Shown in pieces: positions 1 through 44,017 of a stretch of 44,017 nucleotides of DNA; within the stretch, counting starts at the first letter, position 1; every line of letters starts with the position of its first letter. A program made the position numbers and the translations under genes. Origin of the DNA: Actinomycetes bacterium (lineage in GTDB: Bacteria > Actinomycetota > Acidimicrobiia > IMCC26256 > Chersky-534); the NCBI GenBank assembly GCA_025463865.1, contig JAODBH010000235.1, positions 1 through 44,017 on the forward strand. The letters are read 5' to 3'. The notes under the pieces were generated by a model. It was not told the DNA's origin, made no database searches, and saw nothing but the letters and a program-made list of their open reading frames with translations.

Positions 1-1
1 C

Positions 2-766
2 GTCACCGCCGCGCCGGGCGCGCTCGGGCGGTTCCGGGCGCGCGTCGACGAGGGCTGGTCGATCGGGGAGCAGCCGAACGGGGGTTACCTCGCGGCGACG
101 CTGCTGCGGGCGATCGTCGCGGTGAGCCCGCAGGACCAGACCCCGCGCCTCGTGACCACGCACTTCCTGCGTCCGCCCGCGTGGGGTGACGTCGAGATCG
201 AGACGCGCGTGGAGCGCGCCGGCGGCCGGGTGAGCACGGTGACCGCGCGCATGGTGCAAGGCGAGGAGCCCTGCGCGCTTGCGGTCGCGGCACTCGGATC
301 CATCCGCGACGCGGTGTCGGTCGACGAGCATGCGCCGATTCCGTACCCCGAGGAGCCGTGGTCGGGGGAGCCGGCGCCCGCACGCGCGCCCGCGATCTCG
401 CACCGGTACGAGTTCCAGCTCCGCGACGACCCCCGCGTGTCGGGCCGGCCGGTCCTGGGCGGCCGCCTCCGGTACCGCGACGGCGGCGCGTTCGACGCCG
501 CCGCGGTCGTGGCCGCGGCCGACGCGTGGATTCCGGTGCTCGGCGTCTACGCCCCGGGTCGGCTCGCGGTGCCGACGATCGCGCTCAGCGTCACCCTGTT
601 GCGGACCATCGCTCCGGGGTCGGAGCCCACCGAGCTCGCCTGCCGCTTCCACACGACCATCGCGGCCGAGGGATACGTACAGGAGGACGGCGAGGTCTGG
701 GCTCCCGGCGGCACCCTGCTGGCGGTGAGCCGGCAGCTCTCCGCCGTGATCGCGCCGAAAGGCTGA
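2..766 (+). CDS. Acyl-CoA thioesterase-like double-hotdog protein (5' truncated)
   Basis: The reading frame is open from the first bases of the window, so the true start lies upstream and 254 residues are visible. Near the beginning it reads GWSIGEQPNGGYLAA, typical of the N-terminal hotdog domain of TesB-like/4HBT_3 thioesterases, followed by a second hotdog-like half (about residues 140-250) with a conserved DAW segment. Such proteins hydrolyse acyl-CoA thioesters in the cytoplasm; the acyl chain handled cannot be deduced. A GTG codon at 122 could be taken for a start, but the family-specific N-terminal sequence upstream of it argues against this. It converges with the next gene, and a long hairpin at 774-820 separates them. 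Family assignment is fairly sure, substrate is not. Confidence 0.8.
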   Translation, partial: VTAAPGALGRFRARVDEGWSIGEQPNGGYLAATLLRAIVAVSPQDQTPRLVTTHFLRPPAWGDVEIETRVERAGGRVSTVTARMVQGEEPCALAVAALGSIRDAVSVDEHAPIPYPEEPWSGEPAPARAPAISHRYEFQLRDDPRVSGRPVLGGRLRYRDGGAFDAAAVVAAADAWIPVLGVYAPGRLAVPTIALSVTLLRTIAPGSEPTELACRFHTTIAAEGYVQEDGEVWAPGGTLLAVSRQLSAVIAPKG

Positions 767-773
767 CCCGAGG

Positions 774-820
774 TTCGTGCGTCCCCCGAGCACACATATC
801 GTGCTCCCGGGACGCACGAA
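774..820. terminator. Long inverted repeat between convergent genes, likely bidirectional terminator
   Basis: Arms 774-785 and 809-820 are perfect 12-base complements. After a two-base CC/CC mismatch, 788-793 pairs with 801-806, leaving a 7-base loop (794-800). The hairpin sits between the convergent stop codons at 766 and 836. There is no clear T-tract, so it may work as a bidirectional terminator or may be a dispersed palindromic repeat; no second copy is seen in the window. Confidence 0.6.
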
Positions 821-835
821 TCTCGACATGTCCAG

Positions 836-1609
836 CTAGCGGTCGGGGCGGTCGAGCCACGCGACCACCGACGCCGCCACCGCGCCGTAGACCAGGTGCG
901 GGAACACGTCCGACGCCCAATCGGTCGCGCTCCAGGTTCGCGGGTCGCTCACGCCGAGCGCGGCGATCGGCCCGTCGGCCGCGGCCATCGCACCCAACCC
1001 GAGGACCGACGCACCGACGGGCGTAGGCAGGCGGAGACCGAGCCCGCGGGCCAGGCCGTAGACCGCTCCGGTGCCCACGCCCGCGGCGTAACCCGACAGC
1101 GACCCCAGCGCGGTGCGCCGATTCCGAGCGGCCTCGGTCTGGTTCTGCTTCTCCAGCGACTCGACGCCGGCTCTCGACGCGGCCTCACCCACGAGATCCG
1201 CCGGCACGCTCGACGCGTCCCGTCCCCGCCCGAACATGTCGGTGTAGGTGACGACGTCGAGGGCGACGGTCCCGGCGGCGCCACCCAGCACGCCGATCGC
1301 GACGCTCCTCAGCAGCGAGGCAACGGGGTTGCGGCGGTCGCGGCGGTTTCGGCGTCGCCGCAACCGCTGCGCCTCGTGGCGGCCCGCTTTCTTCACGGCC
1401 TGCCTCACGGCCTTCCGCGTCAGGTCCTTCCGGGTCAGCTCCCGGTGCCCGAGCACCTCATGGACGGCAAGCTCCTTCACGGCCTTCCGCGTCAGCTCGC
1501 TCGCGCTCAACTCCCGGTGCGCGCGCGCCTCGTGACGGGCGATCTGGTGCAGGGCCTTCTTGGTCAGGTCCTTCCCGGGCAGCGCTGCGAGATTGCGTCC
1601 GCTCGACAT
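836..1609 (-). CDS. Hypothetical membrane protein with N-terminal basic/His repeats
   Basis: The protein has 257 residues and an ATG start preceded by a good GGAGGG Shine-Dalgarno. The first 80 residues contain three imperfect repeats of about 24 residues (starting near residues 14, 38 and 62) built on LT(K/R)KA(L/V) followed by HE and HREL. A run of arginines (about 83-92) is followed by a hydrophobic segment (about 99-120) and a Gly/Ala-rich C-terminal half with two or three further probable membrane segments. The C-terminal part resembles small integral membrane proteins of unknown role. The positively charged repeat region could lie on the cytoplasmic face and contact nucleic acid or lipid, which is inference only. 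I do not recognise a named family. Confidence 0.7.
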   Translation of the reverse strand: MSSGRNLAALPGKDLTKKALHQIARHEARAHRELSASELTRKAVKELAVHEVLGHRELTRKDLTRKAVRQAVKKAGRHEAQRLRRRRNRRDRRNPVASLLRSVAIGVLGGAAGTVALDVVTYTDMFGRGRDASSVPADLVGEAASRAGVESLEKQNQTEAARNRRTALGSLSGYAAGVGTGAVYGLARGLGLRLPTPVGASVLGLGAMAAADGPIAALGVSDPRTWSATDWASDVFPHLVYGAVAASVVAWLDRPDR

Positions 1610-1715
1610 CGTCCCTCCCGATCGATCCGGACGACCCGACCGAAACGTCCGTCACGCGCGCATCTACCCGTCGACGCAGGTCGCCAACCCGGGTGGACGG
1701 GGGTCGGCCTCGGGC

Positions 1716-2471
1716 TCAGCCGATCTCCGAGAGGGGCCGGCGATCGGACTCGCGGGGCTGGCGGCCGGTGCGCATCGGCGACAGCGGCGCGTCGACGAGC
1801 AGGATCCGGTGGACCCGCGCGTCGAGCGCGACGACCGTGTCGCGCCAGCTGCGAAGCGCGCCCCCGTGCTCGTGGGCGCGCTCGAAGGCGACCCAGGTGG
1901 CCCAGTCGGGAATCGCCCAGATCACGATCGCTTCCGTGTCGCTCATCATCGCGACGCGGTATGCGCCCACCAGCGTGAGCCCGAGGGCCTCGATCGCGGT
2001 GCGGCCCTTCTCCCCGAGGAGCGCGAGGAACTCGTCGGCGCGGCCCGGCGCCAGGGTCACGAGCTCGTGCGCGTAGACCGCGCCCCGCACGCCGCGATCG
2101 GTCAGCTCGGTGATCGTGGGGCTCCACGGCTCGGGCACGAGGATGCGGTCGAAGCCACCGCGCCGCAGGTCCGCGGCCACCTTCCACCACTCGGCCAGGG
2201 CGGGATCCTGGAGCGACGGGCTCGAGAGCTCGTGGTCGAAGTTCGCCGCGAGGCCCTCCCACCCGTCGAGCTCCCACAGGTTGACGACCTCGGGCCACCG
2301 GCCGGTCGACCCGACGGTTCCCCAGACGCCGAAGCACAGCTGGTCCCGCTCGGCCTGCCCGATCGGGCTCCAGTTCGCGGTCATGTGCTGGAAGTACTTG
2401 GCCCGGTTGGGGCCGATGATGTCGATGAACTCGTGGATGTAGACCTTCGGTCCCGAGCTGTCGTCCGCCAT
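1716..2471 (-). CDS. NIPSNAP-like / dimeric alpha-beta barrel protein, function unknown
   Basis: This 251-residue soluble protein starts with MADDSSGPKVYIHEF. The YIHEFIDI stretch, the regular strand-helix pattern and a second similar half beginning near residue 130 suggest two ferredoxin-like (dimeric alpha-beta barrel) domains, as in NIPSNAP or EthD relatives. No signal peptide or membrane segment is seen. It is divergent from the acyl-CoA synthetase at 2589, with a 117-base gap containing the palindrome TGTATACA. Homologues of this type are often found beside CoA-dependent catabolic genes, so a role with its neighbour is possible, but no catalytic residues can be named. Confidence 0.7.
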   Translation of the reverse strand: MADDSSGPKVYIHEFIDIIGPNRAKYFQHMTANWSPIGQAERDQLCFGVWGTVGSTGRWPEVVNLWELDGWEGLAANFDHELSSPSLQDPALAEWWKVAADLRRGGFDRILVPEPWSPTITELTDRGVRGAVYAHELVTLAPGRADEFLALLGEKGRTAIEALGLTLVGAYRVAMMSDTEAIVIWAIPDWATWVAFERAHEHGGALRSWRDTVVALDARVHRILLVDAPLSPMRTGRQPRESDRRPLSEIG

Positions 2472-2507
2472 CGCTCCACCCGTCCCACGCCCAGATCTGC
2501 CGGACGA

Positions 2508-2515
2508 TGTATACA
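2508..2515. promoter_or_regulatory. TGTATACA palindrome in divergent promoter region
   Basis: A perfect 8-base palindrome lies midway between the divergent starts at 2471 and 2589. TATACA can serve as a weak -10 in either direction, and the GT-AT-AC core fits the broad GntR-family operator pattern. It is not the same sequence as the TGGTNNNACCA sites found further right, so a different regulator would be involved. Confidence 0.3.
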
Positions 2516-2588
2516 ACCCCCTTGCACCGCTGGTCCCTGCCACGCGCCCTGGCGCGTCCGCGGGACGGCGGCCGAGGAGGGACCACCC

Positions 2589-4751
2589 ATGCCGAGCGCC
2601 GACCCGAGACCCGCACCCGAGGCGTCGCTCGACGCGAGCGGGCGTCCCCTTCGGTTGCGGGACATCGACTGGGCCACCCTCTTCCGACCGACGACCGTGG
2701 TCGTGGTCGGAGCGTCCGAGACCGAGGGCAGCCAGCAGCGGGCCCAGTTCACCCAGATCCGCGACCGCCTCGGCGCGCACGGGGCCGACGTCGTGCCGAT
2801 CCACCCGACGCGCGAGACCGTGCTCGGCACGCGGGCCTACGCCAACGTCCGTGACGTCCCCGGGCCCATCGACGTCGCCATCGTCCTGGTCCGGGACCCG
2901 CTGCCGATCGTGGAGGACTGCGCGGCGCGCGACGTGAAGTTCGTGGTCGTCTTCTCCGCGGGCTTCAGCGAGGTCGGCACCGAGGAGGGCCGCGCGGCCG
3001 AGGCCCGGCTCGAAGAGCTCGCGTCGGGCGCGATGCGCGTGATCGGGCCGAACACCAACCTCAACATCTTCGAGCCCTGGCGCGACGACATCCCCGGCAA
3101 GAAGCTCGCGGTGATCACGCAGTCCGGCATGCAGGGACGCCCGATCACGCAGGGCCAGGAGCTCGGCATCGCGATCCAGCGGTGGGCCACGCTCGGCAAC
3201 GAGGCCGACGTCGAGTTCGCGGATCTCGTCGGCTACTTCTGCGGCCTTCCGGACACCGGTGCCATCGCCACCTTCGCGGAGGGATTCAAGGACGGCCGCA
3301 CGCTGCAGCTCGCCGCCGACGTCGCGGCGGCGCGCGGGGTCCCGATCGTCTGCATCAAGGTGGGCCGCAGCGAGCAGGGCGAGGCGATGGCCCGGGCCCA
3401 CACCGGGCACCTCACCGGCGCCGACGCCGTGCACGACGCGGTGTTCCGCCAGCGCGGCGTCATCCGGGTCGACGACCTCGACGAGCTGATCGAGATCTCC
3501 GGCATGTTCTGCCACACCGAGCTGATCGACGGCCCCGGCGGCATCGTGGTCTACGCGCTCTCCGGTGGCACCGCCTCGCACACCGCCGACCTCTGCGGAG
3601 TGATGGGGGTGCCGATCCCGAAGCTCGAGCAACGCACCATCGACGGGCTCGGGCAGATCCTCCCGTGGTTCCTCCGCCACGACAACCCGGTCGACACCGG
3701 CGGCACGTTCGCGGCCCGTCCGGAGGGCCGCCGGATCCTCGACCTGATGATCGAGGACGGCAACACCGACATCCTCTTCGCGCCCATCACCGGCGTCTTC
3801 CCGGGCATGAGCGACGCGCTCTCGCGCGACCTCATCGAGCTCCACCGCGAGGGCCGGAAGCCCATCGTCGTCGCGTGGCTCTCACCGCTCCACGACGACG
3901 CGTACCGCGCGCTGTGCGAGGCCGGCGTGCCCCTGTTCCACTCGTTCGGCGCCGCGATCAAGGGCATGAAGGCGCTCGCCGAGTTCTCGGCGTTCGTGCG
4001 CAACTACGAGAGCCCCTTCGCTGTCGATGCGGAGCCGGAGAGTGCCGCCGCGGCACCCGCGCGCGCGTTGCTCGTGCCGGGCAGGGCGACCAACGAGGTC
4101 GAATCGAAGGCGGTCCTGCGGGCCTACGGCATCCCGACCGTCGAGGAGCGCGTCGCGACCACCGCAACCGAGGCGGTGACGGCCGCCCAGGCGCTCGGTC
4201 TGCCGGTCGTCATGAAGATCCTTTCCGCCGACATCGCGCACAAGTCGGATCTCGGACTCGTGGAGATCGGCGTGGCGACCACGGAGCGGGTGCGCGCCAT
4301 CTACGACCGGCTGCTCGCCGACGCGCAGCGGTTCGCACCGGACGCCGAGATCGACGGCGTGCTCGTGCAGCCGATGATCACCGGCGCGGTCGCCGAGGTG
4401 ATCCTGGGTCTCAGCCACCAGGCGCCCTTCGGGCCGACCATCACCTACGGCCTCGGCGGGGTGCTCACCGAGGTCTACAAGGACGTCGCGTTCGCGGTCC
4501 CGCCGTTCAGCGAAGCCGACGCTCGAGCCATGGTCGACTCCACGAAGAGCGCGGCGATCCTGCGCGGCGTGCGCGGGCGCCCCGCCGGAGACATCGACGC
4601 GCTGATCGCCGCGATCATGCGGCTGCAACGGTTGGCGGTCGAGATCGGCGACGAGATCTCCGAGCTCGACATCAACCCGCTCCTCGTCCTGCCCGCACGG
4701 CAGGGCGTGCTCGCCGTCGACGCCCTGGTGGTCGCCCGAACCGTTCGCTGA
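2589..4751 (+). CDS. ADP-forming acyl-CoA synthetase (acetate-CoA ligase family), fused alpha and beta domains
   Basis: The 720-residue protein reversibly joins a carboxylic acid to CoA using ATP with release of ADP and phosphate. Domain order is a CoA-binding Rossmann domain (about 35-130, with VVVVGASETEG), two succinyl-CoA-synthetase-like flavodoxin domains (about 160-460), then an ATP-grasp domain (about 490-720, with IAHKSDLG near 550 and the ELDINPLLV end). The probable phosphohistidine is H271 in the AHTGHLTGADAV motif, matching the HTG of archaeal acetyl-CoA synthetases. The start is fixed by GAGGAGG at 2574-2580, eight bases before ATG. Length and order match single-chain enzymes of this family. 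The acyl substrate is unknown. Confidence 0.9.
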   Translation: MPSADPRPAPEASLDASGRPLRLRDIDWATLFRPTTVVVVGASETEGSQQRAQFTQIRDRLGAHGADVVPIHPTRETVLGTRAYANVRDVPGPIDVAIVLVRDPLPIVEDCAARDVKFVVVFSAGFSEVGTEEGRAAEARLEELASGAMRVIGPNTNLNIFEPWRDDIPGKKLAVITQSGMQGRPITQGQELGIAIQRWATLGNEADVEFADLVGYFCGLPDTGAIATFAEGFKDGRTLQLAADVAAARGVPIVCIKVGRSEQGEAMARAHTGHLTGADAVHDAVFRQRGVIRVDDLDELIEISGMFCHTELIDGPGGIVVYALSGGTASHTADLCGVMGVPIPKLEQRTIDGLGQILPWFLRHDNPVDTGGTFAARPEGRRILDLMIEDGNTDILFAPITGVFPGMSDALSRDLIELHREGRKPIVVAWLSPLHDDAYRALCEAGVPLFHSFGAAIKGMKALAEFSAFVRNYESPFAVDAEPESAAAAPARALLVPGRATNEVESKAVLRAYGIPTVEERVATTATEAVTAAQALGLPVVMKILSADIAHKSDLGLVEIGVATTERVRAIYDRLLADAQRFAPDAEIDGVLVQPMITGAVAEVILGLSHQAPFGPTITYGLGGVLTEVYKDVAFAVPPFSEADARAMVDSTKSAAILRGVRGRPAGDIDALIAAIMRLQRLAVEIGDEISELDINPLLVLPARQGVLAVDALVVARTVR

Positions 4752-4858
4752 CGGAGTCGCGCCCACCGACGTTCGCGTTTGCGCCGGTCGTGCGGGTCCG
4801 GGTGGTTCGCCAGACGACCGCGCCCCGCCGGGCGAGGCACTCGTAGCCCCGACCCGGT

Positions 4859-5593
4859 CTACAGGTCGTCGACGTAGGTGTCGGTGCCGGGAACCGTGGC
4901 GAGGAACGGGCCGCCGAACCCGATGGCCCCGAACTCGACGGCGCGGGCGCGTACCTCGTCCCGCCACAGCTCCACCGGATCGTCGTCGGTGAAGGCCAGC
5001 AGCAACGCGTGACGCTCGGGGTCCTCGGCCGGGTCGGCGAGGACCGAGAGCACGAGCCGCAACTGGGTCAGGCCCACCGACACGTCGAGCGCCGGCACCG
5101 CCGCGACCAGTTCCCGGTGCCAGTCTTCGACCGCGCCGAGATCGCCGGCGACCTCCCGATCCACCGCGAGCACGATCACGCCCGCGTACCGGCGGTCCAG
5201 CGCCACGTCGATCGGTGGGCCCGATGGCGACTGCACCTCCCACGCGCGCTCGTACACCGCGGTTCGGACGTGGTCGCGCCCCGTGAACATGCGGTCCTGC
5301 TCGACCAGCTCGGACATCCGGCCGGGGACCCATTCGTCCCAGCGCGCCTGCCCTCCCGGTTCGAGCCAGAACGTGGCCAGAAAGGACGCGCCGTCAGGGT
5401 TCCCGAAGAGGCCGTTGCCGATGCGGGTCGCCTTCGCCGCGCGGGGCGCGACCCAACGCGCGCCCGACATCACCCCGGGACCAGCCATCACGGCCGAGTA
5501 GAAGTGGTCGCGCTCGTACCAGCGGTTGAACGCGACCGCCCGACCGGGATGGGGCTCGATCAGTGCGACGAGCGCGGTGGCGAGCTCGGTCAC
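4859..5593 (-). CDS. EthD/dimeric alpha-beta barrel domain protein, function unknown
   Basis: With a GTG start at 5593 the protein has 244 residues; a longer version to a TTG at 5650 would add a low-complexity basic leader and is less likely. The N-terminal half contains FNRWYERDHFYSAVM, reminiscent of the EthD-type pattern of a W-Y-x-x-x-H element in a ferredoxin fold. The second half (about 125-240) looks like a second copy of that fold. No membrane segments are seen. It converges with the acyl-CoA synthetase and is divergent from the 5755 gene. It is a plausible accessory or binding protein; no reaction can be stated. Confidence 0.7.
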   Translation of the reverse strand: MTELATALVALIEPHPGRAVAFNRWYERDHFYSAVMAGPGVMSGARWVAPRAAKATRIGNGLFGNPDGASFLATFWLEPGGQARWDEWVPGRMSELVEQDRMFTGRDHVRTAVYERAWEVQSPSGPPIDVALDRRYAGVIVLAVDREVAGDLGAVEDWHRELVAAVPALDVSVGLTQLRLVLSVLADPAEDPERHALLLAFTDDDPVELWRDEVRARAVEFGAIGFGGPFLATVPGTDTYVDDL

Positions 5594-5754
5594 GGGCGGA
5601 ACCGGTGGAAGGTCACGGGTCCTTGTACGCCGCCCGCCCGTCCGGCGCAAGGCGGCCCCGGTCCACGATCTGACGGTGGGCGATTCGCGCTTCGAGATGG
5701 CGGCGCCCGTGCGTAGGGTGCGCCGCGGTGCGGAACTGCTGAGGGGGAACGCAG

Positions 5755-7050
5755 ATGTTGCTCGACGACTATTCGGGGGCGTTCGAAACCGACTTCGACC
5801 TGACCCACCTCTCGCGGAAGGCGCTCGCGGTCCTCGGGCGCGAATGGCTCCTGCACGGCCACCTCCAGGATCGCATCGGCATGCCGCTCGTGCTCGAGCG
5901 CGGAACGCCCGACGACATGACCCGGGTCGCCATCGACGAGTGGATGGCCGTGAGCCCGATCTACTCCCGGCGCACGCAGCGCGCCCTCGACTTCGCCGAC
6001 GGCGACGTCCCGACGATCTTCAAGAACATCCAGCTCGACATCGGGGCGCCGCCCCACTTCATGGACTTCCGGTTCGAGGTCTTCGACCGCGAGCACGGCG
6101 AGTTCCACCTGCGCCACTGCGGCGCGCTGATGGACGTCGAGCCGATGGGTGAGGACTTCGTGCGCGCGATGTGCCACGACATCGAGGACCCGACCTTCGA
6201 CGCAACGGCCGGCGCCACCAACCCGCACGCGCAGGTCCGCCCCATCCACCGCCCGCCGCGCGTGCCGTCAGACCGGGAGCCGCACTGCCGGTGGCGGGTC
6301 GACATCGTTCCGGAGTCCCCCGCGGTCGAACCCCACCCGCTCGAGCTGGTGCTGCTGCAATCGCGGGTCGCCGGGATCGAGGTCCGCGTGCCGGAGACCG
6401 ACGCCGAGCCCGGCGGCTGGACCGACTACCGCCGGGACCTCGACCCCGACTTCGAGCTCGAGGACCTCTCGCACCGCACGCTCGTCATGATGCTGCAGGA
6501 GTTCGCGGTGCAGTCGCACCTCCTCGTGCGCGGCTACCTCACCGTCGTCGCGGAGCGCTTCGGGGAGGACGCGGCGCTCGCGTGCGGAGCGCGGCTGTTC
6601 ACCGGTCTCGCCGGCCTGACCGCGCAGCGCGTACGCGCCGCGATGGGCATTCGGGGCGACGACGCGTCGGCGATCGCGAAGGTGCTCCAGCTGCACCCCG
6701 TCTTCTGGCCTCGCACGTACATCGACACGACGGTGGAGGTGCTCGACGACCTCCGGGTCCGCCTCGCGATCCGGCCGTGCGCTGCGCTCGAGGAGAACGA
6801 TCCGTTCACCTGGTTCGCGACGCTGGGTGCCGAGGCGCACCCCGCGCTCGACTCGCTGGTCCGGGGCGTCAACCCCCGCGCCGCGTGCACGCCGACGACG
6901 CCCGCAGCCGGCGAGTGGCTGGCCTGGGAGGCGGTCATCGATCCGGCGGCGGAGCCCGCACGGGAGGCCGACGAGGTGGCGCTCGGCAAGATCAGCACCG
7001 GCGCCGCGGTCACGTTCACCCCCCGCCGGCCGGTCCGGGTCGACGCGTGA
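5755..7050 (+). CDS. Internally duplicated protein of unknown function
   Basis: This is a 431-residue soluble protein whose ATG follows a GAGGGGG ribosome site. It consists of two homologous halves. Residues about 13-37 (DFDLTHLSRKALAVLGREW and on) align with DFELEDLSHRTLVMMLQEF near residue 238, and the later FRFEVFDREHGEFHLRHC aligns with TTVEVLDDLRVRLAIRPC. The first half keeps a Cys/His pair (LRHCG) and a further MCHD, while the second half retains only one Cys. The helix-rich pattern and the cysteine positions faintly recall the ATC-hydrolase/DUF6125-type family, but I would not assign it. It is monocistronic in appearance. Confidence 0.7.
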   Translation: MLLDDYSGAFETDFDLTHLSRKALAVLGREWLLHGHLQDRIGMPLVLERGTPDDMTRVAIDEWMAVSPIYSRRTQRALDFADGDVPTIFKNIQLDIGAPPHFMDFRFEVFDREHGEFHLRHCGALMDVEPMGEDFVRAMCHDIEDPTFDATAGATNPHAQVRPIHRPPRVPSDREPHCRWRVDIVPESPAVEPHPLELVLLQSRVAGIEVRVPETDAEPGGWTDYRRDLDPDFELEDLSHRTLVMMLQEFAVQSHLLVRGYLTVVAERFGEDAALACGARLFTGLAGLTAQRVRAAMGIRGDDASAIAKVLQLHPVFWPRTYIDTTVEVLDDLRVRLAIRPCAALEENDPFTWFATLGAEAHPALDSLVRGVNPRAACTPTTPAAGEWLAWEAVIDPAAEPAREADEVALGKISTGAAVTFTPRRPVRVDA

Positions 7051-7133
7051 CGCGTACCGTGGCGCCGCCCGGGCCGTCGGTTTCCGCGGCCTCGATACGC
7101 GAGACAGGCCCCCTTCCCGAATAGCCTGCGGTC

Positions 7134-7382
7134 ATGTCCGACTACGTGATCCCACCGCCGGAACCGAAAGAGATCGACGAGCAGAACTGGCTCGCACTCC
7201 GCGATCTCATGGAGCGTGCCGTCCTCCGGCCCGTGCCGTTCGAGGGCCGCGAGCAGTGCAACAACTGTCTCTACTACCTCGACCCCGACGCGGGGATCTC
7301 CTACTGCTGGCACCCGCAGCTCCGGGTCCTCGTGGGTGAGCAGTGGTGGTGTCAGTGGTGGGAAGCCGTCCCCGACGAGTGA
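7134..7382 (+). CDS. Small four-cysteine protein resembling high-potential iron-sulfur protein (HiPIP)
   Basis: This 82-residue acidic protein has cysteines at 42, 45, 58 and 73, a C-x2-C-x12-C-x14-C pattern. The last cysteine lies in WWCQWW, close to the aromatic-flanked final cysteine of HiPIPs (GWC motif). HiPIPs carry one [4Fe-4S] cluster and move single electrons; here there is no Tat or Sec signal, so it would act in the cytoplasm. An alternative is a small zinc-binding protein. Its 3' end overlaps by 31 bases the convergent Ser/Gly-repeat gene on the other strand. Confidence 0.75.
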   Translation: MSDYVIPPPEPKEIDEQNWLALRDLMERAVLRPVPFEGREQCNNCLYYLDPDAGISYCWHPQLRVLVGEQWWCQWWEAVPDE

Positions 7383-7669
7383 CCGGCGCTCCGGGCTGAT
7401 CGGCCGGCTCCATACGCGGCCAACACCGCGCGGTACGAGCGGTAGGACAGCGCCGACCACCTGCTCTCGGCCGAGAGCAGCGACCCGATCGACGCGAACG
7501 AGCCGACCGAGAGCACCGAGCACGCGGAGCCGACCGATCCGATCGACAGGAACGACCCCGCGGATCCGATCGACAGCGTCGAGCCCGTGCTGGCGATCGA
7601 CAGGAACGACCGATCCGACCACAGCGACCAGCGCGACGACGGCTGTGTGCGACCCCGGCTGCGCCCCAT
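7352..7669 (-). CDS. Small Ser/Gly-repeat protein (LSIGSxGS repeats)
   Basis: The predicted protein has 105 residues, beginning MGRSRGRTQPSSRWSLW. Its centre is a run of about seven imperfect 7-10-residue repeats built on SxLSIGSxGS. These are visible in the DNA as recurrent gatccgatcgacag blocks, with conserved Trp-Ser at both edges (RWSLWS and SRWSALSYRS). Similar short repeat proteins are, to my knowledge, common in actinobacteria and without known function. The regular 5-residue periodicity suggests a solenoid such as a pentapeptide-like or beta-helix fold. The last 10 codons overlap antisense the end of the four-cysteine protein gene. An earlier in-frame start at 7849 would run antisense into the DoxX gene and is rejected. 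Confidence 0.6.
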   Translation of the reverse strand: MGRSRGRTQPSSRWSLWSDRSFLSIASTGSTLSIGSAGSFLSIGSVGSACSVLSVGSFASIGSLLSAESRWSALSYRSYRAVLAAYGAGRSARSAGHSSGTASHH

Positions 7670-7769
7670 CGCGCCATTGTGGCGCACAGGTTCACGACCG
7701 CCGCGCTTCGGGTAGACGTTCTGTACGCGACCTTCCCCTTGTGCGTCGCCGTGCCCGTCAGGAGTCGAC

Positions 7770-8168
7770 ATGAGCAAGTTCCTCCGCCACCTGCCGGTGC
7801 GTCTCGCGACGGGCGCGTTCATCCTCAACTCGGGCCTCTCGAAGCGCAAGGCCGACGCGGAGACTGCGAAGGGGATCCACGGATTCGCATCGACGGCCTA
7901 CCCGCAGCTCGCCAACCTCGACGCGGAGAAGTTCGTGAAGCTGCTCTCCACGGGCGAGATCGCCGTCGGCACCGCACTGCTGCTCCCGATCGTCCCCGCC
8001 CGGCTCGCCGGTGCGGCGCTCACCGGCTTCGCCGCAGGCTTGGTCGGCCTCTACCTCAGGGTGCCAGGCATGCACGACGAGCAGTACCGACCCACCCAGC
8101 AGGGCATCCCGGTTGCGAAGGACATCTGGATGCTCGGGATCGGCCTGTCGCTGATGGTCGACGGCTGA
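7770..8168 (+). CDS. DoxX-like small membrane protein
   Basis: This 132-residue protein has a hydrophobic N-terminal stretch (about 8-22), two clear membrane segments (about 62-80 and 83-97) and a last one (about 115-130). The arrangement and the conserved GLSKRKAD and LVGLYLRVPGMHDE segments are those of short DoxX/DUF4267-like proteins. They are inner-membrane proteins linked in some bacteria to redox stress, but mostly uncharacterised. AGGAG at 7760-7764 supports the ATG. It converges with the ParA-like gene, leaving only 13 bases between stop codons. Confidence 0.7.
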   Translation: MSKFLRHLPVRLATGAFILNSGLSKRKADAETAKGIHGFASTAYPQLANLDAEKFVKLLSTGEIAVGTALLLPIVPARLAGAALTGFAAGLVGLYLRVPGMHDEQYRPTQQGIPVAKDIWMLGIGLSLMVDG

Positions 8169-8181
8169 TCCGCGGCCCCGG

Positions 8182-8775
8182 TCAGCCGCGGCCCGCCCGG
8201 AGGATCCGCCGCCAGACGCTGCGGTACGAGTCGAGGCCGTCGGCCGACAACCAGCCCCCGGGACCGGCCGCGATCGTCACCCGCTCGGGCACCGCGCCCC
8301 ACACCGGTACGCCGGCTTCGGCCCACACCGCCCGGGCGTCCTGGTAGTCGTTGGTGAAGGTGCGGGCGGACGAGAACACGAGCCCGACCGGCACCTTCGC
8401 CGGCACGAGGTCGAGGACCGCCTCGACCCGTGGGGTCTCCACCCCGCCGACGCGCGTCGGCACGACCACGACGTCGGCGTGACGGAACGCGGTGGAGAGC
8501 ACCCGCTCCTGGCCCGGCGGTGTGTCGATGATCGCGATGTCGTCGGGCGCGATCTTGGCCAGCGCCTTCACCAGGAGGCGCTCGGTCGGCGCTTCGACGA
8601 CGGTGACCCGTTCCAGCTGCTCGTCGGCCGCGTGCTCGAGCCAGTCGGCCGCGCTGGCCTGCGGATCGGCGTCGACCAGGGTCGTCGCCCGCCGCGCTCC
8701 CGACACCGCCGACAGATACACCGTCGTGGTGGTCTTCCCGACTCCGCCTTTGAGTGCAGCCACGATCACGATCAC
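8182..8775 (-). CDS. Orphan ParA/MinD-type P-loop ATPase
   Basis: The 197-residue protein begins (GTG start) with MIVIVAALKGGVGKTTTT, the deviant Walker A motif KGGxGKT[ST] of ParA-type ATPases. It continues with DADPQASAADW (Walker A') and AIIDTPPG (Walker B) near residue 84. Such proteins dimerise on ATP and position DNA, plasmids or protein assemblies. It is short and lacks the N-terminal HTH of chromosomal ParA. No parB-like gene or centromere-like repeat is adjacent, so it is more likely a cargo-positioning ATPase than a replicon partition protein. Its partner is not evident from neighbours. Confidence 0.85.
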   Translation of the reverse strand: MIVIVAALKGGVGKTTTTVYLSAVSGARRATTLVDADPQASAADWLEHAADEQLERVTVVEAPTERLLVKALAKIAPDDIAIIDTPPGQERVLSTAFRHADVVVVPTRVGGVETPRVEAVLDLVPAKVPVGLVFSSARTFTNDYQDARAVWAEAGVPVWGAVPERVTIAAGPGGWLSADGLDSYRSVWRRILRAGRG

Positions 8776-8873
8776 CGCTGCACCGTATCGAGCCGAACCC
8801 CGCGCGCGGAGGCAATCGCGCGGGCTCGACCGTCGCGTACCCAGAGGTGCAGGTCAGCGCCGGATGAGATGCT

Positions 8874-9989
8874 TCAGCCGTCGGCGGGTACGCCCGGTGA
8901 CACCTCGACCCGGCGGTCGGTCGCGTCCGGCGCGAGCAGCTCCAAGAGCCGGAGGCCCTCCGGTTCGAGGTCTGAGGGGAACCGCGCGGGAGCGCCGGAT
9001 CCGAGGGGATGGAGTCGGAGGACCGCAGCTCCGTCGACCTGCTCCTCGGTCCAGAGCCCGGCGACCCGTCCGTCGACCAGATATGCGGGCAGGACCTGGC
9101 CGTTGACCGACTGCACGATGTGCTCGTGGAAGCCCGACGGGAGGATGCGGGTGCGGTCGGCGTGCGAGATCAACGCCGCGTCCCATCGCGCGAGGAAGCG
9201 GACCGGCGGCTCGACGTCTTCGCGCACGCGCGGCACGCCGGGAAGGTCGAGGAGGTCGCGACCCTGTTCGTCGGTCACGCGCCGGAGGGGCTCGAGCAAA
9301 GCCAGCGCGGGGTCGAGCACCTTGTACGGCAGGTAGGTGAAGGCGGCGATGTCCTTGCGGGTCGCGGGTCCGAACGCGCGCAGGTACCGGCGCACGAGCA
9401 GCGCGGTGGCCACCGGCTCGGGCACCGGCGGCTCGGGCCACCGACGCAACGACGCCTTGCCGTGGAAGCGCCAGAAGCCCGATGGGGGGACGTGCACCAG
9501 CGGGACGAGCGCCCGCGCGTAGTCGAGGCGGTCACTCCCCCCAATGGTCAGGCCCGACAGGTCGTCGATCGCGGCGCGGATCTCGTCGGTCGTGCGCGGC
9601 TCCGACGTGAACTTCGCGAGCGCGGCCGCGATCTCGGGCTCCCTCGGCTTCAGGTCGGGGTGGCGGTTGCTCACGGCCGGGAACCACTGCCTTGCCCACG
9701 CGGACGCGAACGCCGCGTAGTCCGCCCCGCTGACGAGGTGCAACGTGCCGCGCATCAGCGTCGACTTCACGACCGTCCGGCGGCGCAGCGCGGACTCGAG
9801 ATCCTCGACCCGGAAACCTGCGACCCGGGCGTGGAGCGCGACGTACGGGGACGGCGAGTACTGCGCCTGCAACGCGCCGAGGCGCTGCACGGCTCGCGCC
9901 GCGGGCATCGGCATGCGCTCGAGCAGCAGCTGCCGCTCGAGGAACGAGACCGTGAGCTCCCGATCCGACCACCGCTGCACCCGAGCCAC
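8874..9989 (-). CDS. Winged-helix DNA-binding protein of the AlkZ/HTH_42 family
   Basis: The protein has 371 residues and a GTG start. The N-terminal region carries LGALQAQYSPSPYVAL (about residues 37-52). Its QAQ matches the QxQ catalytic motif known for AlkZ-type DNA glycosylases, which unhook interstrand crosslinks in streptomycetes. The remaining sequence, with TVVKSTLMRGTLHLVSG and the two to three predicted winged helices, fits the HTH_42 family along its whole length. It is thus a candidate DNA glycosylase or repair protein, although most actinobacterial paralogues have no tested activity. It stands alone and has no resistance or biosynthesis genes beside it. Confidence 0.8.
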   Translation of the reverse strand: MARVQRWSDRELTVSFLERQLLLERMPMPAARAVQRLGALQAQYSPSPYVALHARVAGFRVEDLESALRRRTVVKSTLMRGTLHLVSGADYAAFASAWARQWFPAVSNRHPDLKPREPEIAAALAKFTSEPRTTDEIRAAIDDLSGLTIGGSDRLDYARALVPLVHVPPSGFWRFHGKASLRRWPEPPVPEPVATALLVRRYLRAFGPATRKDIAAFTYLPYKVLDPALALLEPLRRVTDEQGRDLLDLPGVPRVREDVEPPVRFLARWDAALISHADRTRILPSGFHEHIVQSVNGQVLPAYLVDGRVAGLWTEEQVDGAAVLRLHPLGSGAPARFPSDLEPEGLRLLELLAPDATDRRVEVSPGVPADG

Positions 9990-10033
9990 GCGCCGACGCT
10001 AACCCCACCGCGCGTACCGAGGCCTCGGCGCGA

Positions 10034-10975
10034 CTATTCCGGCATGAGCTCGCGGGTGCGGGCGACGTCGGCCTTGAGCTGCGCGGCGAGCTCGTCGGGG
10101 CCGCTGAAGCGGAGCTGGCCGCGGATCCACTCCTGGATGCGGACGCGGCCGATCTCGTCGTAGAGGTCGCCGTCGAAGTCGAGGAGGTGGGCCTCCACGA
10201 GCAGCAGGCCGTTCTCCTCGTAGAAGGTCGGCCGACGGCCGATGGAGATCGCGGAGCGGTGCAACGTGCCGTCGGGCCGTTCGTACCAGCCCGCGTACAC
10301 ACCGTCGGCCGGGAGCTGGATGTCGCCGGCGGCCGCGACGTTCGCGGTCGGGAACCCGATGGTGCGGCCGCGCTGGTCGCCGTGCTCGACCACGCCTTCG
10401 ATCTCGGGGTCGCGCCCCAGCAGGCGCGCCGCGGTGACGATGTCGGCCGCGGCGAGCGCGTCGCGGATGCTCTGCGACGACACCGGCTCGCCGGTGACGT
10501 CGTCGCGCAGGAGCTCGACCTCCTCCACCTTCACGTTCTCGCGTGCGCCGAGCTCCTCCAGCAGCGCGATGTCGCCGCTCTGGCGGTGGCCGAAGCGGAA
10601 CCCGGGTCCCGCGACGATCGCCGCCGCCCGCCACAGCCCGACCACGATCTCGTTGAAGAAGTCGGGGGCGGAGGTGAGCGAGCGGGCCTCGTCGAAGCGC
10701 ACCGCGTAGACGATGTCGACGCCGAGCGTCGCGAACCGGTCGAACTTCTGCTGCATCGTGGTGATGATGCGCGGCGCCGACTCGGGCCGCACCACGCTCG
10801 CGGGATGGCGGTCGAACGTGATCACCACCGACGGGCACCGCATCTCGTGGGCGAGCCGGGTCGTCTCCGCCAGGATGCGCTCGTGGCCGCGGTGCACGCC
10901 GTCGAACGTGCCGACGGTGACGACGGTGCCACGGGGCAACGGCGGGATCGGGCTTCCTTCGTAGATGTGCTCCAT
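10034..10975 (-). CDS. ribF: Bifunctional riboflavin kinase / FAD synthetase
   Basis: The 313-residue enzyme phosphorylates riboflavin to FMN and adenylates FMN to FAD. The N-terminal nucleotidyltransferase domain (about 15-180) contains VGTFDGVHRGH, with the HxGH-type site, and SSQSIRDAL. The C-terminal kinase domain (about 185-310) contains GRTIGFPTANV, the PTAN motif, and a LLVEAHLLDFDGDLY segment. Length and domain order are the usual ones for bacterial RibF. It is divergent from the aldolase gene at 11065. Normally ribF lies near truB/rpsO; that context is absent here. FMN/FAD supply may help the flavin enzymes of the adjacent island, but there is no sequence sign of co-regulation. Confidence 0.95.
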   Translation of the reverse strand: MEHIYEGSPIPPLPRGTVVTVGTFDGVHRGHERILAETTRLAHEMRCPSVVITFDRHPASVVRPESAPRIITTMQQKFDRFATLGVDIVYAVRFDEARSLTSAPDFFNEIVVGLWRAAAIVAGPGFRFGHRQSGDIALLEELGARENVKVEEVELLRDDVTGEPVSSQSIRDALAAADIVTAARLLGRDPEIEGVVEHGDQRGRTIGFPTANVAAAGDIQLPADGVYAGWYERPDGTLHRSAISIGRRPTFYEENGLLLVEAHLLDFDGDLYDEIGRVRIQEWIRGQLRFSGPDELAAQLKADVARTRELMPE

Positions 10976-11064
10976 CGGGCCAGGTTAAACGGCCGCGCAG
11001 CCAACCTTCGCATAGCGTGCGGCCGACACCCGTCCCACCCTCCGGGACGCCGGGAAGGAGTCCG

Positions 11065-11865
11065 ATGAGCACCAACCGACTGCGCGAGAAGCTCGAGCAG
11101 GGCCAGGTCGCGCTGGGCGGATGGTGCAGCACGGCGTCGCCCTTCGCAGCCGAGATCCTGGGCGAGACCGGCTACGACTACGTGTGCATCGACACCCAGC
11201 ACGGGCTCATCGACTACGACGCGATGTGGCCGATGCTCCAGGCTCTGCGCGGTACCGGCGCGACGCCCGTCGTGCGGGTGCCCGTGAACCGCACCGAATG
11301 GCCCGGCAAGGCGCTCGACGCCGGCGCCGAGGCCGTGATCGTGCCCATGGTCAACTCGCGGGAAGACGCGGAGAGGGCCGCCGCCGCTTGCCGCTACGCG
11401 CCCGTCGGGTTGCGGTCGTACGGACCGGTCCGGTCGTCGGGCCTGCTCGGCTCCGATCCCGCGACCGTGAACGCACAGGTCATGTGCCTCGTCATGATCG
11501 AGACCGTCACCGCGCTCGAGAATGCGGAGGCGATCTGCTCCACCCCGGGGGTCGACGGCGTCTACATCGGGCCGGCGGACCTCGCCATCAGTCTCGGGGT
11601 GCCGCTGGCCGAGATGGGCATCGCTGCCGCGCACGTCGACGCGATCGCCCACATCAAGTCGGTGTGCCTCGCCCGGGGCCGCTTCATCGGCATCCACACC
11701 GGTGGCGGCAGTCAGGCGCGCGCCTACGCCGAGCAGGGGTTCCAGATGTGCACCGTCGGCACCGACGCGTCGATCTTCCGGGCGACGGTGCGCGACCACC
11801 TCGCCGCGGCGCGCTCCACGGGCTCGGCCGAGCGCGCGGCCGGCAGCGCGAACCCGTACGTCTGA
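11065..11865 (+). CDS. HpcH/HpaI-type class II aldolase
   Basis: This 266-residue cytoplasmic aldolase is expected to cleave a 2-keto-3-deoxy or 4-hydroxy-2-oxo acid to pyruvate plus an aldehyde using a divalent metal. Catalytic and metal residues can be placed against E. coli HpaI: H46 in DTQHGLID, R71 in VVRVP, E146 in MIET and D172 in GPADLAIS. The ATG at 11065 has AAGGAG five bases upstream. The gene is divergent from ribF and convergent with the sugar-kinase-type gene, with which it shares a terminator-like hairpin. It has no GntR-type operator of its own. The aldehyde product could feed the aldehyde dehydrogenase at 33733; that link is inference. Confidence 0.85.
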   Translation: MSTNRLREKLEQGQVALGGWCSTASPFAAEILGETGYDYVCIDTQHGLIDYDAMWPMLQALRGTGATPVVRVPVNRTEWPGKALDAGAEAVIVPMVNSREDAERAAAACRYAPVGLRSYGPVRSSGLLGSDPATVNAQVMCLVMIETVTALENAEAICSTPGVDGVYIGPADLAISLGVPLAEMGIAAAHVDAIAHIKSVCLARGRFIGIHTGGGSQARAYAEQGFQMCTVGTDASIFRATVRDHLAAARSTGSAERAAGSANPYV

Positions 11866-11899
11866 TCGCTCCGCGCCGTCGGCGCCGGTGGTCGATCAG
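11862..11899. terminator. Hairpin spanning both stop codons of convergent genes
   Basis: CTGATCG (11862-11868) pairs with CGATCAG (11893-11899), and inside it gcgcc (11873-11877) pairs with ggcgc (11881-11885). Both stop codons of the convergent aldolase and kinase genes lie in the outer arms. No T-tract is seen. It is a plausible bidirectional terminator closing the minus-strand operon that begins at 16679. Confidence 0.45.
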
Positions 11900-13218
11900 G
11901 CGTGCTCCTCGGCGCTCCACCGGGCGGTGCGGTCGACCTGCGCGTCACCGAGCTCGACCCATCGGGCGTAGCCCTCGTCGTACACGGGGTTCGGATGGGG
12001 CTCGACGACCGTGCGCTCGCCGAGCGGCCAGTCACCCGACTTCCCGACACAGGGTGCGGGCCACCAACCCACGGCAGCCCCGGCGGCGAACGCGGCTCCG
12101 AGCGCTGCGAGATCGGGGAACGCGGGCACCTCGACCGGCACACCCAGCACGTCGGCCTTGATCTGGCACCACAGCGGGCTCCGAGCCGGTGAGCCCGCGA
12201 CCATCATCTCGGTGAGGACCGTCCCCTCCGCGGCGAGCGCATCGACGATGTGGCGCAGGCCGTAGGCGCATCCTTCGAGGAGCGCGCGCATCACCTGCGC
12301 GCTGTCGGTCGCGGAATCCATGCCCGAGAGCTCGGCGCGGAGGTTGCGGTTCCAACGCGGCGCCCGCTCTCCTTCGAAGTACGGGAGCGCGAGCACACCG
12401 CCGCTTCCAGGCGGCACCGCCGCGGCCGCGTCGAGGAGGTCTTCGACCGTTCGGCTGGTCATGCGCGCCCACCACTCCACGGCCAGGCCGTGGGCGGCGG
12501 TGGGGCCGCCCACGATGTCGACCCCGGTGACCGCCGAGCGCAGGCCGTAGTCGGTGGGGTCGTCGGCAGCCGCGGGCGCGGCGACGCCGATGCCGCCGGT
12601 GCGGCCGCCCGGATCGAGACCTCGGCCCGGCGTGTCGACCCCCGCGGACCAGAACGCCATGTAGGCGTCGGCGCCGCCCGGCACGAGCAACGTGCCTTCC
12701 GCGACTCCCCACTTCCCCGAGGCCACACCCGCCGGCGTGCCGGTCACGGTCACAGGGCCGAAGCCCTCCAAGTCGGGCGATCCGGGCCAGCGGCCCTGTT
12801 GCAGCGGCGCGCCCAAGGCGTGGAGGATCCAGTCCCAGGCCTGCAGTGGCACCGCGTCCGGATGGTCGGGCCGCAGCACGTCCCACAGCTGCTGGTGCGC
12901 GGCGTGCGGGCTGGCTCCGTCGGCCGCCGCATGCAGAACGGTGAGCGCGTCGAGGCCGTCGGAGCTGACGACGGCGGGACTCTGCCCGCCGACCGCGAGC
13001 GCCGCGGGCGCCGCCGCCTCCGGGACATCGACCGCGAGCCGCTCGAGCGAGCTCTGGACCGCGGCGCGCCACGCCTCGGGATCGGCGTGGCCGACGGCCC
13101 AGTGTTCTCGGCCCTCGTACGGGGTGCTCGCGGTTCCGAGCACCGCGCCGTCGGCATCGATCGCGACCGCGCGCGCGGACCCGGTCCCGAGATCGATGCC
13201 GACGACGACGTCAGCCAC
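11896..13218 (-). CDS. FGGY-family carbohydrate kinase
   Basis: The 440-residue kinase of the xylulokinase/glycerokinase superfamily uses ATP to phosphorylate a polyol or sugar. The N-terminal actin-like domain opens with VVGIDLGTGSARAVAID, and the C-terminal domain has the FGGY signature region AGSPARSPLWCQIKADVLG (about 345-365) and a late Gly/Ala-rich adenosine site. The GTG start overlaps the stop of the upstream VOC gene in a TAGTG arrangement, implying translational coupling. It is the last gene of the five-gene minus-strand unit led by the amidohydrolase. The substrate cannot be inferred; a polyol or ketose fragment released by the aldolase route is one possibility. Confidence 0.85.
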   Translation of the reverse strand: MADVVVGIDLGTGSARAVAIDADGAVLGTASTPYEGREHWAVGHADPEAWRAAVQSSLERLAVDVPEAAAPAALAVGGQSPAVVSSDGLDALTVLHAAADGASPHAAHQQLWDVLRPDHPDAVPLQAWDWILHALGAPLQQGRWPGSPDLEGFGPVTVTGTPAGVASGKWGVAEGTLLVPGGADAYMAFWSAGVDTPGRGLDPGGRTGGIGVAAPAAADDPTDYGLRSAVTGVDIVGGPTAAHGLAVEWWARMTSRTVEDLLDAAAAVPPGSGGVLALPYFEGERAPRWNRNLRAELSGMDSATDSAQVMRALLEGCAYGLRHIVDALAAEGTVLTEMMVAGSPARSPLWCQIKADVLGVPVEVPAFPDLAALGAAFAAGAAVGWWPAPCVGKSGDWPLGERTVVEPHPNPVYDEGYARWVELGDAQVDRTARWSAEEHA

Positions 13219-13664
13219 TAGCCGCGCTCGACCTCGTCCTCGGGGATGCCGAGACGCTTGGCGCGCGTGCCGACGTTCTCCCACAGCACGATCTCGTTGC
13301 CCCATGGGTCGCGGAACGCCGCGTGCCAGCCGCCGAACTCGCTCCACCAGCCTTCGTCCCAGAGCTTCGTGGCGCCGAGCTCGACGGCCTTGTCGAGGTA
13401 GTGGCTCACCGCGTTGTCGATGAGGATGTAGGTGCGCGCCTGCAGCCCGCGCGGCTTGCTCGCGAGCTCCGGGTCGGGCGTGGGGTTCGGGTACTGGATC
13501 TTGTTCTCGTAGAGCCCCAGGTGGAGTCCCTCTCCCGGGACGATCTGGTGGAACACACCCGGCGGACGGGGGTTGATCGTCCAGCCGAAGAGCTCTTCGT
13601 AGAACTTGTGCGCGGCCTCGGCGTCGTCGACGGGGAGGTCGACGAAGATCAGCGTGTTGGTCAT
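13218..13664 (-). CDS. VOC-family (glyoxalase/bleomycin-resistance-like) protein
   Basis: This 148-residue protein has one pair of beta-alpha-beta-beta-beta units. It starts with TLIFVDLPVDDAEAAHKFYEELFGW, the usual VOC opening, and ends with FRDPWGNEIVLWE. It closely resembles the downstream-numbered neighbour at 13728-14114 (same IFVD(L/F)P, FY..LFGW and FRDPWGNEIVLW blocks), so the two arose by tandem duplication. VOC proteins bind a metal through His/Glu and act as dioxygenases, isomerases or lyases. The histidine usually placed in the first strand is replaced by Phe/Val here, so it may be non-catalytic or bind metal through the later H and E. Its stop overlaps the start of the kinase gene. 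Confidence 0.75.
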   Translation of the reverse strand: MTNTLIFVDLPVDDAEAAHKFYEELFGWTINPRPPGVFHQIVPGEGLHLGLYENKIQYPNPTPDPELASKPRGLQARTYILIDNAVSHYLDKAVELGATKLWDEGWWSEFGGWHAAFRDPWGNEIVLWENVGTRAKRLGIPEDEVERG

Positions 13665-13727
13665 GGTTGCCGTCCTTCTCTCGGGTTCCGGAACGTGATG
13701 GAGGGGGCCGCTACTTCTCGGATGGCG

Positions 13728-14114
13728 TTACTTCTCCGATGGTGCGCCCGGGACATAGGTGCCCTTGTCGCGCCAGAGCACGATCTCGTTGCCCCACGGG
13801 TCGCGGAACGCGGCGTAGCGGGCGCCGAACTCGGGCCACTCGGTCTCCTCCCACAGCGTGGTCGACCCGAGGTCGAGCGCCTGCTGCAGGTAGGCGGGCG
13901 GGTCGTCGACCAGCACGTAGACGCGCGGGACGGGCCCGGTGACGGGCTCGGTCTCGAGGTGGATGCCGAGGTTCGGCTTCACACCGGGGAGCACCTCGTG
14001 GAACTCACCCGCAGGACGGCGCTTGTACTTCCAGCCGAACAGCGTCTCGTAGAACACCGACGTCGCTTCCGGGTCGGGCGTCGGGAAGTCGACGAAGATG
14101 ACGGGGTTGGGCAT
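13728..14114 (-). CDS. VOC-family (glyoxalase-like) protein, paralogue of the next gene
   Basis: The protein has 128 residues. It opens with VIFVDFPTPDPEATSVFYETLFGW and ends near FRDPWGNEIVLW, shared with the adjacent 13218-13664 gene, of which it is a shorter paralogue. It lies third in the minus-strand unit, 99 bases after the dehydrogenase. That gap contains two short direct repeats (ctggtcgctg) of no clear meaning. The typical role would be a metal-dependent step on a ring-cleavage or 2-oxo-aldehyde intermediate. The two paralogues may form a heterodimer, which is inference. Confidence 0.75.
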   Translation of the reverse strand: MPNPVIFVDFPTPDPEATSVFYETLFGWKYKRRPAGEFHEVLPGVKPNLGIHLETEPVTGPVPRVYVLVDDPPAYLQQALDLGSTTLWEETEWPEFGARYAAFRDPWGNEIVLWRDKGTYVPGAPSEK

Positions 14115-14213
14115 GTTCGGCCTCCCGGGCTGGGGTCGCAGTGAACGCTGGGTGGTGGATGGTCGCCGTTGCGCTGGTCGCTGGTGCTCTGGTCGCTGAT
14201 GGTGGGGACGGGC

Positions 14214-15239
14214 TCAGACGTTCGGGCCGACGAGCACCCGGAAGACCGGGTTGTTGGCGGCCAGCTCGAACGCGTCGTTCACGTCGGTGAGGCTGTAGGT
14301 GCCGGTCACCAGCGCGTCGAGGTCGGCCGCGATGGCACCGGAGCGGATGAGGCCGGCCGACGTGCGCCAGTCCTCGGGCTCCTGGCTGTAGACGCCGATG
14401 ATGGAGTGCTCGTGGTGGTGGATCGCGTCGGGGCCGACCGATGCGAAGAGGTCCTTCGGGAACGCGCCGTAGAGCACGACCGCGCCGCCGTCGTCGCAGA
14501 GCTGCAGCGCGAGCTCCAGCGCACCCGGCGCGCCGGCGGTCACGAACACGACGTCCTGCTTGCCGCCCGTCGCGACCGCGGTGTCGGGGGTGGCGGTCCA
14601 CGCCGCGCCGGCAGCCGCTGCCTCTTGGAGCCGCTGATCGCTCACGTCGATCATGCCGATCGGCGCCGCGCCCGCGACCCGCGCGAGCGCGAGGTGCAGA
14701 CGGCCCATGTAACCGGCACCGATGATCGCCACTCGGTCCCATGCGTGCAGACCGGAGAGCCGCAACGAGTGCGCGACGCAGGCCACCGGCTCGCCCATCG
14801 AGGCGTGGGCCATGGGCGCGTCGCCGACGGTCCAGGCCTGCCGCGCGGGCACCCGCACGTACTCCGCGAGACCCGCGCCCACCGAGATCGTGCCGTCGTG
14901 CAGCTTGTCGCCCTGCGGCCGCTTGCACAGCGCGGTGTGGCCGCGGCGGCAGGCGTCGCACGCGCCGCAGCGGGTCAGGAGGTCGACCGTGACCAGGTCG
15001 CCGACCTCGGGGACGCCCGGCAGACCGGCCACCGCGGACCCGACCTCGACGACCCGACCGGCGGCCTCGTGACCGGGCGCGACCGGGTACATCTGCTTCT
15101 CCCCGGCGTACAGCCGGCGCTCCATCGTGCAGAGGCCGCAGGCGCCCACCTCCACCAGCACGTCCTCCGCACCCAGCTCCGGCTGGGGCTCGTCGCGCAG
15201 CTCGACGGCTCCGGGGGCGGTGACGACGGCGATCTTCAT
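14214..15239 (-). CDS. Zinc-dependent medium-chain alcohol dehydrogenase
   Basis: This is a 341-residue MDR oxidoreductase. The catalytic zinc site is visible as Cys in VGACGLC and the GHE motif in APGHEAAGRV. The structural zinc loop is CGACDACRRGHTALC (C-x2-C-x2-C-x7-C). A Rossmann fold with IIGAGYMGRLHL begins near residue 170. The enzyme oxidises an alcohol to a carbonyl, probably with NAD(P). It lies 15 bases downstream of the amidohydrolase gene, so the two are in one operon and the alcohol is likely a product of that pathway. It resembles threonine/sorbitol-dehydrogenase-type enzymes, without enough detail to name a substrate. Confidence 0.85.
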   Translation of the reverse strand: MKIAVVTAPGAVELRDEPQPELGAEDVLVEVGACGLCTMERRLYAGEKQMYPVAPGHEAAGRVVEVGSAVAGLPGVPEVGDLVTVDLLTRCGACDACRRGHTALCKRPQGDKLHDGTISVGAGLAEYVRVPARQAWTVGDAPMAHASMGEPVACVAHSLRLSGLHAWDRVAIIGAGYMGRLHLALARVAGAAPIGMIDVSDQRLQEAAAAGAAWTATPDTAVATGGKQDVVFVTAGAPGALELALQLCDDGGAVVLYGAFPKDLFASVGPDAIHHHEHSIIGVYSQEPEDWRTSAGLIRSGAIAADLDALVTGTYSLTDVNDAFELAANNPVFRVLVGPNV

Positions 15240-15254
15240 GCCTGTTCTCCTGAA

Positions 15255-16679
15255 TCAGCTTGCATCGATGTGGGGCCACAGATGGGGAACGGTGATCCCG
15301 GCGCGAGCGAGCAGCGCGTCGGCGGAGCTTCTCGCCTCGAGCCGCAACGCGTCGAGGTCGACGGTGGTGGAGACGCCGTCGCGGACGACGATCCGGCCGT
15401 CGACGACGACGTCGCGCACGGTGCGACCGTCGGTGCCCCAGACGAGCTGGAGCGACACGTCGCCGCGCGGCGTCCAGTTGAACGTGGTCGCGTCGTGCAC
15501 CACCACATCGGCGAGCTTTCCCGGCTCCAGCGAGCCGATGCGGTCGGCCATGCCGATCGCCTCTGCACCGCGGATCGTCGCGAGCTCGAAGGCGAGGTCG
15601 GCGCCGAAGCGCTCGGGCTCGACGCGGGTGTCCCGGGCGATGGCGGCCGCCAGCGCGGCGGTGCGCAGCAGATCGGGGATGTCGCCGGCGTTGTCGGCGT
15701 CGCACCCGAGTGCGACCCGGCCGCCCCGCTCGACGATCTCGGCGTGGCGCCCGTGCCCGGTGACGCCCTGGCCGAGGCGCATGTACGCCCACGGGCAATA
15801 GGCGATCGCACTGCGGCTCGACAGCACGAGCTCGACCTCTTCGTCGTCGAGCCACACGCCGTGGCCGATCAGGAGGTGCTCGCCGAGCACGCCGAGGTCG
15901 TCGAGATGCGCGAGCGGACGCCGGCCGGTGCGCTCGAGGTACGCCTCGGGATCGGAGCTCGTGGGAGACATGTGCATCGTCATCCCGGTGCCGCGTTCCC
16001 GGGCCAGATCAGCTGCGCCTGCCAGCAGCTCGTCGCTCGCGAGGTTGTGGCCGACGAGGGTCACCCAACCTTCGACGAGCCCACCCTTGGGCCACGCGTC
16101 GAGCACCTCGCGCTGGAGCTCGAGCGACTCGGCCGGGGGCGCCGAGTAGGGAACGCCCTCGATGTCCCAGCCCCAACGACCGATCGTCGCCCGAAGGCCC
16201 GCGCGCACGAACGCCTGGGCGGCGCGGTCGGGGTGGGCCACGGTTCCGGCCTCGATCGCGGTGGTGACGCCGAGGCGCAACGACGCGAGCGCGCCGAGCG
16301 TCGCGGAGATCTCGTCGTCGTCGCCCGTGTGCGCGCCGTGGATGGGCACCGACCACTCGAAGATCGACGCACCGGGCGGCAGGAGGTCGGGGATGCAGCT
16401 CTTCACGAGCGGGTCACCGGTGTGGTGCTGGTGCGCGTTGATCATCCCGGGCGTGACCACGCAGCCGCGCGCGTCGATCTGCGCCGCGTCGGGATGCGCC
16501 CGGCGGAGCGCAGCGGTCCCGCCCACCGCGACGATGCGGTTCCCGGCGATCGCGACGGTCCCGCTCACGAGGACGTCGCGGTCGGGGTTCATGGTCACGA
16601 CGTCGCCGCCGCTGATCAGGAGATCGACGGTTTGCGCGCCGACGGCAGCCTCGAGGGGGTTGCCACCGCTGGGGGTCAT
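15255..16679 (-). CDS. Metal-dependent amidohydrolase of the cytosine deaminase / TrzA (ATZ) type
   Basis: The 474-residue TIM-barrel hydrolase keeps the mononuclear-metal ligands of subtype III amidohydrolases: H83 and H85 (NAHQHH), H236 (TMHMSP), H273 (IGHGVW) and D327 (GCDADNAGD), with E280 as likely proton shuttle. Flanking beta-sandwich segments (about 18-75 and 400-474) include LLISGGDVVTMNPDRDVLVSG. Such enzymes deaminate or dechlorinate N-heteroaromatics or open cyclic amides. It is the first gene of a five-gene minus-strand unit. It is divergent from the Rieske oxygenase gene across a 123-base gap holding a GntR-type operator, so deamination or hydrolysis of a ring is probably an early step of the pathway. 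Confidence 0.9.
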   Translation of the reverse strand: MTPSGGNPLEAAVGAQTVDLLISGGDVVTMNPDRDVLVSGTVAIAGNRIVAVGGTAALRRAHPDAAQIDARGCVVTPGMINAHQHHTGDPLVKSCIPDLLPPGASIFEWSVPIHGAHTGDDDEISATLGALASLRLGVTTAIEAGTVAHPDRAAQAFVRAGLRATIGRWGWDIEGVPYSAPPAESLELQREVLDAWPKGGLVEGWVTLVGHNLASDELLAGAADLARERGTGMTMHMSPTSSDPEAYLERTGRRPLAHLDDLGVLGEHLLIGHGVWLDDEEVELVLSSRSAIAYCPWAYMRLGQGVTGHGRHAEIVERGGRVALGCDADNAGDIPDLLRTAALAAAIARDTRVEPERFGADLAFELATIRGAEAIGMADRIGSLEPGKLADVVVHDATTFNWTPRGDVSLQLVWGTDGRTVRDVVVDGRIVVRDGVSTTVDLDALRLEARSSADALLARAGITVPHLWPHIDAS

Positions 16680-16777
16680 GCGCTCTCCGTCGCGTTCGTC
16701 ATCAACCGGTCAGGACTTCGTCTCGGGCGTTCTCCGACGGCTGCTGGCCCCGGCAACGCCAGTATCTTACGGTGTGA

Positions 16778-16788
16778 TGGTCAGACCA
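16778..16788. promoter_or_regulatory. FadR-type GntR operator between amidohydrolase and Rieske genes
   Basis: TGGTCAGACCA is a perfect match to the TGGTNNNACCA operator class of FadR-subfamily GntR proteins. It lies 15 bases before the Rieske ATG and about 100 bases before the divergent amidohydrolase start. A TATCTT at 16763-16768 could be the -10, placing the operator just past the transcription start. Likely bound by the regulator encoded at 41539-42258. Confidence 0.8.
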
Positions 16789-16802
16789 CGAAAGGGCGTG
16801 AC

Positions 16803-18035
16803 ATGAATCGTTCCCCGCTGCCGCTGGAAGCGTTCGAGGCGTCGGCCGTGCAGCTCGACCGGGCCATCACCCTCCCGCCCAAGGCCTACACCGACCCGGC
16901 GTTCTACGAGTTCGAGCAGCGCGCCATCTGGGACCACAGCTGGATGTGCGTCGGCCGCGTCGACCAGATCCCGAACCCGGGCGACTACTACACCACCACG
17001 CTCGCGGGTGGGGAGAGGGTCATCGTCGTCCGCAACGCCGACGGCCAGATCAACGTGATGTCCGAGGTCTGCCAACACCGCGGGATGTGCATCACCGCGC
17101 CGCCGAGCCGCCCGCGCGAGGAGTGGCTCGAGCCTCCGCCCGAGGCCGCAGGCAACACCCGGACCTTCAAGTGCCCGTACCACTGGTGGATCTACGACCT
17201 CGACGGCAAGCTCATCGGCGCGCCCGACATGAACCACCGCGAGGACTTCGTGCGGTCGGAGATCGCGCTGCCGCAACTGGCCGTCGAGATATGGCAGGGC
17301 TTCGTCTTCGCCAACTTCGACGCCGAGGCACCGCCGCTCGGCCCCACGCTGCAGAAGGCCGACAAGATCCTCGCCAACTACCACCTCGAGGACATGGTCT
17401 CGACCCCGCCCGAGACCATCGAGAGCCTTCCGTTCAACTGGAAGCTCATGGTCGAGAACTTCATGGAGGGGTACCACAACGACCGGCTGCACCACGACCT
17501 CTACGACCTCTCGATCGGCGACGATCCCGCGAACGAGAAGATGACCAAGGGCCACCTCGGCTTCGACTACGAGCCGGGCGAGGGCGTGCTCATCGGAACC
17601 GCCCGCACCGCGTTCAAGGATCGCGGGCTCAACGCGACGCAACGCGGCTTCTTCCCGCCGGTCGAGACGCTCACCGCCGACGAGCGGTGGCAGATGGTCT
17701 TCATGTTCGTGCCGCCGACACTGCTCGTGGGGCTCAGCACGGACTCCGCGTTCTGGTTCCTGGTCACCCCCACGGGGCCCGAGACCCACAATCTCCAGAT
17801 GTCGTACATCCACCCGCGCAGCACCACCGAGCTGAAGATGTTCCAGCACCTCTTCGCGTTGCAGGAGGCCGCGGTGCAGCTCTTCAACGACCAGGACCTG
17901 CCGGCCAACACGGCCACCCAGATCGGTCTGCGTTCGCGCTTCGCGCCGCGCGGAAAGCTGGCCGCCGGCGACATCTTCCTGGCCCAGTTCAACCATTGGC
18001 TGCTCGAGCGCTACAAGGTGGCGGACCAAGCGTGA
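16803..18035 (+). CDS. Rieske non-heme iron oxygenase, catalytic (alpha) subunit
   Basis: The 410-residue protein has an N-terminal Rieske domain with C90-Q-H92 and C124-P-Y-H127 holding the [2Fe-2S] cluster. An unusual Pro/Glu-rich insertion of about 20 residues lies between the pairs. The C-terminal domain carries the mononuclear iron site: H225 and H230 in EGYHNDRLHH, and D363 or D365 in FNDQDLP. The bridging carboxylate is E222 where most ring-hydroxylating dioxygenases have Asp, a feature known from carnitine and betaine-type oxygenases such as CntA. It oxidises the pathway substrate with O2, needing a reductase not obvious here. A probable beta subunit is encoded at 30807. It is coupled to the RidA gene by overlapping codons. 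Confidence 0.9.
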   Translation: MNRSPLPLEAFEASAVQLDRAITLPPKAYTDPAFYEFEQRAIWDHSWMCVGRVDQIPNPGDYYTTTLAGGERVIVVRNADGQINVMSEVCQHRGMCITAPPSRPREEWLEPPPEAAGNTRTFKCPYHWWIYDLDGKLIGAPDMNHREDFVRSEIALPQLAVEIWQGFVFANFDAEAPPLGPTLQKADKILANYHLEDMVSTPPETIESLPFNWKLMVENFMEGYHNDRLHHDLYDLSIGDDPANEKMTKGHLGFDYEPGEGVLIGTARTAFKDRGLNATQRGFFPPVETLTADERWQMVFMFVPPTLLVGLSTDSAFWFLVTPTGPETHNLQMSYIHPRSTTELKMFQHLFALQEAAVQLFNDQDLPANTATQIGLRSRFAPRGKLAAGDIFLAQFNHWLLERYKVADQA

Positions 18036-18460
18036 ACGAACCGTCGGAGAAGATTCGGATCATGCCGGCCGGCCACTGGGACTGGCCCCTGTCGGTGACG
18101 TTGTCGCAGGGTTGGAAGATCGGGCCGTGGGTGTTCGTGGGCGGCCAGGTGTGCCAGGACGCCGACGGTGTGGTGCTCCACCCGGGCGACATCGCCGCGC
18201 AGATCCGCGTCGTGTTCGAGAACATCCGGGCCGTGCTGCGCGAGGCCGGAGGCGACCTCGCCGACATCGTCAAGCTCAACACCTACTACGTCTACGACGG
18301 GCCGCCCGAGGGCAACGACGAGTTCTACAAGATGATGACGGCGGTGAGGATGGAGTACATCGCCGACCCGGGGCCGGCGGCCACCGCGGTGCGCGTCGCG
18401 GGGCTCGCCCTGCTCGGTCTCGAGATCGAGATCGAGGCCCTCGCGTACGTCGCGGCATGA
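18032..18460 (+). CDS. RidA/YjgF/UK114-family protein lacking the usual catalytic Arg
   Basis: This 142-residue trimeric-type RidA-fold protein has a GTG start lying within the stop region of the Rieske gene (GTGA). The family signature near the end reads GPAATAVRVAGLALLGLEIEIEA. In active RidA enamine/imine deaminases this block is PARxxVxVxxLP, with an Arg (R105 in E. coli) that binds the substrate carboxylate; here that Arg is Ala. The loss suggests a Rid4-7-type subgroup with a different ligand or activity. Tight coupling to the oxygenase and to the amidase suggests it handles a reactive enamine, imine or acrylate-like intermediate, as RutC does in uracil breakdown. This is inference. Confidence 0.85.
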   Translation: MNEPSEKIRIMPAGHWDWPLSVTLSQGWKIGPWVFVGGQVCQDADGVVLHPGDIAAQIRVVFENIRAVLREAGGDLADIVKLNTYYVYDGPPEGNDEFYKMMTAVRMEYIADPGPAATAVRVAGLALLGLEIEIEALAYVAA

Positions 18461-18467
18461 TCCGCCG

Positions 18468-19568
18468 GTGATCCTGCAGCCGGGCACCGGCCCCATCCGC
18501 TCCTCCCACTACCTTCCCGCAACCGCGGAGACGATCTCCTGGGGGATCATCCCGACGGCCGAATCGGAGCCGCGGACGCGGGTCCGGAGTGGCGACACCG
18601 TCACGATCGACACGGTGTCGCACGAAGGCGTGCTCGACGACTTCGGCCGCGATCCGGTCGGCTGGTTCGGAGCCCACGGAGTCCCGCGCGACGAAGTGCT
18701 CCACGATGCCGTCGACATCGCGACCAACGCGGTCCATCCGCCCGGCGCCGGACCCCACGTGATCACCGGGCCGATCCACGTCGAGGGGGCCGAACCGGGC
18801 GACGTGCTGGTTGTCGACGTCCTCGACGTCGTGCCGCGCGTCCCGTACGGCGTGATCTCGAACCGGCACGGGATGGGCGTGCTCTCCGACGAGTACCCGT
18901 TACCCGGTGCCGACGGCCGGATCGCGACCGTGAGCGTGTTCGCGCGCACCAACGGCACCGGGCCGGTCGACGCCGAGTCGTCGACCCGCGAGCCCGGGTC
19001 GGGCGCGATCGCATACGGCGACGGCAAGTTGGCCCGGTTCCCGCTGGCGCCGTTCATGGGCGTGATGGGCATCGCCCGGGCAGCCGGGCCGGTGAGCTCC
19101 ACACCGCCGGGCGATTTCGGCGGCAACATCGACGTGAAGTACCTGCAGTGCGGGTCGCGGCTCTACCTCCCGGTGCAGATCCCGGGCGCGGGCTTCTACG
19201 CCGGCGATCCCCACTTCGCCCAGGGGAACGGCGAGGTGTGTCTCACCGCGCTGGAAGGTTCGTTGCGCGGCGACGTCCGCCTCGCGGTGTTGCGGGGCGC
19301 CGAGGCCCGGGCCCTGGGCGGGCTCATCGGGTCACCGCTGGTCGAGACCGACGAGCATTGGATCCCGATCGGGATCGACGCCGACCTGGACCAGGCGCTC
19401 GTCCACGCCACCCGCAACGCGGTCCGCTTCCTCGAGGAGCGCTTCGGGATGGAGCCCCACCTCGCGTACGCCTACCTCAGCGCCGCCGCCGACTTCGAGA
19501 TCAGCCAGGCCGTCAACCGCGTCAAGGGCGTGCACTGCAAGATCCGCAAACGCGACTTCGAGCCCTGA
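18468..19568 (+). CDS. Acetamidase/formamidase (FmdA/AmdA) family hydrolase
   Basis: The 366-residue cytoplasmic hydrolase releases ammonia from formamide or small aliphatic amides. It shows the family blocks SGDTVTIDTVSHEG (about 41-54), ITGPIHVEGAEPGD (about 98-111), GGNIDVKYL and the highly conserved GDPHFAQGNGEV (about 245-256). The GTG start lies 7 bases after the RidA stop, so Rieske, RidA and this gene form one operon under the operator at 16778. A formamide- or acetamide-like fragment may be released when the ring is opened. It converges with the Ntn hydrolase gene, with 24 bases between stops. Confidence 0.9.
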   Translation: MILQPGTGPIRSSHYLPATAETISWGIIPTAESEPRTRVRSGDTVTIDTVSHEGVLDDFGRDPVGWFGAHGVPRDEVLHDAVDIATNAVHPPGAGPHVITGPIHVEGAEPGDVLVVDVLDVVPRVPYGVISNRHGMGVLSDEYPLPGADGRIATVSVFARTNGTGPVDAESSTREPGSGAIAYGDGKLARFPLAPFMGVMGIARAAGPVSSTPPGDFGGNIDVKYLQCGSRLYLPVQIPGAGFYAGDPHFAQGNGEVCLTALEGSLRGDVRLAVLRGAEARALGGLIGSPLVETDEHWIPIGIDADLDQALVHATRNAVRFLEERFGMEPHLAYAYLSAAADFEISQAVNRVKGVHCKIRKRDFEP

Positions 19569-19592
19569 CCCCACCCCAGTTCTGACGAGGGG

Positions 19593-21188
19593 CTACCAGC
19601 CGATCGCGTCGGCGGTCGCGACGCGTGGGTCTGACGCGCCGCGCAGGGTGGTGTCCGCGGCGGCGTCGGGCTCGGTGACGACGATCGCGTGGGCGTGCCC
19701 GGCGTCGTAGGCGAACTCGTCGAGGAGCTCGACGACGTGCCCGCGGTCCCGCAGCCCCTCGATCCAGGCCGGAGGCGCGTTGGCCTCGACCTTGACCCGT
19801 GACGCCGGCCGTCCGCGCCACACCGCGAACGACGCATCCTCGTCCCCCGCAAGGATCCAACGCGGCGCGGCGACCGCCACCTCCGGCGGCTGTCCCGCGG
19901 CGAGCATCCGGGCGAGGAGCTGCAACAGGATCTGCGGCTGGCTGTCGGCGCCCATCGTGCCCAAGGCGATCACGGGTCGGCCGGTCGTGGTGGTCACGAT
20001 GGCGGGTGAGAGCGTGTGCGGCGGTCGCCGTCCCGGCGCGTACTCGGCGGCGTGGCCGTCGCGGAGGTTGAACCCCAGGCCGCGGTTCTGCAGGAAGATG
20101 CCCGTGCCGGGCTCGACGATGTGGGCGCCGAACCCGGCCGCGTTCGACTGCGTGCACGAAATCGTGAGCCCGTCGCCGTCGACGACGTTGAGGTGGATCG
20201 TGCCGCCCGGCGCGGCCGGTGCCTCGAGCGCGGAGGACCGATCGCCGATCGCGGCGCGGCGGGCCGACAGTCGCGACTCGTCGAGCATCGCGGTCACGTC
20301 GGCGTCGGCGTGGAGCAGCTCCTCGCGGTCGTACCCCGCCTGCTTGGCCGCCTCGATCAGGAGATGGGCCCACTGCGGATCGTCGGGATCGTCGGGGAGG
20401 TCGAGGCCGGACGCGATCCAGGCGCCGGCGAGGGTCAGGTAGCCCTGAGAAGGCGCGGGAACCGACCAGATGCGGTGACCCCACGCCTCGATCCCGATCG
20501 CCGCGCGCCACTCGGCGTGCGGGCGGGCCAGATCGTCGGGGGTGAACTCTCCGCGACCGAGCTCGACCAGGCCGCGGCCGAACTCGCCGCGGTAGAAGCC
20601 GTCCCGGCCATCCCGCGCGATCGACTCGAGGGTGCGGGCGACGCCGGGCCGGCGGACGATGGTCCCGGCCTCGACACCCCGGTACGGCTCGCCGCCGGGA
20701 AGATCGGCGATCAGCCGGGCCCGATCCGCCAGCAACGGCGAGGCGGGGAACCCGTCGCGGGCGTAGGCGACGGCGGGCGCGAGGACCTCGGCGAGCGGGA
20801 GGCGCCCGAACCGCTCATGGAGCGCGAGCCAGCCGTCGACGCAGCCGGGAACCGGGACGCTGCGGATGTCGTTCCGGAAGGGCATGACGACCGCACCCTC
20901 CGCCCGGAGCCTCCCGGAATCCGCCCCCGATCCGGCCCGCCCGGCGGCGACCAGAGCCGCCGGATCCGACCCCGGTTCGGCGACCAACGCGAGGAGATCG
21001 CCGCCCATCCCACACAGGTGCTGGGTCGTCACGGACAGGACCGCGCTCGTCGCGACCGCGGCGTCGGCGGCCGATCCACCCTTATGGAGGCTGGTGATCC
21101 CGGCCGCGGACGCGAGCTGGTCGACCGCGGTCACCATTGCCCTCCGACCCAGCCGGACCGGCACCGGAACGTGAACCGCGTGTTTCAT
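19593..21188 (-). CDS. Gamma-glutamyltransferase-like Ntn hydrolase without signal peptide
   Basis: The 531-residue protein is related to gamma-glutamyltransferases, which self-cleave to expose an N-terminal Thr. The nucleophile is probably T330 in GGTIHLNVVD (TTHxSVVD in standard enzymes), giving subunits of about 329 and 202 residues. Other family blocks are KGGSAADAAVATSAVLSV, GMGGD, VPVPG and GRRPPHTLSPAIV. There is no secretion signal (it begins MKHAVHVPVPVRLGRR), so it is cytoplasmic, unlike glutathione-degrading enzymes. That fits amide-hydrolase members such as the oxamate amidohydrolase HpxW of purine breakdown. A GGAGG site precedes the ATG. A palindromic GntR operator lies 38 bases upstream, shared with the flavin reductase gene. 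Confidence 0.85.
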   Translation of the reverse strand: MKHAVHVPVPVRLGRRAMVTAVDQLASAAGITSLHKGGSAADAAVATSAVLSVTTQHLCGMGGDLLALVAEPGSDPAALVAAGRAGSGADSGRLRAEGAVVMPFRNDIRSVPVPGCVDGWLALHERFGRLPLAEVLAPAVAYARDGFPASPLLADRARLIADLPGGEPYRGVEAGTIVRRPGVARTLESIARDGRDGFYRGEFGRGLVELGRGEFTPDDLARPHAEWRAAIGIEAWGHRIWSVPAPSQGYLTLAGAWIASGLDLPDDPDDPQWAHLLIEAAKQAGYDREELLHADADVTAMLDESRLSARRAAIGDRSSALEAPAAPGGTIHLNVVDGDGLTISCTQSNAAGFGAHIVEPGTGIFLQNRGLGFNLRDGHAAEYAPGRRPPHTLSPAIVTTTTGRPVIALGTMGADSQPQILLQLLARMLAAGQPPEVAVAAPRWILAGDEDASFAVWRGRPASRVKVEANAPPAWIEGLRDRGHVVELLDEFAYDAGHAHAIVVTEPDAAADTTLRGASDPRVATADAIGW

Positions 21189-21201
21189 CGCCACCTCCGT
21201 A

Positions 21202-21230
21202 TTGATCCGGCGCTCCGGCGATCTTATGGT
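21202..21230 (+). promoter_or_regulatory. Predicted promoter of flavin reductase gene, overlapping the operator
   Basis: TTGATC (21202-21207) and TATGGT (21225-21230) are separated by 17 bases, a sigma70-like arrangement reading toward 21270. The -10 is the left half of the operator palindrome, so binding would block transcription. Sequence-based prediction only. Confidence 0.5.
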
Positions 21231-21238
21231 CTGACCAT
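21226..21238. promoter_or_regulatory. FadR-type GntR operator, perfect 13-base palindrome
   Basis: ATGGTCTGACCAT is a perfect palindrome around a central T and contains TGGTNNNACCA. It lies between the divergent Ntn hydrolase (start 21188) and flavin reductase (start 21270) genes. It is the best symmetric copy of the seven sites in the window. Confidence 0.85.
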
Positions 21239-21269
21239 TCGACCGTGATCCGCTCTCCGAGGAAGCCGC

Positions 21270-21944
21270 TTGATCGTCTTCGACCCTGCCGAACACAGCC
21301 CGGGCAAGAGCCAGGGGATGCTGTCGAGCCTCATCGTCCCCCGGCCCATCGCCATGGTCTCGACCGCGAATGCTGACGGCCTCGTGAACGTCGCCCCCTA
21401 CAGCTATTACATGCCGGTCACAGGCAGCCCCCCGCTCCTCGCGGTCACGATCGGCGGCCGACGGGAAGGCGACGGTACGCCGAAGCACACGTGGGAGAAC
21501 CTGAACCGCACCGGTGACTTCGTCGTCAACGTGACCACCGAGTCGATGAGCGACCACATCGAGGTCGCGGCGATCGAGTTCCCAGGCCACGTCAGCGAGT
21601 CCGAAGTCGTCGGCTGGCACGCGGTGCCGTCCCAGAAGGTGCAGGCGCCGTCGATCGCGGAGTCGCCGGCCCACCTCGAGTGCCGCCTCCGCAAGGTCGT
21701 CGATTTCGGCGACGACGAGGTCCATTACTCCACGGTGCACCTGGTGGTCGCCGAGGTCGTGTGCATCGTGCTCGACGAGTCGGTCTGCTCACCCGACCTC
21801 AAGATCGACCAGGCGGCCCTGCAACCGATCGGCCGCATGGCACTGCCCTACTTCACCGCCGCGAGCGACGCGCTGTTCGGCCTCGAGCGGATCAGCTACG
21901 AGGAGCACCTCGAGTCGGGCATCCTTCCGGGCCGCATCTCGTGA
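21270..21944 (+). CDS. Flavin reductase-like FMN-binding split-barrel protein
   Basis: This 224-residue protein of the flavin reductase (DIM6/NTAB, RutF/HpaC-like) family shows the blocks LIVPRPIAMVSTANADGLVNVAPYSYYMPV (positions 22-51), PPLLAVTIG and TGDFVVNV. These build the split barrel that binds FMN and lets NAD(P)H reduce it for a partner monooxygenase. The start is a TTG at 21270 with AGGAA just before it, since no ATG/GTG lies in frame near. It sits alone, divergent from the Ntn hydrolase and just upstream of the importer operon. The LLM oxidoreductase at 29534 is the obvious candidate partner if that enzyme uses FMN rather than F420. Confidence 0.85.
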   Translation: MIVFDPAEHSPGKSQGMLSSLIVPRPIAMVSTANADGLVNVAPYSYYMPVTGSPPLLAVTIGGRREGDGTPKHTWENLNRTGDFVVNVTTESMSDHIEVAAIEFPGHVSESEVVGWHAVPSQKVQAPSIAESPAHLECRLRKVVDFGDDEVHYSTVHLVVAEVVCIVLDESVCSPDLKIDQAALQPIGRMALPYFTAASDALFGLERISYEEHLESGILPGRIS

Positions 21945-21986
21945 CCTCGGTGCCGTTTCTCGCCGCCTGTCCTGCGGACGGTCCGA

Positions 21987-21997
21987 TGGACTGACCA
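21987..21997. promoter_or_regulatory. GntR operator variant upstream of importer operon
   Basis: TGGACTGACCA differs from the consensus TGGTNNNACCA at one position. The surrounding CGATGGACTGACCATA is identical at 35290 upstream of the VOC-cupin-hydantoinase operon. A CATAAT at 21996-22001 overlaps its right edge and may be the -10 of the importer operon starting at 22133. Confidence 0.75.
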
Positions 21998-22132
21998 TAA
22001 TGGCGCGTATATTCATCCGTTCACAGATCCGTCCAAATCTGGTCATGTAGGGCCGTGAACCTGCGGCCGGGGGCAACACGAGCACCATTTCCGCACGAAC
22101 CGATCTCCAAGGCTGGGAAGGTGGATACCAGA

Positions 22133-23209
22133 ATGCGCAAACGGACAAAATTGTCATTGGTGGCCCCGATGTTGGTGCTGTCACTCATCGCTTCGGCGTT
22201 CGTGAGTGAAGCGGCATTCGCATCGCCGTCCACCCCCAAGCAGGCGGCACCCTGTCCGGGAACCCAGGGATGCACACCGAAGGCGCCAACGGGCAAGGGT
22301 GTGAAGATCGGCGTGCTCAGCGGTGGTGACACCAACGACCACGGCTACTACGAGAGCTTCATCGTCTCGGCCAAGGCGTACGCGAAGAAGAAGGGCTGGA
22401 CCCTGAGCGTCACGGACCGGGTCGCACCTGCGGCCGCCGCCGAGGACGCCCGGAGCCTCTGCCGTCAGGGCGTGAAGTTCGTCGCGCTCGCCGACAGTGC
22501 CAGCACCGACGCGATCCCGGTTGCCGCGGAGCCCGTCTGCAAGGGCGTGGTCTTCTACATCAACGGGAACGCGAAGCTCACCCCGTACGTGTTCAACACC
22601 ACCGACAGCATCAACGAATCGCAGGTCGCCGCCGGTTACGCGACGGGCCTCGTGATGAAGGCGAAGAAGCTGACGAAGGGCGCGTACATCAGCGGCCCCG
22701 ACCTCGACTTCGTGACCCAGGCGTTCAACGGCTGGACCGCGGGCATCAAGCTCGTCGTCCCGAAGGCCACGACGTCGAAGACCCTCACCGGCGACTTCGA
22801 CGACTCGGCTCTCGGCCAGGAAGCCGCCAAGGCCCAGCTCGCCAACGGCGCGCAGATCCTCTACCCGTACATGGGTGGGGCGACCGACGCCGTGGCCAAG
22901 GCGGGTGCCGCCGCGAAGGTGCTCTCCGTTGCTCCGGGTACCGACCGGTGCTCCGACAAGTCGTTCGTGGTGTCGTCGCTGTTCCCTCCGGGTGACTACT
23001 TCACCCAGGCGCTCCAGGACTGGTCGGCCGGCAAGGTGAAGATGGGCTCGTCGCTCGTGTTCAAGGTCGGCGTCGACAAGGTGCCGTCCGTGAAGGTCTG
23101 TCCGACCGCCCCGAACGCCAAGGCCATCCAGACGAAGGTCAACACGTTCATGAAGCAGATCGCTTCGGGCAAGGTGAACCCGGCGAAGATCGTCAAGAAC
23201 AGCAAGTGA
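22133..23209 (+). CDS. BMP-family ABC transporter substrate-binding protein
   Basis: This 358-residue secreted solute-binding protein of the basic-membrane-protein (BmpA/PnrA) family binds nucleosides or related compounds. The ATG at 22133 gives MRKRTKLS, a hydrophobic core (about 9-25) and a signal-peptidase I-like site after AFA (about residue 31). No lipobox Cys follows the hydrophobic core, unlike typical Gram-positive BMP lipoproteins. The mature part shows the family start KIGVLSGGDTNDHGYYESF, SESQVA-like NESQVAAGYATGLV and GGATDAV. It is the first gene of a four-gene importer operon. The operator at 21987 precedes it. Confidence 0.9.
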   Translation: MRKRTKLSLVAPMLVLSLIASAFVSEAAFASPSTPKQAAPCPGTQGCTPKAPTGKGVKIGVLSGGDTNDHGYYESFIVSAKAYAKKKGWTLSVTDRVAPAAAAEDARSLCRQGVKFVALADSASTDAIPVAAEPVCKGVVFYINGNAKLTPYVFNTTDSINESQVAAGYATGLVMKAKKLTKGAYISGPDLDFVTQAFNGWTAGIKLVVPKATTSKTLTGDFDDSALGQEAAKAQLANGAQILYPYMGGATDAVAKAGAAAKVLSVAPGTDRCSDKSFVVSSLFPPGDYFTQALQDWSAGKVKMGSSLVFKVGVDKVPSVKVCPTAPNAKAIQTKVNTFMKQIASGKVNPAKIVKNSK

Positions 23210-23242
23210 CCTGACCGGCCGAGTCGACGAAGGAAACACGCG

Positions 23243-24847
23243 ATGAGCGATGCGACATCGTCGACGATCGCGACCGGGAAGCCCTCGGGCTTCCCGGTCG
23301 TGCCGGCGGTCGAGATGCGGGGGATCATCAAGCGCTTCGGGTCCACCGTCGCGTGTGACCGGGTCGACCTGGTCGTGCAGCGGGGCGAGATCCACGGGCT
23401 CCTCGGCCAGAACGGAGCGGGCAAGTCGACCCTGATGAAGGTCCTCACGGGCCTGCTCACGCCCGACGCGGGCGTCATCTCCATCGACGGCGTGCCCCGC
23501 ATCGTGAAGGACCCGCACGCGGCGTCGAAGCTCGGCATCGCCATGGTGCACCAGCACTTCAGCGTGATCGAGGCGCTGACCGTGTGGGAGAACGTCGTGC
23601 TGGGCGAGAAGGGCCGGCTCGACGAGGCGGCCACCATCAAGAGTGTGCGGGCGATCTCCGAGCGCTACGGCCTCGACGTCGATCCCACCGCGAAGATCGC
23701 AACCCTCACCGCAGGCCAGCGTCAGCGGGTCGAGATCATCAAGTGCCTGCGCCGCGACCCGAGCATCGTCATCCTCGACGAGCCGACCTCGGTGCTGACG
23801 CTGGCCGAATCCGAAGAGCTGTTCAGCACGCTGCGCTACGTCGTGCGCGACGAGAACCGCGCCGTGGTCCTGATCAGCCACAAGCTCGACGAGATCCTCA
23901 ATGCCACCGACCAGGTCTGCATCATGCGCAGCGGGCTGGTGGTGGCACAGCTCGAGACCGCGGCCACCGACGCGCGCAGCCTGGCGCGCGAGATGGTGGG
24001 CCGCGAGGTCTCGCTGCGCGGGGAGGCCGTCGCCCTCGGCCTCATCCAGGAGGCGGAGGAGATCGCGGTCGAGGCCGCGGACGCCGTTGCCACCCCGGCC
24101 GGCGACGTCGCGCTCCGGATCGACGATGTCACCGTCAAGGGACCCGGCGGGGTGCGCCTGCTCGACCACCTCGACCTCGAGATCCGTCAGGGTGAGATCC
24201 TCGGTCTCGCGGGGGTGGAGGGCAACGGCCAGGTCACACTGGCGAACGTGCTCAGCAGTCTCACCGACGTCGACAGCGGCACGGTCGAGGTCGCCGGTCG
24301 AGCGGTGCGGGCCGGAAAAGCCGGAGCGATGGCGCGGGCCGGCGTGGCCGTCATCCCCGAGGACCGCCACGCCGCGGGCTGCGTCCTCGACATGTCCGTC
24401 GCCGAGAACCTCGTCCTCGACGACCTCGACCGCGTGTCGAACGGGCGCCTCGTCTCGTCGTCCAAGATCCGCGAGAACGCGATCCGGCTCATCCAGCAGT
24501 TCGACATCATGTGCCCGTCGCCCGACACGCCGATGCGCTTCCTCTCCGGCGGGAACCAGCAGCGCGTCGTGCTCGCCCGCCAGATCAGTCGGAACCCGAA
24601 GGTGCTCGTCGCCGCGCAACCCACCCACGGCCTCGACGTCGGCGCGGTGGAGTACATGACGGAGCAGTTACGCAGGGTCGCCGACGAGGGCGTCGCGGTG
24701 CTCCTCATCTCCACCGAGCTCGAGGAGATCCTCGCCCTGTCGGACCGGATCGCCGTCATCAACGAGGGCCGCATCATGGGCACCCTCGACCGGCAAGAGG
24801 CCGACCTCGATCGCATCGGGCTCATGATGGGAGGCCAGGAGCTGTGA
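23243..24847 (+). CDS. ABC transporter ATP-binding protein, two nucleotide-binding domains
   Basis: The 534-residue protein contains two ABC domains in the manner of sugar/nucleoside importers (RbsA/NupO-like). Domain 1 has Walker A GQNGAGKST (about residue 55), signature LTAGQRQR and Walker B IVILDEPTS. Domain 2 has signature LSGGNQQR, but its Walker A reads GVEGNGQVT, lacking the Lys-Ser/Thr, as is common in this family, so ATP hydrolysis rests on domain 1. It energises uptake of the ligand brought by the upstream binding protein. The stop overlaps the GTG start of the first permease gene. Confidence 0.95.
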   Translation: MSDATSSTIATGKPSGFPVVPAVEMRGIIKRFGSTVACDRVDLVVQRGEIHGLLGQNGAGKSTLMKVLTGLLTPDAGVISIDGVPRIVKDPHAASKLGIAMVHQHFSVIEALTVWENVVLGEKGRLDEAATIKSVRAISERYGLDVDPTAKIATLTAGQRQRVEIIKCLRRDPSIVILDEPTSVLTLAESEELFSTLRYVVRDENRAVVLISHKLDEILNATDQVCIMRSGLVVAQLETAATDARSLAREMVGREVSLRGEAVALGLIQEAEEIAVEAADAVATPAGDVALRIDDVTVKGPGGVRLLDHLDLEIRQGEILGLAGVEGNGQVTLANVLSSLTDVDSGTVEVAGRAVRAGKAGAMARAGVAVIPEDRHAAGCVLDMSVAENLVLDDLDRVSNGRLVSSSKIRENAIRLIQQFDIMCPSPDTPMRFLSGGNQQRVVLARQISRNPKVLVAAQPTHGLDVGAVEYMTEQLRRVADEGVAVLLISTELEEILALSDRIAVINEGRIMGTLDRQEADLDRIGLMMGGQEL

Positions 24848-26034
24848 CGGTTCCCGACCAGGTCACCCAGTCCGAAGAGATCATGCCCATGCTCATGGGC
24901 CCGAAGGTCGGCAAGACGCGGGCGGGCAACATCGCCATCAACGTCGGGCTCTACATCGTCGCATTCGCCGCCGCGTTCCTGCTCGTGTCCATCCTGATCC
25001 TCGCCACCACCACCACGTCCCCGTGGGACGTCATGCACGCGCTCTACACGGGCAGCGTCAGCGGCTGGGCCGCCATCGGCCTCACCCTCGAGCAGGCGAC
25101 GCCGATCCTGATCGTGGCCATCGGCGTCGTCATCGCCAACCGCGCCGGCACGTTCACCATCGGCCCGCAGGGTCAGTTCCTCATGGGCGGCCTCGTGGCC
25201 GGCTTCGTGATGTTCAAGTTCGGCCTGCCGGTCCCCGTCGCGCTGCCGCTGTGCCTCGTGGGCGGCGCGATCGGTGGTGCCATCTGGGCCGGTATCGCCG
25301 CGCTGCTGCGCTACACCCGCGGCGTCGACGTCATCATCAGCACGCTCCTCCTCAACTTCGTCGCGCTCGAGCTCGTCGACTTCTGTCTCAACAAGATCTT
25401 CCTGCTGCAGGAGAACGTGCCGACGAGCCCCAAGCCGCCGCAGTCGGCCCAGCTGACGACGGGTGAGCGGCTCCCGCGCATCGGCCACCTGCCCGGGTTC
25501 AGCGTCACGAGCGGCGTGCTGATCGCCATCGCCCTCACGGTGGCCGTCGCGTTCGTGCTCGCCCGCACGAAGTGGGGCTTCCGCGTGCGGATGCTCGGGC
25601 TCAACCCCACCGCTGCGCAGGCCGCGGGCGTGAGCATGGCCTTGTTCGGCGGCGGCGCGCTGATCCTCTCGGGCGCCTTCGCCGGCCTCGCCGGCGGGGT
25701 CTGGTTCGCCGGCATCGGCCTCCGGCTCACGCCCGGCTTCGAGGGTGGGCTCGGCGGTGAAGGCCTCCTGGTCGCGCTGATCGCCCGGCGGAGCGTGATC
25801 GCCACGGTCCCCATCGCGATCTTCTTCGGCATGCTCCACTCGGGCGGCGGCTACCTCGCCACCACCGGGGTGCCGACCAACATCGTCGACATCATCCGAG
25901 GCCTCGTCGTGCTCGCCGCGATCATGCCGCCGGTGATCCTGCACGTCTGGGACAACCGGCGATCGCTCCGGGTCGCGAGGCGTTCGGCCCAGCGCGCGGT
26001 GGCCGGAGCCGATCTGGTGGAGGTGGCGGCGTAA
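24844..26034 (+). CDS. BMP-type ABC transporter permease 1
   Basis: This 396-residue integral membrane protein has about nine or ten hydrophobic segments, beginning near residue 32. The family region ANRAGTFTIGPQGQFLMGG (about 98-116), resembling the N-R-A-G-x-x-x-I-G-x-E-G motif of nucleoside permeases, supports assignment to the BPD_transp_2 family. GTG at 24844 overlaps the ATPase stop; TAATG at the end overlaps the next ATG. The C-terminal 30 residues form a basic cytoplasmic tail. With permease 2 it forms the heterodimeric channel of the importer. Confidence 0.9.
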   Translation: MTVPDQVTQSEEIMPMLMGPKVGKTRAGNIAINVGLYIVAFAAAFLLVSILILATTTTSPWDVMHALYTGSVSGWAAIGLTLEQATPILIVAIGVVIANRAGTFTIGPQGQFLMGGLVAGFVMFKFGLPVPVALPLCLVGGAIGGAIWAGIAALLRYTRGVDVIISTLLLNFVALELVDFCLNKIFLLQENVPTSPKPPQSAQLTTGERLPRIGHLPGFSVTSGVLIAIALTVAVAFVLARTKWGFRVRMLGLNPTAAQAAGVSMALFGGGALILSGAFAGLAGGVWFAGIGLRLTPGFEGGLGGEGLLVALIARRSVIATVPIAIFFGMLHSGGGYLATTGVPTNIVDIIRGLVVLAAIMPPVILHVWDNRRSLRVARRSAQRAVAGADLVEVAA

Positions 26035-26942
26035 TGGCCAACCCGGTCACGACGATCCTGGGCAGCACCATGCGGCTCACCGCGCCGCTCGCCTTCGCGG
26101 CCAGCGGGGAGTACGTCGCCGAACGCGGCGGCACCCTCAACATCTCGCTCGAGGGGATGATGCTCGGCGGCGCCTTCTTCGGCGTGGTCGGAACGTCCGC
26201 CTTCGGCAACGTCTTCATGGGCCTCGTCTCGGGCGCGGTCGCCGGCCTGGTGCTGGGCATCATCCACGCCAACCTCAGTCATCGACTCACCGCCAACACG
26301 TTCGTCGTCGGCCTCACCCTCAACGTCCTGGTGCTCGGCCTCACGAGCTACCTGCTCGAGACCATGAATCCGGTGTCGCTGCAGGCCGGGATCATCAAGG
26401 TCCCGCTGCTCCACTCGTTGCCGATCGTCGGCGAAGCGCTCTTCACCAACCGTTGGCCGATGTTCCTGCTGCTGATCATCGTCCCGTTGTCGTGGTACCT
26501 CGTGAACCGCACCCGATGGGGCCTCGAGCTGCGCGCGTGCGGCGAGAACCCGCAGGCGGCCGACGTCAGCGGGATCAACGTCAACAAGCGGCGGCGCCAG
26601 GGCCTCTACTACGTCGGCTTCATGGCCGGTCTGGGGGGCGCCTACCTCTCGGTCGCCGAGGTCGGCCTGTTCAACCAGAACATGACCGCCGGACGCGGCT
26701 TCCTCGTGAACGCGGCGGTCATCTTCGGCGGGTGGCGCCTCGCCGGCATCATCGGCGGCTGCTTCCTCTTCGGCGGTACCGACGCGCTGCGGCTCGCGCT
26801 CCCCGCGCTCGGATACTCGATCCAGCCGCAACTGCTGATCGTGCTCCCCTACCTCTTCGCCATCCTCGCGATGTGCTTCTTCGCCAAGCGCAACCAGGCT
26901 CCCGCCGCCCTCGCCAAGCCCTTCGAACGCGGTCTCACCTGA
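26034..26942 (+). CDS. BMP-type ABC transporter permease 2
   Basis: This 302-residue membrane protein has about eight segments. It opens with a region carrying ERGGTLNISLEGMMLGGAF (about 26-44), the N-I-x-x-E-G-M-M-L motif typical of the second permease of nucleoside-type BMP importers (NupQ/YufQ-like). A second conserved block is MTAGRGF near 220. It overlaps the preceding gene by one base and is followed by a strong terminator-like hairpin, so it ends the importer operon. Confidence 0.9.
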   Translation: MANPVTTILGSTMRLTAPLAFAASGEYVAERGGTLNISLEGMMLGGAFFGVVGTSAFGNVFMGLVSGAVAGLVLGIIHANLSHRLTANTFVVGLTLNVLVLGLTSYLLETMNPVSLQAGIIKVPLLHSLPIVGEALFTNRWPMFLLLIIVPLSWYLVNRTRWGLELRACGENPQAADVSGINVNKRRRQGLYYVGFMAGLGGAYLSVAEVGLFNQNMTAGRGFLVNAAVIFGGWRLAGIIGGCFLFGGTDALRLALPALGYSIQPQLLIVLPYLFAILAMCFFAKRNQAPAALAKPFERGLT

Positions 26943-26946
26943 CGCC

Positions 26947-26973
26947 ACCGGCGCGCGGCTCGCGCGCGCCGGT
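26947..26973 (+). terminator. Intrinsic terminator-like hairpin after importer operon
   Basis: An 11-base perfect stem (26947-26957 with 26963-26973) with a 5-base loop, followed by TT and a pyrimidine-rich run, starts 5 bases after the permease 2 stop codon. It probably ends the importer transcript and separates it from the aldo/keto reductase gene. Confidence 0.7.
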
Positions 26974-27019
26974 TTGCCCTCGTGCAACGCCGCGTCACAC
27001 CGATGCAAGGACAGCCACC

Positions 27020-28057
27020 ATGGAACACCGCCCCCTCGGTCGCACCGGGATCTCGGTCAGCACGTTTTGCCTCGGAACCATGATGTTCGGGGCGTGGGGA
27101 GACACCGATCAGGCCGACTGCACGAAGATGGTCGACCTCGCGCTCGACGCGGGCGTCAACTTCATCGACACCGCCGACGTCTACGACTTCGGCGTCTCGG
27201 AGGAGCTGCTCGGCACCGCGCTCAAGGGCCGCCGCGACTCGGTCGTGCTGGCCACCAAGTTCCACAACCCCGTCGACGACGATCCCAACCATCGCGGCAA
27301 CTCCCGCCGGTGGATCTTCGAGGCGGTCGAGAACAGCCTCCGCCGCCTCGGCACCGATCGGATCGACGTCTACCTCGCGCACCGCCCCGATCCCGACACC
27401 GACATCGACGAGACGCTGGGCGCGCTCTCCGACCTGGTGCACCAGGGCAAGGTCCTGGCGATTGGTTCGTCGACCTTCCCGGCCGAGCTGATGGTCGAAT
27501 CGCAGTGGACCGCCGAGCGGCGTGGGCGCGAGCGGTTCTCGGTCGAGCAGCCCCCGTATTCGATCTTCGTGCGGGGCGTCGAACGCGCGGTGCTGCCCAC
27601 CGCACAGCGCTACGACCTCGGCGTGATGGTCTGGGCTCCGCTCAACGGCGGCTGGTTGACCGGCAAGTACCTCGACGGCAACGCGCCCGTAGGATCCCGC
27701 GCCGCGCGCCAGCCCGATCACTTCGACTTCGAGTCGGAGTGGCGGGCCCGGAAGCTCGAGGCGCTCGAGAAGCTCTCCGCGCTCGCCGGCGAGATCGGCG
27801 TGCCGCTCACGCATCTCGCGCACGCGTTCGTGCTCGCCCACCCGGCCGTCACCTCCGCGATCCTCGGCCCCCGGACCGCCGATCAGCTGAGCGACGTGCT
27901 CGCCGGCGCCGACGTGCGGCTCTCGGCCGACATCCTCGACCGCATCGACGCGATCGTTCCTCCCGGCGTCGACCTCAACCCGGCCGACCGTCAGTACGAC
28001 CCGCCCGCGCTCGTCGACCCGGACCTGCGCCGCCGGCGGGACCTGCCGGCGTCGTGA
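27020..28057 (+). CDS. Aldo/keto reductase
   Basis: The 345-residue TIM-barrel oxidoreductase uses NADPH to reduce a carbonyl or oxidise an alcohol. Catalytic residues are visible: Asp and Tyr in FIDTADVYDFGVSE (about 48-61), Lys in LATKFHN (about 80) and His in YLAHRPDP (about 117). The NADP-binding end AILGPRTADQL (about 283) is typical. It starts 77 bases after the importer, past a hairpin, and no GntR-type site was found before it, so its promoter is uncertain. Its stop codon lies in the first unit of a 15-base tandem repeat. Confidence 0.9.
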   Translation: MEHRPLGRTGISVSTFCLGTMMFGAWGDTDQADCTKMVDLALDAGVNFIDTADVYDFGVSEELLGTALKGRRDSVVLATKFHNPVDDDPNHRGNSRRWIFEAVENSLRRLGTDRIDVYLAHRPDPDTDIDETLGALSDLVHQGKVLAIGSSTFPAELMVESQWTAERRGRERFSVEQPPYSIFVRGVERAVLPTAQRYDLGVMVWAPLNGGWLTGKYLDGNAPVGSRAARQPDHFDFESEWRARKLEALEKLSALAGEIGVPLTHLAHAFVLAHPAVTSAILGPRTADQLSDVLAGADVRLSADILDRIDAIVPPGVDLNPADRQYDPPALVDPDLRRRRDLPAS

Positions 28058-28109
28058 GGGACCGCGTCGTGAGGGGCCGCGTCGTGAGGGACCGCGTCGT
28101 GAGGAACGG
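28050..28109. repeat. Four tandem 15-base repeats
   Basis: Units of the form CGTCGTGAGGGACCG occur at 28050-28064, 28065-28079, 28080-28094 and 28095-28109. The first and third are identical, the second differs by one base and the last by three. The first unit contains the stop codon of the aldo/keto reductase gene. The repeat fills most of the gap to the next gene and may have expanded by slippage. Confidence 0.85.
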
Positions 28110-28127
28110 CGCCTCGACGGAGTGGCT

Positions 28128-28811
28128 GTGAGCCGACCGTACGCCGGCACTTCCGCCGCGACGGGCGACGCGCCCCCACTCCGCCTGCTCGAAGGCCCGC
28201 TCGACCGGCGCGCGGCTCCGGGGCCCGCCTCGGAGGCGGCGGTGCTCGTCGTCGACATCCAGCGCGGCTTCGCCGACCCGGAGCTGCTGCCCTGGGTACC
28301 CCCCGAGTCAATCGGCGAGATCGACGCCGCCATCCGCAGCGCCAACCGGCTCGTGGCCGCGGCACGCGGTGCCGGCGTCCCGGTGGTGTGGGTCCGGCTC
28401 GTGCAGCACCGCGAGAGCCCGTGGCACGCCTCCGACTGGTTCCGCGGCTACGAGGGCGACGAGCACGGGCCCTGCGTGGCCGGTACGGGCAGCGTCGACT
28501 GGTTCGGGGTCGCACCGGGCGACGGCGAGCTCGTCGTCGACAAGCACCGCTACAACGGCTTCCTCGACACGCCGCTCGAGAGCATGCTCCGGGAGATGGG
28601 TGTCACGTGGTTCGTCGCGTGCGGGCTGTCGACCGAGTGCTGCGTCGAGTCGACGGTGCGGGGCGGCTTCGAGCTCGGCTTCCGCGCCGTCGTCGCCGCG
28701 GACGCGTGCGCGGCGTGGCCGCCGGAGCTGCACACCGGGGCGCTCCGCTCCATGGCCGCGAACTACGCGCTCGTCGCGGACGTCGACGCCATCGTCGCCA
28801 CGATCACCTGA
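28128..28811 (+). CDS. Isochorismatase-family cysteine hydrolase (amidase)
   Basis: The 227-residue protein carries the Asp-Lys-Cys triad of the family: D43 in VLVVDIQRGF, K139 in VVDKHRYNGF and C172 in LSTECCVESTVRGG. The family includes N-carbamoylsarcosine amidase, biuret hydrolase, nicotinamidase and RutB, all cleaving C-N bonds of small amides or carbamoyl groups. The CVEST block resembles RutB and isochorismatase-like ureidoacrylate hydrolases. GGAG at 28119-28122 favours the GTG at 28128 rather than the one at 28122. It probably removes a carbamoyl or amide group from a ring-opened intermediate; the exact substrate is open. Confidence 0.85.
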   Translation: MSRPYAGTSAATGDAPPLRLLEGPLDRRAAPGPASEAAVLVVDIQRGFADPELLPWVPPESIGEIDAAIRSANRLVAAARGAGVPVVWVRLVQHRESPWHASDWFRGYEGDEHGPCVAGTGSVDWFGVAPGDGELVVDKHRYNGFLDTPLESMLREMGVTWFVACGLSTECCVESTVRGGFELGFRAVVAADACAAWPPELHTGALRSMAANYALVADVDAIVATIT

Positions 28812-28832
28812 CCCACGCTCGCTCCGTGCGGG

Positions 28833-29435
28833 CTACTTGGCGCTGAGGCCCGAGAGGCCGCCGACGACGGGCTTGATCGGCGTGGCCATGAACTTCCGGA
28901 GCGCCGGCTCGAAGTCCTCGAGCGCCAGGTTCGGGTAGTTGGGGTCGAAGGCGGGCTGGTCGAACTCCTCGCAGAACTCCGCGGTGAGGTCGAAGTACTC
29001 GTGGCCCCGGAACTCCTCGCGGGCGTTGCGATCGCCGCCGACGTAGTGGAAGAAGTAGTAGCCCTGGAAGATCGCGTGCTTCTCGACCATCCAGTAGAGG
29101 TCGGGCCGTGCGAACGGCTTGACCACCGCGGCGGCGTGGTCGGCGTGGTTGTAGATGCCGAGCGTGTCGCCGATGTCGTGGAGCAGCGCGCACACGACGT
29201 AATCGTCGTCCCGGTCGGCCCGGTAGGCCCGGGTCGCGGTCTGCAGGCTGTGCTCGAGCCGGGTGACGTGGAAGCTCGAGCCCTGGTCGTCGAGAAGCCG
29301 CAGCGCGTCGAGGATCCGGTCGGGCAGCGCGTCGCGGAAGGCGACGTCCTCCTCGCGCAGGGCGTCCCAGTCCTCCTGGGTGCTGTCCTTCATCGCCGTG
29401 AACCAGGTACGGGGCGGGTTGATGATCTCGGTCAC
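28833..29435 (-). CDS. HD-domain protein resembling PhnZ-type diiron oxygenases
   Basis: The 200-residue protein has probable metal ligands H62 (RLEHSLQTA), H86-D87 (ALLHDIGD), H97 or H100 (NHADHAA), H120 (EKHAIFQGYYF) and a late Asp (D159 or D164). The LEH-x23-HD spacing and the FQGYY segment are those of the HD subgroup that contains PhnZ, a mixed-valent diiron oxygenase that cleaves C-P bonds, rather than nucleotide phosphohydrolases. A simple phosphohydrolase remains possible. It is divergent from the LLM oxidoreductase gene, with a GntR-type operator in the gap, tying it to the regulon. Confidence 0.75.
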   Translation of the reverse strand: MTEIINPPRTWFTAMKDSTQEDWDALREEDVAFRDALPDRILDALRLLDDQGSSFHVTRLEHSLQTATRAYRADRDDDYVVCALLHDIGDTLGIYNHADHAAAVVKPFARPDLYWMVEKHAIFQGYYFFHYVGGDRNAREEFRGHEYFDLTAEFCEEFDQPAFDPNYPNLALEDFEPALRKFMATPIKPVVGGLSGLSAK

Positions 29436-29477
29436 GGGGCCTCCACGAGGTCGGCGCCCCGGAGCGCGGGTGCCGTA

Positions 29478-29488
29478 TGGTCTGACAT
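29478..29488. promoter_or_regulatory. Degenerate FadR-type GntR operator between HD and LLM genes
   Basis: TGGTCTGACAT keeps the left half and centre of the consensus and deviates in the last two bases. It is in the 98-base gap between divergent starts at 29435 and 29534. TATGGT at 29476-29481 is the same -10-like element seen at 21225 and 32798, although no good -35 was found. Confidence 0.6.
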
Positions 29489-29533
29489 TCGGACACTCTA
29501 GTGACGGCCCGGCCGCAACGGAAGCAAGCGCCC

Positions 29534-30424
29534 ATGAGCAGCTCGCCCGGTTCCACGGTCCTTCTCGGCGCGGGGTTTCCCAGTGGTCTCGTCGGCTCCG
29601 ATCGCGGCGCGGCCCGCGCGTACCTGCAGGCGATCGAGTCCGCCGGGTTCGGCTATCTCTCGGTGTCCGACCACGTCGTCGGGGCCGACCGCGCCAGCCA
29701 CCCGGGTTGGCCCGGACCGTTCGACCTCAGCCGCAGCTCGACCGAGCCCGCGGTGCTGCTCGGCTATCTGAGCGCGCTCACCGGCCTCGAGCTCACGTCG
29801 GGCATCGTCGTGCTCCCGACCCGTCCCGCGGCGCTCGTGGCCAAGCAGGCCGCGGAGATCGACCGGCTCACCGGCGGTCGCTTCCGACTCGGCGTCGGCC
29901 TGGGTTGGAGCCCGGTCGACTTCGAGGCGATGGGCGCGGACATGGCGACGCGGGGTGACCGCTTCGAGGAGCAGATCGACGTCATGCGTCGCCTGTGGAC
30001 CGAGCCCGTCGTCACCTTCTCCGGCCGCTTCCACACGCTCGACGGAGCGGGCATCAACCCTCGCCCGGTGCAACAGCCGATCCCGATTGCGATCGCGACG
30101 ACCGACGCGCCCCGAGCGCTCGCGCGGGTCGGCCGGATCGGTGACGGTTGGATCCCCGCGATCCCCGTGGGTGGCGAGCTCGACGCGGCCAAGGCGATCG
30201 TCGATCAGGCGGCGCGCGACGCCGGCCGCGATCCCTCGCGCATCGAGCTCGAGGGCTCGGTCGCCGTCCGTCCCACCGAGCCCGACGCGATGCTCACCGA
30301 GCTCGACGCCTGGACCGCTTCCGGCGCGCGGCGCGTGCTGCTGAGCACCACGGGCCTCGCCGGCGACCTCGACGCCCACATCGCCGCGCTCACCGAGGCG
30401 GCCGCTGCCGTCCGCGGTCGATGA
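29534..30424 (+). CDS. Luciferase-like (LLM) F420- or FMN-dependent oxidoreductase
   Basis: This 296-residue TIM-barrel protein of the bacterial luciferase family has the typical blocks FGYLSVSDHVV (about 36-46), LTSGIVVLPTRPA (about 81-93) and GGRFRLGVGLGWSPVDFEAMG (113-133). It also has FSGRFHTLDGAGINPRPVQ near 165-183. The pattern is that of actinobacterial F420-dependent LLM proteins. FMN-dependent monooxygenases such as RutA belong to the same fold and cannot be excluded, the more so because a flavin reductase lies in the same regulon. The ATG at 29534 is preferred to a GTG at 29501. The downstream NIPSNAP-like gene converges with it. Confidence 0.85.
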   Translation: MSSSPGSTVLLGAGFPSGLVGSDRGAARAYLQAIESAGFGYLSVSDHVVGADRASHPGWPGPFDLSRSSTEPAVLLGYLSALTGLELTSGIVVLPTRPAALVAKQAAEIDRLTGGRFRLGVGLGWSPVDFEAMGADMATRGDRFEEQIDVMRRLWTEPVVTFSGRFHTLDGAGINPRPVQQPIPIAIATTDAPRALARVGRIGDGWIPAIPVGGELDAAKAIVDQAARDAGRDPSRIELEGSVAVRPTEPDAMLTELDAWTASGARRVLLSTTGLAGDLDAHIAALTEAAAAVRGR

Positions 30425-30457
30425 CGCCGTGTCGCCGAGCCCGCTTCCCGAAGCGCC

Positions 30458-30772
30458 TCAGGAAGCCGGGATCTCCCTGAGGAGCAGGTCACGGGTGTAG
30501 CCGGTCATGAACAGCGTGCTGCCGCGCTTGAGGATGGCGCCCATCTCCTCGTGCTGCGCGTGGGTCGTCAGGAACTCGTCGAGCGTCGCGATGTCGGGCG
30601 CGTCGAAGATCCAGTGCGCGATTCCGTACTCGCCGTACGCCTGCATCCACGCGGTGATCGTCATGCTCTCGGGCGCGAACTTGTTGAGGCCGGCCGTGTA
30701 ATCGGCGATCCACGCCCGTACGAGGGCGCCGTCGCTGGAGTCGATCTGGGACCTGCGGATCATGCGGACCAT
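30458..30772 (-). CDS. NIPSNAP-like small dimeric alpha-beta barrel protein
   Basis: This 104-residue protein has a GAGGAG site 7 bases before its ATG. A single ferredoxin-like fold is suggested by alternating strands and helices (AWMQAYGEYGIAHWIFDA in the centre, LKRGSTLFMTGYTRDLLL near the end). Such small proteins act as monooxygenases or isomerases or have binding roles in ring-degradation clusters. It is the last of three minus-strand genes after the carbamoylase and the Rieske beta subunit, 34 bases downstream. No catalytic residue is evident. Confidence 0.7.
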   Translation of the reverse strand: MVRMIRRSQIDSSDGALVRAWIADYTAGLNKFAPESMTITAWMQAYGEYGIAHWIFDAPDIATLDEFLTTHAQHEEMGAILKRGSTLFMTGYTRDLLLREIPAS

Positions 30773-30806
30773 GGAAGCGCTCCTCTGTGCTGATCGAAGT
30801 CGGACA

Positions 30807-31364
30807 TCACAGGATGTAGGCGACGTTGCCCATCGGGCCGTCGATGTCGAGGCGATGGATCACGCGGATCGCGATGCGCCAGCCGCCGGCGTCCGGGCGG
30901 AGCCGGTACAGCAGCGTGGCCGGGTGCGCGACGAGGTGCTCGCGTCGCCAGTCCCAGATCACCGCGCTCGCGCGCACCCGCAGGTCGCCGTCGGTCATCG
31001 GCCAGGCCTCGACGTTGGTGATCACCCGCTGCGTGCGCGCCGGAGGTATCTGCGCGTGGGCCCAGCCGGTGTCGAGCAACGCGATGCGGTCCTCGAGCCG
31101 ACGGTGGTCGTCGAGCAGGTACGACACCGCGCGCCGCGGGTCCTCGATCGGCGCGGTCGACGGGATCCAATAGACGCAGTCGTCGGTGAACAGCTCGAGC
31201 CATGCCTTGTAGCCGCCGTCGTCGAGCAGGCGTGCCTCGCGCGCGAGGAACGCGGCCGCGACGTCCAGCAGCTCGGGATCCGCGGGGCCGGTCTCCGACC
31301 GCAGCTGGGCCACGAACGCCACCAGGTCGTCGTAGGCGGCATCGTCGAGGGCGGAGAAGCTCAT
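30807..31364 (-). CDS. Aromatic-ring-hydroxylating dioxygenase beta (small) subunit
   Basis: The 185-residue SnoaL/NTF2-fold protein typical of Rieske dioxygenase beta subunits shows LLDDGGYKAWLELFTDDCVYWIPS (residues 45-68) and RTQRVITNVEAW (about 108-119). The end is GWRIAIRVIHRLDIDGPMGNVAYIL (161-185). It stabilises the alpha3-beta3 oxygenase rather than binding metal. Its only visible partner is the alpha subunit at 16803, some 13 kb away on the other strand. Its ATG overlaps the carbamoylase stop in an ATGA, so the two proteins are made in a coupled fashion. Confidence 0.85.
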   Translation of the reverse strand: MSFSALDDAAYDDLVAFVAQLRSETGPADPELLDVAAAFLAREARLLDDGGYKAWLELFTDDCVYWIPSTAPIEDPRRAVSYLLDDHRRLEDRIALLDTGWAHAQIPPARTQRVITNVEAWPMTDGDLRVRASAVIWDWRREHLVAHPATLLYRLRPDAGGWRIAIRVIHRLDIDGPMGNVAYIL

Positions 31365-32650
31365 CGGACGGCTCCAGGGCTCGGGGGCGGCAGACGGTCG
31401 AGCCCCACGATCGTCGCGGCCAGCACGCCGATCCCCGCGGCGAGGTCGGCCGGGTCGGTCCACTCCTCGGCGCAGTGGCTGCGCCCGTCGAGCGACGGCA
31501 CGAAGATCAGCCCGCTGCGGGCGATGCGAGCGATCTGGCGGGTGTCGTGCTCGGCGCCGCTCGCGAGCTCGAGCGGGTCGTAGCCGGCGGCGCGGGCCGC
31601 GGCGTCGATCGCGCCGCGCACCTGCGGGTCCATCGGCGTGGGGGGCTCGTCCGACAGCACGTCGACCGAGAGCCCGACCCCCCGACGGGAGGCCGCGGCG
31701 GCCGCGGCCGCGAGCGCCGCGTCCCGTCGTTCGCTGACCCACGCGGGGTCGATGCTTCGGAGCTCCATCCAGACGCGGGCCCGGTCGGGTACGACGTTCA
31801 TCGCGCCCGGTTCCACTTCCACCCTCCCGGTCGTGCCCACTCCGCCACCGCCCTGCGCGAGGGCCTCGACCGCCAGCATCAGCTCCGCCGCCGCGCACGC
31901 GGCGTCGTGGCGCTGGTCCATCGGCATCGTGCCCGCGTGGTCCCGTCGTCCCGCGAACTCGACCAGCACCCGGTGCACGCCGACGATCCCGGTGACGACG
32001 CCGATCGCCCGGCCCGCGAGCTCGAGCACCGGACCCTGCTCGATGTGCAGCTCCACGAACGCGTGCGGCAGGGGCCACCGCCCGGTGAGCGCGGTCTCGG
32101 GGTCGCGGCCGAAGTCGGCGAGTGCACGGGCGAGGGTGCGGCCATGCGCGTCGGTCCGCTCGAGGTCGGCCCGCGCGAGCCCACCGGTGACGGCCCGGCT
32201 CCCGACGCACGACAGACCCCAGTCGTTCGGCTCCTCGCCGAGGAAGTCGACCACCTGGAGATCGTGCTCGAGCTCGATGCCCGCGGCCGACAGGGCCCGG
32301 GCCGCCTCGAGGCCGCCGAGCACGCCGAGGACCCCGTCGTAGCGTCCGCCGCCGCGCACCGTGTCGGTGTGGGAACCGGTGACGACCGCGCCCGGCGCCC
32401 CGCGACCGGTGCGCGTGCCGATCAGGTTGCCCGCGCCATCGGTCTCGACCTCGAGGCCGACCTCCGCCATCCGCGCGGCCAACCAGACCCGGCCGGACCG
32501 GTGCGCGTCGCGGAAGACCCGTCGGGTGGAACCGGGCTCGTCGGGCTCGCGATAGGCCGCCAACTCGGCGATGTCGGCCAGGACACGCTCGACGTCGATG
32601 CGGACCGGTCCGCCGCCGACCCGGGGGGCATCGCGAGGCTGGCTGCTCAT
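31361..32650 (-). CDS. N-carbamoyl-amino-acid hydrolase / allantoate amidohydrolase family (M20) enzyme
   Basis: This is a 429-residue metallo-amidase of the hydantoinase/carbamoylase (HyuC, AllC, beta-ureidopropionase) family. Two-metal ligands are visible: H94 in GSHTDT, D105 in GGRYDGVLG, the EE pair in VDFLGEEPN, H in ELHIEQGP and a late H in DGRSHCAEEW. A dimerisation lid domain lies about 225-335, with RRDHAGTMPM. It hydrolyses an N-carbamoyl or ureido group to an amine, CO2 and ammonia. It leads a three-gene minus-strand unit with a GntR-type site 18 bases upstream of its start. Which N-carbamoyl compound it takes is unknown; a beta-ureido acid would fit a pyrimidine- or hydantoin-like route. 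Confidence 0.9.
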   Translation of the reverse strand: MSSQPRDAPRVGGGPVRIDVERVLADIAELAAYREPDEPGSTRRVFRDAHRSGRVWLAARMAEVGLEVETDGAGNLIGTRTGRGAPGAVVTGSHTDTVRGGGRYDGVLGVLGGLEAARALSAAGIELEHDLQVVDFLGEEPNDWGLSCVGSRAVTGGLARADLERTDAHGRTLARALADFGRDPETALTGRWPLPHAFVELHIEQGPVLELAGRAIGVVTGIVGVHRVLVEFAGRRDHAGTMPMDQRHDAACAAAELMLAVEALAQGGGGVGTTGRVEVEPGAMNVVPDRARVWMELRSIDPAWVSERRDAALAAAAAAASRRGVGLSVDVLSDEPPTPMDPQVRGAIDAAARAAGYDPLELASGAEHDTRQIARIARSGLIFVPSLDGRSHCAEEWTDPADLAAGIGVLAATIVGLDRLPPPSPGAVR

Positions 32651-32667
32651 CACGCCGGCGAGACTAT

Positions 32668-32678
32668 CGGTCAGACCA
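32668..32678. promoter_or_regulatory. GntR operator adjacent to carbamoylase gene
   Basis: CGGTCAGACCA has one change from TGGTNNNACCA and lies 18-28 bases upstream of the carbamoylase ATG (32650). A second perfect site at 32800 serves the divergent aldolase gene, so this 216-base gap holds two operators. Confidence 0.75.
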
Positions 32679-32774
32679 TCGGACCGAAATGCCGCGGTCG
32701 CCCTGTTCTCGCGGCCGTAACAACCGTGGTTCGCGGTGTAGCGCTGCGGTGCGGGAGGCTTCACCGGGTTCCGG

Positions 32775-32803
32775 TTGCGATCCGTACCGCCGATCCGTAT
32801 GGT
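32775..32803 (+). promoter_or_regulatory. Predicted promoter of aldolase-aldehyde dehydrogenase unit
   Basis: TTGCGA (32775-32780) and TATGGT (32798-32803) are 17 bases apart and read toward 32867. The -10 forms the left part of the operator at 32800-32810, the same arrangement as at 21202-21238. Confidence 0.5.
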
Positions 32804-32810
32804 AAGACCA
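32800..32810. promoter_or_regulatory. FadR-type GntR operator upstream of aldolase gene
   Basis: TGGTAAGACCA fully matches TGGTNNNACCA. It lies 56 bases before the aldolase ATG and overlaps the predicted -10. Confidence 0.8.
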
Positions 32811-32866
32811 CCAGACCAAGTGCGCGCGGCCATCGCTGACCGCATCCCCCCTGCCCGAGGTGACCA

Positions 32867-33637
32867 ATGTCGATTTCGTACTCCGCCGTCGGCGCGGGAA
32901 AAGAGCGTCGAATCCGCCGTTTCATCAAGGCCGACGGCCGGTCGCTCCTCGTCGCGGTCGACCACGCGGCATACATGGGCCAGGGCCCGCCGCTCTCGGT
33001 CATCGGTGACATCGCGCGGGGCGGCCCCGACGGCGTGCTCGCCACCTGGCACGTCGCCCGGTCCAGCGCGATCGAGCTCTCGGAGGCCGGGCTGGTCCTG
33101 CGGGTCGACGGCGGGATGTCGGAGCTCGGATCGTTCGCCGCATCAGACGTCTCCACGCTGCTCGCGTCGGTCGACGACGCCCTGCGCGTCGGGGCCGACG
33201 CCGTGGTCGTGCTCGCGTTCCCGGGGACGAAGGACGAAGAGGTCTCGTTGCAACGGCTCGCGCTGCTCTGCGCCGAGTGCGAGAAGGTCGGCCTCCCGGT
33301 CATCGCCGAGGCGCTGCCGGGTGGCTTCGGCCAGGAGATCGAGTGGACCTTCGACACGGTCGCCCGCGCCGCGCGCATCGCGGCCGAACTCGGCGCCGAC
33401 GTCGTGAAGACCGTGTGCCCCGGTGACCCGAAGGGCTTCGGCGAGGTCGTCGCGGCGTGCCCGGTGCCGGTCGTGGCCCTCGGTGGACCACGGGTCGACA
33501 ACGAGGACGACATCGTCAACTTCGCCAAGGGCATCGTCGACGCCGGCGCCTGCGGGGTGGCCATCGGCCGCAACGTCTGGGGCTCCCCCGACCCGGCGAA
33601 GCTGGTCACCCGCCTCCGCGAAGCCATCCACGGCTGA
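32867..33637 (+). CDS. DeoC/LacD/FbaB-type class I aldolase
   Basis: This 256-residue TIM-barrel aldolase has SLLVAVDHAAYMGQGP near the start and the Schiff-base Lys in ADVVKTVCPGD (about 185). VVALGGP (about 203) and GVAIGRNVWGSPDP (225-238), the phosphate-binding C-terminal barrel motifs of the DhnA/FbaB/LsrF group, are also present. It cleaves or forms a C-C bond in a phosphorylated or CoA-linked intermediate. The ATG has GAGGTGA upstream. It leads the two-gene unit with the aldehyde dehydrogenase, suggesting that the aldehyde released is oxidised at once. Confidence 0.85.
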   Translation: MSISYSAVGAGKERRIRRFIKADGRSLLVAVDHAAYMGQGPPLSVIGDIARGGPDGVLATWHVARSSAIELSEAGLVLRVDGGMSELGSFAASDVSTLLASVDDALRVGADAVVVLAFPGTKDEEVSLQRLALLCAECEKVGLPVIAEALPGGFGQEIEWTFDTVARAARIAAELGADVVKTVCPGDPKGFGEVVAACPVPVVALGGPRVDNEDDIVNFAKGIVDAGACGVAIGRNVWGSPDPAKLVTRLREAIHG

Positions 33638-33732
33638 CCGCTCCACTTGCGCCGGCACCGCCCTCCGACCGCGGCTCCGAACGCTGCCTGCACCCCATCG
33701 ACCCAGGCTCCCGGGCCTGGCTGGAGGCCCGA

Positions 33733-35241
33733 ATGACTGACACCGCAGCCCCGCCGGTCTTCGATCCGAGTTGGGTCCGCTCCGACCCGTATCCGCAGGT
33801 CATCGCAGGTCTTGAGGTCGGCGACGGGATGCGGATGCCGCTCGTCAACCCCGGCACCGGCGAGCAGGTCGGCAGCTGGCTCGAGGCCACCGACGACGAG
33901 GTCGACCGCGCCCTGGCCGCGGCCCGCACGTCGTTCGACGACGGCGTCTGGCGTCGCCGGCCGCCGGCGCGACGGGCCGAGGTGCTCGAGCGGGTCGCGC
34001 ACGCGATCCGCGACCGCGTGCCCGAGCTCATCGGGCTCGACTGCGTGAGCACCGGCAAGGTCTTCCTCGGCGGCATCGGCTACGACGGCTACGAGGCCTA
34101 CAACGCGTTCATGGGTGCGGCCGCCACGATCCGCGAGGCCGCGGGCGAGGTGCGCGAGGCCGCGTTCCCGCCCGGCCTCTTCCCGGGCGACGGGCCGCGC
34201 ATCCTGTCGATCCGCAACCGCGAGCCGGTCGGGGTCGTCGCCGAGCTGCTGCCCTGGAACGCACCCCTCTACACGGGCAGCGAGCGCATCGCGGGCGCGC
34301 TCGCCGCGGGTTGCTCGGTGGTGGCCAAGCCGTCGGAGGAGTCCCCCGCGAGCTTCGTCGAGCTCGCCGCCATCATGCGTGAGGCCGGCCTCCCCGACGG
34401 CGTCTTCAACGTCGTGCTGGGCCGGGGCGAGACCGTCGGCGACCGCCTGATCCGCGACCCGCGGGTCGACCTCGTCAGCGTCACCGGCTCGGTCGAGACG
34501 GGCACCCGCGTCTACGAGATCGCCGCGAGCAACATGAAACGGGTCAACCTGGAGCTCGGCGGCAAGGCCCCCGTCGTCGTCTTCGCCGACGCCGACCTCG
34601 ACGCGGTCGCCACGTGGGCGATGCTCGCCGCGTTCAACAACATGGGCGAGGTCTGCGTTGCCGGAACCCGCCTGCTCGTCGAGGCCTCGGCGTACGATGA
34701 CGTCGTCGCGGCCGTGGCCGGCGCCGCGTCGGGCCTGCCGATCGGCGACCAGTTCGACGCCCAGACCTTCATCGGGCCGCTCGTCAACGCGGAGCATGCC
34801 GACCGGGTCCGCGGGTTCGTCGAGCGGGCCATCAGCGACGGTGGCGCGACGCTCGTGGGCGGCGGCACGGTGCCCGACGGCCTGAACGGCGCCTTCGTCG
34901 CCCCGACCGTCCTCGGCGACCTCGGCGCGGGCGCCGAGATCGAGCAGAACGAGGTCTTCGGCCCGGTCATCGCCGCCCAGCGGTTCGAGACCGAGGACGA
35001 GGCCCTCGCCCGGGCCAACTCGACCCAGTACGGGCTGAGCGCGTCGGTGTTCACCGGCAACATCGAGCGCGCGTTCCGATTCGCCGACCGCCTCGTCGCC
35101 GGCAACGTGCAGATCAACCACCACTACTCGGCGGACAGCCACATCCCGCGCGGCACCCCCCGCCGCAAGAGCGGCACCGGCCTGGCCGGCGTCGGCGCCT
35201 ATCAGGCCCCGAAGAGCATCGACGTCAACCTCGGTTTCTGA
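33733..35241 (+). CDS. NAD(P)-dependent aldehyde dehydrogenase
   Basis: The 502-residue ALDH-superfamily enzyme has all key residues in place: Asn in LLPWNAPLYTG (about 176), Glu in LELGGKAPVVVF (about 275) and the catalytic Cys in NMGEVCVAGTRL (about 309). GGAGG precedes the ATG. It oxidises an aldehyde to the acid, probably that made by the aldolase 95 bases upstream. Semialdehyde substrates such as malonate or succinate semialdehyde would be consistent with pyrimidine-type breakdown, but the sequence alone does not discriminate. Confidence 0.9.
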   Translation: MTDTAAPPVFDPSWVRSDPYPQVIAGLEVGDGMRMPLVNPGTGEQVGSWLEATDDEVDRALAAARTSFDDGVWRRRPPARRAEVLERVAHAIRDRVPELIGLDCVSTGKVFLGGIGYDGYEAYNAFMGAAATIREAAGEVREAAFPPGLFPGDGPRILSIRNREPVGVVAELLPWNAPLYTGSERIAGALAAGCSVVAKPSEESPASFVELAAIMREAGLPDGVFNVVLGRGETVGDRLIRDPRVDLVSVTGSVETGTRVYEIAASNMKRVNLELGGKAPVVVFADADLDAVATWAMLAAFNNMGEVCVAGTRLLVEASAYDDVVAAVAGAASGLPIGDQFDAQTFIGPLVNAEHADRVRGFVERAISDGGATLVGGGTVPDGLNGAFVAPTVLGDLGAGAEIEQNEVFGPVIAAQRFETEDEALARANSTQYGLSASVFTGNIERAFRFADRLVAGNVQINHHYSADSHIPRGTPRRKSGTGLAGVGAYQAPKSIDVNLGF

Positions 35242-35291
35242 CGCTTTGAGATTGTCCGGCCCGATCCTCAGCCGTAGGGTTGTCGGACCGA

Positions 35292-35302
35292 TGGACTGAC
35301 CA
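35292..35302. promoter_or_regulatory. GntR operator variant upstream of VOC-cupin-hydantoinase-gntR operon
   Basis: TGGACTGACCA, one change from consensus, is embedded in CGATGGACTGACCATA, the same 16 bases as at 21985 upstream of the importer operon. It lies 23 bases before the GTG start at 35326. TTGTCG at 35280-35285 and ATAGAA at 35302-35307 (16-base spacing) could form the promoter. This unit includes the GntR gene, so the site would give autoregulation. Confidence 0.75.
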
Positions 35303-35325
35303 TAGAACCAACCGCGGAGCAGGCA

Positions 35326-35835
35326 GTGCCGATCACCAGAATGAACCACGCAGTGCTCTACGTACGGGACGCGCGCCGCAGCGCCGCCTGGTACCAGGAG
35401 GTCCTCGGCTTCTCGGTCGTCGTCGACGACGAGCTCGGCCGCTTCGCGTTCCTCCGGGCGCCCGCGTCGGAGAACCACCACGACATCGCGTTCTTCTCCA
35501 TCGGCGATGCCGCGGGCCCGTCCGAGGCCGGTCGGCGCACCGTCGGGCTCTACCACATCGCGTGGGAGGTGCCCACGCTCGCGGAGCTCGAGGAGATGCG
35601 GGTCCGGCTGGAGAAGGTGGGCGCGCTCGTCGGCGCGAGCGACCACGCGGTGAACAAGAGCCTCTACGCCGCCGACCCCGACGGGTTGGAGTTCGAGGTG
35701 ATGTGGTTGACCCCCGCGGCCCACTGGGGCGCGGAGGAGCATGAAGCGATCATCCGCCCGCTCGACATCGCGGCCGATCGTGAACGGTACGAGACCGAAT
35801 CAGACGATCTGGCGACCGCAGGGGACGCGACATGA
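35326..35835 (+). CDS. VOC-superfamily dioxygenase-like protein
   Basis: This 169-residue single-domain VOC protein has H8 (MNHAVLYV), H77 (GLYHIAWEV) and E124 (GLEFEVMW), which form a 2-His-1-Glu metal triad. The triad is as in type I extradiol dioxygenases and glyoxalases. WYQEVLGFSVV is the usual helix after the first strand. It would cleave or rearrange a metal-bound diol or oxo-intermediate. GTG at 35326 follows CGGAGC. It is the first gene of a seven-gene operon and overlaps the cupin start in an ATGA. Confidence 0.8.
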   Translation: MPITRMNHAVLYVRDARRSAAWYQEVLGFSVVVDDELGRFAFLRAPASENHHDIAFFSIGDAAGPSEAGRRTVGLYHIAWEVPTLAELEEMRVRLEKVGALVGASDHAVNKSLYAADPDGLEFEVMWLTPAAHWGAEEHEAIIRPLDIAADRERYETESDDLATAGDAT

Positions 35836-36224
35836 CTGGCGGCATCTTGGGGAACGTGGCGAACGAGAGCTCACTCATCTACTTCTTCGACGACGACGCG
35901 TTCAAGGAGACGCAGCCCGGGTTCCGTCGCCGGATCATCAACGGCGACACCCTGAGCCTGTGCTTCTGGCGCATCGCCGACGGATCGGGGCCGACCCCCT
36001 ACGACGGCCACCCGCAGAACGAGCAGTTCGGCCTCATCGTCAAGGGCACCCTCGACTTCCGCCTCGACTCCGAGGAGCGGATCAAGCTCGGCCCCGGCGA
36101 CGTGTACCACGCGCCGCTCGGCACGCCCCACGGCGACAGCTACTTCATCGGTGACCCGGAGTACGGCGAGGTCTGGATCGTCGACATCTTCTCGCCCGTG
36201 CGCGAGGAGTACCGCGGTGGCTGA
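35832..36224 (+). CDS. Small cupin-domain protein
   Basis: This 130-residue beta-barrel protein has the two cupin motifs: HPQNEQFGLIVKGTLDF (about 60-76) with His and Glu, and LGPGDVYHAPLGTPHGDSYF (86-105) with His. It may bind Fe, Mn or Zn and act as dioxygenase, isomerase or small-molecule sensor. The start overlaps the VOC stop and the end overlaps the HyuA start by eight bases, so its expression is tied to the hydantoinase. Its substrate is unknown. Confidence 0.8.
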   Translation: MTGGILGNVANESSLIYFFDDDAFKETQPGFRRRIINGDTLSLCFWRIADGSGPTPYDGHPQNEQFGLIVKGTLDFRLDSEERIKLGPGDVYHAPLGTPHGDSYFIGDPEYGEVWIVDIFSPVREEYRGG

Positions 36225-38295
36225 CTGGAGGCTCGCGGTCGACATCGGTGGCACCTTCACCGACGCGGTCCTCATCGACGGCGAGTCGGGTCGGGTCGTC
36301 GTCGACAAGACGCTCTCGACCCCGTCGCAGCCGCTGGAAGGGGTCAAGCGCGGTGTCCTCGGCGCGCTGGCGCGGGCCGGGATCACGCCGGAGGAGATCC
36401 GCGCGCCGATCGTGCACGCCACCACCCTCGTCACCAACGCGCTGATCGAGGGGAAGATCGCCAACGCGGCGCTCGTCACCACGCTCGGCTTCGCCGACAC
36501 GCTGCTGATCCGCAACGAGCACCGCTACGACATGTACGACCTGCAGATCGAGTTCCCGCCGCCGCCGATCCCGCGCGACCGCACGTTCGAGATCGACGAG
36601 CGCGTCTCCTCCGACGGCACCGTGCTCACCGTTCCCGACCGCGCCGCGATCGAGCGCCTGGCCGCGGAGCTGCAGGCCGTCGAGGCCGAGGCCGTCGCCA
36701 TCTGCTTCCTGAACTCCTACGCGAACCCGGGGAACGAACGCGCGGTCGCCGCCGGCCTGGCCGAGCTCCTCGACGTGCCGGTCTGCGCTTCGAACGAGAT
36801 CGCCCCGCAGATCCGCGAGTACCCCCGCATGGTCACCACCGCGTGCAACGCGTCGACCATGCCGGTGATCGGCCCGTACCTCGAGGAGTTCCAGTCCTGG
36901 CTCGCGGAACAGGGCTTCGGCGGCAGCCTGCTGATCATGCTGTCGAACGGCGGTGTGGTCTCGGCCGACGTCGCGGCGAAGAACCCGATCCGCATGGTGG
37001 AGTCGGGCCCGGCCGCGGGTGCGTTGGCGGGCAGCTGGTACGCCCGCCGCCTCGACGAGCCGCGGCTGCTCTGCTTCGACATGGGCGGCACGACCGCCAA
37101 GTCGTGCCTCATCGAGGACTTCGACGCCGAGCTCACCACCGACTTCGAGATCGCCCGCATGTACCGGTTCAAGAAGGGCTCCGGGTTCCCGGTGACGGTC
37201 CCTTCGATCGACCTGGTCGAGATCGGTGCAGGCGGCGGCAGCATCGCCCGGGTCGACGACCTCGGCCTGCTCAAGATCGGCCCCGACTCCGCCGGCGCCG
37301 AGCCGGGCCCGGCCTGCTACGGACGCGGTGGTGTGAACCCCACCGTCACCGACTCCGACGTCGTGCTCGGCAACCTCGACCCCGGCTTCTTCCTCGGCGG
37401 CGAGATGGTCCTCGACCTCGAGGCCGCGGAGCACGCGATCGGCAAGGTGTCGGCTTCGCTCGAGACGTCGATCGTGGAGACCGCCGGCGGCGTGATCGAG
37501 CTCGTCGACCAGAACATGGCCGCGTCGGCACGCATGCACGCGGTCGAGCGGGGTGCCGACCTGCGCGGGGTGTCGCTGATCGCGTTCGGCGGGGCGGGAC
37601 CTGTGCACGCGTGCGGCGTCGCGGAGCTGCTCGACTCCCCCCGCGTCATCTTCCCGGCCAACGCCAGTGTGCTGTCGGCGTTCGGCGCGCTGGTCACCCC
37701 GGTCCGCATGGACCTCGCCCGCAGCTTCGTGCGCAAGTTCGACGACGTCGCCGACGCCGACCGTGAGGCGCTGCTGGAGGAGATGCGCGCCGAGGGCCGG
37801 CGCGTGCTCGCGTCGGCCGGCGTGGCCGAGAGCGACGTCACGTTCCGCTACGGCGTCGACGCCCGCTATCAGGGCCAAGGCAACGAGATCACGCTCTGGG
37901 TCGGCACGGGTGAGTCGTGGCCGACCACCTCGGAGGAGCTCCTCGCGCAGTTCTCGGAGCAGTACCGCACGATGTACGGCATGACCATCCCCGACGTCGC
38001 GGTGGAGGTCGTCACCTGGCGCATCTCGGCCTTCGGCTCCGATCCCGCGCTGACGCTCCACGGACTCCAGCCGACGGGCGCGGTGCCCACACCGAAGGGC
38101 AGCCGGCCGGTGCGCTTCTCCCGCACCGCTCCCGCGGTCGACGTCCCGGTCTACGAGCGCAGCGCGCTCGAGGTCGGCGCCCGGATCGTCGGGCCCGCGA
38201 TCATCGAGGAGCGCGAGACCACCGCCGTGCTCCGGCCCACCTGGGTCGCCACCGTCGACGGCGACTCGTCGCTGGTCGCCGAGCGGGTGCAATGA
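36217..38295 (+). CDS. Hydantoinase/oxoprolinase family subunit A (N-methylhydantoinase A-like)
   Basis: The 692-residue ATP-binding subunit of the HyuA family has the acetate/sugar-kinase-type phosphate loops LAVDIGGTFTDAV (about 5-17) and CFDMGGTTAKSCLIED (about 286-301). LVEIGAGGGSIARVD, AGAEPGPACYGRGG and FGGAGPVHACG follow. Members open hydantoin or pyroglutamate-type rings or carboxylate ketones at the cost of ATP. The GTG at 36217 has GAGGAG 7 bases upstream and overlaps the cupin end. It acts with the next gene. Alternative: an acetophenone-carboxylase-like enzyme, because a CoA ligase follows in the operon. Confidence 0.9.
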   Translation: MADWRLAVDIGGTFTDAVLIDGESGRVVVDKTLSTPSQPLEGVKRGVLGALARAGITPEEIRAPIVHATTLVTNALIEGKIANAALVTTLGFADTLLIRNEHRYDMYDLQIEFPPPPIPRDRTFEIDERVSSDGTVLTVPDRAAIERLAAELQAVEAEAVAICFLNSYANPGNERAVAAGLAELLDVPVCASNEIAPQIREYPRMVTTACNASTMPVIGPYLEEFQSWLAEQGFGGSLLIMLSNGGVVSADVAAKNPIRMVESGPAAGALAGSWYARRLDEPRLLCFDMGGTTAKSCLIEDFDAELTTDFEIARMYRFKKGSGFPVTVPSIDLVEIGAGGGSIARVDDLGLLKIGPDSAGAEPGPACYGRGGVNPTVTDSDVVLGNLDPGFFLGGEMVLDLEAAEHAIGKVSASLETSIVETAGGVIELVDQNMAASARMHAVERGADLRGVSLIAFGGAGPVHACGVAELLDSPRVIFPANASVLSAFGALVTPVRMDLARSFVRKFDDVADADREALLEEMRAEGRRVLASAGVAESDVTFRYGVDARYQGQGNEITLWVGTGESWPTTSEELLAQFSEQYRTMYGMTIPDVAVEVVTWRISAFGSDPALTLHGLQPTGAVPTPKGSRPVRFSRTAPAVDVPVYERSALEVGARIVGPAIIEERETTAVLRPTWVATVDGDSSLVAERVQ

Positions 38296-38338
38296 GCTCT
38301 CGACCTTCCTTCCGGCAACCGACGCGAGCGGAGTGAGC

Positions 38339-39934
38339 ATGGATTCCATCGAGCTCGAAGTGCTGTGGGGAAGCCTCATCAGCACGGTGAACGAGCAGGC
38401 CAAGGCGCTCCAGCGCAGCGCGTTCAGCCCGATCGTCCGTGAGGCCGGCGACCTCGCCAACGCCCTGTTCGACACGAGCGCGCGCATGGTCGCGCAGGCC
38501 GTCACCGGCACCCCCGGCCACATCAACTCGCTCGCGGTCGCGGCCGGCGAGATGCTGAAGGAGTACCCGATCGCCTCGCTCGAACCGGGCGACGTGCTCA
38601 TCACCAACGACCCGTACAAGACGGCCGGCCAGCTCCTCGACGTCACCGTGCTCTCGCCCGTGTGGCGCAACGAGCAGGTGATCGGCTTCTTCGGCTCGAC
38701 GATCCACCACACCGACGTCGGCGGCTACGGCATCGGCGCCGGTGCGCGCGACGTGTTCGAAGAGGGCCTGTGGATCCCGATCTGCAAGCTGATGAAGCAG
38801 CACGAGCGCAACACCGACGTCTGGAAGTTCATCCTCTCCAACGTGCGCGAGCCCGAGCAGGTCGCCGGTGACCTCCACGCGCAGATGGCGTCGGCCGAGA
38901 TCGGGGCGCTCCGGCTCAACCAGCTGCTCGACGCCCACGGCCTCGACGACATCCAGGCGCTCGCCGACGAGGTGATCTCCCGGTCCGAGGAGGCGACCCG
39001 CCGCGCGATCCGCGCACTGCCCGCGGGAACCTTCCGGGCGTCGTCGGTGCTCGACCTGGCCGACGGCTCCGAGATCACCATCGCCGCCGCGATCACCGTC
39101 GACCCGGTGAAGGGCGAGATCCTCGTCGACTACGAGGGCTCGTCGGCCGCGAGCCCGGCCGGCATCAACGTGGTGAAGAACTACACCCACGCCTACACGA
39201 CCTTCACGATCCGCAGTGTCCTGAACCCCGACGTCCCGAACAACGCGGGCAGCCTGGCGCCGATCCTGGTCGAGGCACCGCTCGGCAGCATCGTCAACGC
39301 GGTCTCGCCCGCGCCGTGCACCGCACGCCACGTCGTGGGCATGTTCCTCCCGATGCCGCTCCTGCGGGCGCTGTCGGAGTTCCTCCCCGAGGCCGTGATG
39401 GCCGAGGGCGCCGGCGCGGTGTGGACCTGCCAGGTCAACGGCACCCGCGCCGACGGCCGGCCGTTCATCACGTCGATGTTCAACTACGCCGGAGGCGTCG
39501 GCGCCCGGGCCCACAAAGCCGGCCTGTCGGCGACCGCGTATCCCACCGGGGTCAGTGCGGTGCCGATCGAGGTGGTCGAGTCGATGGCACCGATGCGCTT
39601 CCTCCGCAAGGAGCTCCGCCGCGACTCGGCCGGAGCCGGTGCGGGCCAGGCCACCGGTGGTCTCGGACAGGTCGTCGAGTTCACCGTCGAGAACGATCGC
39701 AAGTGGACGCTCAACGCGGTGGCGAGCCGTCTCGCCCACGCGCCGGCAGGCCTGTTCGGCGGCGACCCGGGGCAGGTCGGCGCGTTCCTCGTGAACGGCG
39801 TACCGGTCCGGACCCAGAAGCGCATCGATCTCGAGTCGGGCGACATCGTCCGCATGGAGCTTCCCGGTGGTGGCGGCTACGGCACCCCACCGAAGGGCGG
39901 TCCCGCGATCGCGGCCGGGGTTTCCTCCGAGTGA
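38339..39934 (+). CDS. Hydantoinase/oxoprolinase family subunit B
   Basis: The 531-residue partner of HyuA shows the family blocks LQRSAFSPIVREAGDLANALFD (positions 23-44) and PGHINSL. It also has GDVLITNDPYKTAGQLLDVTV (85-105), STIHHTDVGGYG with metal-type His residues, and an end rich in GGGGYG. Subunit B carries the hydrolytic or carboxylating site. CGGAG before the ATG at 38339 favours it over the GTG two codons earlier. The stop overlaps the CoA-ligase GTG (GTGA). The AB pair is expected to work as a complex in the cytoplasm. Confidence 0.9.
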   Translation: MDSIELEVLWGSLISTVNEQAKALQRSAFSPIVREAGDLANALFDTSARMVAQAVTGTPGHINSLAVAAGEMLKEYPIASLEPGDVLITNDPYKTAGQLLDVTVLSPVWRNEQVIGFFGSTIHHTDVGGYGIGAGARDVFEEGLWIPICKLMKQHERNTDVWKFILSNVREPEQVAGDLHAQMASAEIGALRLNQLLDAHGLDDIQALADEVISRSEEATRRAIRALPAGTFRASSVLDLADGSEITIAAAITVDPVKGEILVDYEGSSAASPAGINVVKNYTHAYTTFTIRSVLNPDVPNNAGSLAPILVEAPLGSIVNAVSPAPCTARHVVGMFLPMPLLRALSEFLPEAVMAEGAGAVWTCQVNGTRADGRPFITSMFNYAGGVGARAHKAGLSATAYPTGVSAVPIEVVESMAPMRFLRKELRRDSAGAGAGQATGGLGQVVEFTVENDRKWTLNAVASRLAHAPAGLFGGDPGQVGAFLVNGVPVRTQKRIDLESGDIVRMELPGGGGYGTPPKGGPAIAAGVSSE

Positions 39935-41463
39935 GCGCGATCACCCGCGCCACCTTCGCGGACCGTTGGCGACGCGCGGTCGACGCGGTTCCGCAGCAGC
40001 AGTTCCTGGTGTGGGAGGACCGCGAGGGGGTCGTCAGCGCCTGGAAGTACGCCGAGTTCGACGCACTGGTCGAGCGGGTCGCGGGAATGCTCAGCAGCCA
40101 GGGCGTCGTCCACGGCGCAAAGGTGCACGCGGTCCTGGCCAACTCCCCCGCGTTCGTCGCGCTCTGGCTCGCGACCGCGCGGCTCGGTGCGGTGCTCGTG
40201 CCCTGCGATCCGCAGTCGACCGCGGTCGAGATCCGGCGCCAGATGGAGCGCACCCGTCCCGCGGTCGGCGTGTGCGGCGCCGAACGCGCCGAGGTCTACC
40301 GCGAAGGCGCGTGCGGGTCCTGCGTCGTGATCGTCGTCGACGAGGACGACGCGGTCCTGGCCGGCCTCGCACCGGACGACATCGCACCGGCCCCGGCCGT
40401 CGAGGTCGCGCCGCACGATGCAGCCGCGATCATGTTCACGTCCGGCACCACGTCGGAGCCGAAGGGCGTGGTCGTCACGCAGGCGAACTACGCCTTCGCC
40501 GGCGACGTGATGGCGGCGGCGGCCTCGCTCGACCGGAGCCACCGCCAGTACGTCGTGCTCCCGCTGTTCCACGCCAACGCGCAGTACTACTCGTTCGCGT
40601 CGGCGATCTCGGTCGGAGCCACGGTCGTGCTCATGCCCCGCTTCAGCGCCACCGGCTACCTCGAAGCCGGCGCTCGCCATTCGGTCACCCACGGGAGCCT
40701 GTTCGCCGCGCCGATGAGGATGATCCTCGCCCACGATCCGCCGGCCATCCCCGGCTTCGCGTTCCGCCACCTCTGGTACGCGCAGAACATCACCAACGAC
40801 CAGTACGAGGATCTGAGCCGTCGCTTCGGCTGCCGGCCCCGCCAGCTCTACGGGATGACCGAGACCATTCCGGCCGTCCTCACCAACCCGGCGCTCGGCA
40901 GCCAACCGGCCGCGATGGGCATCCCCACGCTCGGGTGTCGGGTCGAGCTGCGGGTTCCGGAGTCCGACGACCCGGTGCCCGACGGCGAGGCCGGCGAGGT
41001 CGTCGTCGGCGGCGAGCGCGGGACCACGCTCTTCGCGGGCTACTTCGAGGACGAGGCCACCACCGAGGATGCGTTCCGGGCGGGTTGGTTCCGCACCGGC
41101 GACCTCGCCCGGATCGACGCCGACGGCGGGTTCCGCTTCGAAGGCCGCCGGGGCGACATCCTCAAGGTCGCGGGTGAGAACGTCTCCGTTGTGGAGGTCG
41201 AGGCCGTGCTGGCTGAGCACCCGTCCGTGCTCGAGGCCGCGGTCGTCGGCGCGCCCGACCCCATCCGCGACGAGGTCCCGATCGCGTTCGTGGTCGCGGC
41301 GCCGGGAGCGACCGTCGACGTCGACGAGCTGATGGAACACTGCGCCCGCCACCTCGTGCCGTCGAAGCGGCCCCGCCGGATCGACGTGGTCGACGAGCTC
41401 CCGCGCACCTCGGTCGGCAAGATCCGCAAGTTCATGCTCACGGCCGCGGCGGCGCGTTCGTGA
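39931..41463 (+). CDS. AMP-forming acyl-CoA ligase (ANL superfamily)
   Basis: This 510-residue enzyme activates a carboxylic acid as adenylate and then as CoA thioester. It has the phosphate loop FTSGTTSEPKGVV (about 169-181), YGMTETIP (about 307), the hinge GWFRTGDLARID (about 386-397) and the catalytic Lys in PRTSVGKIRKF (about 492-502). Length is normal for the crotonobetaine/carnitine-CoA ligase and CaiC-like group. The GTG start is coupled to the HyuB stop. A free acid made by the HyuAB step is the likely substrate, an inference from context. Confidence 0.9.
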   Translation: MSAITRATFADRWRRAVDAVPQQQFLVWEDREGVVSAWKYAEFDALVERVAGMLSSQGVVHGAKVHAVLANSPAFVALWLATARLGAVLVPCDPQSTAVEIRRQMERTRPAVGVCGAERAEVYREGACGSCVVIVVDEDDAVLAGLAPDDIAPAPAVEVAPHDAAAIMFTSGTTSEPKGVVVTQANYAFAGDVMAAAASLDRSHRQYVVLPLFHANAQYYSFASAISVGATVVLMPRFSATGYLEAGARHSVTHGSLFAAPMRMILAHDPPAIPGFAFRHLWYAQNITNDQYEDLSRRFGCRPRQLYGMTETIPAVLTNPALGSQPAAMGIPTLGCRVELRVPESDDPVPDGEAGEVVVGGERGTTLFAGYFEDEATTEDAFRAGWFRTGDLARIDADGGFRFEGRRGDILKVAGENVSVVEVEAVLAEHPSVLEAAVVGAPDPIRDEVPIAFVVAAPGATVDVDELMEHCARHLVPSKRPRRIDVVDELPRTSVGKIRKFMLTAAAARS

Positions 41464-41538
41464 CCGTTCGAGATCCCGCCGCGGCCCGCTCGGCCGTGGG
41501 AACGTGTGCCGTCCGGGCGAGAATCCAGAGGATGGAAG

Positions 41539-42258
41539 ATGAGTGACGTGAAGTTCGAGCCGGTCGAGCGGCGCACGATCTCGGTCGAGGTCCGCGAGCG
41601 GCTGGCAGCGAGCATCCGGGACGGCCTGCTCATCCCGGGCAGCCAGCTCCCGTCTGAGCGCGCGCTGTGCGAGCAGTTCGGCGTGGCCCGCACGTCGGTG
41701 CGCGAGGGCATCCAGGGTCTCGTGTCCCTCGGCGTGCTCGAGCGGCGCGGCAACCGCACGTTCGTCACCGAGTCGATGCCCGACGTGTCGTTCGCGCTCG
41801 ACGGCACCGACCGGCGCAAGGAACGCGTGCGCGAGCTGTTCGAGGTCCGTCAGGTGGTGGAGATCCCGCTCGCCCGCCTCGCTGCATCACGCGCCACCGA
41901 CGAGGACCGGGCCCGCATCACCGAGCTCGCCAAGCAGTTCCACGCCGACATGAAGCTCGAAGCGTTCCGGAAGCTCGACCACGAGTTCCACTGGGCGATC
42001 GCGCGCGCGTCCGGCAACGAGACCCTGTTGGAGCTCTACGGCAAGGTCCTCGACTCGTTGTTCGGCTCGGCCGAGTTCGACCAGCTGCTCACCGCGCGCA
42101 CCAACCGTGACGTCGTGCGCGACGTCATCCGCACCGCGGCCACGATGCACCGCCGGATCGCGAAGGCCATCGCCAAGGGCGACTGGTCCGACGCGATCGC
42201 CACCGCCGAGCTCCACCTCGACCACGTCGAAGACCAGATGATGGCGAGAATGGTCTGA
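41539..42258 (+). CDS. GntR-family regulator, FadR subfamily with FCD domain
   Basis: The 239-residue repressor-type protein has a winged HTH at about 12-78 (PGSQLPSERALCEQFGVART and VREGIQGLVSLGVLERR). Its C-terminal all-helical FCD domain is about 95-235, with metal/ligand residues D147, H151, H204 and H226. FadR-subfamily proteins bind TGGTNNNACCA-type palindromes as dimers and let go when a pathway metabolite binds FCD. Seven such sites lie in this window, one of them before the operon that contains this gene, so it is the natural candidate to control the island and itself. The inducer is unknown. Confidence 0.95.
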   Translation: MSDVKFEPVERRTISVEVRERLAASIRDGLLIPGSQLPSERALCEQFGVARTSVREGIQGLVSLGVLERRGNRTFVTESMPDVSFALDGTDRRKERVRELFEVRQVVEIPLARLAASRATDEDRARITELAKQFHADMKLEAFRKLDHEFHWAIARASGNETLLELYGKVLDSLFGSAEFDQLLTARTNRDVVRDVIRTAATMHRRIAKAIAKGDWSDAIATAELHLDHVEDQMMARMV

Positions 42259-42259
42259 G

Positions 42260-43291
42260 GTGAAGGCGTTCGTACAGACCGGTTTCGGCGCCTCCGACGT
42301 CCTGAGCCTCGTCGACATCCCCGAACCGCGCCCGGAACCCGACGACGTCGTCGTCCAGGTCGCCGCGGCCGCGCTCAACCGGCTCGACGTGCTGCAGCGC
42401 AAGGGGCCCGCGCTCCTTCCCGGCTTCACGCTGCCCCACATCGCCGGGATGGACATCGCGGGCACCGTGGTCGAGGTCGGGCCCGCCGCCGTCGGCGTCG
42501 AGCTCGGTCACCGCGTCCTGGTCAACCCGTCGATCGAGTGTGGCGTGTGCCCCGCATGCCTCGCGGGCGACGACGCGTTCTGCCCCAACAAGCAGGTCGT
42601 CGGGGCCAACGCGCCCGGCGGCTTCGCCGAGCGCGTCGTCGTGCCGCACACCCACGTGCACCGCATCCCCGACACGATGAGCTTCACCGAGGCCTGCACC
42701 ATCCCCACGATCCACAGCACCGCGTGGGGCGCGTTGGTCGAGACCGGCGATCTCCGCGTCGGCGAGTGGATGCTCGTGCACGCGGCCGGGAGTGGGGTCA
42801 GCACCGCCGCGATCCAGCTCGCGCAGCGCATGGGCGCGCGCGTGATCGCCACCGCCGGGACCGAGCCCAAGCTGGAGCTCGCGCTCGCGCTCGGGGCCGA
42901 GTTCGCAGTCAGCAACCGTGACCCGGGATGGATCGACGCCGTGCGCGCGGTCACCGGCGGGCGCGGCGTCGACATGGTGTTCGACCACGTGGGCCCGGCC
43001 CTGTTCGACGCGTCGATCCAGTGTCTGCGGCCGCGCGGCCGGCTCGTGTTCTGCGGTACCACCACCGGCGCCATGGCCACGTTCAGCCTGCCGTACGCGT
43101 ACCAGTTCGGCCTGCGCCTCCTCGGCTCCGACACCTACTCCCGCGCCGAGTTCGCCCGCATGCTCGAGTCGTACTGGGTCAGCGACTTCACCGCCGTCGT
43201 CGACGTCGAGCTCCCCCTCGCCGACCTCCCCGACGCGCAGGACCGCCTCGACGCCAACGACGTCATCGGCAAGATCGTCCTGCACCCCTGA
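42260..43291 (+). CDS. Zinc-type MDR quinone oxidoreductase/alcohol dehydrogenase without catalytic-zinc Cys
   Basis: This 343-residue MDR protein starts one base after the GntR stop. The structural zinc loop CGVCPACLAGDDAFC (C-x2-C-x2-C-x7-C) is kept. The first catalytic-zinc Cys is absent, the usual position reading ALNRLDVLQ, as in NADPH:quinone oxidoreductases and enoyl reductases. A Rossmann domain starts near 165 (LVHAAGSGVSTAAIQLA). It would reduce an enone or enoyl-type double bond or a quinone with NADPH. It is last in the operon led by the VOC gene. Confidence 0.85.
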   Translation: MKAFVQTGFGASDVLSLVDIPEPRPEPDDVVVQVAAAALNRLDVLQRKGPALLPGFTLPHIAGMDIAGTVVEVGPAAVGVELGHRVLVNPSIECGVCPACLAGDDAFCPNKQVVGANAPGGFAERVVVPHTHVHRIPDTMSFTEACTIPTIHSTAWGALVETGDLRVGEWMLVHAAGSGVSTAAIQLAQRMGARVIATAGTEPKLELALALGAEFAVSNRDPGWIDAVRAVTGGRGVDMVFDHVGPALFDASIQCLRPRGRLVFCGTTTGAMATFSLPYAYQFGLRLLGSDTYSRAEFARMLESYWVSDFTAVVDVELPLADLPDAQDRLDANDVIGKIVLHP

Positions 43292-43323
43292 AGGTTGAGG
43301 GCTGGCGGCTGCGTCCGGCGTAG

Positions 43324-43358
43324 CTGTCACACCCATCCGGGACGATGGGTGCATGTAC
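43324..43358. repeat. Duplicated 5' leader of DUF222-type gene, copy 1
   Basis: CTGTCACACCC at 43324-43334, then a GGACGATG-type stretch and GGGTGCATGTACACCGA, recur at 43592-43630 just before the next gene (second copy reads GGGTACATGTTCACGGA). The repeat covers the leader and first codons and indicates a tandem duplication event. Confidence 0.6.
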
Positions 43359-43613
43359 ACCGACGAGTTGTCCGTGATGCTCGACATGTTCGAAGCGATC
43401 ACACGTGAGCTCCAGGAGCACGAGTACTCCGACGACGAGTGGGCCGCCCTGATGGTGGAGTACGACCGGATCCGAGAGGTCCTCGACGTGATCAAAGAAC
43501 GTTTGCAAAGCGACCTCATCGAGATGTTCGAAGGACCGTGGAGAGAACGAGGTGCCGCCGGCCGCGTGGCGAGATCGTGGGCCACGAATACCTGTCACAC
43601 CCTCGGACGATGA
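43353..43613 (+). CDS. Truncated N-terminal copy of a DUF222-type protein (possible remnant)
   Basis: The frame has 86 codons. Its first 50 residues (MYTDELSVMLDMFEAITREL and on, with EYDRIREVLDVIKERLQSD) align with the start of the next gene (MFTDELTATGDTLEAVARDW, with ELGRIRRCTDVLTARALQH). The upstream DNA is repeated as well. The last 25 residues read through a region leading to the second copy's leader. The likely history is a tandem duplication followed by loss of most of the first copy. It could still make a small coiled-coil-like peptide; expression is uncertain. Confidence 0.5.
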   Translation: MYTDELSVMLDMFEAITRELQEHEYSDDEWAALMVEYDRIREVLDVIKERLQSDLIEMFEGPWRERGAAGRVARSWATNTCHTLGR

Positions 43614-43620
43614 TGGGTAC

Positions 43621-44017
43621 ATGTTCACGGATGAGTTGACGGCGACGGGTGACACGCTTGAGGCGGTCGCGCGTGATTGGGAGCCGGGTTCCGACTCCGA
43701 GGAGGTCATGGCCGAGCTCGGCCGGATCCGTCGGTGCACCGACGTGCTCACCGCGCGAGCGTTGCAGCACATCGCGGACACGCAGTCGTTCGTGGTGCAC
43801 GGGGATCGCAGCGCCGCGGAGTTCTGTGGTCGCGTGCTCGGGGTGGGTTCGGACGAGGCGAAGCGGGTCCTCGCGACTGCGAATCGGCTGGAGTCACTGC
43901 CCGAGACCGAAGCCGCGTTCCGGGCCGGTCAACTCTCGGCGCAGCAGGTCGCGTTGATCGCGGAGACCGCCGTCCGAAACCCGGCCCTCGAGACTGAACT
44001 GCTCGAACACGCCGGCG
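43621..44017 (+). CDS. DUF222 / 13E12-repeat family protein, 3' truncated by window
   Basis: The frame is open from ATG 43621 to the end of the window, giving 132 visible residues. Segments RSAAEFCGRVLGVGSDEAKRVL and FRAGQLSAQQVALIAETA match the helical DUF222 region that in actinobacteria usually precedes a C-terminal HNH nuclease domain. The nuclease part would be outside the window. Many copies per genome are usual and they behave like mobile or recombining genes, in line with the partial duplication just upstream. Function is not established. Confidence 0.75.
   Translation, partial: MFTDELTATGDTLEAVARDWEPGSDSEEVMAELGRIRRCTDVLTARALQHIADTQSFVVHGDRSAAEFCGRVLGVGSDEAKRVLATANRLESLPETEAAFRAGQLSAQQVALIAETAVRNPALETELLEHAG

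Follow-up and report, generated by a model that had tools for sequence, protein, structure and literature searches.

A 2020 review names, in its account of the characterised HD-domain oxygenases, only MIOX, PhnZ and TmpB (PMC8177086). In the mechanism set out there, Fe1 holds the substrate, O2 bound at Fe2 removes one of its hydrogens, and cleavage occurs at the C-X bond lying opposite the iron; in PhnZ and TmpB the Glu of a YxxE loop binds the amino group of the substrate (PMC8177086). The same text gives the six-residue ligand series of these oxygenases and cautions that the cofactor and substrate of HD proteins cannot be inferred from sequence alone, and that sequence and metal alone do not settle whether a protein is an HD hydrolase or belongs elsewhere (PMC8177086).

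We have analysed an HD protein encoded on a 44,017-nucleotide stretch of actinomycete DNA, here called the window, which is the whole of contig C54, one of 285 contigs in a 3.96-Mb genome. An initial annotation described this protein as PhnZ-like and recruited to an N-heterocycle-type regulon. The reading we prefer, and consider rather probable, is that of an O2-dependent, probably mixed-valent diiron HD oxygenase which serves in an N-heterocycle-type regulon and cleaves a bond at a hydroxylated carbon.

The HD protein and its relation to known oxygenases

The HD gene is real (Table 1), and its product carries the motifs noted at the outset: LEH (residues 60-62), followed after 23 residues by HD (86-87), and FQGYY (123-127). 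H62, H86, D87, H97, H120, D159, F123 and Q124 are invariant in all 156 non-identical translations of the family (193 translated matches less two with stops and 35 identical ones). The ortholog in a sister species (G001) is 88% identical. An Rfam scan of the window gave no match.

Table 1. Features of the window (positions in the 44,017-nucleotide stretch)
Feature	Position	Strand	Remarks
HD-domain protein	28833-29435	-	200 aa, GTG start; predicted diiron oxygenase, Asp90 type
H62 codon, predicted first ligand (LEH)	29250-29252	-	invariant (156/156); aligns with PhnZ-type ligand
H86-D87 codons, HD dyad	29175-29180	-	predicted ligands; 156/156; aligned to PhnZ-type
D90 codon	29166-29168	-	Asp 110/156, Lys 46/156; His in PhnZ
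H97 codon, predicted ligand	29145-29147	-	156/156; aligned to PhnZ-type
H120 codon, predicted ligand, then AIFQGYY	29076-29078	-	156/156; aligned to PhnZ-type
D159 codon, predicted ligand (FDQ)	28959-28961	-	156/156; aligned to PhnZ-type
Residues 50-59, loop corresponding to the YxxE substrate loop of PhnZ/TmpB	29259-29288	-	holds 4/7 lineage-specific departures; rewritten in the genus
Operator common to HD (-) and LLM oxidoreductase (+)	29476-29494	+	2 mismatches in sister species
Operator-like site, amidohydrolase (-)/Rieske alpha (+)	16772-16789	-	3 mismatches
Operator	21226-21243	+	0 mismatches
Operator upstream of transporter	21981-21998	-	0 mismatches
Operator, carbamoylase (-)/aldolase (+)	32667-32684	+	2 mismatches; core exact
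Operator upstream of glyoxalase/hydantoinase run	35286-35303	-	1 mismatch
LLM-class F420-type oxidoreductase, divergent from HD	29534-30424	+	Pfam 3.1e-46; TIGR03619 over cut-off
Isochorismatase-family hydrolase, RutB-like, convergent neighbour of HD	28122-28811	+	model searches
Rieske ring-hydroxylating oxygenase alpha subunit	16803-18035	+	Pfam Ring_hydroxyl_A, Rieske
Ring-hydroxylating oxygenase beta subunit	30807-31364	-	Pfam
Amidohydrolase, TRZ/ATZ/deaminase type	15255-16679	-	
M20 carbamoylase, ErtE-like	31361-32650	-	485.7 bits against cut-off of 520
Hydantoinase/5-oxoprolinase-type subunit A	36217-38295	+	
Hydantoinase-type subunit B	38339-39934	+	
BMP-type ABC transporter: binding protein, ATPase, two permeases	22301-26942	+	Pfam Bmp (binding protein); rest read from sequence
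FadR-type GntR regulator, end of cluster	41539-42258	+	Pfam GntR, FCD

An AlphaFold2 model of the protein, made from 48 rows (the window protein and 47 of 80 relative loci), has a mean pLDDT of 88.6 and a pTM of 0.84. The modelled fold is closest to PhnZ (Z 17.9, 3.0 Å, 153 aligned positions, shared over residues 31-187) and TmpB (Z 17.0), followed by MIOX (mouse Z 11.7, human Z 10.8); among the matches listed, all other structures, including every hydrolase, reach a Z of 8.5 or less. With the predicted model, Foldseek gave E values of 1e-6 to 2e-5 for PhnZ/TmpB and 0.03 for MIOX. A sequence search of solved structures also retrieved PhnZ and TmpB as the related ones, and a family profile (22 rows) run against the PDB gave 5.7e-12 for PhnZ and 1.3e-10 for TmpB, with a dGTPase (0.019) and MIOX (0.13) next. 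When the family was compared profile to profile with PhnZ-type proteins of the same phylum (probability 99.3, E 9.5e-21), H62, H86, D87, H97, H120 and D159 fell on the six PhnZ-type ligand positions. The PhnZ-type profile used eight of 12 loci, filtered for the AKR motif; the four omitted loci also show AKR, and they are four of the five loci among the 12 at which an antisense translation was also produced.

The fold ranking, the profile and the ligand set thus agree with the diiron-oxygenase branch to which the protein had been assigned. As far as sequence and model can tell, it is likely to be a diiron oxygenase and, by analogy with the characterised enzymes, would contain iron, use O2 and have a mixed-valent site.

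Database names would instead make it a metal-dependent phosphohydrolase or another HD hydrolase. The Pfam HD model matches (8.7e-07) and a close plasmid relative is annotated as a phosphohydrolase. Dinuclear HD hydrolases share the six-ligand pattern, which counts against the diiron-oxygenase reading. YqeK-type hydrolases, for example, can be dinuclear according to the review cited above (PMC8177086). However, the hydrolases listed remain at a Z of 8.5 or less against 17-18 for PhnZ/TmpB, and none does better than 0.019 in the profile search. Because both the fold ranking and the profile search favour PhnZ/TmpB, the relation to HD hydrolases is not the closest one, and we regard a hydrolase as unlikely. 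The initial annotation had listed two findings that would speak against its own proposal, close homology to nucleotide phosphohydrolases and absence of the second iron site: PhnZ and TmpB proved closer, and the predicted ligands of the second site are all there.

An oxygenase acting on the C-P bond of phosphonates, as in the PhnZ/TmpB family, is suggested by the nearest solved structures. The best NCBIfam models are also three phosphonate oxygenases, but all lie far under cut-off (NF052439, TIGR03276 and NF049941, with 29.9, 29.2 and 22.5 bits against 300, 214.6 and 300). In addition, PhnZ Glu27 corresponds to Phe55 of the window protein, and the position of this YxxE Glu is occupied in the family by Phe (139), Tyr (16) or Cys (1; n=156). 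H-x-x-AKR, found in 12 of 12 PhnZ-type translations, is replaced by H-x-x-FQG. With the Glu replaced and AKR changed to FQG, the phosphonate signature is therefore absent from the family sequences, and a phosphonate substrate appears very improbable.

The window family shares with PhnZ and TmpB the predicted fold, the order and identity of the six iron ligands and the spacing from the first His to HD. It differs in having Asp or Lys for the PhnZ His after HDxG and a shorter linker from HD to the next His, and it forms a separate clade (support 100). 'PhnZ-like' is consequently correct for fold and ligands and incorrect in the narrow sense, since the phosphonate residues are lost and the clade has hundreds of members of its own, mostly outside N-heterocycle regulons. 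No alpha-KG hydroxylase gene adjoins the window HD gene, and a few relatives have one. The statement that phosphonate genes are missing is true of the window proteins scanned, among which there are none; in the genome, a model search for the PhnZ-type family Phn-HD gave one sub-cut-off match. This is a PhnZ-type protein on another contig (C28:50462-50917, L204).

The six-ligand series and the core fold are also those of MIOX, which likewise lacks the YxxE loop in the review's description (PMC8177086), and one relative carries the annotation 'inositol oxygenase family protein'. Unlike MIOX, the window protein falls under the Pfam MIOX cut-off (PF05153, 21.4 against a gathering cut-off of 25) and is shorter, at 200 residues, than the mouse chain with 289. 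A MIOX family search of 198 genomes of the phylum gave 0 matches, and its control likewise gave none.

A widespread family with two clades

Judged from its sequences, the family is a separate, widespread and unnamed branch comprising an Asp90 and a Lys90 clade; no published description of it was found in the literature searched. In an 83-row tree the two types of residue 90, the position after HDxG, form two clades related by a single change (supports 91 and 86). After FQG, the Lys clade tends to R/K-H and the Asp clade to Y-Y. Together with residue 90, this may reflect a change in the charge of the pocket.

A scan of 84,980 species genomes showed that at least 594 confirmed relatives are encoded. 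Among genomes near that of the window, 49 of 61 contain matches at E values no higher than 0.001 (some short and weak), and a phylum-wide draw gave a match at 1e-15 in 26 of 396. Orthologs 50-61% identical to the window protein occur, among the matches listed, in Pseudomonas, Caulobacter, Sphingomonas, Acidimicrobiia and others, spanning many phyla. Relatives on plasmids are annotated as phosphohydrolase, hypothetical protein, HD domain-containing protein or inositol oxygenase family protein. The source genome itself has four members, on contigs C54, C182, C241 and C267. That on C182 (L155/L002) adjoins a gene for a PhyH-family dioxygenase.

Operator, regulon and a second HD paralog

The spacer between the HD start (29435, minus strand) and the LLM gene (29534-30424, plus strand) contains TATGGTCTGACATTCGGAC at 29476-29494. 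The window holds four sites resembling TATGGTCWGACNATTSGAC, where 0.03 would be expected, and nine matches to a broader 18-bp operator pattern (1.0 expected; two pairs among the nine are both strands of one palindrome). Some are located between gene pairs (amidohydrolase/Rieske alpha, HD/LLM and carbamoylase/aldolase); the others precede a flavin reductase-like gene, the transporter and the glyoxalase/hydantoinase run. Genome-wide, the 16-base core has four exact matches. Three are on C54, and the fourth, at C267:34187, lies upstream of the HD paralog of that contig; allowing up to one mismatch gives ten sites, seven of them on C54 and C267. The operator common to the HD and LLM genes, and the regulon behind it, are real, as had been proposed, and the model scores uphold the identification of the divergent neighbour as an LLM enzyme. 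The FadR-type regulator is a candidate repressor for these TGGTCWGACCA operators, and its homolog adjoins the same operators in another genome (G059).

From its sequences, the regulon gene set, which also includes a formamidase-like protein, reads as one for N-heterocycle breakdown. It resembles the Rut and hydantoin/carbamoyl-amino-acid pathways in holding an LLM enzyme, a RutB-like hydrolase, hydantoinase-type subunits and an ErtE-like carbamoylase, and differs in that its pathway enzymes reach no equivalog cut-off. To our knowledge, neither pathway includes HD or Rieske oxygenases. The Rieske alpha family is itself abundant in the source genome (14 matching stretches on ten contigs). An ergothioneine pathway, suggested by the ErtE-like carbamoylase, was rejected: the score is sub-cut-off and a literature search found no paper.

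The C267 paralog (33479-34048, minus strand; L004/L173) is of the Lys90 type and divergent from a Rieske alpha gene. The source genome therefore places two HD types, Asp90 on C54 and Lys90 on C267, under one operator. Amidohydrolase, HD, operators and Rieske alpha lie together on C267 and likewise in the sister species, where the block around the ortholog of the window HD gene is also syntenic (81-100% identity).

In another family of the class, G059 has a homologous cluster with a Lys-type HD gene 2 nt from its amidohydrolase gene (70%). This cluster also includes a FadR-type regulator, glyoxalase, hydantoinase A/B, ligase, Rieske alpha, transporter, enolase-family gene, aldo/keto reductase and alcohol dehydrogenase, with four operator-like sites at the regulator, glyoxalase and transporter. 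The HD proteins nearest to that of G059 on the tree, those of G170 and G245, are encoded in the same gene set, with three (0.7 expected) and six (0.45 expected) operator-like sites, and the enolase-family gene, HD and amidohydrolase occur together in all three genomes. When seven other loci were compared, the sister-species counterpart of C267 was found with amidohydrolase, HD and Rieske alpha (91%); no regulon homolog accompanied the remaining six. The Lys90 HD gene thus accompanies homologs of regulon genes in four further genomes (G001, G059, G170 and G245), and the steadiest partners of HD in the regulon are the Rieske oxygenase and the amidohydrolase, rather than the LLM enzyme.

Since G059, G170, G245 and the C267 counterpart carry the Lys type, this is the regulon's conserved HD protein, the Asp type being a second one seen in one genus. 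In the case of the window protein, the evidence for the regulon consists of the operator and two species of one genus. Two observations count against its regulon role: its close orthologs (50-61%) are, among the matches listed, mostly outside any such regulon, and the regulon HD of G059, G170 and G245 is the Lys90 paralog and not the window ortholog. The role is supported by the operator and less by orthology. Of the original proposal of an N-heterocycle-type regulon, co-regulation stands, by operator and gene set; the more conserved HD of the regulon is the other, Lys90 paralog on C267.

Gene neighbours elsewhere and a proposed role

No single conserved operon partner was found when co-directional neighbours within 100 nt were clustered (43 clusters, 124 loci). 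Largest among these were an Mpo1-like cluster, with 14 exclusively Pseudomonas-type loci, and a class II aldolase cluster, with six loci in alpha-, beta- and gammaproteobacteria. The HD gene was missed by the gene caller in six of 130 loci and, in another set, in 14 of 40. On a mobilizable plasmid of Sphingobium baderi from activated sludge (L034:5052-7353), class II aldolase, HD and alpha/beta hydrolase genes form a run. In the Mpo1-like cluster an Asp-type HD gene directly follows the gene of this 2-hydroxy-palmitic acid dioxygenase family (L070:9613-9930 and 13 further loci), and a link to 2-hydroxy fatty acid oxidation is possible.

The main rival to our reading accepts a diiron oxygenase but assigns it a substrate of general housekeeping or detoxification, such as a 2-hydroxy acid, the gene having been borrowed by the regulon. 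The widespread orthologs without a common operon partner are in its favour, as are the 14 loci with HD 100 nt or less after the Mpo1-like gene, Mpo1 being described as a 2-hydroxy fatty acid dioxygenase in the text consulted (PMC13332142). Against this, the operator links the window gene to the regulon, and the window lineage has a long stem in the tree (0.48, compared with a median end branch of 0.18). Furthermore, 87 close relatives share 67 columns with at least 90% conservation, and the window and sister proteins depart in seven of these; four are in residues 50-59, hitting four of the seven conserved loop columns (p 0.0014, post hoc). Several other relatives have equally many departing columns overall, though outside the loop. 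As the stem is long and the departures cluster in the substrate loop, there is a hint that the substrate has changed relative to the orthologs. We give the general role an appreciable but clearly minor chance.

PhnZ and TmpB act after a hydroxylase. As in TmpA/TmpB, a GBBH-type TauD hydroxylase gene lies beside HD at three separate loci (L042, L186 and L179). On the Pseudomonas aeruginosa plasmid pF045_1 (L042:8857-10582) the two genes are 1 nt apart and are followed by genes for a choline-binding protein, choline dehydrogenase and aldehyde dehydrogenase; in G355 they overlap by 4 nt, and G143 also has the pair. Other neighbours are PhyH (two loci) and a fatty acid hydroxylase (one), and Rieske oxygenases are found near family HD genes in the window regulon, on an Acinetobacter plasmid and, in G245, near its Asp-type HD gene. 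In 27 representatives (70% identity clusters) of the 124 loci, non-haem hydroxylases were not significantly enriched beside the family compared with control positions: TauD 3, PhyH 2 and FA_hydroxylase 1 among 94 near genes, and TauD 1 and Rieske alpha 1 among 57 control genes. These numbers omit wrong-strand calls (five of 99 near genes, four from L173 and one from L171, and one of 58 control genes, from L173); the Pfam tallies cover the best 25 families, with FA_hydroxylase and the control Rieske alpha taken from other annotation. Since it does not exceed control positions, hydroxylase pairing is used here as a hint only.

The diiron oxygenase that we favour would represent a third branch of HD oxygenases beside PhnZ/TmpB and MIOX, with a probably mixed-valent Fe(II)/Fe(III) site. 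The regulon, probably under the FadR-type regulator, would import an N-heterocycle or its breakdown product and open the ring through amidohydrolase, hydantoinase and carbamoylase steps, and the co-regulated Rieske oxygenase (or the LLM enzyme) would provide the hydroxyl. By analogy with the known enzymes, Fe1 would bind the substrate through a hydroxyl on a C-H-bearing carbon, Fe2 would bind O2, which would abstract the hydrogen of this carbon, and the neighbouring C-C bond (preferred) or C-N bond would be cleaved to give a carboxylate. The oxidative C-N or C-C cleavage first suggested for the protein may thus be its reaction, with the pathway position and the bond as we infer them here.

A more far-reaching proposal, which we consider doubtful as a whole, is that the family is a third large branch of mixed-valent diiron HD oxygenases cutting C-C bonds of hydroxylated ring compounds. 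In the regulon, the Asp90 and Lys90 types would open or shorten Rieske-made diols or carbinols derived from an N-heterocycle, by a route distinct from the extradiol, intradiol and LLM-type ones and independent of a reductase. Substrate class (cationic, anionic or phosphonate) would depend on which residue (Asp, Lys or His) follows HDxG.

If the assignment is true, the family of at least 594 relatives, with the full ligand set in each one examined and none of the phosphonate-binding residues, would make up a large new branch. The defined operator and operon would provide a context for guessing a substrate that is neither phosphonate nor inositol, and an interesting enzyme would be hidden behind ordinary HD-domain or phosphohydrolase annotation.
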